From assembly GCA_958299035.1 (NCBI GenBank), contig CATQJL010000326.1:3114232-3178231 (forward strand): a DNA stretch of 64,000 bases. Reading direction: 5' to 3'. Positions 1-64,000 of the stretch are shown in pieces. The stretch is from Cylicocyclus nassatus. Lineage: Eukaryota; Nematoda; Chromadorea; Rhabditida; Strongylidae. How positions within the stretch are numbered: the stretch's first letter is position 1; every line of letters starts with the position of its first letter. The notes beneath the pieces were generated by a model. That model did no database searches, was not told the DNA's origin, and saw nothing but the letters and a program-made list of their open reading frames with translations. Both the position numbers and the translations under genes were made by a program.

Positions 1-62
1 AAGCTTCGATCTAAAGTTTCTCAATGAATATCTGCAAACATTGCGCTTTCAAAATGTCGCAC

Positions 63-3000
63 CTGAGATGGAAGTAGAACTAAAGCTATACAAATGAATG
101 ATACTACACAAAGCCGCGACATCCACGTATCCGGATACCTTAAGAATTGTTCCAATACTAGACTTTGATTCTGACCAACTTGCTTAGAACATTTCTTACC
201 AGTCTCCATACCCAACAGTTGAGAAAGTAACCATAACGAAGTAAAAACTGGTGAAGAGGTCAAACTGCTTTTCTCCAGCTCGTTGTAAATGCTCTATGCT
301 ACATGTACCTGCAGGAAATGAGAAAATGATCTTTTGCTGGTATGATCGCGAATTTACTCACCAGTAAATATCAAACAAAGTATTACAGAAAATAACAAAA
401 GCAGCTGTCTAAAGAGTGCTGATTGATTCATTATTGAGCTGCGGTTAAGATCATTCTAAACAATACAAGTCAATCTCTATAAAGCGAAGAAGCAAGCTCA
501 CCATCATTGCCTTTAGTGAACCCTTTGCAAGCCAACAATTAAGGAAGACTGGCACAAACAAGCGACGTAGTTTTGGTTGAAAGATCTGTGCTTGATGATT
601 ATCGTTTCATTCGAATTTTTCTTTTGAGAAAAAGAACTCACAGTGATGGCAAAAGGAAAACTCGTAATAAGTTCCAATAAGAAATGTACATTGATCAGAA
701 GACGAAAAATATTGCCCTGAATTGAATGCCTTATTTTCTGTGTAGACTTTATATTGAAGCTAAAAGTGGAAAAATTTCTTACTTGATAACTAATATAGAA
801 AATGATAATAGTTTCAAAGATACTAATGAACGCAACAATGGTCTGCGCCAGCCATAGATAATCGTTCCTATCGACCCACATAAGGTATTCACTGAAATAA
901 TATTGCAAGGATTTTACTAATTCATTAGAGGATTGTAATGGACATTTTCTCACTATTTGATTGCTCCTTCGTCTCGCTTCGCTTCCTTTACGAAATGAGG
1001 CAAGGTCCTACTATCGTTGGCTACCCGTACGCAATAGAGCACGCAGGAGAGGATTTTGATAAATACGTTAAAAAGTCGAATTCGAAAGCCTGAAAAAAAC
1101 TCAACTTATGGTTCAAAACTACAGATACATTCGATGAATACTTTTTAAAGCTATCAATATTTACTTTAGGATCGGATTTTTTCAGCATGTTGATAGAGGT
1201 CCTCATGCATTCATTCACTATATCAGTGTGGTGAGTGATGTAAGACAGTAATTTTTGCATCTCTAGGAAGTGTAGAGATAGTGCTTTGATTTTTGACTAC
1301 TCTAGAGTAGGCTTCGTTTGAACCTACCCTGTTCTCCACAAAAGTTTAGGGTTCCGAGTATTTATGCCTAATAAGCCATTTAGCACGCTCTCGTCAAAAT
1401 TTGGCCGTAAGGATCCACAAATCTTGATAAAATAACAAGTACAAGTAATTTCAGAGTATTTGATTGAGAAATGATCTGTCTTACTTGATGTCTGATTTTC
1501 AATGAAGTACTGCTGCAGTCTAGACTTAAAGCTTGTGTCCACGCCATATTGCATGCGCGCTCTGAAAATAAACATTTGCAACAGTAATTATAAAATTCAA
1601 AATAATATTGAAGGCTGCCTTGTTAGTATATTCATGTCACCTTACTTGCCTTTAGGATCTTTCCCTTGGCGTCTATTCAATAGTTTCATCGACAGTTTGA
1701 ATATATTATAGTATCTAGATTATACGAAACATCAATCAGGTTTTGACTACTTTTATTCTCATTTAAGAGTGCTATTTTTCTAAAATCTAGCAAAGAAACT
1801 TTCAATAATCGCAATTCGCATCTCTCGGTCTTGAGCATTCTGGGTATACTATTATTCATTTTTCAGCAGTACACGCTTTCTTATCCCATTTCTTGGCCAA
1901 GAGAAATGTGGAAAAAATATAGCGTGTATTCCTCTGGGATGAAGGTGTGCCTCATATAGACTGCATTTTGGTGATTGTCATAGTAAATTGTTCAGATCTC
2001 TTCAATATACGATCACTTTCGTGCATTCAATCTGGTAAATGATACAGCTGCAAAAAAAAACGAAATCAAATTTTTTGACTTCAAAAATTGTAGACTATGT
2101 TATCTACTGGGTAGAAAAAGATTGCCACAAATCTGTAGCAAATTGTCAGAGTTTCAAGCCTGTCCAGGCTTTTAATTTTCAAACCATGAAATTTTGCATA
2201 ACAAAACATTTGCACTTCAATGAATAGGCCTAAAAGAACAGAAAACTTGCACAACTTTTTTTTGGCTTATCATGAAGGGCTGCTAGGATGGAGGAGCATA
2301 AACTTATAAGTAGCAGTAATTAGTGTGAAATAAGAAAAGCGAATATGATCGGACATGCTCTCTGAGAATGGCTTCATGCCAGAGGGCTCATCGATTGTAT
2401 TCCTTCCTCATTCCCTCTTCAGCTGGTGACGAAGTACATGAGTCGTTCTTGCTTAATGAACGTATGCGGTGAAATCGCGAAACAAAAGAGAAAAATGACG
2501 ACAAAGAATATCTTATGTGGATGTAGAAATGAAAAAAAAAGATTGCGAAAGCTCTTAACCTTGCAAGAACTTCGTGAAAAGCATAAGAAGAGGTTATTTC
2601 ATTGTAAATTTAAGCTACATAAGGCTCGAACATCACTGTTGAAATAAACTAAATAAACTCCACTTTTAAAGAAGATCCCTGAGCAAAGTACTATGTACGA
2701 AGTACAGTCAGTAGGCTTTGGATTCTTCCCGATATCTCGCTAATTTCTAAGCTTATCTGAACCTAAAAAATCCTTTGGCTGGTAGTATAAAAATGGCGAG
2801 TGATCGGAAAAGTGTCTCATTTCTTGTTTTTCTTGCACTTGCAATTCTCATTTTGAGATTTTCAAATATCAGAGATGAAGACAAAACATATGATGAATTC
2901 TTAACCTTCGAACTTGTTGTTTTGTTACTGTCCGTGATATGGGGCAAGCTCTAATATATCCAAATTTTCGTTTAATCGAAGAATGTTTCTATATCATGTC

Positions 3001-6000
3001 TTCGAGGATGGGAATTATATGCCGAAAAAATCAAAGTCAGTAGGAAACGGAGTTTCACAACTATGGAAGCATATAATACTCTAGTAATTAAATTGGTAGA
3101 CAAGCAGTAGTAGTATGCATGATAAAAGTAGCACTCCTATGGAAAGAGCTTGCTCTCAAAATATCGGAGAACCGCAGCCATATGTGAGCCAAGGAAAACG
3201 ACCATTATTTTTGCATCGACCTAATAGAATGGCAAATACATGCGTGATGAAAACATGCTATTTGATACTTATTATGTTTCTTTGATGCGGTGCTATTGCT
3301 GCATTTTTCAGTTCTTCTCAAATAAAATTATCAAGCGCTATCATTCCATTTTTTTCTCATCTTAAAAAGTATTCAAAATCTATTCGTCTGCAAATGCTTC
3401 TTAGCCATACATTGCTTAGTCGTGCAACAAGGTCGGATATCTCTCTAATTTATAATAACTGCCTTGCCCTAATGCTGTGATACTCTTTTTTGTGTTTCCA
3501 TTTTTCGGCTTTTGATTTTGTAATTAAGTTCGCAATAGCGTTATACGGATGGTTTGAAGGCTCTCGTCAGTTGTGTGAGAAGAAGCTTTTTTTGTGAGAT
3601 TACTGAAGTTCCTGAGATTTTCAGTATATTTCGCGACGTTTTCTAAGTTTACTTACTGTTGAATGTCAAGAACTAAAACATCTAAATTGCTGAACAACAT
3701 CTGTGTAGGATATGAGTCGTCAATATTTTGGATGGCTGAGCTAAAGCGTAGTCATTGGAGGGTCGGTAACGTCTATCAGATTGGCACTCAAGTTTTGCAA
3801 CTTTTCCTATAAATTTTCTTCTACTAGAAAATTTCGAGCAGTTTTCGAAAATTGTTGAAAATCGAGGTTTCAATTGAGGTTTTGTGGCAAGCATAACACT
3901 TTACAAAACCTGTATCAAACGTATCAAAAAGGAATTTTAGGCACATGTAGCTAGAAGTTGATATTGGATTCAGTAAAAAAGAAGCGAAGTTTAGAGAGAA
4001 TTCAAGATAAAGCGCCTTTGAGAAGGTGAACAAGTCAAGTGTGTCAAATTCGGAAAGCAATCTTCAATAACTAAGCTGCGAAACCTCGGAATTCGCTAAA
4101 ACTATAGGGTAATCCAATATGGTGTTCACTAATATCATATCCAAATGCCGCTTAGTTGAATTTCATTTTTTGGCTTCAAGAAAAATTCCTTTCCATGCGA
4201 AACGGTTCTCATTTTTGTAATCAGCATGTTGAGTAACCCCCCCCCAGGCCAAGTTTCTGCAAAATCTGACGCAATTTAAAAATTTTCCTAATATACCATA
4301 TACCTTGTACCCTTACATAAGACAGCAATTCGGCAAAAATGTTTGCATTTGCAGTTCACATCATAAACCTTATACTGCCAGGAAATAAATGGGCAACGTT
4401 TGAGAAGACAAAAGTTATATAAAAAGATGCATACCTTTGTGCCGACTCAATTAACACTCATAAGATGAACAAGGAGAACTGGAAAGTAATAAAGATGGAG
4501 AGATAATGCAAAAGAAACTAGTAACATTAAATGGATTGAGAAATTGATGGGTACTGATTGTGGTTTTTGCTTACATTTTACACTTTGATTTTTGTGGAGA
4601 TAATGCGAATGGCAGCGTCTCGTAGCGCATAAGTCTTAGGTTCTAAAACAAATTCTTTGAGTGAAAGAATGTGTTACAGTCAATGTCCTACCTTCTTCTA
4701 GCAAAGGAATTGTCTGAAGTTTGGACTAGATTAGTAAGCACTAATCCAGTAAGGCTGTTTCAAAGTCTTTCCTTTTCTTTTCCGATCTGTTACGTAGTTC
4801 GATGTTTGCTCAAGTTGTGAGAGGCTGGGACCACGAAATCCAAAAATCAACAATGAGCTGAATTTCTGCACGCGAGGAATTGAGCCTGGTAGCGGATAAA
4901 AACTGGAGTGATCTGTTTTCGGACGAAAAATCACGAGATTGGTCCCAAGGGCAAGCAGTTACTGATGCGTTCGTACTTTTAGACACATCTCGCGACAATG
5001 CTTCATAATGTCGCTTTTCCGAAAGTGTAATTAAGCGGCTCTGTGTCCATCCGCGATCAATGGTAGGCTATCACTCGGGCTTCCTCATTAGACTCGCCCT
5101 CGGGAGCGTAAACAACTTTGAAAAATTGGGCATGGCTAAAAATCAACTTGTAGCTTCATCAGTTATCAAAAATATGAGGTGTCCATGCTAATTAAAGGCA
5201 ACGAAAATCGGCTTTTTCTTTTGGTGCACCACGAATGCATTGAATATTTGAAAAGAAATAAGAAAGTAATTGATGAAGAACTGATATCAGCAACTAAGCA
5301 AAAGCTCCTGCTGCATATCATCCTGATTTTGTTCTGACCATTATTCCCTTTATCTGGACTTTGGACTTTACATCTCTCAAGCTGTTATGCTCAAGCACAT
5401 ATGTGTCGTAACTATATACTTCCTTCGTAATTGGGGAGTACTTGCTATCTTTTCTGGACGGGATGTCGGTAGCGCAAAAGTCTCTCATATTGAAACTACT
5501 GAATTTTGAGCTAATATAAATGGTGATAGTGTGCGTTCAAAATATTCTGATTTTTCTAGAAATTTTCTACATGACAAACGTCGAAATCGTGATTTGTATA
5601 TTCAAATTTTCCTCAAATGGAATGGCCATGAATTTTCTCCTAAAATTCTATCGTGTCAAACAGTTGATTACATGTGTCTGTCGATCTACACTTGTCGTTC
5701 AAACTTCGAACACTGCAACCATTTCAATCGCTTTCGCAATTTGCTTTGGACTCGTAGTCAGTCAAAAGAATTTGAATTATCTTCCATTAATCAAGAGATA
5801 GTACAATTTTTGAAAGAAAATTGGTGTAAGATACGTAGAAGTGATCCTCTTCAATTCAGCAAGTGCTTTTACCTATTTATCCCTTTTTCAATGCACGAAG
5901 AAGCTAATATATCCTAGTTCTTAGAGGAGTAATGGAACGAACGTAATTGAGGCTTCAGCTGTTAAGTGTTGAAACTCGTCTTAGGTATGAATTTGAGGTT

Positions 6001-9000
6001 TGTACTTCACATTTAGCTTTCGCAAGAAAAATTTGAGGTTTTAAGATTGTGCATACAAGGATATCGTCAACTATTTCTTCATTCCCTTCTTCTTAGTTCT
6101 AGAGTTGTTATGCATATGTAACTAGGGACAGCGGAGGAGTGCAGTCGGACTCGAGCATCGCCGATGAGGAAGAGCGCAAAAAACTAGCCCTCACATGCCA
6201 GGATTTATGATATGCAGCGCATTTCGCGAAATCCGACACGCCAGCCGTGTGGCGTTGTCGGAACGGATTGCTAGCAAATCGAATTTATTCGCGTTATCTT
6301 GCGTGTTGTTTTTGTCCCAATTCAAGGACAGTGAGCATTTGTCAGTACCACAGAATGGGAATGATGGACTAGAAAGATGCTACGTTTTATTTGATTTTTC
6401 TCACGATGCACATAAATTAGAAAAAATAGACAAAGAATCCTTGGACGAGGTGATTGCAGAAAGAATGAATGCCTTTCAGTGTAAGACACGTAGATCGGTC
6501 CTCACAAATCAAACTAGCGTCTCGCTAGTTTTCCACTTTTATGTGCCCTGACAGATGACGAAGAAGTCCTCAAAATCTCCTAGTACTTAAGGAAATGATT
6601 GAAGTTACTTAATTAATGACGCTGTTAAATACTGCTGAGTAACCTTGAATGAGGTGGTATAGAGGATAAATGGAGGAAGTAGCAAAGCTAATTTCAAAAA
6701 AAATTTTTTTTTTGAGAGTGCTTACAAGTTTGTTAGCTGGGGCAGAGCTTAGTTGAGACAGAATTGTAGTCCAAAAGTATAACAATCGTGATTCATAGTA
6801 GTAACAATAGTAATAGTAATAGTACTACTATAATTATAATAGTACTTGCCTTCTTTGCTAGAAAACAGTAGGTCCTTTCCAAGAAAAAACAAGGAATGTA
6901 AAGTTTTTGAGTGTCAATAAATAATAAAAGTTGTTAATTTTTTGCGAACATGGAGTAAATGAAGAAAGTAATACCATGTTTTACAAAACTGAAACCTGCT
7001 TCTTGCATCTTGCTATTGAAAAGTCTTGGTAGTCTTTTGAACAGCCAAAGATTATTTTTTAGAAATTGAAATTGGATGTATATCAGAATGATTACTGTCT
7101 AGAACAATCTATGCAATGAAGCGCTTTCTACCAAAGCCGTCAAGCGTGAAGCTTTTTATGAGGAATGTACTGAATGCGGAAGAGCTGCATGTAATAGTTC
7201 CACCAAAAGTGCAGTTTGACGGAAAATGAAGTTTATGCCTGCAAATGTTTTCGTTTAAAAAAAAACTCTTTGTATTATGTGGTGTGCGCTTGGTTTCCTT
7301 AAGCTTGTTTTCTTATTTTGGATAGATGTGTGAGATTATTGCGTTCTCGTTCTGCGAACTCGAATCAGTTTCAACTTTCTAGATTTTAACGTTCAATACT
7401 GTGTCCGCTGATGATTTCCTGCATCTCTAATCGACAAAGTTTTTTCCAAAAAGAGAATCAAATGCTGGAACAGAATGGCATTCATATTTCATCATCTGTT
7501 CACGAATCGATGTGAGAACTGTTCGGTCAAGTTAAAAGGGGAATGTGAGCGAAAAACATAGTGGGAAACAGTGTTTTTATGTTTTTCCAACATGGATTGG
7601 TTCAAAAGTTTATACAATTTTCTTTGCAGCTCAAAACGATATAGAATAGTCTATGAGGGAAGAAGTTTTTGTAGGAGTGTGTAGCTTTCTATCATCATTT
7701 TGCGCTGTTTACTTCCACTTCAAAATGCAGTTCTGCAGAATCTACATGCTATAAAATATTTCCCATGGAAAAGCAGACGTTTGAAGTCGATAAAATAAAT
7801 AAAATAATTTGGCATAAGAGAATAGAAACGAACACAGAATCTCGCTCACGAAAGCGGCCATTGGTTGAATTCCAACGCACCATCCGCCAGAAGGTACTCA
7901 TTATGCTGCAGGAGGTGGCCAGAAATCGGCAAAAAGCTCGAAAAACTTGATAAATGCGTTTTCCAGAAAGGCTTCTCGATGCATAACGTGTAATTATGGC
8001 TGGAGAGTTGATTAATCGGGTCAGTCGGTTTTTGAGGAATAAGGAACATATACTTCAGTGATGAAGTAAAAAAAAGGCAGCATCGTATGCACAAATGCTC
8101 TCAAGAATGAGGAAGGAAGAAAAGTTTTTTGATTCTTTTCGGGTTCTGTGAAATTTGAGAAGGCTTTGAAAACACTTTAGAATGTGAGGCATTTCTCTTT
8201 GAATGCATGTAAGTGACTGCTACAGCATTAAGAAGCGTAAGTCTGACTTCGCAAATGTTTTCTTTAGAATGTTGAACCTTGAAGAATTATCTTGCGATCA
8301 TGTTCACATCAGTTCTCTTCCTAAGAGGATCAAATATGCTCAGAAAAGTGAACTGAACAATAGAATAAATATAGAAAATGCGGTTGTAGTGACCAAGAAA
8401 ATGAGTGGATTTTAGTTGAACAGATTTTGATTATCAGAATGAACAATGAATGAGTTTTTTTTTGAATTGCGGGGTTAGTAATAGTCAATGAAATTTTTGA
8501 AAAAGCAAATTCGGGGAAACAGAATAGATGTCAAAAACTATGATGACGATGATGACTAAGCAAAAGCAGCGGAGAGCGAGCCATCATTACGTCGATGATT
8601 GGCACAAGATCTGTCGGCAACAACGAAGGGACTTTTTTGTTCATTTTTTACTTATTTGTCCCTCTAATAGATGCAGGGTATGCCCAAAAACGGGGAGAAA
8701 GGAAAAGAACAAGGGTAACACGGTGAACTCAGTAGTCCTATTCAAAGGTCATTTACGATGGTGATAATCATGATAACTAGACAGCTTTAGTGGCTAAAGG
8801 TAGAAGCGTTGATCAGCGGAAAATATATAATTGTAGTACAAAATATATCTTATAATGACTGGGAAGAAATGAACGAATCTTGTCAACGGAAACGGCTTAA
8901 TACACATGTGGTCTCATCAATGACCTGAGCTTAGAATAGTGTCACAAGGGTCTTTTTTCGCGGAAAATGTGGACCATTGAGAATGAATAGAGATAAAGAT

Positions 9001-12000
9001 TTTGTGGAATGTACAGACGACCATCTGGAACTTCAGCCATATAGGGTGCTTTGCATAGAATAGTACTTACAAGGGAAGCTACCTAACTCAGCTCGGCCTT
9101 TTGGCAAGACACATATAAATTAACTACTACTGAACATGGGAAGACTGCCTGTAGGTAAAAATCTGCAGGAAAAGGTACTGAGATAACGAAATAACACAAG
9201 TTCAATCTTTTCTTTTTTAAAAGGAGCTTAACGCAAGTGTAATAGCGCTTAGATGATAACGCCCGTAACAGTGAGTCGACGAGTATGCCAATTTCGCGCA
9301 GGAAAAAGTCCATAACTCGCTTCGAAAAGGTGCGCGACAGCTAGCAATAACATTTGGAATCAGCATTTGGAGCTGATTCAGAATATATATATCCCTTGCC
9401 AAAGGTTGAACTAAGTTAGGTAGCTTTCCTTATTAGATATAAGTTTGATACGCAAAACTAACACCACAACTACATCGGTATTTTTCAGGAGCGAAGGACG
9501 ATTTCGTGATCGGAAAATTAGTGATGGAGTTGATGTTAGTGGAATACGCTATTCTGTAGTACTCAACACACTTACGCATCTTTTGGCAGTTCAACACTTC
9601 TCAGGAAGATTCGTGATCGCCACTTCTTGCCATCCATGAGTCGCCACGACTGCAACGTGGGCCGGGCAAAGACAAGGTGAGCACTGTGCGTGCATCTCGA
9701 GGAAAAACTTGTTGCTATAGATCAATCCGCAATTGTTGTAAAGTGTGTTCAAAGGCCATCAGAGGAATAGGTTCTTTGACCGGTTCATTTTTTCGTTTTT
9801 GAAATTAGGCCAGGAATTTCTGATGGAGCATGTTAAGTGCTGCGTGGTAGATGGAACTACCCAAGATAAGGAAAAAGATAATGCGCGATTGTAAATGGAT
9901 GCAAGAATTATCCAACTTGACTTAGGGGACCTTTGACATTTTTGGGTACTATACAAACTAGCATTAATGCGATCCAACGTGCTCAATGTTTCAACGATTT
10001 TTCTCTTTTAAGAAAAACCCTACATAACAATGAAGCAGCTGTTTCATCCCCCACTTTTCGAGAACATGAAAAATACACAAATTCGCTCGTCACGAATCAT
10101 TAGTCTGTACTATAAGCTCTAGTAGCTTCTATGTCACGTTTGTTTTAGAAGAAACCCGGTGCAAGCAACTCAAAGCTGTCCCGTGAAAAGTAAACTTGAG
10201 ACTGGCACAAATTCAAACAGCAGCGCATTGTGTCAAATAGTCATTGACATTTTGAAGGTACAAAAAATTGGGTAGCCATAGTGCAGGACTGGAAATTCTG
10301 TGAAAACTGTATAGGAAATTTGAACTCTAACTTCCTACAGTTGTCAATTGATGCTAACAATAAGCTGCAACCTTGAAGTAAACTCAAGAGTTTATGTGAT
10401 ATGAAGAAATTCAAAATTGTAATAATAAAATGAAAAAATTCACAATTAATGTTACTTTCAAATGATCAATTGCTTGCGCAAACTATCATCATTTAACAGC
10501 TCTAACAACAACAATCTTTAGCATTTAAGAACTGAAGTAGAGAAGCTCACAAAATTCCCATGATTCATACTTTATTCTGCGCAGAATCTAATTATCGACA
10601 ATTTAGGACTTCCTCAACTTTGAATTTTCACACTTTTCTAGCACACATACGTACGAATAGACTCAATTTTCAAAACTGTTTTATTGAAGTCTCTAGTTTA
10701 CGCTGAACATCAAAATATGGTTTTGAAGCCTAGAGCTTGTTCCACTTTTACGCAGATGGAACAGATGAAACATTAAGCATGCATTGGGGAGAATCAAGAT
10801 TGAAAAACAATAGAGAGCGTGACTTACGCAGGAGTTGGTCGAAATAAATTCGAGACGGATTTTTTCATGCTTTGCAAGGTCATTCCACTACAACTGGAAC
10901 GGCGACTTGCATCAATTGGCTTCAGATCTCTGATTACTGCCTCGTAGCTTGGGCTTTTCTTGAGCAGAGTTCTGTCCTGTTTTTCTGCATCCTCGCTTTC
11001 CGACATCTCTGGCTGGCTTCCAGCTCCAAATATGAAGTTAGTCTGGCTTGCAGAATAGAGAAGCGAATAAGCTGATTGAGTAGGCAGTTTGTGTTTGTAA
11101 TCAATCAAGGCTGACTGCCGCCTTGGGCTTGGAGAGCAGTATCTGGGAAAGTTATGGGATCCGACGCCGCCCTACAAATGTGGAGCAAATTAGCAGACTA
11201 AATGGACGTCGGCGCATCGACTCAGACACACGGAAATGTTATTTGTGCACAATAAGCGGATAGACTAGAAAAGTAAGTTTCAGAGGGAAATAGTTGTCCT
11301 AGGCCGGCATCGATCGGCATCATTGCTCTCCAACAGCTTTGGAGCAAAGATGGACTCAAACTATGCGTCAAGGATTGATGTGACGAAACTCCTCCCTTCC
11401 TGGATATGGGATTGGACGAGTGTTGTTGAGGAGTCCCAAATGAACGAGCGGATAATGGTGCGATGCAAAAACTGCATCGTTCCAGATGTCCGGCCTCATG
11501 GTATCACATTGGCTTTTTTCGTTAGATGGTAAATTGCTGAATATCGGACAAATGTAAGAAAACATCTTTCTGGAAAAGAAAAGGCGCTGAGGGGCAAGTG
11601 AGACTCAAAGCGGATGGTGAATTCTAATAGACTAGTGGTGTGTCTTCAAATAGCGTCAGAATGTTAAATAATGTAGATTATTGTATAAATAAGTTTTCCT
11701 AAATCCTTTTGGTTAAAACTCCACTTTTTTGGTTCGAGAACATTATTAGCAACGTTTGCCAATTGTTCCTCGAATTATGACCATGCCTGCGTTCTTTCCT
11801 TGCAAAAAGTTTTGTTCTTTCTTTTTTTTACTCCTTTTCCTTTCCACGTTAGTCATCTTCCAAAAAGATCTCTTCTGTATGGATGTCTATATGTTCCTCA
11901 ACTCATTCTAGCTCCTTAGATTTGTCTTAACGTTGAAATTACTAACATCCTTGCAATCATGGAAATCACATGCAATTAAGTAATATACTTTCAGCATACT

Positions 12001-13881
12001 TTCATGACTATATAAATATCTACATGCACAAGAGTCGAGAGCTATAGTTACGTTTCAGTCAAAATCACGAGGATTTTTTTATTTGTTTGCCCGCTTGTTT
12101 TCGCTAGCTTAGCGTTATGTATCAGGCTGGTGCAAAAGTTTTGTCAGTTTTTTTTGAATCCAACTAAACTAATTAAGCTGTATCCGACGCAGAATTTCTT
12201 AATCTTTCCAGCTGCTAAGGCTTCAGTAATTCGTTGAGAGAGTGCTGAGATAATCACTAGAAATTCAGCCCGTCGTTTTCACCAGGTCTAACTTTCTCTG
12301 ATTTCAAGATTTTCATCTGAGACTTTCGGGGGAGCTTCCATAACCAACAAAATTGCAAAAACAATAACATAACCATAAGATTGCAAAATTCCACAACCAG
12401 CAGGTAGAGGGAGTACTTTTCCAACTGAAGCGATTTTTCTTTCTTTCTTAAGCTACTCTTTTGAATTTTTGCTGAAAAATTTTCTAAAAGCCTGCGTTTC
12501 AAAAAAACCTGTAATCGCACCAAACACTGCAAAATCCTTAGAATACTGAGGTTTCAACACTCGATTATGCTTGACTCACCTTACAAAGTAGAGGAGCGAT
12601 TTTTGCTGCGAAATATGGAAGTTTTGGAACTTAGGGCACATCAGCGCAAACTCGTGAAATTGAGAATTACGTCGATAATCTCCGCAATTTTCGCATGTTT
12701 TGCCAAGAAAAGGCAACCGCTAGAAAAAGGACAAAAAGTTGCATTGAATAGTACCTGAATTGTTCACGCTTTTACGTTCTGCGGGGTTACAATAGGCCAA
12801 AAATTTGGTTACTACAGAATACATATTTTAGAAATTTTGAAAGACAAGCCACAGAGCTACAAAAATTGCTCCGGTTGGCAAAAGATTTGCGGTACTATCT
12901 GCTGGCTATAGCTGCTCCAAAAATCACAGATAAGAATCTTGAAAATTGGCGAGAGTCAGACATGGTGAAAACGAAGGGATATAGTGTTCAGCAATTATCT
13001 TAGCACTCTCAATGATTACACTAGGAGTATAGCATCTGGAAATAGGAATCTGCGTCGGATACAGCAAGTGTTTGTTGATCTTTACTGTACGGGATTTCGG
13101 TCAGTTCAAAAACTGACAGAACTTTTGAACCGTTTCAATATGTTAGCAGCGTACTCTGCTCTTACTTATGATTCTGAGAAATGAGTATATTTTTTGGCGG
13201 AAGTGAGGCTACAGAATCATAACTCAGTCAGCATTAACGCATCATGAGTTTAGCTGGATATTGTTGAGCAATTTGGTCTGCGATCTCTGTATAGAGGCTA
13301 AGATAAGCTCATTAATAGTGGGTACGCTATAGGGAGGATTGTAATAGCTTGCAAGGCTAGTCGAGACAATAACATTTACGCTCAAAAGGAATTCTGATGT
13401 GCATCAGACTTACACCGATCTCTCCGCTAGACTGCAGCAAAACTATGTTTTAAGTGAACCTGAGATTTTATAGTACTGAATTTTAATAGCGCCTATCATG
13501 CAGTTTACTGGAAATGAGAAAAAAAATGACGAAATACTTACGATGCCTGTAAAAAGTACTTGTGTGTCGCCTGTGCGATCATCCTGTTCCGAAAAGAATA
13601 TCGGCTCTCCATTCTAAAACTGAAGGGTCTTTCCATAGTGAATAGAAAGAATGGAGTAACAATGCCCGAAGGCACAAGATAACACATATGTGATAAATTA
13701 TATTGACACAGAACTGGCATCAACAAGAATTGGGGGTTCACTAGGGAGATCTCTGAAGCACGCGTACGAGTTTGGTGTCGTATAGCTTTTTTGCAGTATA
13801 AACGAACTAAACAAACTAATGAGTCTTCTTCAGCTGTTGGCATGGCAGCAGTTGAAGAAGAAGAAGTCAAGTTTGCGGGAA
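63..13881 (-). CDS. slo-2: SLO-2/Slack-type potassium channel, N-terminal half (partial)
   Basis: Large-conductance potassium channel subunit of the Slo2/KCNT family, a plasma-membrane channel gated by voltage and intracellular ions. Exons in transcript order: 13817-13881 (provisional), 13542-13613, 10828-11171, 1485-1561, 1012-1089, 783-952, 642-716, 502-585, 362-455, 200-308, 63-138. All splice phases agree. S1 is [17 protein letters not shown]2 is [19 protein letters not shown]3 is [17 protein letters not shown]. The next exon carries the Slo2 signature [12 protein letters not shown]5 is [17 protein letters not shown]. Exon 200-308 holds the pore helix and filter TVGYGDW, and exon 63-138 holds S6. 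The RCK gating domains lie beyond the left edge. Exons 10828-11171 and 13542-13613 encode a Ser/Pro-rich cytosolic N-terminus. They join in phase to the conserved part, but that link is inference. The true start codon is unknown; ATG at the codon MPTAEEDSL in the first exon is possible. Confidence 0.92.
2793..2954 (+). CDS. Small two-helix membrane protein candidate (53 aa)
   Basis: I do not recognise this protein. A complete 53-codon frame runs from ATG at 2793 to TAA at 2952-2954. It begins [19 protein letters not shown]. It has a basic N-terminus, a first hydrophobic helix (residues about 8-23), a charged linker (RDEDKTYDE) and a second hydrophobic helix ([14 protein letters not shown]). 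A TATAAAA string sits just before the ATG, at about 2785-2791. It lies inside the large slo-2 intron on the opposite strand, so it would be a nested gene. It is short enough to be chance, and it could equally be one exon of a longer product. Confidence 0.3.
   Translation: MASDRKSVSFLVFLALAILILRFSNIRDEDKTYDEFLTFELVVLLLSVIWGKL
6126..6480 (+). other. Possible exon pair or broken gene fragment
   Basis: Two coding-like segments lie close together on the plus strand. From 6126 one frame reads [20 protein letters not shown] and ends at a TGA at about 6210. A second frame (6195-6551) then carries the basic stretch [19 protein letters not shown] and an acidic stretch [20 protein letters not shown], followed by a GTAAGA donor at 6481. 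The break between the two frames could be an unrecognised intron or a frameshift in a decayed gene. No family was recognised. It lies within the slo-2 intron on the opposite strand. Confidence 0.22.
9489..9676 (+). other. Candidate exon pair on the plus strand
   Basis: Two short segments join in phase across a 70-base intron. The first is 9489-9534, after a TATTTTTCAG acceptor. The second is 9605-9676, after CTTCTCAG and ending before GTGAGC. The joined product begins [20 protein letters not shown] and continues through [19 protein letters not shown]. The amino acid mix and the phase agreement argue for coding, but no flanking exons were found and no family was recognised. A competing frame ([15 protein letters not shown]) runs through the first segment and the intron. 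Confidence 0.3.
12123..13130. mobile_element. Degenerate fold-back element in a slo-2 intron
   Basis: The left end reads GGTGCAAAAGTTTTGTCAGT from about 12126. The complement of the right end, near 13127, reads GGTTCAAAAGTTCTGTCAGT. Internal blocks also pair: the complement of about 12250-12330 matches 12890-13010 with scattered changes and gaps. Both arms encode similar peptide debris (for example VRPGEND versus DMVKTKG), so it is a long inverted repeat rather than a gene. The ends resemble mariner-type termini, but no clean TA duplication is visible. It occupies much of the intron between slo-2 exons 11171 and 13542. Confidence 0.7.
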
Positions 13882-15640
13882 CTGATAAACGTTTAAGCTA
13901 TGCTCATTAGCAATTCATGGAATGAATTTTTTCCATAAGAAAATAAATGGTTGGATGACTAGCTAGGAAATGAAAATGGAAGTGGTGCAAAAATTACCTA
14001 TTTTGCATAGCCATTGTTGCCTATCGTTCCTTGATTATCCTGCAACCAACTTTCTCTGAAAATTTCATGTATAATTTTTATGTTTGTAGAACTATGTTAC
14101 GTTATAATGACCGACGATAATTCTATGTAGAACAACGAAGACAATATACTAGGACAGCATGTAGCTGAACCTTCAAGCTTTAGCTCATTTGAAAGAGTTC
14201 AGTGTGTCAAATCAGATTAACGAACAATGCATTTAATTTACCAAAGTACTGAGAGCTTTTGTCACAGAAACTAGATCCAAAGTGCAATATGCTTCGTGTT
14301 GATAAAACGCTTATGTATACTTATTGCATAGGCAAGAAACTCAGAAGAGAGCTCATCCGCTTAAGCAAATACTACTGCGATTATCCGATAACTTGCAAGA
14401 GTTGGAATACCGAACGCTTTTGTGTGAGAAAAGAAGAATGAGGAAAAAAGCCCAGTAATCATTCAATTACTCGAAAAGAATTTCCAGTGCGTTTTATGAT
14501 ATACAAAGGAAATTGCTAATAGAAGAAAAACTACCAATTCTAAAATTGCGCCACAGACTCTGTAATTTCAAAACTTGCCAAACTGCGCTTTTTGTTCTAA
14601 TTGCTTCATCAATGCTGAAACTTAGCGAAAGCTGCAGAATTTGATTTTTAAAGGCACGATTGAATCTGGTCTTGACTTGCACCCCAAGGTGTAGTAAATA
14701 CCCAAAGACTTTTATTAGTAGTAGTAGTCCACTTCATTTATGAATCGCAAATGCTGTAAATGCTGTTGTAGGGGAAGAAAATGCAAACGAACAATCGTCA
14801 CAGTCTCTTGATTTCCTGTGCCAACATAAAAGCTAAAAGAGACTGTTTCACAAAAACGCTCCATCTCTGCATCTGTCCAAATATATTTCCGGAAAATTGC
14901 CCATCGTTGAAATAATGAGGAGAATTTTTGATTCTAATAGATTGCGTAGGATCGAAATGGGGCATTAGTAGCTGTCAATACCAGAATGACAGATGAGGAA
15001 TACGATACAAGTGATATCCTATGGACAGAACTAGTCGTAAATAACAACATGTCACCATTGAGCTCAATCAGCACCCAAAAATAGGTATACTATCAGATAA
15101 AGTAAAACAAGCTTAACAAGAAGCTCATCCAGCATTCTCATAACAATCTAACCACTTGAAGTTTAAGGCGAAGGTATGCTTACTAGACCTCATTAAGAAA
15201 AAAAATTCCTTCGGACTCGAAATTTGTTCACATAGTACTCTTTACAAAAGATATATGCACTCGCTACGATTTTTCCTTGGCTAGGAATTTAGAAAACGAA
15301 TAGTGATAAATGATAGTTCTACATCAGAATCCTTCGCCCGCAAATCTCTGCATGAGTTAGCTTTTGAGAGAAATTTAGTTTTACTCAAAATGGCCAAAAA
15401 TCATTTTTTTTGCTTATTAATTGTTCTCGAATTCTGGCCACGGAAACAACGCAACATTTGAAGACAATGATTTGATGAATGCGTGATATGATGGGGAGAG
15501 TATACGCGTCACAAAATTTGGGGTCCGTAAATCGTCTTTTTGGGCAGGGTCCTAAGTTCAAATTAATTGAGAAGTTTGGATTTCAGTTTCAAATTTCACA
15601 CAGATCAAAATTATGCTGTTAGAGTAGCGCTTATAGTGGG
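13882..15640. other. No resolved gene
   Basis: AT-rich sequence with short chance frames on both strands (for example 14259-14441 plus and 14494-14682 minus). A short TAG/TAGTAG microsatellite lies near 14715-14730. If slo-2 has further 5' exons they would be expected here or further right, but none could be chosen. I see nothing else. Confidence 0.5.
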
Positions 15641-15644
15641 AACC

Positions 15645-16182
15645 GAATATTCGTATTTGAATATTTATTCGAAATATTCAACTATTCGAATGTTGGATTA
15701 GTCGAATATACGAGAAAGTCCTTTTCAATTATTCGAACTGAATAAATGGAAAAGGCCTGCATTCGCATAATTCATTATTCGACTACTTGGAAACTGGCTT
15801 ATTTGATTATTCAAATATTCAAGGAATTTCAAAAGCTTCTCGAATATTCGAAGATTCGAATATTCGAGAAGCTTCAGCAAACAATTGTTCGAATATTCGA
15901 ATATTCGAATATTCGTATATGCATTCGAATACGAATATTGCATTTGAATCATTCGGATACTCCTTTACTCGAATAGTCGAATATTCGATCAAGTTCGGTT
16001 ATTCGAATTTTCGAACGTTCGAATTTTCGAATGTGCCCGTATTCGAACATTCGCATTCGAATAATATGAAAGTCGGAAATCGAATAACATTCGTTCATTC
16101 GAAAATTTTACCAAACTTTCGATATTCATTCATTCGGAAATTTTCTAAAATTCAGTTATTCGGTATTCGTTCATTCGATAGG
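15645..16182. repeat. TTCGAA-core short-period satellite
   Basis: About 540 bases built of degenerate copies of an ATTCGAAT or TATTCGAA unit, with the palindromic core TTCGAA occurring dozens of times. Because the unit is self-complementary, both strands have open frames rich in Phe, Glu, Tyr, Ser, Asn, Ile and Arg (repeats such as RIFEYSN). These frames are artefacts of the repeat. Copies drift progressively at the right end to TTCATTCG and TTCGTTCATTCG. Confidence 0.95.
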
Positions 16183-17844
16183 AATTTCCGTTTGTTACAA
16201 CTATAGTAGAGCTTGCTATAGAATAGGAGGAAGTATGAGTTTCTACAGTTCTGATAGAAGTACTGGGAAAATCTTACAATCTTACACAATTACGGTACCA
16301 GAATAACAGATTGGTGTATGGAGAAGCCGTAGCACCGTTGGCGAGTCTTCATCGCTAATGGACTTTTGTTTAGACCCTTCTGTGCTCCAAGCTTTATAGA
16401 AGCTTTACATAATGAGGGCGTAAGAACTTATCTCATCATATGGCAATACGCTAACGGCTGTGTAGTTCTGCTCTAAAACCGTCTTGGACAACATTGTATC
16501 AGAATCTGAATTTTTTTCTATACTTTGGTGGGACATCTTTTGAATTTGATAAGGAATTGTTGTAGCATCAGAAGTCTATGAATTTTCAAGAAGTTTAGCA
16601 GCTATGTGTATTTGGTTTTGCCGCGTTTTCATCTTCACATGCCTGTTTTTTTTCAAAATAATAACAAAATTTGATCACAATTGGTTGGAGCACCTGTTGC
16701 TAAACTGTGTTATCTTTGCCTCTGCTTTTCACCCTTTGAAATTACTTCGAGTGCTGCTAAAATAAGGCCAATAAGGCCCTGTCGCATGCACATCGCAATC
16801 CATAGATGTTATAAGCAACAATCTCTCACTTCATTATGATGCGTGGTGACATTGGAGACACTACTTTAAACGTAGTAGAAATTTGAAATAACTTCCATGG
16901 TGTACTTTTTTCGCATTGCAGTGCGAGGGCAAGTGAGTGAAGCTGTGGCATAGCGACGATCTGTAGCGAAGACTACAAACAGACTACCGGCAAGAGAAGG
17001 GTTAGTCTTGCTTGCTAGAGGGAGCCGAAGGTGCCAGGTTCAAGATGTAAGCGATTTGTGGTGCCTTGTATGAGAAAGATACCAAGGTGATCTGATAAAC
17101 CGAAAAGAGAGATGATATTACTAGAACATCTCTGAATGCTGATTCCAAATCTGTCCTTCTTTTCTGCGGAACAGCTCTTCGAGAGAAGTTATGAGCGTAA
17201 GTCAATATTTGTCAAGTGTTAAGTGGCATAAAATTAGCGAAAAGTTCTACGAAAACACCTGAAAGTGGGAAATCCATCTTGTATCAAGTGTATTGATTAC
17301 AAGGAAGGAACACAACCAGTAGAAATCCACGTAGGTGTTTTTGTACAGCTTTTCGCTAATTCTATGCTACTTGAGGCTTGACAAATCTGGACCTTCAAAC
17401 GCTCGCAACTTCTTTCGGAGAGTTGTTCCACAAAAAAGGAAGCAGGTTTTGGATCAGCGTTTAGAAATGCGTCTAGTGATATACATTTCTTTTCAATTTG
17501 CCGAAACAAGTTGATATCCCCTTGTTAAAGCATTGAAATCTGAGCTCGCAAACAATACATAGAACAAACTAATGAGCAGGTTTCGATCATTAGTGGGTGG
17601 GCTTTGACACTGTGCGAGGGGAAAATAGTTGGAGTTCCATGATCAGGAACAGTTTGTGCTTGGATGATGAAGAATGATTTTGAATCTTTCAATTAAGATG
17701 CTCTCTTCAAATTGTAGCTGTTCACTTCGCCTGCACTAAGGCTCATTTTATTGGCTAACTTGGTTAATTTGAACACTGTTTAGACAAATTCTAGAACCTA
17801 AATTTTATATGGGAGCTTTTTGGTAGGAAGCAATACACAGAATT
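16183..17844. other. Flank of the retrotransposon, two weak minus-strand frames
   Basis: Two minus-strand stretches read like possible exons. The frame at 17297-17509 includes CISLDAFLNADPKPASFFVE and QLSERSCERLK. The frame at 17002-17205 includes RAVPQKRRTDLESAFRDVLV. They could be 5' exons of the slo-2-like gene or of another gene, but no splice chain links them. The rest shows nothing. Confidence 0.3.
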
Positions 17845-17861
17845 ATGTGGTGCTTTTGAGC
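17845..17861. repeat. Left target-site duplication of the RTE-like element
   Basis: ATGTGGTGCTTTTGAGC. It matches 19738-19754 at 16 of 17 positions, and the two copies bracket the retrotransposon exactly. Confidence 0.9.
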
Positions 17862-19737
17862 AATCGAGAAACGTGGTGGTGGAATGATGAAGTGCAAAAA
17901 CTCATAAAGGAGAAGAGGGATGCGTAAAAGCGATGGCATAAAACGAAATCAGAGGACGATCGCCAGACGTACCAACAAGCCAAACGTGCTGCGAAGGCTT
18001 CCGTAAAGAAGGCAAAACAGGTGTACTTAAAGGAGCTCTACGATCAACTAGAGTCCCGCGAGGGAGAACGCGAAATATACCGGATAGCGAGAAGAAGAGC
18101 GGAGTCCACAAAAGATATGGAGCACTTCCTCCATATCAAAGACAAACTTGGTAGGAGTCTAAGAAATCTAAGAAAACCAGAAGACATTACCGAAAGATGG
18201 AGAACCTACTTCGAAGAGATGGCCAACATAGGCCGCACCATCAACTCCATCCCAAAAGTCAGCCCCATAGAGGGACCAGTACCAGAGGTCAAGGAAGAGG
18301 AAGTATGGCTGGCTGTAAGAAGAACAAGGAATGGCAAAGCGACTGGTCCAGACGACATACCAAGCGAGTTCTGGAAATTATGTGGACAATCAGGAGCCAC
18401 ATGGCTAACAAGTCTCCTCAATCAAATCATAAGGAGCAAGAGTATGCCTCGCGACTGGTACACCAGCACGACCATCCCGATATGGAAAAACAAAGGAGAC
18501 ATAGCAGACTGCGCATCCTACCGACCAATCTGATGAGCCATACTCTAAAAATCTTCGAGCGAGTAATCGAAACACGCCTTCGAGATATCATCGAGTTGTC
18601 ACCAAATCAGTGCGGATTCGTGAAAGGAATAGGTACAACTGATGCAATCCACTCCGCTCGGATAGTGATGGAGAAATACAGAGAGAAGCAGAAGAAATTG
18701 CATGCAGCCTTCCTGGACCTGGAGAAAGCCTTCGATAAGGTGCCCATGAAGTCATATGGTGGGCCTTGCGGAAACACAGGGTGCCAGAGGATTACGTTCA
18801 GTGGATAAAGTTGATCTACCAGAACGCGTAAAGCCATGTGCAAACAGCTGCAGAGCAATCAAAGGATTTCAAAATCAAGGTTGAAGTACACCAAGGTTCA
18901 GTTCTCTCTCCCTTGCTCTTCATCACTGTGATGAACGCCATGATGGAACCGCTTAGACGTGAACCCCCTTGGACACTTCTCTACGCAGATGATGTGGTCT
19001 TGATAGCAAGTACCAGAAAGGAGCTACAAGACGAGGTGCAAAACTGGAAAAACAGGCTAGAGTTGTATGGCCTGAAGCTCAACACCAGGAAGACAGAATA
19101 CATGGAAGTGGGGCAACAAACTCCAGGTACCATAAACATCGATGGTGAAGAGCTAAAGAAGACAACGTCATACAAGTACCTAGGCAGTCGCATCTCAGCG
19201 GAGGGAGGCTTACAAGATGAGGTCGCAGGCAGGATGAACACAGCATGGATGAAATGGAGAGCCTTAACAGGAGTTCTGTGCGACAAACGAATGCCAGTGC
19301 AACTTAAGTCCCAGCTGTAGGACCGTTATCCGCCCAGCAGCACTGTATGGCAGTGAGTGCTGGCCGTGTACGCGGAACGAGGAGCGCAAGCTCAGTGTCA
19401 TGGAAACAAGGATGCTACGATGGACCTTAGGAGTCACATTGAAGGATCACATCTGCAATGACAGTATACGAGCGCGAATGAAAGTAGCTCCAATTACCCA
19501 GAAAATGCAGGAAAAGAGGTTACGATGGTATGGGCATGTGAGCAGAAGGGATGAAAGTCACATCACCAAGTTGGCCCTGGCTGTGGAGGCACCAGGCAAA
19601 AGGCCCAGAGGTAGACCCAAGATGAGGTGGATGGACAGAATCAAGGCCGACCTGCGAGAGCTTGGTATAGATGAAGACCTTGCCTCAGATAGGACGACAT
19701 GGAGAGCTTAAGCGGGACACATGCGAGGATAAAAAAA
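17862..19737 (+). mobile_element. 5'-truncated RTE-like non-LTR retrotransposon
   Basis: An insertion of 1,876 bases flanked by a 17-base target-site duplication, ending in a short A-rich tail (AAAAAAAA at 19731-19738). The endonuclease domain that should come first is missing, so the copy was 5'-truncated on insertion. It keeps the linker, reverse transcriptase and C-terminal region. The base composition is visibly more GC-rich than the surrounding DNA. The clade (RTE or relative) is inferred from the RT blocks and the C-terminal WYGHV motif; a Jockey/CR1-type assignment is less likely. Confidence 0.93.
17871..19711 (+). pseudogene. Broken reverse transcriptase ORF
   Basis: Reverse transcriptase of the non-LTR element, disabled by several lesions. 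Recognisable blocks in order are the linker WWWNDEVQKLIKEKRDA, GKATGPDDIPSEFWK near 18336, the SYRPI block near 18520, FLDLEKAFDKVP near 18712-18747, HQGSVLSPLLF near 18889, the catalytic YADD at 18982-18993, and YKYLGSRIS near 19171. A C-terminal GHVSRRDESHITKLAL block follows near 19536. Damage: TAA at 17925, a frameshift near 18530 giving TGA, a frameshift near 18745, TAA at 18829, and a one-base loss near 19317 giving TAG. It cannot make an active enzyme. Confidence 0.95.
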
Positions 19738-19754
19738 ATGTGATGCTTTTGAGC
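19738..19754. repeat. Right target-site duplication of the RTE-like element
   Basis: ATGTGATGCTTTTGAGC, the partner of 17845-17861 with one G/A difference. Its first A merges with the element's A tail. Confidence 0.9.
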
Positions 19755-21511
19755 GCAGTTTCATGAGACAGAATTTCTCAGAGGAGCACAATTGGAACCT
19801 AATTTTGGGTGGCGTAAGCAGTGAGCATGTACGACTTGGTGCTGTCGCATAGCTTTAATTCTTTATGAATATACTGCTAGTTTTCCCGCAAGTGTTCAGC
19901 TAAATTCCTAATATATATTACAGAGTTCTGCTAGTATCGGTCCTCCAAAAATCCTAAGGAAGCAAAAGCTGGGTAGCTGCATCTTTGAACTCGTAATCCC
20001 GCTTTCATTCATTCTTGCTTTAGAAAAATACCCTTCAACGTAGACGACATTTTCTACCAAGCTACATAGGCATTATCTTGGAGTAGTACAGATGGGTACG
20101 TTTTGTTTCTCAAAAGCGAACTTCGAACTTCAATTCAAAATTTTTCGAAGAGACTTCGCTGATGACTGAGAGCAAGGAGCATAGTAGACCGTTGCATATT
20201 TCTGTAGGATAAATTTTCTGGGAAATATTTCTTAAGTGGAACTCTACCACATATCTGGAAGGTATCGAAGGAACTAGAATTCAAGAAATTATACAAGTTG
20301 CTTATACTGGATGTGTTGAAAATAATTTGAAAAAATAATTACATTGTATTGGCACCTACTTTATATGCATGGGAGTTAAACAGTCTCTAAAATAGCAGTT
20401 CCGGCATAATTGTTCTCATCTCATCGTTGAGTGCTGCCAAGCTTCCAGAAATTTATATGTTTTCGAAAACAGCAAATAGACGTAATCATGTGCTCGGTTT
20501 GCTAATGAAATTACAAAAATGACAAGGAAAATACTGAATACTGAAAGGGAAAAGGAAGGGGAGGGAAGGGATACAAGGGAAATATTGCGCTCTACAAGCT
20601 GATGGATGAGTTTTTGAGTAGGTATTTAGCTCACAAAAACTGCAGTGTTTTCTTCATTAAATTGTTTGAAATACTCACAAAGACATATCCTACCAAGAAA
20701 CCAGTCTGTTACTCAAGTCGGGCAGTGATTACCGAGGAATTTGCGAGCACTCAAAGAGAAAATGCTGCAAACAGATAAAAGATTTTTTGACTATGTAATT
20801 TTATACCTTGTGGGTTGTGTGAGATTTGCGTATTCGCGATTATTGCCGTGTCTCCATTTCCGTTTTTTGAGAACTTTTTTGCAGAAAAATAGCGGGGCTA
20901 TTATGATGATTTAGGACGCAAAGTATTCGATTTCATGAAAAGCTTTTTGTAGGCCAAGTAAGCAATAACTTCTTTGTGGGATGTGTCTTGAGTGAAATAA
21001 CATAGAATTAATGAGTGGAATGCCAATTTCTCTCAAGTAGAACGCAGGAAGACTGAGATTTGCTCCATTTGTCCCATGATTTTGGAATTTACAACATTCA
21101 GGGATTCTTCAGTTCTTTAGCTTCTTTCTTTTTGTTTACGAAACGCCCTACACTGCTTAGAAAGAGTTTTATCGGGAGCTTTAGGTCCTGTAGTCAAGCG
21201 GACAGGAAACATGCAAGGACAACTCATTCTTTGAAAATATGGAGTCGAAGCGAAACCCTGGAATACTTTTCATAAGAGACCCATCAGCCTCAAAAAGCAG
21301 ACAATGGGAATAGCAATAAAGAAGATGACCGGGGAGAACTAATGCTTGTTGAGCGCGGAAGCAATAATGCGGTTAATCCTCTAATGCAGGTATTAGGGCT
21401 TTGTAGAAAAAATAAAGAGCTCGAATCTACACTGAGCGCGAAACAATGATGGATAATATCAACAGACAAATGAAGATTACATAGCACGAATTCTCGGCTG
21501 AAATATTATGA
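19755..21511. other. No gene seen
   Basis: AT-rich spacer between the retrotransposon and the fold-back complex. It has a purine run (GGGAAAAGGAAGGGGAGGG) near 20548-20566 and a few short chance frames. I see no splice-consistent coding. Confidence 0.6.
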
Positions 21512-21699
21512 AGGTGGGTCCGAAAGTTCGTGCCAATTTTTTGTACCTATCCTCAACCATTCAGAATAATGATAGACAAACACTCTAGAAGTTTTCTATG
21601 CAAAATTTCTTCGTATTGCCAGCAGTAATGTTTTTGTTTAGATTCCTTCAATGTTTTTTCGAATAATCGCCACAATCACCAACAAATGCATTTTGAGTA

Positions 21700-21965
21700 G
21701 TATTCATCAACGAACCCTGAGAGTAAACCTCCCTCAAGGGTAGGTTTTACCCTCAGGGCTCATTGGCTGTATTCATCAACGAACTCTTGAGTGGAGGGTT
21801 TCCTCCAAAAAGCGACTAACCCGTATCGATCAACGAACCCTGAGAGCAAATCTAACCCTTGAGGGTTAATCTTACCCTCGAGGGTAAACCTTACCTCAGA
21901 GAGCGATTAACCGGTATTCACGAACGTGGCTCATCAGGGTAAATTTAACCCTGGTACAGAACAAG
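21700..21965. repeat. Degenerate direct repeats with CCCTGAGGGT motifs
   Basis: Four variants of GTATTCATCAACGAACC start near 21700, 21769, 21823 and 21914. They are separated by small inverted motifs built from ACCCTCAGGG and CCCTTGAGGG. The spacing is irregular (69, 54 and 91 bases). It lies inside the outer fold-back, to the left of the inner palindrome. The function is unknown; it could be the remains of a third element. Confidence 0.75.
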
Positions 21966-22067
21966 ATTAGATTCACTCTGACAATTTTACACGTCAAAAG
22001 TTCTCTTGAAAAATTCTTTTAATACATTGCATTTTGTCTACTCTGTCTATCTGTTGTCGAAGTATTA

Positions 22068-23001
22068 GGTTGTCAAGAAAAAAATGTCGTTTTTCATTTG
22101 CTTGCTTTAACAAAGCAACCAGACTCAACCCAACGAAGGGTAATGGGTATTGTTCGATAGAGCAAAGCAAGCTCTACAAGATGGCGTTCACGATCTTGCG
22201 CCAAGCTTGATCCACGGAATGTTCGAACTCAAAATCTGAAGATATCCAAATGCCTAAAAAATCGAAAAAAATCAGATCTTCGTCCAAATAATTTCTACGG
22301 ACCTCCCACTCGCATACGTCAATACTTTCGATATAGTATATCCATATGTGCAGTTGCTGTATCTTTTCCTTGACTACAAACTGAGCAAACAAAAATTTTT
22401 GTGTTTTTCTAAAAGCAATGCTGAGCCGTTCTTGCATATGTGATTCTATACTACAAGTTTAGGTAAGTACAACTATAGATTTTCAGCCTATTTCGAGCGA
22501 TAGTTTTCGAGAAATGTTGCTTTTAGCACTGAAACTGAAAAGAAGAAAGCTGGTTTCGATATTTCTCGAAAACTACTGCTCGGCCTGAAAATATACAGTT
22601 ATACTTATCTAAACTTGTAGTATAGAATCACATATGCAAGAACGGCTCAGCATTGCTTTTAGAAAAACACGAAAATTTTTGTTTTCTTAGTTTGTAGTCA
22701 AGGAAAAAATGCAGCAACGCACATATGGATATCATATATCAAAAGTATTGACGTGTGCGAGTGGGAGGTCCGTAGAAATTATTTGGACGAAGATCTGATT
22801 TTTTTCGATTTTTGGGCATTTGGATATCTTCAGATTTTGAGTTCGTACATTCCGTGGATCGAGCTTGGCGCAAGATCATGAACGCCTTCTTGTAGAGCTT
22901 GCTTTGCCCTATCGAACAATACCCATTACCCTTTGTTGGGTTGAGTCTGGTTGCTTTGTTAAAGCAAGCAAATAAAAAACGACATTATTTTGTTGACAAC
23001 C
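22068..23001. mobile_element. 934-bp near-perfect palindromic element, mariner-like ends
   Basis: The whole element is an inverted repeat with a small centre near 22535. The ends are GGTTGTCAA and TTGACAACC, flanked by TA on both sides (22066-22067 and 23002-23003), the target duplication typical of Tc1/mariner elements. Arms match over about 450 bases with few differences: the block ATTGTTCGATAGAGCAAAGC on the left is found inverted on the right. The frame at 22174-22437 is only the arm itself and not a gene. It is nested inside the 21512-23240 element. Confidence 0.93.
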
Positions 23002-23240
23002 TAATATTTCCAAAAGTCAGAACAAAAATTTGAACAGATAGCAAACTCAGGGGAGGTAAAAACCGTGGGTTGAAGATTCTGACAATTTTCAAAGTGAAAA
23101 TTATAGGAATCCGAACAGAAACATTATGGCTGGCAAGAGGAAGAAATTCTGCATAGGACCCTTCTTAGAATGTTTGTTTATCTTTGTTCTGGATGATTTG
23201 AGGATAGTATAAAAAACAGCACGAACTTTCGGACCCACCT

Positions 23241-24098
23241 AATACATAAGGAGACGGCATAGACCACTAGATCTAACGGTCATTGAATTATAGTGCTTTT
23301 GCGGTGATGACAACTTTCACTCGAAAAAAAAGCGATTCATGTGTATGCCGTCAGCTTGCTTGTGACCTTAGCTCAGATGCCACAGAGAGCACATTTTCAT
23401 TCTTCACGCGCGAATGTTGTCGGCATTACAAGTACACTATACTAGCGTTCGAAGTACAAGGCTATATGTCTTGGACCAAAATATCAGAACTTTTTTCTAT
23501 ACATCGGAAGTTTCGGTTATAAAATTCAATCATTCTTGATGTGTATTTACAGAAAACATCACCCAGCAAATACGCAAATGGATGAGATTTTTTGGTGCTT
23601 TGTTGATGTTACACCCTACTAAATATGTATTGAAAACTATCATCCTGAGTCGGCAAAATATCTTTTTAAGGAGTGGGCGGGGGGAGGGGCAAACAAGAAT
23701 TTATCCTGAGTAAGGAAGCAACGCTACCTGGGAAATTTGAGAGAAACTTCCAAAATTTGTGGGAGGTTTATGTTACTCTGAAATTTTGGAAAAAAAGGTT
23801 GCGACAGCCATGCCCCAATTTTTTTACGAGGACAATTTTGAATTTCCAAAGCTTAAAAATATTTCGACTATTTGCAGTAGTTAGGTATATCCTTAGTACA
23901 TGTATGCTACATCGACTACCTGCAGCTATTGTTTTAGTCCTTCCAAATTCCCATATAGTCTCGCTGCTTTTGACCCATTAGCTACGCCACCATAGCTTTT
24001 CGTTTCCATGGATCCTTTTCCGCGGCAGTATAGAGACAATCATTGCAAGCGTCATGTTCTTCACTCTATACTGAGAAAAGTTTTCTTCTTCTTAAACA
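23241..24098. other. Spacer and upstream region of the coiled-coil gene
   Basis: The sequence contains a G-rich run (GGGCGGGGGGAGGGG) near 23676-23690 and short chance frames. The 5' flank of the coiled-coil gene (24060-24098) is pyrimidine-rich (TTTTCTTCTTCTT) just before the ATG, which could serve as a splice or trans-splice acceptor context. No promoter motif can be named. Confidence 0.45.
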
Positions 24099-27000
24099 TG
24101 GCGGCTCGAAGAGCTCGTAGTCAGAATCGTGATACGGCCAAGGATATCATTCTTGGACTTGCGTAAGTGAAGGTTTTGAGCTTTTCTATCATTACGTTCA
24201 ACAAATGAAGCGTGGTTTCCCGTAAAGAGGGAAAGCATCTATTTCGATTTTAGTTTTTTATGGATTTGATCTGTAAAGTTATGATTTGAGTAATCACTTT
24301 TCCTCTGTGAGTTGATGATAAGACTATATTTTCTAATTGTCGGAAAAGTGGATCTGATTCAGTTTTGTAGTATTCGAAGCTGGGTAAGGGTAGAGTTTTA
24401 AAAAAACATAACGACTCCTCGTTTACAAATCAAATCCCGAATACGGTTGGCTGCATTTGCATACACTTTTCGATTCTATGGTTTTCTGTCTAATGCGAAG
24501 CAAAGAACTTAAATGGTCACTGTGCCCTTCAAAATTCAGAGTCGTTGTGGATTTCTCTAGCATACACATATATGTTTCAGCCCTTCCGGACAGGGCCCCA
24601 GGCAACCAAAAGAAGGTGTGGCATATGCTCCAAAGGTATGTCATCTGATAGTACCATGAAGTACTTCATTCTAACAAGATGCTGTCAATAGATAGCCTTC
24701 AAGTGGGATAGCTGGCATTCATATCAACTTACTGCATATACTAGAATCTAATTTTTGGTCTTTGTGGTCTTGCTTCATAGTGACTTTCGCGGTCAAAAAT
24801 GTGAGCATTAATTCTAAAACACTATTATTTGAAATCACTATTGTCGTGGCTTGTCTTTGTATTAGTGGTTCAAGTCCACAATGGTCTTGGTATTCAACAG
24901 CTCAGTATTAGTTTTACCGATTGGATTAGTCAGTTGTGCGGTTTGATCAGAACAGCCGTATTTTCAACCCTGCCTCCTCTCGCTTTTATAACTCAAATAC
25001 TGGGCCGATAATGCATGTACATGTCAGTTTCTTCATCGCCCATCATAAATCGTATCCGTAATTGTCCTGCCACATTCCCTGTTATTTGACGTTCTAGAAT
25101 CGTGAAGCTTCCTGCAGCACAAGAATCCTTGTTTTTGTGCGTTTGAGAAAATAGATAACAAACTAAAAAACACTTTTTCATTCAAATGAGTATGTGAATG
25201 TTATCAAAACACAATTACGATCTGTTCGATAGAGAATGGTTACCGTAAAATTTCACGCTGTGATTTTTTACTTCATTTTCGGATCATCTCGACTGGGTAG
25301 CAAAGAAAATCAATTTTCTTTTTTTTAAGTGGCAAGCAGCACTATTTAATCCAAAAAGCAAATCATGCATTCAGAATTCCAGTTTGAATGAGTTAGAGTG
25401 AGCGGAATGTTCATTTATCAGCTCTGAACTAAACCTTGAGTAAATTTGCAGAAATGCCCATGTTATAATTTACTAATAAGCAAAAATCAAATCGTTGTGG
25501 AAACATCAATGTTAAGGGCCAACCTATATACTACTATGATAAGAGATCTCGCAGCGCTAATAATTCAGCAAAGGTATGATTTATCTTGTGCACGTTTTGC
25601 TGTGATTTATCCAGTATGTCAATCCCAACTTGCCTGCATCCCTGCGCACAAACTTCAAATATTTTCCCTTCACTAAACATTTTCGAGGAAAATATGTAAA
25701 TCTGTTAGACAGAGGAACCAAAAGTGGAACGTGTCGAACGGGTGATTGTCGACCGACGCCCGGACAGTTCGGCGATACGACAGCTACAGAATCAGCTGGA
25801 AGAGGTGAAGCGTCAGAATAGAACTTTGCTGGAGAATGAGCAGGTTGGTGACGTGTGATTAGCCTGGAATGCATTCTCAGTCCAACTCTATCCTGGCTTA
25901 TCCCTGAATTTCATATTTTTGAACTTTACTTAATTGTTAAAAGAATTTAGGCAGCTAGGAAGCGACTAGAAGCGAATCAAGATGCGCTACAAAGGAGGAT
26001 GTTTGATGCAGACAACGGAATGAGGTGAGTCAGTAGTGTTGCCAAGTTCAGAAACTGGATGACATTACTATTATGTTGGATAATGGATAAGTTCGGTCGC
26101 TTTTGCGGCTCTTACTAATGCTGCAGACAATTTTTTTTGTCCTGAGTATGGTATCTCTGGAAAGAGCACTTTAATGAGAATTGAAGTTTAATTTTTGTTT
26201 GAATAGAATCTTCCGAGGAAGAAAAATCTGCAAAGAAATGAGAAACTTCAATTTTCTCATGATGCGCAAATGTGAAGAAATTTGATTTTTTGATCAAAGA
26301 TTTTCAAAATGGCAAATCACAGTTTTCATTGTTATTCACTGAATAGGGAAAATTCCTTTGTATAGATACTACTGCTGTTCTCTATATCTATACGGCATGA
26401 ACACGAAGCTTAAGAAGTCAAAAAATTGTGCTTTTGGAAATTTAGCCATGTTGAGGCATGACTGTCTTTATTGATGATAGCAACTGAAAATCTTATATGT
26501 GATAGAGGAAGCTTCAGACTACTTGGACTGTACAGAACTTGGCTGCGGGTGTAGATTCTACAGTACTTTCTGCCCTGCTTTCAGACAAGATCCACAAGAT
26601 TACGTCAAATAACATAGGATCATTTGTTCCCGACTAAGTTTTGCATGTAACAAAGTGAGCTTTTCTAGAGGAAAGCGTTTTTTTCTAGGATAAAAATACA
26701 GGGTGTCCCAAAAGCAAGTACACACTTTTCAATCGTCAATATCTCTCTTCCCAATGGGTCTTTTCTTGCCATTTAAGTACCATTCTGTAAAGGAGGCTTC
26801 AACTTTCCACAGTATCGAGCGAATCACCGAGCGCTTTTCATTACTGTAGGATTACGGTAAGAACTTCCAGCATGTGAAACCATTGTGAAATATGCCATCT
26901 AACAAAATTTTTTTCAAAAAATCTGAAAAATAGTCTACTAGAATTCTCGCGCACGCTGATTCCACTACACAACTTTTTATGAGTGTTTTCAGCTTTTTTG

Positions 27001-30000
27001 ACGATGTAATCACGTTTCTGACAAATACTGGGAATGCGGTTATTACGGTTACTTGGGATAACTTCGGAAAAAAGCATCACAGCTAAGTGGAACTTTCATA
27101 TTCGGAATCAGCGGCTTCCATTACCATAGTATGAGAGTTTTTGGCTTGTTTGGTTCTGTCCAAAGCAGAATATGGCTTCCATTGGCCTAAAATCCTTGTC
27201 AAAGTTCCTACAATAATCCTACAGTAACGAAGAGCGACAAATCGATTCGCTCGATAGTGCAAATCTATGTTGGAGCCTCCTCTACAGAATGGTAAAGTGG
27301 CGGAAAAAGACACAGTGGGAAGAGAGGTATTAATTATTAAAAAGTGTGTACTTACTTTTGGGACACCCTGTATATACGTTTGACCCATAAAGTCAGAGTT
27401 GTGGTTTCTGCTAAATCACTTTGCCTGCGCTATTTGGCACTGGTCACGAGCATTGTATTTATCTCGTATAAAATCACCATCTTCTGGGATTACGGTGGGT
27501 TTACGATAGGTGGGTCAAACCAGCAGGCTGAGGAACCGCTTGAGCAGAAGTTTAAGTAAACTGGAAATTTTGTTTTACCGTTCCTATCCACTGGAAATTT
27601 TGTTTTACCGTTCCTATCCACCCTAGTCATATGATCTTTCATCTTTTTAGAGCGCGAGACTACGACGAACTACGTCGTCAGATTTCGTCGGTGGATGGCA
27701 AGGTGGCCAGTAGTTTTCGCGGATTTTTTTGATCATCACATTTCCAGATGATGTCCTTGAACAACGACATCAACGGGTTGAGGAGTGCTATGGACCGACA
27801 GATGAGCGATCTTCTACATATAAACAATGAAATGAAAAGCAGACCCGTGGTAGATCCTTCTGTAAGTAATTTGTATAGATCGCAATCCCGATGCAATTAC
27901 GTATTTTCAAAGGGATTACATAACCATTGTTTTGATGTGAACTAAGAAGTTCATAGAGCCCGTGTGTCAAGCAATTTACGGTAGTCATACCTGTTTGTGT
28001 AAACTGGTTGGCAGAACTCAACTGAGTCACTGTGCAAGCAGCAACTCATCAGTCCGATACCGTATTCAAAGACGGTCATTGGTGCGCTTGAAATGAGTAC
28101 GGTAACTATTGCAACACAATATTTGAGTTTCTCAACCTGATATGAACTTTATGAGATGTCGCTTGATCAGTGGCTTAGTTAAAACCTCCCAATCAGTCCC
28201 AGGCAAGAGAATTTAAGTATCCGAATTTGTCTGGACACCGCGTACAAGTTCATTTGACTAACAGTTCAGAAAATTGCGAGTTCTGCCCAACAAATGGACG
28301 GAAAAGTACGAGATCTACACTCTCAAGTGATGTTGTTGAAGCAAACTCTGGATACCGAAAGGCATGAACGTGTCAAGGAAGGAAATGCCTTGAACAGCAC
28401 GTAGGCATCGATTTTTCTTGTATCGATTTTTCTTAGTCCACCTCATTCATTTCTCGTGAGCGGTCGTATTCGTTTCATACTCTGCTTGTTTTAATCTTTG
28501 TTCCTTTTGTAGATTCAGTTAAACACAGAAGTTCTTTATTGCAGTCTTCAAAGATTACAAGACTATATAAAGCAGCAAGATGCCTCAAGAGCTGAGGTTC
28601 TAAACAACATAACTCGCAAGGGTGATCTGGATAAGGTAAGCCTATTTCGGGGTAGTATACGCCCAAATGAAATTGCTACTCTCTAGGAGAAGCTAACAGA
28701 AGAGGCAAGACGTCTGAATGAGAAAATTGGCCTCATCACTGCAGAAGTGACGAGAAATACTTCAGAAAGTCAGAGAAAGTTACGTGATGATCTCTTCCAA
28801 AAGTGTGCGGCGTTAGAAGCGGTAGGTTTTTCTCACGTTTTTTTTGTCAAAATTACGGTGAATTGGCTAAAAGAGAATAGCTGAGGCTGTGTACAGATTC
28901 GCTCGGTACGCGTCGTGCTAGCACCGTGCCAGCGCCGTGTGAGCGTCCCGTATTGATCGGACACGGCGCTAGCACGGACAACTTTGAACGCAGCGTGAAG
29001 TACTTCAGACAATGACAACAACAGTTATGAATTTAAATTTGAGGTGGAATTGTTGCTTGATTTAAATCCTATCCGCACCGCTTCTAATTCGGATCGCGAT
29101 CCGTTCGGGATAGGCCGTAAGAGACCGCGTTAATTCTTTTGCGTCCGCTTTTCGTGCGGGAGGCGCTTGCCTGAATTATCTGCTATCGAACAAATAGTGC
29201 AGAGCTCAATTTCACGGTTTATACCATACGGACTGTTACAACAAAAACAGTCACCGAAACCCTCAGTGATACACACTCGCCTGCAATTAAAATTTTGGCT
29301 GTAGCACGAAATTCAAGGAAATGTCTTTTGAACTGTTTTGTCGAAGTTATTGACTATTAAGCACATCTGGGTTGCTTCTTGCCTAGACTTTGTGGCCTGC
29401 CACTTACCCCTTGGCGCGCACCAACTGCATGCCATTTGTGGTTAGATCAGGTTTTGAGTATAGGTACAGACTGCTCCCGATACTGCCATATAAAAGTGCT
29501 TCGTTCCCTATTAAAGTTGTATTGTATTCTGTGGCACGGTGTTGACTTTATTCATAAAGGTTTGGACTGGATTCACCTGAAAATACCCTTTAAATACTTG
29601 AAATCTAAGTAAGCTAGAGTTGTTGATGATTTTGGTTGCAAAATGTTTTCACATTTTGAACTGAAGCGGCTGTTTTCTCATTCTCTACGCCATTCCACTC
29701 TTCTATGCATGAGGTTTCCATTTTGTGAAGAAAGTTTTTCGTCTTTACATTTGAAATACTCAATGGAACGAGTTCGTCAATTGATTTGGCTTTTCAAGTT
29801 TTATGCGCGTTGGTCGCGTTTGAATGAATGGTTCAACCTTTTGGAATAATAGAAACGCCATCATTCTCAAGTAAAGTAAAATGCAGAGAGTTTGACAAAA
29901 CAGAGGAAGGGCATTGAACAATTATTCACTGTAATGCACAGTTCAAGGATGGGCATGACTTTACTGGACTCTGATGCCAGTGGCATCCCAGGATTTCCGT

Positions 30001-33000
30001 CGTGGGGGGGGGAGGGGAATTTTTCTTCCTGATGAAGGGGGGGGGGATTTTTCTTCCTGATGAAGGTGCATGGCGTCAGTCACGAATTTCGATTTTTGTG
30101 GTGCTTCCCCAATTTTTTGCGGGCTCATAACCCCCCCCCCCCCTCCCAAAAAAACTTTGTTTACAAGGCTAATTTGGATTTTTGGAAATTTTAGGAATTA
30201 TTTCAATTATTTTGCAAGAATAAGCAAGTTACTTGCACATTTTTTTAACCCATGTAAGCAAATTCAAGAATATATCGCGACCAAGGGGGTCTAGGCCGCC
30301 CCGCACGGTCCGCCACTGCCGGATGCCGCAAATCATGCTTGTGGTGACAGCGCAGCGTTTTCAATACTATATATGAGTTTCTGCGTCCAATATTGCCCGT
30401 GTCAGCGTCGTGGTAGCGCCATGCCAGCACTCAAGTGGGCGCAACTTGTATTGATCGATGGATGGTTATAACGCGGCGCTAGCTGGGCGCTGGCGTATCG
30501 GAGGGGGGGGGGGGGTAAATGAGTTGAAAGTTTTTCAACTTTTGTTGCCTCCATTATGCTTCATTATCACACAGGCACTCAAAGCCCAAAATGAGAAAAG
30601 CAGCGACAATCAACGCGATCTCAGGCGAGCACTAGAAGAACGCCTTCGCTCCCAGGAAGAGCATACGGAGACACTCAATAAGCAATTACTGGTTTGTATT
30701 CTTGATACACTGAAGCTAATCACAAGCAGCTGATGACGATAACTATATTTGAGACCGACCGTGCGAAGCAGAAAGAGCGTTTCCAAAAAGTTAATGAGGC
30801 ACTCGCGGCTCTCGAGCATCATTTAGAACTTGGGAATAACAAAATGGATACGATCATCAATTCTGAAATACAGACAAGGTGACTTTTTTGTTTTTATTGC
30901 GAATATGTGGGACTGCAAGTTCAGTATGCAATTAGTGTGCTGGTCTTCTCTCGAGCAATTTCGATAAACCCAGCCTCTTTCTTGTTCGTTTCTATTTTAT
31001 TATCATGTCATTCTTCTACTTCGCTGCATCATCGGTGTTTCGAAGCCTGCTCTTTTGTAGCCTGCATCTAATTTCATTTAGGAAAGTGCATGAGAAAGGT
31101 CTTCTCACGAAAATAACAGAAGTGGAAGACAAACTCAATTCTTACCTTGGAAACTTGACGAAATCAATCGATGAAGTAAAGGCAGGAAAAGAAAGCGTTA
31201 AGATCCCTTCACTTGATGTGGATGCTGTAAGTTTTGTTGGATTTCATGATGCTTAGGCGGAGTGCTCTCATGTTTAGGGTGTGACCTGAGCTTTTTAGAA
31301 GAGAAAAGGTTTTGAGAAAGTTACGGAATGAAAAGTGAATTTTTCACGAAAAGGATTTTCCTCGTATCGATGGCCTTAGTTTTGCATGTTTCATAAACCT
31401 GCGCAGGTGCTTCCATTTGCTTATAGGATAAACAAATTATTCTTTGAAAAGGTTTTGATTAAAAATGAACTAATAAAATAATTTTCGGTTGATGTCGCAG
31501 CAGCAACGCTCATTCTTGATTATAAGATTGCCCAAAAATTCGACGAGCATTGGAAAGAATATTGAAGAGTGTTGATAATGCCATTCCCCTCGTCCAAATT
31601 TTTTTTTCCGTTGCGCCCTCATTATTTCAGAAAGGCAAAGACCAATTTTATTAGACAGGGGAGTTCTGCGTCTGGCGAAGTTATGATAGCAATTTTGCAG
31701 AAAATTCGATTCTCTCCTATGTCAGTTAGCAAATGCACACTTTGTTCTATCGTCCAGTCGTCATGTTTCACATTAATGGGTTAGCATGAAAACCATGGGA
31801 TTTTTCCCTCAAAATAATCAACACCGTTCCATCTAGCCATGCTACAATCCTGTTTCAAAACATCGCTGCGAAATTTGTATCGTATATCGTACATAGGCTA
31901 TCTAACATGGCGCGACAAATATGGCATCAGATTTTCTTCTGTCTGGGCAATGTATATAACTTCGGGAGAGCAGCACCTACCATAATACGGAACGCGTTAC
32001 TTGAGCAATTCTGAAATTTTCGTCGAGAAAGGGCGTATGGAGAGAGACGGAAAAGGCTGCAATTTGAGACACAGTAATTTGGACACACATACAATGATAG
32101 AATTATGCTTTATTCTAAGTATCGGCTCAGCTACCGTAACTGCGACTGAGTCCTGTTTGGAAATACCAAAGTGAAAATTATTTCTGCCATGCATCTATCC
32201 AATAAGCAGCGGTAATTCAATTTTCATTAACAGGCCGAAGCTTAACTTCAGAATCGATTGCTTTTCTTTGCTAGTAATTCATTGTCATCCACGCCTGACT
32301 TCACCACATTTGCTCTTATAAACGACTCATTCACGCGAGAGTACGTTGTTGCAATTGCAACAGGCACCTAGCGGACCCTTCATCCTTGCGCGGTGATCTA
32401 TAATTCAGCAAAAGAAATTGAAGAGCTTTCACCTCAGAGCTACCAATTAAAATAAGCATCTTTCTCCACGGCATTTGACTTTTCTCAAGCTTGTCTTCTG
32501 TTAAAAGCTGATTAACACTTCAGTTACGTCGCGAAATGGAGGCAATTGCTGCGGACAAGAATAAGCTCAGCATGGAGGGACTATTGAAGCTTGAGGAAAA
32601 AATGACACGAGTTCAGACTGGTGAGTTTTTCTTGCTCATAACTAAGGACACTTCCAGTGTACAGTCTATCTCGAATACATTATGCCATTCACTTAGCCAT
32701 ATGGATTTGGCAATATATTCGTAACCATAGCAAATCTTTTTTTCATTATTCCATAAAAAAGATGTTTCCATATCCAAGCTCATATTGGCTAAAAATCACT
32801 AAAACTGAAATAAATATCTCAAGCCAGGCGTATCGTAGGTGGTGCGCTGCTGCGTTTGAAGTCAATCTACTCTTCGAGGCTCATTGCCATCTTATTTTTG
32901 TACGGTTATCGGGACCTGGGCTCGGCACGAGGTGGCTAGATGAAAATGCAAAAAACGAAGTCCTCCTTGACTTTTGGGAATTTTTACAAGGTCCCCTTCG

Positions 33001-36000
33001 ACCCTCAACCATATTTCCTCTAAAAACCTAAAAAATCTCCAAAAAACGAAACTTTGACTAAAAAACGTCGCCAATTTTGCTTGTGTCTCCAGCCACAAAA
33101 ACGAAACCCCCTTTGCTTTTTGTCCCAAAAACGATACCCAGCTTGCTTGTAAGCCACCTGTGCCGAGCCCTGATCGGGACACATCCCAATACCAGGAGTA
33201 TTCAAGAATAATCGAGCAAATGTATATGAAGGCTTAAATAGCTGATAGACTCACTTCAAAAATAAGATTTTCTCTACAAGATTGGAAACGCTGAGTTAAT
33301 TGACGCTGTTCAGTTGATTAGAAGCGGTAGGAAGTGGCCGGCAAAAAGGGAGCTTGCGAAACGATGCTACAGAAATGTCTGCTCGCGGACTTGGTTATAT
33401 GTTAAGCTTTTTTCCACTTAGCGATAAATACATAGACTAATATCCAGCACAGTTTCTTCCTCTTTCTTTTACCTTAGATTCTGTCGAGTCATCACTACAG
33501 CGTTCAATCTAGCCTATTCCTTAAGATCTTCCTTCTGATTCTGGGGGAGTTTGGTAGGGGCCAAGAAAATAAATTCTTCTCAGTGCGATGGTCTCCTTTT
33601 TGAGCTTCTAGCTGATTCTCACTCCAAAAGATTTGGTGTAGTTAAAGTGCATATCTGGGCTTTTCAACTCTTAAGGAAGATCTGCTTGCAAACAATCAGA
33701 GAAAATTGAATTTATTCTACCAGTAGCAAAAATTATAGTACAAATGATACGATTCAAATGCCAATCGTCATTCTATGTGATGTAGAGATGGAAGATGACA
33801 TCACCACTTTACGGCCATTTTTTATATTTTTCGACACATCCATCAATGTTTCATCTATGAATGCTCATATAATGCATTCAGTACTGCGCCAAACTTGTTT
33901 ATATAGTTCAAAACAAAACATTGTTTATCATGATGAAGAAAAAAGCAAAGAGTATCATAAGAATCAAGCGGTGGCGGTCCAAGAAAATTTTTTCGGAAGG
34001 AGGTGGGTATAAAAACATCTTTTGGGAACGGGCGCCAGCACGCCTTTCGAAAAAAAAATCTGGGCTACTTCCCAGAATTTTCGCGAGCCTATACTCAATG
34101 GTCTCAAAAAAACCTTGTTAGAAAACGGGGCGTGGCTGCTGCCCTGTGAGAAAACATAGGGTTCGGATCTTTACCCTAAATATCCCTACGGGTACCCTAT
34201 CAGCTGAATATGTAGTGCATGTAGTGAGCACATAGGAATCAGTGGCAGACACAGGGGGGGGGGGGGGGAGGGAGGATTACGGTAGAGACTTTGGAAAGAG
34301 TTTTGAGTCAAGAAAAGTTATATTACCTTGACCGAAAAAAGAAAATCTTGACTGAATCAGTATTGCTGATTCCATGTACAATTTTTCGCTTTAGCGTAAC
34401 TTCTACTTCAAATGTTACATCAAATATACAGTGTCAGTCATTTCCTAATGATCCTTAAAAATCTTTCTATACCACCTGAATTGCTCTACAAACATGTACA
34501 GAATTATCTACTAATATCAGCATGTCTAGAAAGCCCACCACAAGAAATCATTTATTAAGAATTTCCTGAAAGCAGCTGATCTGCAATGATGACACCGTGA
34601 TGGAAGCTCTACCGTACTCTTATATTTATGAATAGGGATAGCTGGTCCATTTTCAAGTCGAAGTTGAGATCAGCCCTATAATGTGGTACCCAGGTGCAAA
34701 AAAGCTGCTCGGACAAGTGGCAAAAAGCTTGAGCGATCGAACGTTCGATACATTTCCTTGGCTCTGTATATTCTATTAACGAACAAAAAACCCTAGAAAA
34801 TTCTCTTGCACCTTTTCCTCTCTTCTGCTGAAATTCTTGATGTGGAGGCAAAATACTTAATGGTTTTCTGCCCAAACATCAATAGAAGAAATGTCTGCTT
34901 TTTTCGTATGAAAACAATTCGGACTCGGAATGTGCTAACCATAAGCGAAGATATTGTTGGATGGTACAATTTCTGTTCACAGTGCTCTATATTATGAAAG
35001 TAAAAAGATGGGGAAAAGGAAGTCATCTCCAGTTCCTGAATTTCGAAGGCTAGCATAAGGCCCTGTTCAAATTCAGCTCTTTCACCTTCGACAGTGAATC
35101 CGTCATATTTTTAGCGCGGAGAGGGGTAAATGCTCTACTCCTGAGAAAGCACAGAAAAATTTTTTTACTGTCTTATTAGGAAAGCATATACGGACAAAAT
35201 GAAGTCATTGTAGGTCTCTCACACGACCGTCGCGAAATATCTCAGCAGATAGCTAGACTTGAAGACAGCGACGATGTGAACAAGTTGCAGGAACAACTGA
35301 ATAGATTAGGAAGCGTTCACGGGGACATGGAAAAAGCTCAGGAAAAAATCAGAGATAAGGTGGAAAAACAAATACCGAAAGACGTGAGTTTTTGTCCTAG
35401 TACACTGCGAGTCAGCACATTTTCTCGACTGTTCAGTTAAACGAGCTTTCCGCGAAAGCTGACAATATTCGACATCAGTTAAATGCTCGTCTCGATAAGG
35501 AGGAGGAGGAAAGGTGATTGAGAAGACTCGTTAAGTGTTCGTTTTGCTAACTTGATCCTTATAGATTTCTCGCAATCAAGGAGCTCCAAGAAGCTTTCCA
35601 AAAGCTTCAAAGCAAAAGTTCAAGTTTTCCTAGCAATGATCCACTGGGGCCTGGAAGTTCGGTAAGTAGCATTTTTCCTCAAACTGCAATTTCTTCTCCT
35701 ATATTCGGCAACTTCAGGCTCAGATCAAACGTGATCTCGATGAATGCAAAGTAGCTATCAAAAAACTAGCCGAGTCCGTAACCACCGTCAAGAATGTGCT
35801 TGACAAGAAGATTAGCGATGAAAGCAAGAAGGTGGGTAACTGTGTTCATAAATCCTCAAAATTTAATTGTATTTGTCGTCAACATAGTTTTTAGAGAATT
35901 ATCTACCGGGAATACTTTCACGTTTTTCGCTGATAAGATTCGCTACGCTGGCTCATTGTACCATGAAGCTCAAATAACCATCTTTTGGGCCATGAACATA

Positions 36001-36540
36001 ATCTCATCGAGTTGATATGAAAATAAAAATAACGGCCTTCATTTGCCTATATGATTGTCGACGTTATGAATGTTGCGCTGTGCTTGTTTTTGGCACCCTC
36101 CTACATGCGCCACGCAGTTCAATCCCCTTTAGATCGATTTGAGCCTTACCAAAGAAGTTTGGTCTGATGTTCGTCTATGCGTCTTATGGAAAGGGCATCT
36201 TGATTTATTGAATTCCATGGTTTTGCGTTCTACCAAATCTTTTTGTACATGGTCGCCGCTCGTACTTAAGTGGCATGGTAAAAATATCCACAGAGGCTTC
36301 AATCTGAGTGTCATGATCGGCGCGCTAGAGTCCCTCGCGAGCCGCGTTCGCCCTCATCGAGTATGGTATTTTCCCATGTTTAAAGCGTGGGAATTACCGT
36401 ACCCGTAGGCATTCGTGGCTGACGAGCTTGTAAAAACATGCCTTGAGACACGTTCGGGAAGGCGTCAAGTGGCTCAAGCGAGTAGGCTCGCGAGGATCCA
36501 GGACGCGCTGAACGTGGCAAACAGATTGAAAGGTCTTTAA
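24099..36540 (+). CDS. Long coiled-coil protein, about 700 aa, 21 exons
   Basis: I do not recognise this protein. Exons: 24099-24163, 24581-24615, 25713-25843, 25951-26024, 27651-27702, 27748-27861, 28270-28400, 28545-28635, 28687-28821, 30575-30691, 30730-30878, 31082-31226, 32524-32620, 33478-33500, 35181-35393, 35437-35513, 35565-35661, 35718-35831, 36133-about 36168, 36294-36365, 36409-36540 (TAA). Phases agree throughout, with one odd splice donor (see findings). The basic start MAARRARSQNRDTAKDI leads to a Pro-rich hinge. From residue about 50 there is heptad-type, Lys/Glu/Gln/Leu-rich sequence (for example QLQNQLEEVKRQNRTLLENE and LQEQLNRLGSVHGDMEKAQE) for almost the whole length. The tail is basic, with RARVPREPRSPSSSM then ETRSGRRQVAQASRLARIQD. 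There is no signal peptide or membrane span. A structural or centrosome/cytoskeleton role is a guess from composition. The donor of exon 36133 is uncertain. Confidence 0.85.
26699..27370. mobile_element. 672-bp fold-back MITE with TA duplication
   Basis: Inverted ends CAGGGTGTCCCAAAAGCAAG and its near-copy (one T for C), flanked by TA at 26697-26698 and 27371-27372, as for Tc1/mariner-type elements. Similarity between the arms runs at least 170 bases inward, through shared motifs such as ACCATTCTGTA, GAGGAGGC and ACTGTAGGATTA. The two minus-strand frames inside it are parts of the arms. It sits in the coiled-coil gene's intron between exons 26024 and 27651. A decayed relative lies near 37740-37835. 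Confidence 0.93.
27561..27620. repeat. Perfect 30-bp tandem duplication
   Basis: The 30-base unit starting CTGGAAATTTTGTTTTACCG occurs twice head to tail (27561-27590 and 27591-27620) with no difference. It ends 30 bases before the exon at 27651, so it lies close to the branch-point and acceptor region of that intron. It looks recent. Confidence 0.97.
28924..28977. repeat. GC-rich hairpin repeat, copy 1
   Basis: CCGTGCCAGCGCCGTGT at 28924-28940 pairs with ACACGGCGCTAGCACGG at 28961-28977 (16 of 17 positions), around a GAGCGTCCCGTATTGATCGG loop. It lies in the intron after exon 28821. Related sequences are at 30399-30495, 57462-57520 and, less clearly, 59876-59965. Confidence 0.85.
30004..30143. 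repeat. G-tract tandem repeat with an opposing C-tract
   Basis: A unit of a G run followed by ATTTTTCTTCCTGATGAAG occurs twice (about 30004-30036 and 30037-30066), with G runs of 9 and 10. A run of 13 C follows at 30131-30143. The opposed G and C tracts could pair or form quadruplex structures. It is in the intron between exons 28821 and 30575. Confidence 0.85.
30399..30515. repeat. GC-rich hairpin repeat, copy 2, followed by a G13 run
   Basis: Contains CGTGTCAGCGTCGTGGTAGC and, after a GTATTGATCGATGG middle, ACGCGGCGCTAGCTGGGCGC. This is the same layout as the copy at 28924 but more diverged. A run of 13 G follows at 30503-30515. It is located about 60-180 bases upstream of exon 30575. Confidence 0.75.
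32916..33172. mobile_element. 257-bp hAT-type MITE with 8-bp target duplication
   Basis: The left end is CTGGGCTCGGCACGAGGTGG. The complement of the right end is CAGGGCTCGGCACAGGTGGC, with the CAGGG terminus typical of hAT elements. Both sides are flanked by a perfect 8-base duplication, ATCGGGAC (32908-32915 and 33173-33180), the hAT hallmark. The interior is A-rich and encodes nothing. It sits in the coiled-coil gene's intron between exons 32620 and 33478. Confidence 0.93.
34254..34268. repeat. Run of 15 G
   Basis: Fifteen consecutive G on the plus strand, followed by AGGGAGG, inside the coiled-coil gene's intron between 33500 and 35181. It is a possible quadruplex-forming and deletion-prone tract. 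Confidence 0.97.
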
Positions 36541-38739
36541 CCGCCATTGTCACGAATGTGTGATTGCACTACTCCACATTTTGCTATGTATTGCAGAAAT
36601 TACGCTCCAAGTATTGTCAAATAAGGAATTAAAATCCTTGCAAATTATTTCGACAACTCCTATGCATTCGCTGACATGGGCGGTGAGATGTTCTGTGGCC
36701 ACAATAGGGATTTGGTAAGTACCAAATCCTCCTCTGCTGAGAAAGTCATGGCTTTCGAATAACCTCTTACTAGTCATTTCAAATCACAGATAAATGAAGG
36801 CCACTGCATAACGAAGGCGCTGAAGCAGCATTGGTTGAGCGGGCGCGAACGCGGCGCGCGCGTATCACCTTTATAAGTCCTGCGGCTAATAAAGCCGCGT
36901 TCGTTCCCAAAGATATTGCGCCTTCGTCATGCAGCAGCCTATAGGTGAATAAGGCTGCAGCAAATTGACGACTCAACAGAATCTTTTTGTTTGGAATATC
37001 ACCCAAGGAGATCGCGAGCGTGGAAGGAAGGTATGAGGAGTCTCTTACGTGGTGTGCAAGTGGGTGGGCTTGTCTTTGGAAGGCGTAACCTGACAACTTT
37101 GACTGTCAAAGGATTGAACTCGATCAAGTAGTATCTGCATGTGCATGTTGCAATGATTCTCCGACTAACCCGTTATGAAATTGTGGCTGCTTGGTCTAAA
37201 TCACGGAATTTTTATGAATTTTCTGATGGTCGAATGTGCGCCGAGTATCCGAAAGCTCAGCACAACTGAAAGGGACCCGGCTAACACTCGGTACGAGCGC
37301 TATTAGGAAACATTCAGCATATAGGACCAGTGCGAATCAGCTGCCTTTACGAAAAACTCTAGAAAACTTGAGGTGGCAGGATTTCATCCGCTGGTTCCAC
37401 TGCTCTTGAATTTGCAAAAATGATGTTTTGAACTCGACTCGGTGACCGTTAACCAGTCGAGTTCAAATACCATAATATTGCAAAATTTGAAAAGTCATTG
37501 TAGCTGTTCTTTCCGAAGGTTAAATTTTTGAGGAGCCTTGAAGAAACAGTTGTTACGGTACATATCCTATCAACTAATCATTACGGTGACATGCACTTTC
37601 CATATCTGGAGTCAGAGAGGCGAGCGCGATATAAGAGTTCTCGATATCATCTCATATCTCAAAACCCCAAGTTCCTACCGTACTCAAAACCTTATTCAAA
37701 TTTCCTACCGTATTCTTACTTGCTAAAGAGCGATCGATGATATACATTGTAAGTCTATGTAGGAGCCACCCCTACAACGTGGAACAAGATGACGATCGAA
37801 GGTGTGTACTTACTTTTAGGACATTCTGTATCCTTTTCGTGAAATGCATACGCACTATTCGCAAGTTCAGAGTCTATACGATGTACTGAAGTGTTATTAG
37901 TGAGTTTCGGAAACAATTTAAGAGGATATTGGAATTATCTATAGGGGACAACATAATGCCAAGCATGTGATAATTGCTCACGCTATTCGGTATCTTTACA
38001 TCAACAAATGCAGCCGTCTTAAGGTATTTTCATTTGTTTTTAAGTAAATTGGTATGTTCTACGCGGCTTGATTGGTTGCTCAAGCTGCCTTATTGAGACT
38101 GAACTTACTTGGGCTTAGCCTGAGCGGCTAAGCATGCAAAAGCAAAGTGCAATGAAGACTTATTTGCAGAGGGAAGCCGATATCAATCGACTAGCACGTT
38201 CGGTAAATTCCTAGAGGCAGTTTTTCCGCTCTACAGTATCCAATATTTATCCACTCCCACGAATTTCCATTTGAAGCATTCTTTAGAGGTTTGAACTCGA
38301 CTTGAGTATGTTACAACTGTTTGTGTGCAGTCTATCGTTTCTCAGCATCTATTCATTCATATGTATAGGAAACAATTTGTCTGAGTGCATGGGCTGTTAT
38401 GCTGAATTTCTGACATTTTGACATTATCGCTGGTACGTGCGGATATGTGTTCTTGTGAATGTCGAACCAAGCTTTGAATGACCTAACTCAATGTATGTTT
38501 TGTCCACCCTGCTCCTTCCGCTCTATTATGCATTGCGTATTGTTTGAATGCCTACCTAAGAAATCCGCAACCTATTTACCTAGAATATGTTGTTTGTATG
38601 TGTCTATGATGTCGTGCATGTGCCAAAGACTACATTCAATAAAAGCAATTGCACATATAAAAATGTGTTCGCAGAGAGTTTTAACATTTTAAAGCATTAC
38701 GCAAAGGGAAAATTTCTGTATGGTCATCCTCATAATACC
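36541..38739. other. Spacer with repeat debris
   Basis: No gene was resolved. A GC-rich patch at about 36840-36960 contains GCGGCTAATAAAGCCGCG, a small stem-loop. A 105-codon minus-strand frame (36779-37096) runs through it and looks like repeat sequence. At 37427-37467 TTTGAACTCGACT and its inverse AGTCGAGTTCAAA form a hairpin. At about 37740-37835 there is a decayed right end of the 26699-27370 MITE family (ending ACTTTTAGGACATTCTGTAT). The remainder shows nothing. Confidence 0.6.
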
Positions 38740-39535
38740 ATAATATTCACGAGCGAAATGAATGTTACTTTGATCCCATTTTAGATCCCTATCAAAATCA
38801 GTTCCAAGCAGAGTACAATACCGATTATATTTTTCAAAAAAAACGACGCCGCGGTCGCCCGAATTATGTGACATCACGTGGCCATATCTGGCTTTAGTGT
38901 GAACGAAATCTAAATCCAAGGGCACCATTTGACTCAGGTCGGCGCGGCGCATCTTCTGGTATATACCCTTAGATTCAACTGGCTTGGCGGCTGGTAGGCG
39001 GGGCTTCGTGACCTAGTAAAGAGTACAGAATGATCAGAGAACACGAGCGCGAGAGAGACGCTGACTGCGGGCGCGAGCGGCTTTTATTGGGTCTCAAAGC
39101 CCCGCTTTCTAGCCGCCAATCCATTTGAATCAAAGGTTAGCAGTGCCTGCTTGGGCACAGTAAAAGGCCAGATTCTACGAATTTTTTCAGGTTTTTACTC
39201 ACGGCCCAATGAGTGCAAGGAATAAGCACGCTGAGTAACCCACTGCAAGCAAAAATCTGGAATGATTTGGAATCTGGCCTCCTACTGTGTCCAAACAGGC
39301 ACTTTCATATATCAGAAGATGCGCCGCACTGAAGTCATGGAATGTTTGTTAAGAATTTCCACTCTGAAGCGAGATATGGCCACGCTACGGTGCTGTCACG
39401 TGAATCGGGCGACTGCGCGTCGTTTTTTTTTTCAACAACTACGAGTGGTATTGTATGGCTTGCCTGCAACCGATGGCAAGCATGTCAATTCGCAATACTC
39501 ATTTTTGTTGCTGGAATAATAGTCCATTGCGTGTC
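38740..39535. mobile_element. Fold-back element interrupted by a smaller one
   Basis: The arms pair in inverse around a centre that falls near 39050 once a 162-base insertion in the right arm is removed. For example, CAGAAGATGCGCCGC at 39316-39330 matches the complement of 38942-38956, and GATATGGCCACG at 39373 matches the complement of 38877-38888. The inner block GATTCAACTGGCTTGGCGGC at 38971 also pairs with 39109-39128. The outer limits are blurred by divergence. The frames on each strand here are the arms. Confidence 0.8.
39142..39303. mobile_element. 162-bp MITE nested in the fold-back
   Basis: The left end is AGTGCCTGCTTGGGCACAGT. The complement of the right end is AGTGCCTGTTTGGACACAGT. 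The inverted ends are 34 bases long, ending in GGCCAGATTC on both sides. Aligning the host fold-back's two arms shows the element was inserted between AAGGTTA and TATATCAGAAG, so a TA target is likely. Confidence 0.88.
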
Positions 39536-40188
39536 CAACAGCTCAGCACAGGGTTTCCTAGTGCTAAGCTAAGCTTGTCTTTAATTTGATGCTATTAAGC
39601 GCTTTTCGTCAATAATACGGAGTGTTTTTTGCTAACATAAATCACGGATTAAGCGCAGAAGAACTTTGATTGGATTGCTTGCTTACGCCTTATATATAAT
39701 CTAAAGACCTTGAAAGAATCATAATCCCACAGAGAACGATGAAGTCAACAAATAAGTTGCGCGCTTAATTGCAATATCACTGATAAGAACCGTGGTCTTG
39801 ATCTATTATGGCAGGTACTTTCTGTTACTTTCTTAATTTTCGATGCTGATGAATTCTAAGGACTTCCTGAAAAGCACAAAATTGCTTCATCTCTAATGAA
39901 TGGCATAGACTCATCGGCATGACCAATGCCACAAATGCACACATGTTGCAGGTTTACGGCAGCTTTCTAGACATGCTCAATTTTCCTTCCTGCCATTGAA
40001 TGTTTTCTCAGCCTTTTCTTGGGCGATTTCTCGTAATTTCTCAGGAATTTCGACATTAGTCTTACTATGGCGGAAGTCTTGTACATTTAACGGCTCAGAA
40101 ACCAAAAAAAAACAATATGCGGAAATAAAATATTTGTATTTTTTTGTGCGTCGTGTAGGAATTGTTAGGACAAGCTAAAAAGGTATTA
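39536..40188. other. No gene seen
   Basis: AT-rich spacer between two mobile elements. Short chance frames only. Confidence 0.6.
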
Positions 40189-40685
40189 GGTTGTTACATA
40201 AGTTTTGTTACACTCAAATGAAATAACCCTCATAATTTTGTGTTGTCAAATGATTTTTCCTTATCTCCAAACTGTGTGTAATGTTGCAGATGTTCAATAT
40301 ATATGTCAACACATAAAAACAAATCAAATTTTCGAATCTTTTGGAATTTTTTCGCATCATTTTCAGATTTCCAATTTTGGTTATTGAAGAGCTTGAACTT
40401 CCAAACTGCCCAGTGGTTACTACCAATGCTCCTAGAAGTCCATAAAAATTCTAAAATGCTAGAAAAGAAGAATAAGAGTTAGAAAATAAAGGAAAAAAAT
40501 GGAGGTTGGAGTGCCCTTATAGAGTTGCTTTTATATCTACTGTAAGTCATGTGGTGAGGACATAAATGGTGCCAGCGGATAGCCCTTCATGCCTTCCCCA
40601 TATATGCTAAATATGAGACCTTGCCGAATTTTCAGAGTTTTCCAGAGGAAGACGATGAAAGTGTAACAGAACTTATGTAACAACC
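40189..40685. mobile_element. 497-bp mariner-type MITE with TA duplication
   Basis: Inverted ends of 26 bases with one mismatch (left GGTTGTTACATAAGTTTTGT, right complement GGTTGTTACATAAGTTCTGT), flanked by TA at 40187-40188 and 40686-40687. Unlike the other elements here the interior is not palindromic. A minus-strand frame (40537-40743) crosses the right end. It may keep a scrap of transposase-derived sequence, but no DDD/E motif is visible. Confidence 0.93.
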
Positions 40686-41969
40686 TAACAGTTCTCAACT
40701 TTTCAAAGAAGTCTAGTCTTTCTACTGATAAAATTTTTGACATAAGAGAGACTATCCGCCAACTTATGTTTTGAATAAGAAATTGTAGTGGTGCTGTCTT
40801 AGAAGCTTCCTTGAGATGTTCTTCTTGCCATGCGGCAAAATGAGTCGTAAATAATTCAAGGTACAGCCTCGCAAGTCATTCTTTCGATTCTTCTCCATCC
40901 AGTCGCACATAACCTGTCTTCTCTTCCGTTGCTGCCTCTTCCTAAACCTATCCTGATGCCGCTCCAAAACACATTCAGGTGAGATATTTTCCGTGATTGT
41001 TGCTCGCTTTGGACATTCAAGCAAATGAAGTCTCAGTCAACTGTATTTTTCTTCGAGAATCGCTTTTATGCCTGCAATTTTGGCATAATTTCATTTGCAG
41101 CAGCGTTTTGCATAGAGTTTTTCTTGTAGTAATGCCAAATCACTTATAAGATATGTACTAAACCTCATTGACTCCAGATTGGGGCTCAATCGATATGACA
41201 TCATGTAAATGAGTTAGTTGCAAACTTTAAAAAGCTCTCATTAGGATGCCAATTGATTTTGTCTTGTCTTGAAAGTTTCGATGCAAGATGTTCGTATGGA
41301 TCTGCAAAATTTTTCGACAAGTCGGTAACGCTTAAGTACTAACATGCTTGTTGATAATTCTACAAATAACATGGCAATAAATCTCTGGAGCTGTATTTAT
41401 AGCTTTGACACATGTTCACATGCTTAACATTAAAAAACCGGCCTGTCAGTTGACATTTGTGGACTAGCCATTATTTTTTACGGCCCATGGTTTTTGAGAG
41501 CATTGTGAAGTGGATAAGGGGTAAATCAACCTATATTGTTTTACTATAAAATTATTAATTGCAAGGTTATTGAGCTAATTCCTTCATTTATTGGGCTTTG
41601 TAGTACATATTTAGCTCTTAGGCACCGAAAAATGTAGATTTTCACAACTTTCCTATTTCCAAGCAAGTAGATCCGTTTGAAGAAGCAGCACCTTATTGTA
41701 CAAGGAAATTTTACCTAGCAAATACAAGAATGCAATGTGAAATTTGATTTGAGATTACTTCCGCGTCGACGACTTTTTCATTAACTACTTTTTTGTAGAG
41801 TTTATGCTAGAGAATATATAATAACGAACATTTCACAGCTGATCATTTGCTACAGTGATATGTGGCTTTTTTAGATTTAAGAGAATTTCCTGAGTCATTC
41901 GAGCATGCTTGAAACATTCATACCTATAATGAATTGTATTCAGTACCGGATTTTGAGGAGAAATGAGAT
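40686..41969. other. No gene seen
   Basis: AT-rich spacer. A minus-strand frame of 86 codons at 40764-41024, rich in Arg and Lys (DRFRKRQQRKRRQ), is the only notable open frame, and no splice partners were found. Confidence 0.5.
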
Positions 41970-42789
41970 TCAGAGCGTATGATTTCCCTCTCCTCCTCTT
42001 GTTTGTACTTCCCTAATCATCTCTAGACCTTGAAAGTTGAATGAAAACAGTTTTGTTAATCTACGTTCTTCCGAAGTGCAATAGGTAACGAGACGAGATT
42101 TATAGCAGCAAAACTCATGTGTACTTCCAAAATCTGAACGCAAGAGGCGAAGGATTAGCAGTGATTTGTTTGTGTACGCTATGAGGAATGTTGTGGGATG
42201 AATGTATTCGATGCGAGCACTTTGAAGAATTGTTTGGTAAATGATGAGAAATACTCGATCAAATGATGTCGAATAGGATGTTTTCAGCGTGAAGGTGGAA
42301 ATAGCACTCATTCCATCGAACATGTATTAAAGTTTTCACTCACTCTATTATGAGGTAGCTCTGTGCCAGTTTCAGAGAATATTTCGCCTTTGAGCTTTCT
42401 AATAAGCCATATGGACGTTAGGCAGCTTTTTTATATTATTTCTCATCTCAAAGTGATGACCTGCATTGCAAGTAGTTAGCGATTAGAGCTTTACTTTCTT
42501 CATGTTTCGGCGGCTTTATTATACGTTTACAATCACTGGCACCTATGTAATAATTTTCCGCAAAATTAATTTTTACGAACTGTAAGAATACCATATAAAA
42601 GCCAAACATGATATTAGTTGTAGTAACGATCCATAATTTTATGGCAGATAGCTGTTTAGCGTAAACAAGAACAATTTCACTACAAACAGTTGTGTAACAC
42701 AATATATAATACTTCTTTCTTACTCGATTTCTGGTATTAGGCTTTGAGTTCCGTCTCGAACATACTTCAAGCAAAAGACGCAGATTCAA
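41970..42789 (-). other. Possible membrane-protein exons or pseudogene
   Basis: Two minus-strand frames follow each other. The frame at 42448-42789 includes hydrophobic stretches KLWIVTTTNIMFGFYMVFLQ and KKYYILCYTTVCSEIVLVYA. The frame at 41970-42323 includes FDRVFLIIYQTILQSARIEY and TFLIAYTNKSLLILRLLR. They suggest a multi-pass protein such as a fast-evolving chemoreceptor, but no family motif or coherent splice chain was found. It may be a decayed gene. Confidence 0.22.
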
Positions 42790-43256
42790 CCATCATTTCC
42801 TCAAAAATTACTTTATGTGCTGTAATCAAATCGAACTTTGTGTACTACACACAAGCGCTGAAGATCCAAAATATTGTATAAGTTCTTTTGCTAAAAATCT
42901 GACCAAATCTTGGATTTCTGAACTACACGCACTTGTGAAACAGCCCTTTTTTTCTGATCCTATTGTTTTGTTGATGTAATTATTGTTCTTTTTCGTAGAA
43001 AAGCCTCTTTCCAAGCGTAAAACCTCAGGTGCTTTGAATCACAAATCTTCACGTCCACGTAGGACATGAGGCTGTCACACGACGCCCAAATGCGATCTTG
43101 CATCCATCAGGCTTCTAATGCTATCCGTCTTTACATAATTAGCCGAGTGCTTGTGTCTAATATGCTATCTGCAGTTGCAGTTTCAAATTTCTCATGTTTC
43201 TTTACAAATTACATGTATATCTCTAGTTTTTATCACAAATGATAGGGCCTAATCAA

Positions 43257-43475
43257 TCAGAAAAAATTTGACGGAAAGACTTTTCCCAGCGCACTTTTCC
43301 ATGCATTACGAAGTGACTGCTCGGCTAATTTTTGGAAGTGTTGTTCTGCTATTCGATTTCCGCGCTCTGGCACCTGTACTTTACGGATTGTGACTTTTAA
43401 AGAATGCACATAGCCAATGCTTGGGAACTTTTTGAAATTACTTAGCTGACCGCGAAACCTTCCAAAGTGTACCAT
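43257..43475 (-). CDS. Small hypothetical protein (72 aa)
   Basis: I do not recognise it. The complete frame runs from an ATG whose first base is 43475 to a TGA at 43257-43259. It starts MVHFGRFRGQLSNFKKFPSI and ends with a basic amphipathic stretch, RIAEQHFQKLAEQSLRNAWK. Codon use is unlike the surrounding AT-rich noise, which favours coding. It could be a terminal exon of a larger minus-strand gene. Confidence 0.3.
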   Translation of the reverse strand: MVHFGRFRGQLSNFKKFPSIGYVHSLKVTIRKVQVPERGNRIAEQHFQKLAEQSLRNAWKSALGKVFPSNFF

Positions 43476-44400
43476 CCAAAATAACTAAGCGTTATCTTTA
43501 GCAGAGAGAAATACAACAAGCAGGCTTGTATAAAACAAGTATAAATTTCAATTCATAGAATTTGTAGCAATCACTTGTTGATATTCAGCATTTACACAAT
43601 TTGAAATCAACGACAACTTGCAGTCGATAATTCTAACAGCAGAATTACAACAAAAGTAGAAGAAACATTCTTCCTGGATAGCAAGGCTCTTTTTTGTTTT
43701 CTTTTTGATGTCCATCGAAATTCGTATAAATATAGCCCAATAATAACACTAACACATTTTTGGACTGTACTTTGAGACAGCAAATTATGGGGATTTGAGC
43801 TTTCTCCCTAGAACTCTGAACATATACTTGCGCTGTACTTTTGTCGTAAACTCTCACTCCCCCCTTCCTCAATTGCTGAAAATACCATTCTTTGTGGCGT
43901 GACCGACTACAATCTTCGCTTGAACTTGCTTCTAATCATGCTAGAGTCAACTTTTTGAAGTCGTATGGACGCATATAGCACTTGGAGCGATAAGTTCGTA
44001 TTGAACTTAGTTGCTCGAGTTGATTACGCTTCAAGAACGAGAGCTACTCAAGGAAACATAGTTGCGCTGAAAATGTTCGAAGACTTTTTGTGTTTTGCCT
44101 CACTTCACTTCGAAATTTTTGATAGTTAAGCAGCTTTAATATCGATGCATTGTGCTTCTTTCATTCAAAAGGGATCTAAGCCTAAGTAGTAAGTTGGTTA
44201 TTAGTGAATCTCGAAAGTGTTGTACTATAGCGTAAGGGACTTGTATATAGAAGGAGTACTCGAAGAACACACACCGACAGGGTGTCTGTAACTCAATTAT
44301 ACTTTCTTAGCACCTGATGCAAGTTACATACATAGGCGCAAAAGTGCACTTGCAAGGCAGAAAGAGTGCATAATGGTTAGTTAGTCCAATAGTAGTACTT

Positions 44401-46180
44401 TTGCGAAGGCGCGAAGGTTCGGGCTTGAGTCGAGCGAGGGGAAGTCTGAACTCAGATCTGGCACACGTTCGCTTATCTCGATATTGTGAATCTTTCAGTA
44501 GGTCTAGAAGGAAAAGGAAAGAAACCTTCGCAATGCATTGTATTCAGCAGAAGTCTTTTTTCTTCACCTTCGAATTGAATCAGCTCATGCACATCATGCA
44601 TCTTTTCTGCAGATATAGCTCTTATTTGGGTGGAAATCCAATTTTTCGCTCTTTATTGTACTCTAGCCGTTCCTTGACTATGTTCCACATATTTTCCTTC
44701 GAATTTCAATTCCTAAATGTGAATATTTCTCTTGGCTTGTCCATCCCGTATAGTGGAGCGCGCAATCGTGCGCGGCCATCACATGCACCAGCACGTAAAT
44801 ACGCTTCGACTTAACACTAACTAATGCAAATGTGTCTGCCCTGAAGCTCTGTTCGGTGGGTGGCTTGCGCCGTGTATTTGATGTTTTGACGAGGCACAAG
44901 ACGTTCATAACCTAGTCTGTGAAGCATTGAGATTAGGTTTCACGCTGTCCAACAAACACATTCTTCAAGAGGGAGGATGTGTGAGTGAATAACAATGTAC
45001 TACAAATGTTACATGATGTAATTCTTGCACTTACTCATGTCTCGAGCCACACGTTGAACTTACTCTCATGTCTCCGGGCAGCGACATTGTGAAGCCGTGC
45101 CTCTGCTCATTCCCAAACTCAGATTTCATCGCTCAACCAGCACTAACTATTTCCGCAGAATGTATTTATTTCACTACCATTCTCTGCTGGCACTCGCTTC
45201 TATGGGAGAAATCATCCCTGACAAAGTCGATTTCATCTACATTCTCTTCTTGCTCTCATATCATTGTGGAAAAAAATGAGATGCTCCAGTCTTTCTGTAC
45301 CAGAGCATTACTATTGGGTTGGTCTATAACTCCTGCACAATTTGGACGGCTCATAGTTTTCTCAGCTAATAAGAGTAAGCTGTAGAACCACAACATGGGT
45401 AAAAAAGCTGTAAAATTACGACATGAGTAAAACATTTTCTTGGGCCATTTAGCATCTTTAGCCACAAAAATTTGAAAAAAAATATACAAAATGATTGCTT
45501 CTGTTCATCAGCTAGTATCTCCACGATTTGCTGATTTCATTTTTGCTTGGAATACACTTAAGAAGCGTACGATTTCCTCTGACTAAGCACTCTGACAAAC
45601 GAATTTGCTCAGGCGGGAAAAAACCACAATTTACTCTAAAAATCTCGTTGCAGGACTTATGGTATCTAATAATCCGCGCATGCCTCTTGCTCAACCTGAA
45701 GTCTATAACCATTACGTCCTACCTATCTTCTCGTCACGCTCGTTTTCTAAATTTTATCACGCTAATCACACACGGTTGTCCAGACATCACGACTAGTTAC
45801 TAGTGAGAAATGCGACCCTAGTGGACGATTCAAGCTCAATGAGCGGAGCTGTCATCGAAACAGCCGACGGATTCGAGTCGCGTAATTTCGGGCGCCACAT
45901 CGTCGGAGCAGCAAAACTATCGTCGCGGTGTGCTCAGACCAGATCTTTTATGTTCCGTGCTAGTGTATCTCCTGATTACTTATGAAAACGTGCGCATATT
46001 TCATTCAATCCGCTCTCGTATACGTCGTGATGTATCACTTACTCCTCGGATGTGCATATGTTTTGCTCAAGCGAGAACATGTTTCGGGGCTTACTCTCGG
46101 CATGGAAAGCTCGCGAGGCTACCTGAGATCGTTTTTCTTGAGTCCCTTTCTTTTTCTCGGACCTGACGACCTGTTTTGAT
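44401..46180 (+). other. Unresolved coding-like region
   Basis: GC content rises and several plus-strand frames look coding without a splice chain that works. These are 45097-45279 (includes NYFRRMYLFHYHSLLALAS), 45605-45796 (includes KTTIYSKNLVAGLMVSNNPR), 45803-45985 (includes SSMSGAVIETADGFESRNFG) and 45982-46179 (includes hydrophobic FIQSALVYVVMYHLLLGCAY). Overlapping frames of similar length exist, so each assignment is insecure. A membrane enzyme, for instance of the acyltransferase-3 type, or a decayed gene would fit. I cannot choose. Confidence 0.25.
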
Positions 46181-47434
46181 TTTGCTGTAAAAGGTTGTCA
46201 TGAATAATTCAGCTTTGTACTTTGAGCGTCGAGTTTGTAGTGACCAGTGTTTTCAAGAAGCGCCAAATTTCGAGAGAACCTATGGCGGGGGCGGGGGCAT
46301 GTAAATTAGCCTATTTACGATTGACTACAGTAATATGCCCTCATTTTAATCCGTGTATGTTTCTTATACATTGTAACATCCTCGAGAAGATACCAATACG
46401 TATATTCTTCTATGTTCCCTATCTTCTCTTCCTATTACATTATATAAGCTTGCCATATGCTTAGTTCCATTTCATTTTCCTTCACAAAGCTGCTTTGAGT
46501 TTTTTCTTGGAGATTTGTGATACTTCAACTCTCTCGGCATGCTTTCTTACTCTTTTCCGTACAAGTCACAACAGAATTGTGATTTATTTAACGGTGTTTT
46601 CTTATAACGCCACTCTTGAATATGTGTGGATATAAGTGGATTCTTCCTCCGCAAATGTGATTATTTACTTATTTGATGTTCGTCTGCCAAGCGTTGCCAA
46701 ACATTTTATACGTATGTGAATGATGGGATTGAAAGATATCTCATTAAATCTGGGTTTAGATTGAAATTTACTTTTTAAATAGAGGGCTTATTCTCATCAT
46801 AAGTTATGAAATGCTCAAGTTCGTACTCCTCTTTCCTCTACATCTTGTATGGAATGAAATTCTCGGTACTGCTATTTTTGGCTCATCGTCGAGCTTTCTT
46901 TTCTTTCGAAATTTTGCAAAATTACTAAAACAAATGATATCTAGAAGCAAGAGTCTCTATTCCACATTACCTTGCCCAATGTTGCGTAGGTCAGCTCTAG
47001 TCTTTTTTATGTGATTTATGTGTTATGACCTCAACAAAAGGTCAATTCCATCGCATTTATCATCTGAAAGCATGACAGACAAGCTTACCTGATTGATGTA
47101 GGACATGACTCGTGTCAGTGAGATGATTCACAGATTTTAAACCTAATTTTCCAAGCGCTCTGTTATTAATCTTGTTAGGAACGTAAAATGCGAAGGGGCA
47201 GCCGATAGAGGCAACGTCTTTGAAGGATTTATTAATAGTTTGCGTGTTCATAAAAAATGATATTCAAACATTTCTGACTCAATCATTGGAATAGCGGCAT
47301 TCTGACAAAAGATACAGGCTCTAATGCTTCTATCAGGCTGAAACGAAATTTCGATTCAAGATATCCTTAGGAATCATTTAAATAGCTATTTCTCATATCT
47401 GGTCATTTTTTTTGATAATGTATGATAAGCCATT
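46181..47434. other. No gene seen
   Basis: AT-rich spacer with short chance frames on both strands. Confidence 0.5.
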
Positions 47435-47758
47435 TTACGTACTCATACGACTGGATTTCATCTTATAAGGAAGGTACAACTGCAAACAAGCATAGCTGAG
47501 CATATGAACTTCACTATTTTGGCATTGTAAAACTATTTCTCGAGCTGTGATATTAGCGAAAGGCAGCGCTAGTTGATGCAACAAGTTCTGCTCACTTGAC
47601 GAGCATCGAATATCATTCCTGCAAATCGAGAGTCTTTCTGTAACGATATACGATAGGATATGTGATAGCAGAATTTCACTTTTTGATTTTTGACGATTCT
47701 GTAGTCCCATCCCTAGATATCCATTCGACGGCTTCAAGGTGTCACTTTCTTGTGCCAC
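47435..47758 (-). other. Open frame of 107 codons, possible exon
   Basis: A minus-strand frame with a plausible residue mix (ESDTLKPSNGYLGMGLQNRQ, then ILLSHILSYIVTERLSICRN and LLHQLALPFANITAREIVLQ). A TTGCAG acceptor-like site lies inside. No neighbours with matching phase were found and no family was recognised. Confidence 0.25.
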
Positions 47759-50619
47759 TCTCTCGAAACGCTAATAATAATGAATATGAAATTATATAGA
47801 AACTTGTTTGAATGGCCTCCATTATCATTAAAGTGGTTGCATGTTCTTCTTGACTAAAAATGTTGACAATATTTTCTCTTTATTTGGTAACTGTGTAAAA
47901 GGATACAGAATGCCGTCGCATCAAAGCTCAGACACAAGTTTACATAGGTATCCACTATGCTAAAAATAGTTATTTATATCACTAGTTATCTTGGCATGCT
48001 AATTATAACCTTCTTTTTACACTTTCTTTTTCCTTTTATTTGAATTCATCACGCAATATGCTTGAGAGATAAAAATAACAATAGTCTATTGGCTTTCTCT
48101 GCTTATTCACTTCTTAACTGATTCTCTGAAGCATGGCTTTTTGACAGCCGTGAACTTAATCACATTTCTCCTTTTTTCTTGAATTGCAAAAGCGTTCAAA
48201 ACTCTAGCTACATTACTACATCCTTCATATCACCTAGGTCTAAAATCTGAAGCTCTGAAGGGACAGCCCATTACGCTTGACTCATCTAATCACTTATTTA
48301 TCACAAGCATCACATTTATGACATGACAAGATTGGACATGCTCTCTCTCTTTCTCAGTCCATGCTTCATGTTCACATGCTTGGATTTATGGAAAACTTTG
48401 AGAGTGGATCGAGAAACTTCAGCGTGAATAGAACTAAAAGTTTCTTCGTTTGGAAAAACCAGAAAAAATCAGCCAACTAGCAGAAGTTGCTCTTACTTCA
48501 TTTGCGCACTGTGGTGTTCGTAAATGAAGATTCAGTGGCTTGATTAGCGGTAATAAGTGCCTTTGCTAAAAGGACTGTACAAGCTAGCAGTCTTCTCGTA
48601 TTCACATTTTTTTTAAGGGCAAGATTACATCTGACACGGGTCTCTATTTTCAGAATAATTTGTTGGGAGAAAACCGACACCTAGAAGCATTTGGGCCGCA
48701 TGCAGTGCATAATCTCGTGATATTACAGCTCTTCATTTTGTTACAGAGTAATATTAGCAGGCTCACAGGCTTGGTGCATAGCTTTGATTCATATTTTAAT
48801 TTCTGCTAAGGTTTCCCAGTCTATGTAATTTAGAAGGAATAAAACGGAATGAAGTACTCAGTTTCTAGCACCAACGTACTTTCGTAATTTGGCGATATGA
48901 AGGTTTCAGGAAAACTCCAAGATCTTTTTTTGTGTTGTTGAATTGTATGGAATTATTGGTATAAGCTCTTTAATCTCGAAATCCAAGCACTACTTTATTG
49001 AAAGTTTCAACAACTTATGCCGTACAGGTCATTATGGGCATCCTGTTTTACCTAGCACTTCAGTTACACGCTATCTTTGGCCTGACCGTTTTATTGCTAT
49101 TCAGAAAGAGAATTTTATTTGAAGAATTTCCGTGACCGCGAGCCAGCTCTGCAGCTAAAAAGCAAAATTTTCAGTAAAAGCCCCATTATTCATCAATAAC
49201 AATAAGCGTTAAGCATCCATTGCTATAAACTATATCTCTTAAGTACCATTACAGTTCATGTTGGTGGTGCGATGATGTTGAGGAAGAATAATCTTATCTC
49301 GCCAAGTCGATTTTTGTTACTAATCATCATACGATGACGATAGTTTCACCAATAATGTTTACAGTAAGTATGTTTATAATCTTACATGCAACATTTGGAG
49401 CTTAGAGTATAAATACTTCGGCTGCACATCCAAAGAACTTTTCACTCCAAAGTCTCATGTCCATAGCGGCAATATTATAATCTGCAAAACTCTCGAAGAA
49501 TATGAAAAAGCAAAAAAAAAACTACTTGTCTCTTTTTTGGATTCATTAGCCGACGCAAGCGTTTCTTGACAGCTTCCGATGACTTTTTATTAGCTTTGCA
49601 TGATGGTAAGAGCTTGACATTAATTTACATTGATGTCAGTTTGAACCTATTATTACACTCTAATAAATTTATCATCTGATGAGCTTATTCGATTCGCATT
49701 GCGTAAAACAGACTTTGGATTGCTGAGTATACTAATCTGCAGTGTACGAGCGCATCATTTCTTTGGATTCTATGTTGCAAGTAGTCTCAAAGTTGTTCAA
49801 TATAAACTAGTTCCTTGAAGTCTAAAAGACTATTGGGCGTGGCTATCCTCTTTATGTGCCGAGAAGGGCTTTCCTTCGTTCATAATTAATTAGCATTAAC
49901 ATACTTCCTCGACCTATTGACAGCGAAAAGTCAGGTAGAAACGATTTAAAGGAGGTATCTATTCATGTTTGGTCACTATCGACACTATCATAAGAGTACT
50001 ATTATTCGATATTCGCACTTTAATTGTGGGTTGCTTGAACTGAGTTTTTTTTATCAAGTTAATGGTCTAGTCATTTAATTGCTAATTTGCTGATGTGTTT
50101 TTTTCTGCAGTTACATTCATAAAATCCATTCTATATATTTTATATGTTTAAAGTATTTGACGGAGTACGAACGGCGACGTTGAGCAGTCTTTCCGTGCAT
50201 TCACAAACTGTATTGTAATCAACATACTCTATTAAAACATAAACAAATTCTTTCCTCAGACATTCCACCGAATTTTTGTGACATTCTATGTTTCTTCCTC
50301 TTGTTGTCTGAAATGAGCATATAATATAACATTGATTGTGCACAAATATTTAGGTATACAGGTTTCTAAAGAGGCTGAAATCGACTGTCCATGAGCAAGT
50401 AACTCGAGATTGTAGGCAAGTTAAAACTTCTTTGTAGTCAGCTGAACTTAGGCTAAAGGTCATCGACAGTTCTTTAAAAGTACAGAAAAACACGCCATCG
50501 CACACTAGAGCTAATTCTGGCAGAATAAATTCTAATATGTATATTTACTTCTGTTCTATGGTGAAGTGGGTGTGAATGTGCAGATATATAGAGATAATGT
50601 GATTGACATCTTTTGACAT
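47759..50619. other. No gene seen
   Basis: Nearly 2.9 kb of AT-rich sequence with only very short frames. No repeats with clear ends were found. Confidence 0.6.
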
Positions 50620-50871
50620 TTAGCTGCTGCTACTTGGTGTTTGCGTACTTTGTACTTCTCTCAAGTGCGTGGTTGGTTTGAGATTATTGAGAATTTGCAC
50701 TTTAAATCCACCTGGAATTGAGTCCCATTGTCTCTCGTCCACATCAATAGCTAGGCTTTCCTGCTTCCATACTCTTTTGCTGTGGATAAATTTTTTTTGT
50801 ACCATTTCAAAGCTGATCATCCGATGTAGTTTGTAGTTTACTCCGAAATCAATGCCGTCCATTTTCATCAT
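50620..50871 (-). CDS. Hypothetical protein or terminal exon (83 aa)
   Basis: I do not recognise it. The frame from ATG (first base 50871) to TAA (50620-50622) begins MMKMDGIDFGVNYKLHRMIS, continues MVQKKFIHSKRVWKQESLAI and DERQWDSIPGGFKVQILNNL, and ends in a Thr/Ser tail (TQTPSSSS). The ordered residue mix and use of varied codons make it one of the better isolated frames in this desert. It might be the last exon of a minus-strand gene that also includes 52139-52372, but phases could not be checked. Confidence 0.35.
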   Translation of the reverse strand: MMKMDGIDFGVNYKLHRMISFEMVQKKFIHSKRVWKQESLAIDVDERQWDSIPGGFKVQILNNLKPTTHLREVQSTQTPSSSS

Positions 50872-52138
50872 TAACAGAAGTAAGCTTCGTAAAAACCAAG
50901 ACGTTTACATGTGATCAGAACTAGAATTTTTGATCTCCTTTCCCGTTATTTGCATGTAGACGTAGCCTGAAGGAAGCTATCCTCTTTTGGGTTTCGACGT
51001 GACTTAATTAAGTTGGGGTGCCAAGGAAATGAAGAAAAACTTGGAAAGCATGAGTGTAGTTTGCAGCCGCATTTTAAGAAAAAGAAACATCCTCCACTGA
51101 TACAACGTCCTGGACATTTGTTCATTGTTTGGGCTTTTGAAAGGCCATCTTCAATTTGTTTGTTTTTCGTCTTTCTCGCATAATTTACGTTTTCCTAGAA
51201 TTTCTGGAAATGCTCGATGTTAGCTTTTGAAGCCTTTCTTTGTAGGATTTTTTTGTAAACAATCGAGCAGTTATCTTTATTGTTAATAATTTTGATAGAT
51301 CTTCCAATTTTACTATGAGGGATCAATTTAATTTTTTTATTCGGTCGATACCACTGTGTTTGGATAATCAATCAAAAACAAGAACATTATCTCTTTTGCT
51401 TGCAATGATGCATTGTGATTGGATGTGTATCGCGATGTACGGTATATTACAGTAAGTAGGACATGAAGCTATGAAGGCAGTAATCGTAAAAGCCAATAAA
51501 TCATGTTATTATATTTTGCTATTGATAACTTCCTTAACGTTTGTTAAAAAATGGCAAATGCCCGGAAGTACTTATTTCTACCTTTTTATCTTGTTTTCAT
51601 TTTTGCTCTGAAGTTTGAACTTTCACAAGGACGAATTTTCAGGCGCTGTGTACTTTAATACGTGTCACAGTCGTCATATATCTGTGTGAGATTGCTAAAA
51701 TGCACTTATTTACAAGCTCTAGTGACACAGGCATTATCTTAGTTTCAAAAAAAAACAACTGAAGAATAGCGATGACAATTCTGCCACTTCGTCACAACAA
51801 CCTGTCAGTTTCGTTGAGCTGGTATGGGGCCGCAGGAGAGATGTTCGAGCTTCACTAATGCATAAAGTGACGCCATCAAACACTTCGAGCATAAAGATGA
51901 CTTGAAGGGACAAACGAAGTTGACGTCGTATACTGCATAAACTTAGCTTTCGCGACGGATTTCAGATTTTCAGAAAAAGCGAGTGCACTTCTTTGGTGGT
52001 TGTTTACTTTAGACACTTGTGCGATTATCTCTTTTGGTACCTTTTGAAATTTTGTTTACTACTGTTTGTGTTTATATTTGACGATTAAGTCATTGTTGTA
52101 GCCTATTCTACGAGCCTAACCACATCAGCAAAGTGGCT
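50872..52138. other. No gene seen
   Basis: AT-rich spacer with nothing recognisable. Confidence 0.6.
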
Positions 52139-52372
52139 TCATACTTTAAAATTAGCAAAATCTCTGAGCATGTGATCTAAACACAGCCTTTCGTCGTGTA
52201 AAAAACGAACGTTTACGCTTTTTATTTCGAAATCTATTCTTATCCAGAAAGGAAATGAGACCTTATAATCTTGTACTTTTGCCGATTTTGGCACTGGACA
52301 TAGCGCTTCCGCATAATAAGCAGCAATAATAGCAGCTAATTCAGTTTTTGTCATTTCCCTTCCTGCCTTCAC
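52139..52372 (-). CDS. Hypothetical protein or exon (about 71-77 aa)
   Basis: I do not recognise it. The minus-strand frame has a first ATG reading MTKTELAAIIAAYYAEALCP and ends LCLDHMLRDFANFKV at a stop. The N-terminal part is a strong amphipathic helix. The frame upstream of the ATG continues for six codons from a GTG, so the start is uncertain. It is possibly linked to 50620-50871. Confidence 0.33.
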   Translation of the reverse strand: MKAGREMTKTELAAIIAAYYAEALCPVPKSAKVQDYKVSFPFWIRIDFEIKSVNVRFLHDERLCLDHMLRDFANFKV

Positions 52373-55300
52373 CGTTTTTTGGTGTTATTCTAAGAACCCT
52401 CGCATGTGATTGTATGTACTTATAGTTCTATTCTACGTTTCCGTTTCTATAGAGCAACCTTTGTGTCACACCTTCGAGTCTAACAATATTCTCCATGACC
52501 ACTAGCTTTTTCAACGACTCTTCCACTAAACAGCATTTACTATGGAACAAATTTTGAGGATTTGCAATTTTCGGTGATCAGTTTGGTCTGAGTAGTTTTT
52601 CTTTCGATGTTTCCTAAATAATCATTCTAGTCTTATTTGCTGTACTCTTAACCTCTACTCCTAAATCAGTTTCTTTAGATTGAAAGTTCTTATAATGAAT
52701 TTCAACTATACAATCACACCTGAACTCTCACTGAGATTTGGTGCTTATATGTAATTTGTGAGCAACTTTCATCGTTACCGTTTCCTGTCAGAAAACAATT
52801 GGAAGAGTTACCACTTATCCGAAGTGGAGATTTGCAAGCTAGCGGTTTGAACTGTTGATTTTAGAGTTTCCATGAGCGAAGCTTTGATACATAAACGCGA
52901 ATTTCCTGTACGTAAATCGCTTCGGGTTCTTCTATCACTGCTAGAGTTGCACGAGACATTCCAAGATTGCAAAATGTGTGATCTTATTGGACTTTAGACA
53001 GCCATATGACAGTGCGAATTCTCTAATGAAGTACTGCCTTAGAGTGCGGGTGCTCTTTTCGTTTATTTCTTAGTTCAAGTCCTTTGAGTTGTGTCTGACC
53101 AATTTGTTTTTTCCTGCTTTTCGTCGAACTTAGTTGTTGTTTTTTATACAAAGCAGTTTGAACTAGACTAGGGATTATTTCTTGACATGTTTTCTTCGCT
53201 ACATGCTATTTATTTCTTGGTCCCATGTTCAGCTATAGTCGCAATTTTTTTTCATTAAGCATTTGTACTTCCCAGGAGGTTCAGCTAACCGCGGATGTAT
53301 TGGCTGGCCACAAACACTTCTTAGGGCTGATGGATGAGCGGATGAATGAAAGAGTAATTGAATGCTTAACTTAAAGAACAGGAGAGCATTGAACTTTAGC
53401 GAAGATAAAGGAAGTGCGAAGAAGGATTTTTGAAAATGAGTCTCAATGGTTTTTGTTGAGCTTATCCCGGCTGCAGAAAGCGCACATGACAACTGGAGAT
53501 TTTAGGTTCTGAATTTGCAAAAACTTGCACTTCTTTTGTTGTTCCCCAAACCCCCTCCCCTTCCCGCCTTTGTTGCAATCAAGGATGATGTTTTCAGATA
53601 CTGATTATTAGCTCCACTCTCTTCGAGAAATGTCACAGTCACCCACTGCACAAAGCACAATCACTTAGCATTTGGGGCTTCATTTACATTTCCCTTTGTA
53701 AATATCCGCTCTCAAAAGTGTCTAGTTATTTTGAAATCAAATAAGAAGAGCCCGCGAATCTAATTTTGGTGATTTCGTCAGTGTGGTTGTAGCGAACAAC
53801 ATATAGACAATGTACTCTAGCGTATGTGAAGGCACTATTTTCCAAAGTGCTTCGCATCCTAAATCTCTGAAAACTCGCTCTGCATTCAAGTCCACCAGCT
53901 ATTCGAAGATCTGTCAGTTGTTTAGCTATGAATAACTGTATTTACCGAAGAACGGAAGGTCTAATGCCGATTTCTTACTTTGTTTCCGTGGATAAAATAT
54001 GCTGCCTTTTGTAAAATCTGTTTGTTAGACCCTCTTGTTCCAGCTCCATCGAATTCTTAGAAATTATGGCGCATCCAAAACGGTGTTGGCAGTGGATATT
54101 TACGACGGCGTGGCAAAAATGTAACCTGCCAAATATGTTCTGTTCATGCTTACGAAAGATACTGCAGTAATTAGCTGTAAAACAATCTTTTTCGTTTTGA
54201 AATCCTGGAAAGAGTTTTGATTTGTTTTTTTCTGCGCTTGACATTTTTACTCTCAGAGCTCGCAACATAGTCGTTCAAGTAGTAGCGGCCGTTCTTCTTG
54301 TACCATTTAAGGCTCAAAATATTGCTAATAGTTGGCGTGACTTTGATAATTCGTGTGTTCGTTGTGCTCAAAAATAAACGCTTCTTCAAAATGTGGATAT
54401 CTTGCTTACTTTCTTCTGTTCGTCGATATTCTGAGACCGCTTTCTAGTAGGCGCACAGAAGGGTTGCATTTTTATTGACACCAATAAACGATTACCGTGG
54501 AGAAACTATGGCGTTCATCGCTGCTCGATTTTATTTGGAAGAGAAAAATTGTGAAATTATTGGGGAGATGTATTTTAAGATAGAATTTCAAGCACTAAAA
54601 AGAGACAGTAACTTTAACCTTTACTGCAGAAACGGTCAAGTAGCGGTGTTGTTGTGCCTGTTGTGTTTAGGCTTGAGCTGGCGTAATTATAGTTTCGTAC
54701 TTTCTTATAGTATTCCTCTATGCCTTTTTTAACATTTGTTGGAATCATAATAGATTATGATATCTTTCGAGATATAACGTTAAATATTCGATGACAAAGC
54801 TGGTCATCACTTGGCCGGTCTCCTTCCACTTCTTTCGTCATCCTTGTGCCTTAGCCAAATCATGAGATTTGCGATAAACCATACTTTCGATAGTATTAGC
54901 TCATCACAAGCTACGCAATATTCGATGCTATTTCTATGTTACTCCCCTAAAATTCCCGAAAATTTTTCAAATACGCCGATTTGCCTCCCCATCTGCGAAA
55001 ACTGATCAATCAAAATCTCACCTTCCGTCAAATGGCAAAAGTTTGTTCTCTCTGATTATTCGCACTTGAGAGGAGCAATTGCTCAGGGCTACTCAAATTT
55101 TGACCGCAGCTATTGACAAGTTCTATTCACCTTACTATTTGAATCGTGCTGCCGTCGTTCATACACTTTGCCAAAACATTTGCTTTTCGATTACTCGCAA
55201 GCCATCCACCTCCTCTTAGTGGCTCTAAAATAAGTTAGCAAGGAATATTGCTCTTTAAATGTCTTTACCTAATGTTGGAAGGCCTTGACGCTAAAACAAC

Positions 55301-55592
55301 ACCTTTTTTCCAAATTTTATCCATGCTGACATTCGGGAAGATATAATGGATTGCTGCTAAGTTTTTATCCACCAGAAGTTAGCTGCAGTTGATGTTAGCG
55401 GGACTCTTTAACGAGCTCAGTAGGCTGGTTTCCTTCCGGTGGAACAAACCCTCCCGAATTCCAACGCGACTCCGCGATTCACATCCGCGAGCTTTTCACA
55501 TACACGCTAACTAGTCTTGGAATGTACTGTAGTTGGCTTCACATCTACTCCGATTATCTACTTTTCTAATAGTATTTCTCGAACTCTCAATT
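52373..55592. other. Mostly non-coding; weak exon-like frames
   Basis: Minus-strand frames at 53229-53492 and 54171-54389 look partly coding; the latter includes ILSLKWYKKNGRYYLNDYVA before a GTAAAAA donor near 54267. A plus-strand frame at 54475-54732 includes MAFIAARFYLEEKNCEIIGE and a hydrophobic tail. None could be joined. The last 300 bases are the 5' flank of the receptor gene. Confidence 0.3.
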
Positions 55593-57747
55593 ATGGATTC
55601 AAGATCTTTCTTCAGAACGATGAACTCCACGTCGCCAAGTGGTGCAGCGACTGTAGCGAATATTGCCTATTGTTACGTTTTACCGATTGTGTGCGCCATA
55701 GGAGTTATAGGTAAGCCATTAATTCAAAGGTATAGATGGCATGCTTTTATGACTTGAACTAGCGAGTTCTGTTGAAGAAACCTTCACTTTCTTCAATAAA
55801 CACAAAGTGAATTTCTCAAGATATTCTAGTTCACACTGACTGAAAACTCAAACACAGTGCAGATTTGCGCGGATAAAAGCAGTTAAGGCTAGCGCTAAGT
55901 TTTCCCATGAAAGTCCAAGAAGTCTGTTTCTTCATTCAAAGAAGTATCTCATAGTGTTGGGAAACTTGAATTCTCCAAAATATGCATTTTCTTTGGCTAT
56001 ACACTGCTAGAAGGCTTTGATTGCTGTCCCGTTTTCATTCTGCAGAAAAAATTTCGGATTTCCATAAAATTTTTACTTGTAATAATTTTCCGTAAAACTA
56101 CAACAATAATGCTAAACAAATATAAATAAACACATATTTTTTGTCGTTACAGTATAAGATGTGAGTGGGTGTGACATAGTATTGGAAGTAATACCGTAGT
56201 AATAATAGCCATTACTAGAGGAAATGGAAACAAAAAAGTAATTGTAGGCTCTTACAGAATATTCCTTTGCTCAACCTATTCTTTTCAGGTAACATTACAA
56301 ATCTCATAGTGCTAGCCAGCCGTCGGTTACGAGCCGTTTCGTACATGTATTTGAGAGCATTAGCGGTCGCTGATCTTCTTTGTATGATATTTGTGCTGCT
56401 GTTTGTGACGACCGAGATTCTCACAAAAAATCGTGTACCAATCAACCAATACAAGGTCTACCAAATCTACCAGTGTCACTTCATGCTCACACTAATCAAC
56501 TGGGCCCTCGGAGCCGGTGTATACGTGGTGGTGGCGTTATCGCTGGAACGTTACATATCCATTGTGTTTCCGATGCATTTTCGTGCATGGAATTCACCAA
56601 GAAGAGCGTCGAAGGCCATTATAATTGCCTATATTATTCCTGCTCTGTTATATATACCGTATGCAATCACTCGGTATAAAAGTATCGAGAAATGGGATGA
56701 GCATGTGAATGCTACCATATATAAGATAGACGACCATGAAGTCTATAGGACATTACCGTGGCAGGTGCTGGCTGGAATGCTTTCCTTCGACAAAGCTACG
56801 AGTTTCTATCATCAACATTTCAGATCTATAAATGGACACGAGAGACTATCCTACGATTTCTTCCCATAATATTTTTATCCGTACTGAATATACAAATCAT
56901 GATTGCATTTCGAAAACGACAAAAGATGTTTCAAAAATTGACGAAAAGAAAGGAACAGGGAACAGCTCACAAGGTACAGCTTGGTGTCTTACGTTTTTGA
57001 TGAATCTTGGTGCTTATTGTCTAATGTTTTGTTTAGGATGATACGTTGATGTATATGCTAGGCGGAACAGTATTTATGTCGCTTTTGTGCAACATACCTG
57101 CTGCAATCAATCTTTTACTGATTGATGAGGTAATGTAGATGTTAGTGGGAAGATATTAGTAGATGTCAGAATATTTTTAGACGCTCAAACGACGGCTGGA
57201 TTATCAGATATTCCGAGCAGTAGCGAATATTCTTGAAATTACCAATCATGCTTCGCAATTTTACGTGTTCTGTGCTTGCTCGACCGACTACAGGACGACA
57301 TTTCTCCAGAAGTTCCCATGTTTCAAGAAATCCTATGCAAATCGTTCACGATTGAGATCGTTTGTGAAACGGACACAGTCAGTTATAACAAGGGAGAAAG
57401 AGAGCGATCAACCCTCGTCAAGTCCGAAGGTGAGTAGCAGTATACAGCTGGAGTTGCGCGTGTGCCAGAACTGTGCCAGCACCACACTAGCGCCGTGTCA
57501 GCGTCGTGCCAGCATAGTGACTGAACGCACATGCACGGACATCGCTGCATTTTTGAAGGATATAGCCATAAGTTTATTTCAGGTGGCTGGCTCACATCAA
57601 AAAGCTCCAGCAGAGCCAGAAACCGTGGATGTTCATCTAGCATCCGGAGAGGAAAGCTTGAGCGAGGGAAGGGAATCCGACTCCCTGATCAAGTATGGCG
57701 CTGTCGCCAAACTCGCAACCGATACCAATGGTAGTACTTTCTTGTAG
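55593..57747 (+). CDS. Rhodopsin-family neuropeptide-type receptor (416 aa, complete)
   Basis: Seven-helix G-protein-coupled receptor, probably for a FMRFamide-like or related peptide. Exons 55593-55710, 56289-56764, 56824-56973, 57037-57129, 57181-57429 and 57583-57747 (TAG) join with matching phases and give 416 residues. TM1 ends GVIGNITNLIVLAS (the conserved GN). TM2 holds LRALAVADLL (the conserved LA..D). TM3 ends LSLERYISIVFP, an ERY form of DRY. The ECL1 cysteine is QCHF. TM6 carries CNIP where CWxP is usual. TM7 reads ITNHASQFYVFCAC in place of NPxxY. The third loop is basic (KRQKMFQKLTKRKEQ). The long Ser/Glu-rich tail has likely phosphorylation sites. The start is the first ATG in frame. 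Intron 5 holds a copy of the GC-rich hairpin repeat. Confidence 0.9.
57462..57520. repeat. GC-rich hairpin repeat, copy 3
   Basis: Contains CTAGCGCCGTGTCAGCGTCG and CTGTGCCAGCACCACACTAG, matching the core of the copies at 28924 and 30399. It lies in receptor intron 5 (57430-57582). Confidence 0.7.
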
Positions 57748-59555
57748 ACGAAATATTAACCCCGTAAAGAGTGCAGTAGAGATTCTCTATATATCGTTAC
57801 CTCATTACGCTATTCGCTCAAGTTATGTCAAAGCTTGCCGCTTCTTAGGTGATTAAGTCATGTTTTATCGTTATAATTATGGGTAAAGAATGCAAGTGTC
57901 ATTGTGCATGCGACGTATCTAACAACTAGATTTAGTGCCTGTAACACTGTTGGATAGCTTCGTGCTAATGGAAACGACAAAGCATGGATGTGGTGAACGG
58001 AAGCTTCCGCTGTCGCTTAAATGTGATACGTACAATACGTTCGGGTTTTCGGAGTTGGAAAATTCTAGAACAGTGACTGTACCGAAATAGAACGCATATA
58101 ATCTGGTACAGTCTTCTGATGAATCCAATCCTTCGTTCCATCGTCATATAATACCGCTCTTTCTGTGCGGGTGTTTCCGCAACCTCTGCGATTTTTGTTG
58201 CAGTTCGTGATCTCTAACCATTTGATTTGTATTGGTGCCATTGTTTTCTTACACTTCTTCCCTGGTGATCAGCTCATATATGAAAGCTTTAATGTGATAT
58301 AAATTTGTTCATGTGCACCTGATAAACAGATTTTCAAGTGTTGTGCAGTTTTTCTCGTGGTTTAGATCTTGCTAATATACCTTGACATCGGTCAATTTGT
58401 CACTGTTACCTGAAGGCGCAGTGCAGTCTATCCCTGTAAGATTTCCTCTTAGCTAAACTTCTATGTCCTCATTTTTATTGCTAGTAAATTAAAAGTAACC
58501 ATAATGGGACAATTTGAAATGTATTACTGTTTCATGAAGTCAGAAGTAATTTCCCAGCGAAATTCGACTTTCGATTTTTCAACTCTACTAGAGTTTCTCG
58601 CTAGCAGAATATGAAAAACTGAGATTTTCTTAATTTAGTATAAGTGAAACGAATGCCTCAAAGGTAGTGATGGCTGCATTTCGATGCTGTAACTATTGAA
58701 AAGAGGTGAGATGGTACCGTACTGGGGTAGCACGGCGTACAGCACAAATTCTTGCAAGGGTTTATTAGCATAGAGTTTTCTAAAAATAAGATTTAGAGTT
58801 GTAGTGCAGATCTTCCTTAGCTGCTACCTGACGTTACTAACATTTTTTGGAGTTTGGTTGAAGTCTTAGGTGATCGTAATATAGCAAAAGTTACTGCTGA
58901 TAGTGGCTTCTATCGTTGTTTTAGGCTTGAGCGTATTTGGCTTGTATTGGAACTTTCTTCGAGAGCTTTTTCTAAGTTGACATGCGTGCAGAGCAGGGCC
59001 CTATTAATTGCTTTAAAACGTCAAATTACGAAAGATGATGAAGAGTTTAGATAATGGTACGAAGAAATCCTTTTGAAAGTATCATGGAGCGTAAACGTAA
59101 AATGCTTTACTTTGAACATTTTGAAAAGGGCCTTTTGCTGATGCATTTATTAGAAGCAACATTTATGGACAAAAGTGTAAGACTCAAAGCTTATACATAA
59201 GTTCGGTGCAGAGAAATTGACTTTTTTCCTCGTACTATGGAAGTACTTTATTATAGAAAACAGCACTGAAAACGCATTTAATTAGTTTAGTCTATATCTG
59301 CAGGGATTTTTCATTTCAGGAAAGAACATGGTTTGTTCTTGTAGATCTCAGTCTATCTGTTGAATGACGTGTGCGCCTCCCACACTTTGACTTTTTGGAC
59401 GAATACGTTGTCAATTAGAGCTGCCCTTCCAAAAAGGACGTGCGACAAGCCAGCGGAAAACACTCGGGCATGCATACTAAGTGAAATGTCTAAGAAAGAA
59501 CTTCGAGTTGAGGAGTTGCCGGAAGGTCTCACACCAAGTCTGATGAGTACAATAA
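57748..59555. other. Spacer between the receptor and ASPM genes
   Basis: No gene was resolved. A plus-strand frame at 59360-59569 contains RTCDKPAENTRACILSEMSK and ELRVEELPEGLTPSLMSTIN and overlaps the proposed ASPM start. It reads as coding but its splice phase does not join the next exon, so it may be the end of another small gene or an alternative 5' exon. Confidence 0.35.
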
Positions 59556-62500
59556 ATGGTAGAGGGTAGCAAGGAGAACGAGACCATTAAGGCACTATCT
59601 ACTCAGGATTTTGACTTCCATGCTTTTGTTGTTCCGAGGCCTCTCATGTCTCTGATTCCGAATATGAAGTGGAAAATGCGCGAAAATTCCGACAATTTCG
59701 AAGAATCGCGAACCCGCGGAGCGGTGAAGGGTTGAGCAGGCACGGATGGGCGGGCACAACTGGAGGGGCTTTGCCGTCTGGGGGTCCTCTGCAGGAAACC
59801 TGCTAGAAAGATGGAATCACGGAGTTGAGCTATTTTACAATGTCACATGTGCTGTGCCAATGTCGTTGCAGCGCGATGGTAACCCGTGCCGGAACCCGTT
59901 CAGACGCACCCTGTATTGTGCGACCGACGTTACAGAACGGAGCTGGTACGGCGCTGGCAGTGGCCACTCTGGAAGCATTTCGCTCCCAGATCATGATGTC
60001 CACAAGGCATGTGGAAGGAATTCCAAAAGAAGGTAATCTGCAGTAAAAGAGGAGGTACTGAGTTTGGCCTACATTTTGGCAAATATGAGACGGTTATGTG
60101 GCTGCAGAGATCGCATGTCTCTGCTAGACCATATTTTCCAGTTTTCGAGATAATCTTTCAAAGCGAATCTTCCATTTACACCTTTATGGTCTGCATTCGC
60201 AAACGAGAGGTGACTCAGAAACCAAACCTCGGTTGACTGGGCAAATCTGCTGACATCCAATGATTTTGCATCGGTTCGTACTCGCACGACAGCATAATTG
60301 CTGGACTTTATTGGAGAACATAGTGGTAGACGCAAATCCGCAAACCTGTGACTAGAACTTCAGGTTTAAAAAAAGAAGTAGGACTTTTTATTGCGAGAGC
60401 GCGGAATCTACTTGGTTATCTTGATAGTGATTGTTCAGATACTTCAAGTTTTAACATCGTCCAACGATGTTGCAACTAACATGCCTGATGTATCTAATGT
60501 CGAGTATATCTGCGAATTCGAATTCTCATAAAATTATCGTGAGTACTTCGGTCTTGAAAAAACAGAAATGCGATTTTTCTTGTAAAAAAGAAGACATAGA
60601 CGAAGGTTTTCCCTTGAGTCAAACAGAGATTGAAGGCGCAAGAAGTCTAACACTCTCTAGACATTCATAAGCAGAAAACGCAAGCTTTTTCTGCCTCCCG
60701 TCCTAAAAAAGACTTATTGAAATAGCTTTGTGATACTTAGAAAAACATTAGTCATCTGAAAGATGGAATTGTTTCGAAGCTAGCTTTCCGAATGCTTATA
60801 TGCCAACATGTTCTCATGCAGAAGAAGAGAATTTGAAGTTTTTTGTAGAGAGTTAATACCGATCATTGAGCTCATCAAAGGCTCTGTGATTACCCTGAGC
60901 TTACGATTAGTTTACAAAGCGACCAATCTTTGGCCAGACGAAGATTTTTTTCAAGCAAGTTTGGTACCACAATGGACGCTGGAATTTGCAGCTTCTAAAA
61001 TGAGGTGAGTTCTTTTCACATGGCTGGCGCATGCGTCCTTTTCCCAAGTGGTTCCCGGTTCCCGCCATCTAGTAGTACCCGATGGGACCTCCAAAAACTG
61101 CTTTACTCAGCACAGAATCCTTTATTGGCTTTTATGCGCTTCAGATGAGTGTGTGATGGGGCTGTACCAGTACGGACATTTGAGCTGGAGAGTCTCAGCT
61201 CAATAAAACGTAATACTCAGCTATGGTAACTTTTGTGGCTCTAATATGACAAACGGACTTAGAAAAATCAAAAAAAAAGACTCACATCAGAAATGTACTA
61301 AAGTTTATGTTACGACCCAGTATCTTATGAATGACTGCACAAAAAATTGCTAATTGCGTTTGCCACCACACAGCTCAACTAGGGTGTTTTGTGGAGCAAA
61401 TGCTCTTTCTTCGGAGATTATTAGCTGAGCGACGAAAAAACCACCGCTAAATGTCCGTTCTTTTATAAGCTGTACGGTTCAGATCCATGAAAGGGGAAGA
61501 AATGCAGCACAAATGGCACACTAAGCACTACAAGTACAGACTTTCCCAAAAGTGCTTCTTCACTATTGGCTCCCCTCCCACCTCTAGCAGGGCATAAGTA
61601 ACTCAGATCTTGTACTATACCATAGAGGGGAATCCCTTGAGTGAGAATCAAGCTGCTCATCCACCGTGACGTCGTCGGCAAATGCGCTCCATCTGCACTT
61701 TCACAAGCGCGAATCACAGTTTTCTGTGATTTTACCTGCGATTCAAAATTCGAGCTTTTTGATAAACTGTCTGCTTAGTTGTTTACCTTCAGTTCATTTA
61801 GTTTTACTAGATGAGATTTGCATGCATCCTATCATTGTCCATTCTCTTAGGAAGCCGTTTTTCATATACCAAATGACTGATGGTGAGTCGGGTGATCCAT
61901 TCGCTGCTGAACGTCGTAAATCCGTTCGGTAGGTCGCTGGCGGTTTCCCGTCCAACAACTGTATGCCTTCTTGAGGTTAAATAGATGGATTTCAGATTCT
62001 CAAGCGCTCGAGAAGAATTCTTATTTTTACCTGACATCTCTAGAGCAGCCTCCCAAAGTACGCATTCGAGCTCAGCTGTTGGAGATGAGATAACCACTGC
62101 TTACGTGATGTTGCATATTTTCAAGTCCTTTGTTTAATACTTATTTCGAGTGCCAGAATTCAAAAGAGACAAGGATATGACTGCCGCCGCTTACGCAAAC
62201 ATCGGTTGGAACTTCGTTCCGCTGCACATGAGAGCGTCAAAGTAGGCTTTTCTATCATATTTCGAAGCAAATCATAACAATAGTTTTAGATGGCTATCTC
62301 TCCGGGCACGCAGGCAACGGAAAGCAGACTAGAAGTTAAACTACGGAAGTTGCGCGAGATGCAGCAGAATCGGCAAAGTAAAACTAGTGAGAGTTTTCCT
62401 TACATACCTTACCGCTATTAACGCTGTTCCCACTATTTCTCAAAAAATTGTTGATGAGAACAGGATGACTTTTTTGGATTTCATCTAATCATATTTTTCA

Positions 62501-64000
62501 ATTTTGGTAGTTCTCAAGACTTCCTTGCATAATGGCCTAAGCTAAGCGTAGTAATGGGTAAGGTTACTTCGTCCATGCACCCAAAACGTACCCAGCGCAG
62601 CAGCCAAGAGCAGCTAAAGGCAGCGCAGACATCAGCAATTCGCCAACACCCGCTATACCTCTATCGTCAGGTATATCTCAAGTTTAAATCAAAAAACAAA
62701 ATTGATGATTTGATGATTTGCCAAAGTAGCTAGTCCAGATCTATTCAAAAGTGCTTCTAATGCTGTCCGCAGTTCATTTATCTGAGTGCAATTTATTGCG
62801 TTATAGTTTGAGTAGCGTTGCATCAAGGAGATTCAATGATTTGAGCGATTTTTGTCGCAGAGAATAAATTGACATTTATTCATGCAGGCTTTTACAGGGT
62901 GCCTTACACCTTTTGGCCATCCACCGCCAGTTATAAGGGTGCATGCTGCAGTAATGGAATCTTCTGCGAATGATTCGAATTTTTTACCTGCCACCAAAGT
63001 TAGCAGCACCATAAAAGAAGTACGGTTTATGATCCACAAAGTTGGATTCCATCAAAAAGCTACTTATAGATGGTGCTAACTACGGATGAAGACTATCTGA
63101 TGACGAAGGATGAACGTACACAGCATCAGATGGAAGCGATGGCGGTTTGGTGCGCCATGATACTTCGCTCGCAGTACGAAGATGACGAATTTGACATTGG
63201 AAGCACCAAACACGGTCTGCGTATGCAAGTGTTCCGATTTGTTCCCAAATTTCCAGCGAGTATAAATCCATAATTATTTGTTCAGAAGCGAATAAAATGC
63301 TGCAAGACCTTCTTACGAAGTCAAAGACACGCAGGGCTAGTTTAACAACGGAAAACAGCAAACCCTTCAAATATGCTGATTATCTTAAAAAACAGAAGAG
63401 GGACTCCATTCGAGAGAGGTTTCCAGTTGTTTTGAAAGCTGTTGAGATTCACTGAAGCTCCATTTTAGCGCAAATCGTCTCTTCAACTCATCACAAGTGC
63501 CATTCCTGATCCGAGGCGCTGTGAGCAGCAAAGTCTTTTCAGTGCGTGCGGATTGCTGCGTTTATTCCGATTTGCGTAAGTCTAATTTTTCGCTGTGTTG
63601 GTTTTTGCGCGTGTATCAATTCTAAACTCTCAGGCCTGCAAACAACACTACTTCGTTTGTTTCTTTCTTTTCATCCAGCATGGTTACATTTAGGATTAGA
63701 AACTGGTGAGCTCTGCCTGCGACAATAAATTTCTTTCCTCTATGAACTTCGTATTCTAGTATATAACAACGAGATCAGAGTAAATGAAGGCGAAGTGTTT
63801 GCGCAAGTTATCAGCCGTTTCATCGTGCAGCGCCTATTCTCGGACCCCAAAATCATGAAGAATAAGAAATACGCTATTGGCAGTGGGAAGTAAGTCGCGA
63901 ACTTTCTTCTGTGCTGAAGTGACGATCTTATTTGTCTTCCTCTAGGTTGATTGTAACAGATGCAGGTCGTGAAAAACTGCATTCACACTTCTTGATTCAC
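59556..64000 (+). CDS. aspm-1: ASPM / abnormal spindle-like protein, N-terminal part (partial)
   Basis: Microtubule minus-end and spindle-pole protein needed for spindle organisation. Exons 59556-59723, 60439-60503, 60822-61004, 61851-61928, 61996-62104, 62167-62241, 62290-62377, 62552-62670, 62888-62950, 63070-63220, 63286-63418, 63469-63575, 63679-63705, 63760-63889 and 63946 to the edge join in phase into 517 open codons. The assignment rests on the last exons: RADCCVYSDL then WLHLGLETVYNNEI and FIVQRLFSDPKIMKN, the block that precedes the calponin-homology domains in ASP/ASPM proteins. Calponin-homology domains and IQ motifs would lie beyond the edge. The first three exons join in phase but show no known domain. 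An alternative start is ATG at 61873, 22 bases after the TTCTCTTAG acceptor, a layout that fits trans-splicing. The donor after 62888 is uncertain (62938, 62950 or 62998). Confidence 0.75.
59876..59965. repeat. Probable GC-rich hairpin repeat, copy 4
   Basis: AACCCGTGCCGGAACCCGTT, then GTATTGTGCGACCGAC, then GAGCTGGTACGGCGCTGGCA, in the same order as the stem, loop and stem of the copy at 28924 but more diverged. It lies in the first ASPM intron. Open frames crossing it (59746-60046) are probably not exons. Confidence 0.5.

Follow-up and report, generated by a model that had tools for sequence, protein, structure and literature searches.

The window, by which we mean the whole 64,000-nucleotide stretch of DNA analysed here, almost certainly carries on its minus strand the 5′ part of a slo-2 orthologue from a clade V (strongylid-like) nematode, encoding the cytoplasmic N-terminus and the S1-S6 region of a Slo2 (KCNT-type) channel subunit. 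The gene is a routine orthologue in a known family, similar genes are already in the databases for many worms, and knowledge of Slo2 channels is unchanged by it. What is gained is an exon map that was confirmed and trimmed, together with a likely true N-terminus for this K+ channel of a strongylid-like worm, and the corrected slo-2 map is of use for annotation and for choosing the right cDNA to clone.

Exon map and reading frame of the gene front

The front of the gene consists of nine minus-strand exons of 75-344 bases each, eight within positions 63-1561 and the ninth at 10828-11171. These had been proposed in an earlier note as exons that join phase-perfectly, and joining them by script bore this out: all nine were present, AG preceded and GT followed every one, and the joined sequence formed a single open frame 368 codons long, with many stops in the other two frames. 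Not one of the nine exons is by itself free of stops in all three frames, so an uninterrupted reading across eight junctions goes beyond chance. The introns within 63-1561 measure 46-395 bases and the first intron 9,266 bases. The coding features, in the order of translation, are as follows.

10828..11171, minus strand: N-terminal exon (AG/GT; donor phase fits 1485-1561; match to P0151)
10828-11006, minus strand: coding part of the N-terminal exon, running from MSESED... to ...NLFRPTP and ending two bases into the following codon
1485..1561, minus strand: exon with the ARMQYG... segment before S1 (frame, N-terminal comparison, alignment to relatives)
954..1089, minus strand: exon with the S1 region and S1-S2 loop (frame, KCNT1 match, alignment to relatives)
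783..891, minus strand: exon with the S2 region (frame, KCNT1 match, alignment to relatives)
642..716, minus strand: exon with the S3 region (frame, KCNT1 match, alignment to relatives)
502..585, minus strand: exon with the S4 region and VFLNCWLAK (frame, KCNT1 match, alignment to relatives)
362..455, minus strand: exon with S4-S5 and the S5 region (frame, KCNT1 match, alignment to relatives)
200..308, minus strand: exon with the turret, pore helix and selectivity filter TVGYGD (frame, KCNT1 match, alignment to relatives)
63..138, minus strand: exon with the S6 region up to LLPSQ (frame, KCNT1 match, alignment to relatives)

The segments S1-S6 of the window protein were assigned through the alignment to KCNT1, with the segment limits themselves presumed. 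The eight downstream exons encode 253 residues and include both motifs that had been singled out earlier, the VFLNCWLAK block within exon 502-585 and the TVGYGDW pore, which is split over exons 200-308 and 63-138. LLPSQ ends the part of the protein held in the window, and the gene runs on past the window edge; the Ancylostoma ceylanicum protein P0035 extends about 750 residues beyond this point, and the C-terminal tandem RCK domains typical of Slo2 channels (PF22614, PF03493), which carry the ligand sites, would be encoded past base 1 of the window. The suggestion that simple ORF calls miss the gene was nearly right, the exception being a 146-aa minus-strand ORF at 513-953, reported among ORFs of at least 120 residues, which runs through the S2 and S3 exons plus their introns.

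Channel family and relatives

The 253-residue part was compared with proteins of known structure in the PDB, where 243 distinct chains matched to E 10; the ranking of families rests on the best 60 of these 243. KCNT1/Slo2.2 ranked first, with PDB 8hir matching residues 7-253 (S1-S6) at E 2e-76 and 260 bits and PDB 5u70 matching the same residues at 256 bits, and the next family among the best 60 was KCNQ2, at 29 bits over residues 184-247. The S1-S6 core is thus nearer to KCNT1 than to other K+ channels (260 versus 29 bits), and no competing K+ channel family appeared in the best 60 of the 243 chains, which upholds the Slo2-type identity first proposed for the gene. We give virtually no credence to the alternatives of slo-1 (BK type) and of a different K+ channel family. 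The pore and S6 do resemble many K+ channels (KCNQ2 1e-5, K2P 4e-5, Slo1 0.0015, Shaker 0.0017), but within the best 60 the chains of these other families align over about 40-75 residues near S5-S6 at about 20-29 bits, whereas KCNT1 spans S1-S6. KCNMA1 was not the best match over S1-S6: the first Slo1 entry in the best 60, 6nd0, had E 0.0015 and 22 bits over 42 residues (209-250) of the pore and S6, and elsewhere in the protein Slo1/BK (KCNMA1) gave no match in those 60 chains.

Relative to vertebrate KCNT1/Slo2.2 (Slack; 8hir, 5u70), the window protein is homologous throughout S1-S6, the KCNT1 models being 50-52% identical to it, but its S1-S2 loop is shorter and its filter reads TVGYGDW where KCNT1 has TVGYGDV. 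The K+ selectivity signature TVGYG is therefore present in the window protein, and among the 246 relatives compared the TVGYGDW form was found in 28 and another TVGYGD/TVGFGD form in 210, with the pattern unmatched in eight. Pfam placed Ion_trans_2 above its cut-off in the channel part (9.5e-14), while Ion_trans fell just under (22 versus 25 bits) and was counted against the assignment. A Pfam Lig_chan match in the channel part lay below the cut-off and was taken as chance; NCBIfam matches were all far below cut-off, and Rfam at gathering scores gave no match anywhere in the window.

A search with the window's 368 residues, in which only proteins of 0.55-1.75 times that length could be returned, gave 33 matches, with nematode Slo2-like proteins first, followed by vertebrate KCNT1/KCNT2 and others; the gene passed the homology check proposed in the earlier note. 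No record named C. elegans SLO-2 was among the matches listed in the protein searches. Longer proteins were sought from two relatives, Anisakis P0018 (best 120 of 385 matches) and A. ceylanicum P0035 (best 120 of 3133, with 7990 candidates scored), and these searches included Loa loa P0037, named CBR-SLO-2, which is 70% identical over 127 shared residues. Closest among the 246 proteins compared were those of the hookworms, A. duodenale P0147 and A. ceylanicum P0035, at 90% identity over 251 residues without a gap, and the lungworm protein Parelaphostrongylus tenuis P0148 also aligned gap-free over 251 residues, at 86%. These models come from different genomes and different annotators, and the gap-free alignments therefore support the seven inner junctions. 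Gaps do occur in the alignments of certain further strongylid models (59 gap columns for P0143, 25 for P0056); given the agreement of P0147, P0035 and P0148, we attribute these gaps to errors in the models that show them. The nearest relatives point to a probable origin of the window in a clade V nematode close to the strongylids. Farther relatives are alike in S1-S6 and the K+ pore, with ARMQ opening the common part, at 73% identity for Auanema P0151 and 58-71% for Caenorhabditis P0153-P0156.

That the exons represent a decayed copy of slo-2, a pseudogene, is highly improbable: there is neither a stop nor a frameshift, both splice sites are kept in nine of nine exons, and the models to which the exons align gap-free at 86-90% identity are 1003-1118 residues long. 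By analogy with the family, four such subunits would make up a K+ pore, which would open when a gating ring of C-terminal RCK domains, encoded outside the window, binds an intracellular ion such as Na+, Cl- or Ca2+ and pulls on S6. PMC3228735 describes SLO-2 of C. elegans as Ca2+-activated and its mammalian orthologue as Na+-activated.

The N-terminal exon and alternative first exons

When the 115 residues of the ninth exon were compared with the 246 proteins by BLASTP, only P0151 from Auanema sp. JU1783 matched significantly, at its N-terminus, with 44% identity over 54 columns and E 2e-9; the remaining four rows to E 10 had E 1.0 or worse and lay deep inside proteins. In the opposite direction, 30 nematode Slo2 N-termini compared with the entire window by tblastn hit the ninth exon at E 2.4e-11 (P0151, 44%, 54 columns) and, apart from it, nothing below 0.19. 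The 30 N-termini were drawn from 39 proteins hand-picked among the 246, nine of which were dropped with the common-block pattern unmatched, including P0006 and P0039, which have N-termini of their own; models starting at MQ (P0035, P0147, P0149) were outside the 39. The matched part, exon residues 60-113, begins near MSESED and reaches almost to the ARMQYG junction, and in a shuffle test against P0151 the score was 116 compared with a shuffled mean of 22, none of 500 shuffles scoring as high. On the strength of this match and the shuffle test we take the exon as genuine up to ATG 11006-11004, which is the likely start codon. Exon residues 1-55, which precede this ATG, had no significant relative by BLASTP among the 246 proteins or among the 30 N-termini (best p 0.018 of 30), and the frame upstream of the exon is shut by a TAG that forms part of the splice acceptor; positions 11007-11171 are probably 5′UTR following a splice or trans-splice site. 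Weaker likenesses to the N-terminal exon were set aside as not significant with 30 tests, namely C. briggsae P0154 (shuffle p 0.01) and P0002, P0044 and P0156 (p 0.03-0.042), and a Pfam Peptidase_C98 match in the exon (E 0.067, below cut-off) was taken as chance.

The ninth exon might instead be foreign to slo-2, either part of a different gene or an intergenic frame that is open by chance. Its distance from the rest of the gene is 9,266 bases, a significant match was found in only one of the 246 proteins compared, and all 13 strongylid models are without it, though seven of these also lack the neighbouring exon. Yet the single match is to a Slo2 family protein, falls directly before ARMQYG with a matching phase, and has E 2.4e-11 against the whole window, and we regard a foreign origin as very improbable. 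We favour its place in slo-2, and infer that this far-upstream exon encodes one isoform of the cytoplasmic N-terminus.

Many of the nematode Slo2 proteins compared vary ahead of ARMQYG and are alike beyond it, converging at exon 1485-1561, and Steinernema carpocapsae P0008 and P0009, which share the gene name L596_014211, have differing N-termini within one gene. Such variety is to be expected from the at least eight SLO-2 isoforms that arise through alternative splicing in C. elegans, as given in PMC5736756. None of the 13 strongylid-named models compared has the ninth-exon sequence at its N-terminus, a result that is weaker than it looks because only six of them reach the neighbouring ARMQYG exon: seven stop short of it (P0033, P0042, P0048, P0056, P0057, P0092, P0143), three begin at its MQYG (P0035, P0147, P0148), and just three have an N-terminus of their own ahead of ARMQYG (P0040 and P0150 from Nippostrongylus, P0152 from Haemonchus).

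One further candidate lies upstream of the ninth exon.

13542..13881, minus strand: possible alternative first exon (phase and splice sites only; first ATG 13843-13841)

The earlier note had drawn the outer limit of the gene at 13881, a position that has no homology behind it and corresponds to the AG site before this possible extra exon. The donor is GTAAGT in phase 2, which fits exon 1485-1561 and not the open frame of 10828-11171. Compared from its first ATG with the 30 N-termini, the candidate reached a best p of 0.004, not significant with 30 tests, and a search of the window for alternative first exons resembling those N-termini recovered only 10828-11171. We put forward only tentatively, as the less probable case, that two or more first coding exons serve as alternatives, with 10828-11006 and 13542-13843 both spliced to 1485-1561, giving isoforms with different cytoplasmic N-termini that the strongylid models miss.

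Other features of the window

No further channel exons were accepted in the window after tblastn of 33 proteins; the best similarity outside the gene had E 0.004, at 50171-50437 on the minus strand, where many channel proteins aligned, mostly at 28% identity or less and with gaps and stop codons. It was taken as chance because it was gone with the default word size and low-complexity filter.

Two coding-like regions lie on the plus strand. The first, 18021-19320, holds ORFs that resemble fragments of a non-LTR reverse transcriptase. Pfam gave RVT_1 for ORF 18838-19320 (E 1.1e-17) and nothing for ORF 18021-18533; ORF 18197-18808 also lies within the region, and we read the whole as a decayed retroelement. 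At 56267-56869 there is an exon of a rhodopsin-type G-protein coupled receptor (Pfam 7tm_1, E 2.5e-19), whose best PDB match is the gastrin/cholecystokinin type B receptor (1.6e-9). The receptor gene may reach 57747, the membership of ORF 57265-57747, which is without a Pfam match, being a guess.

Repeats were also found. Positions 22054-23015 hold nested inverted repeats with arms of 217, 95 and 134 bases that are 92-96% complementary, so that the interval is a single palindrome over nearly its full length and may be a foldback or MITE-like element, and a second inverted-repeat pair, with 79-base arms at 85%, lies at 26696-27373. A degenerate TTCGAATA-type tandem repeat occupies 15840-16053 inside the 139-aa ORF 15787-16206, which is probably spurious for that reason. 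A shorter tandem repeat at 27560-27621 has a 30-base unit in 2.1 copies that are 100% alike.
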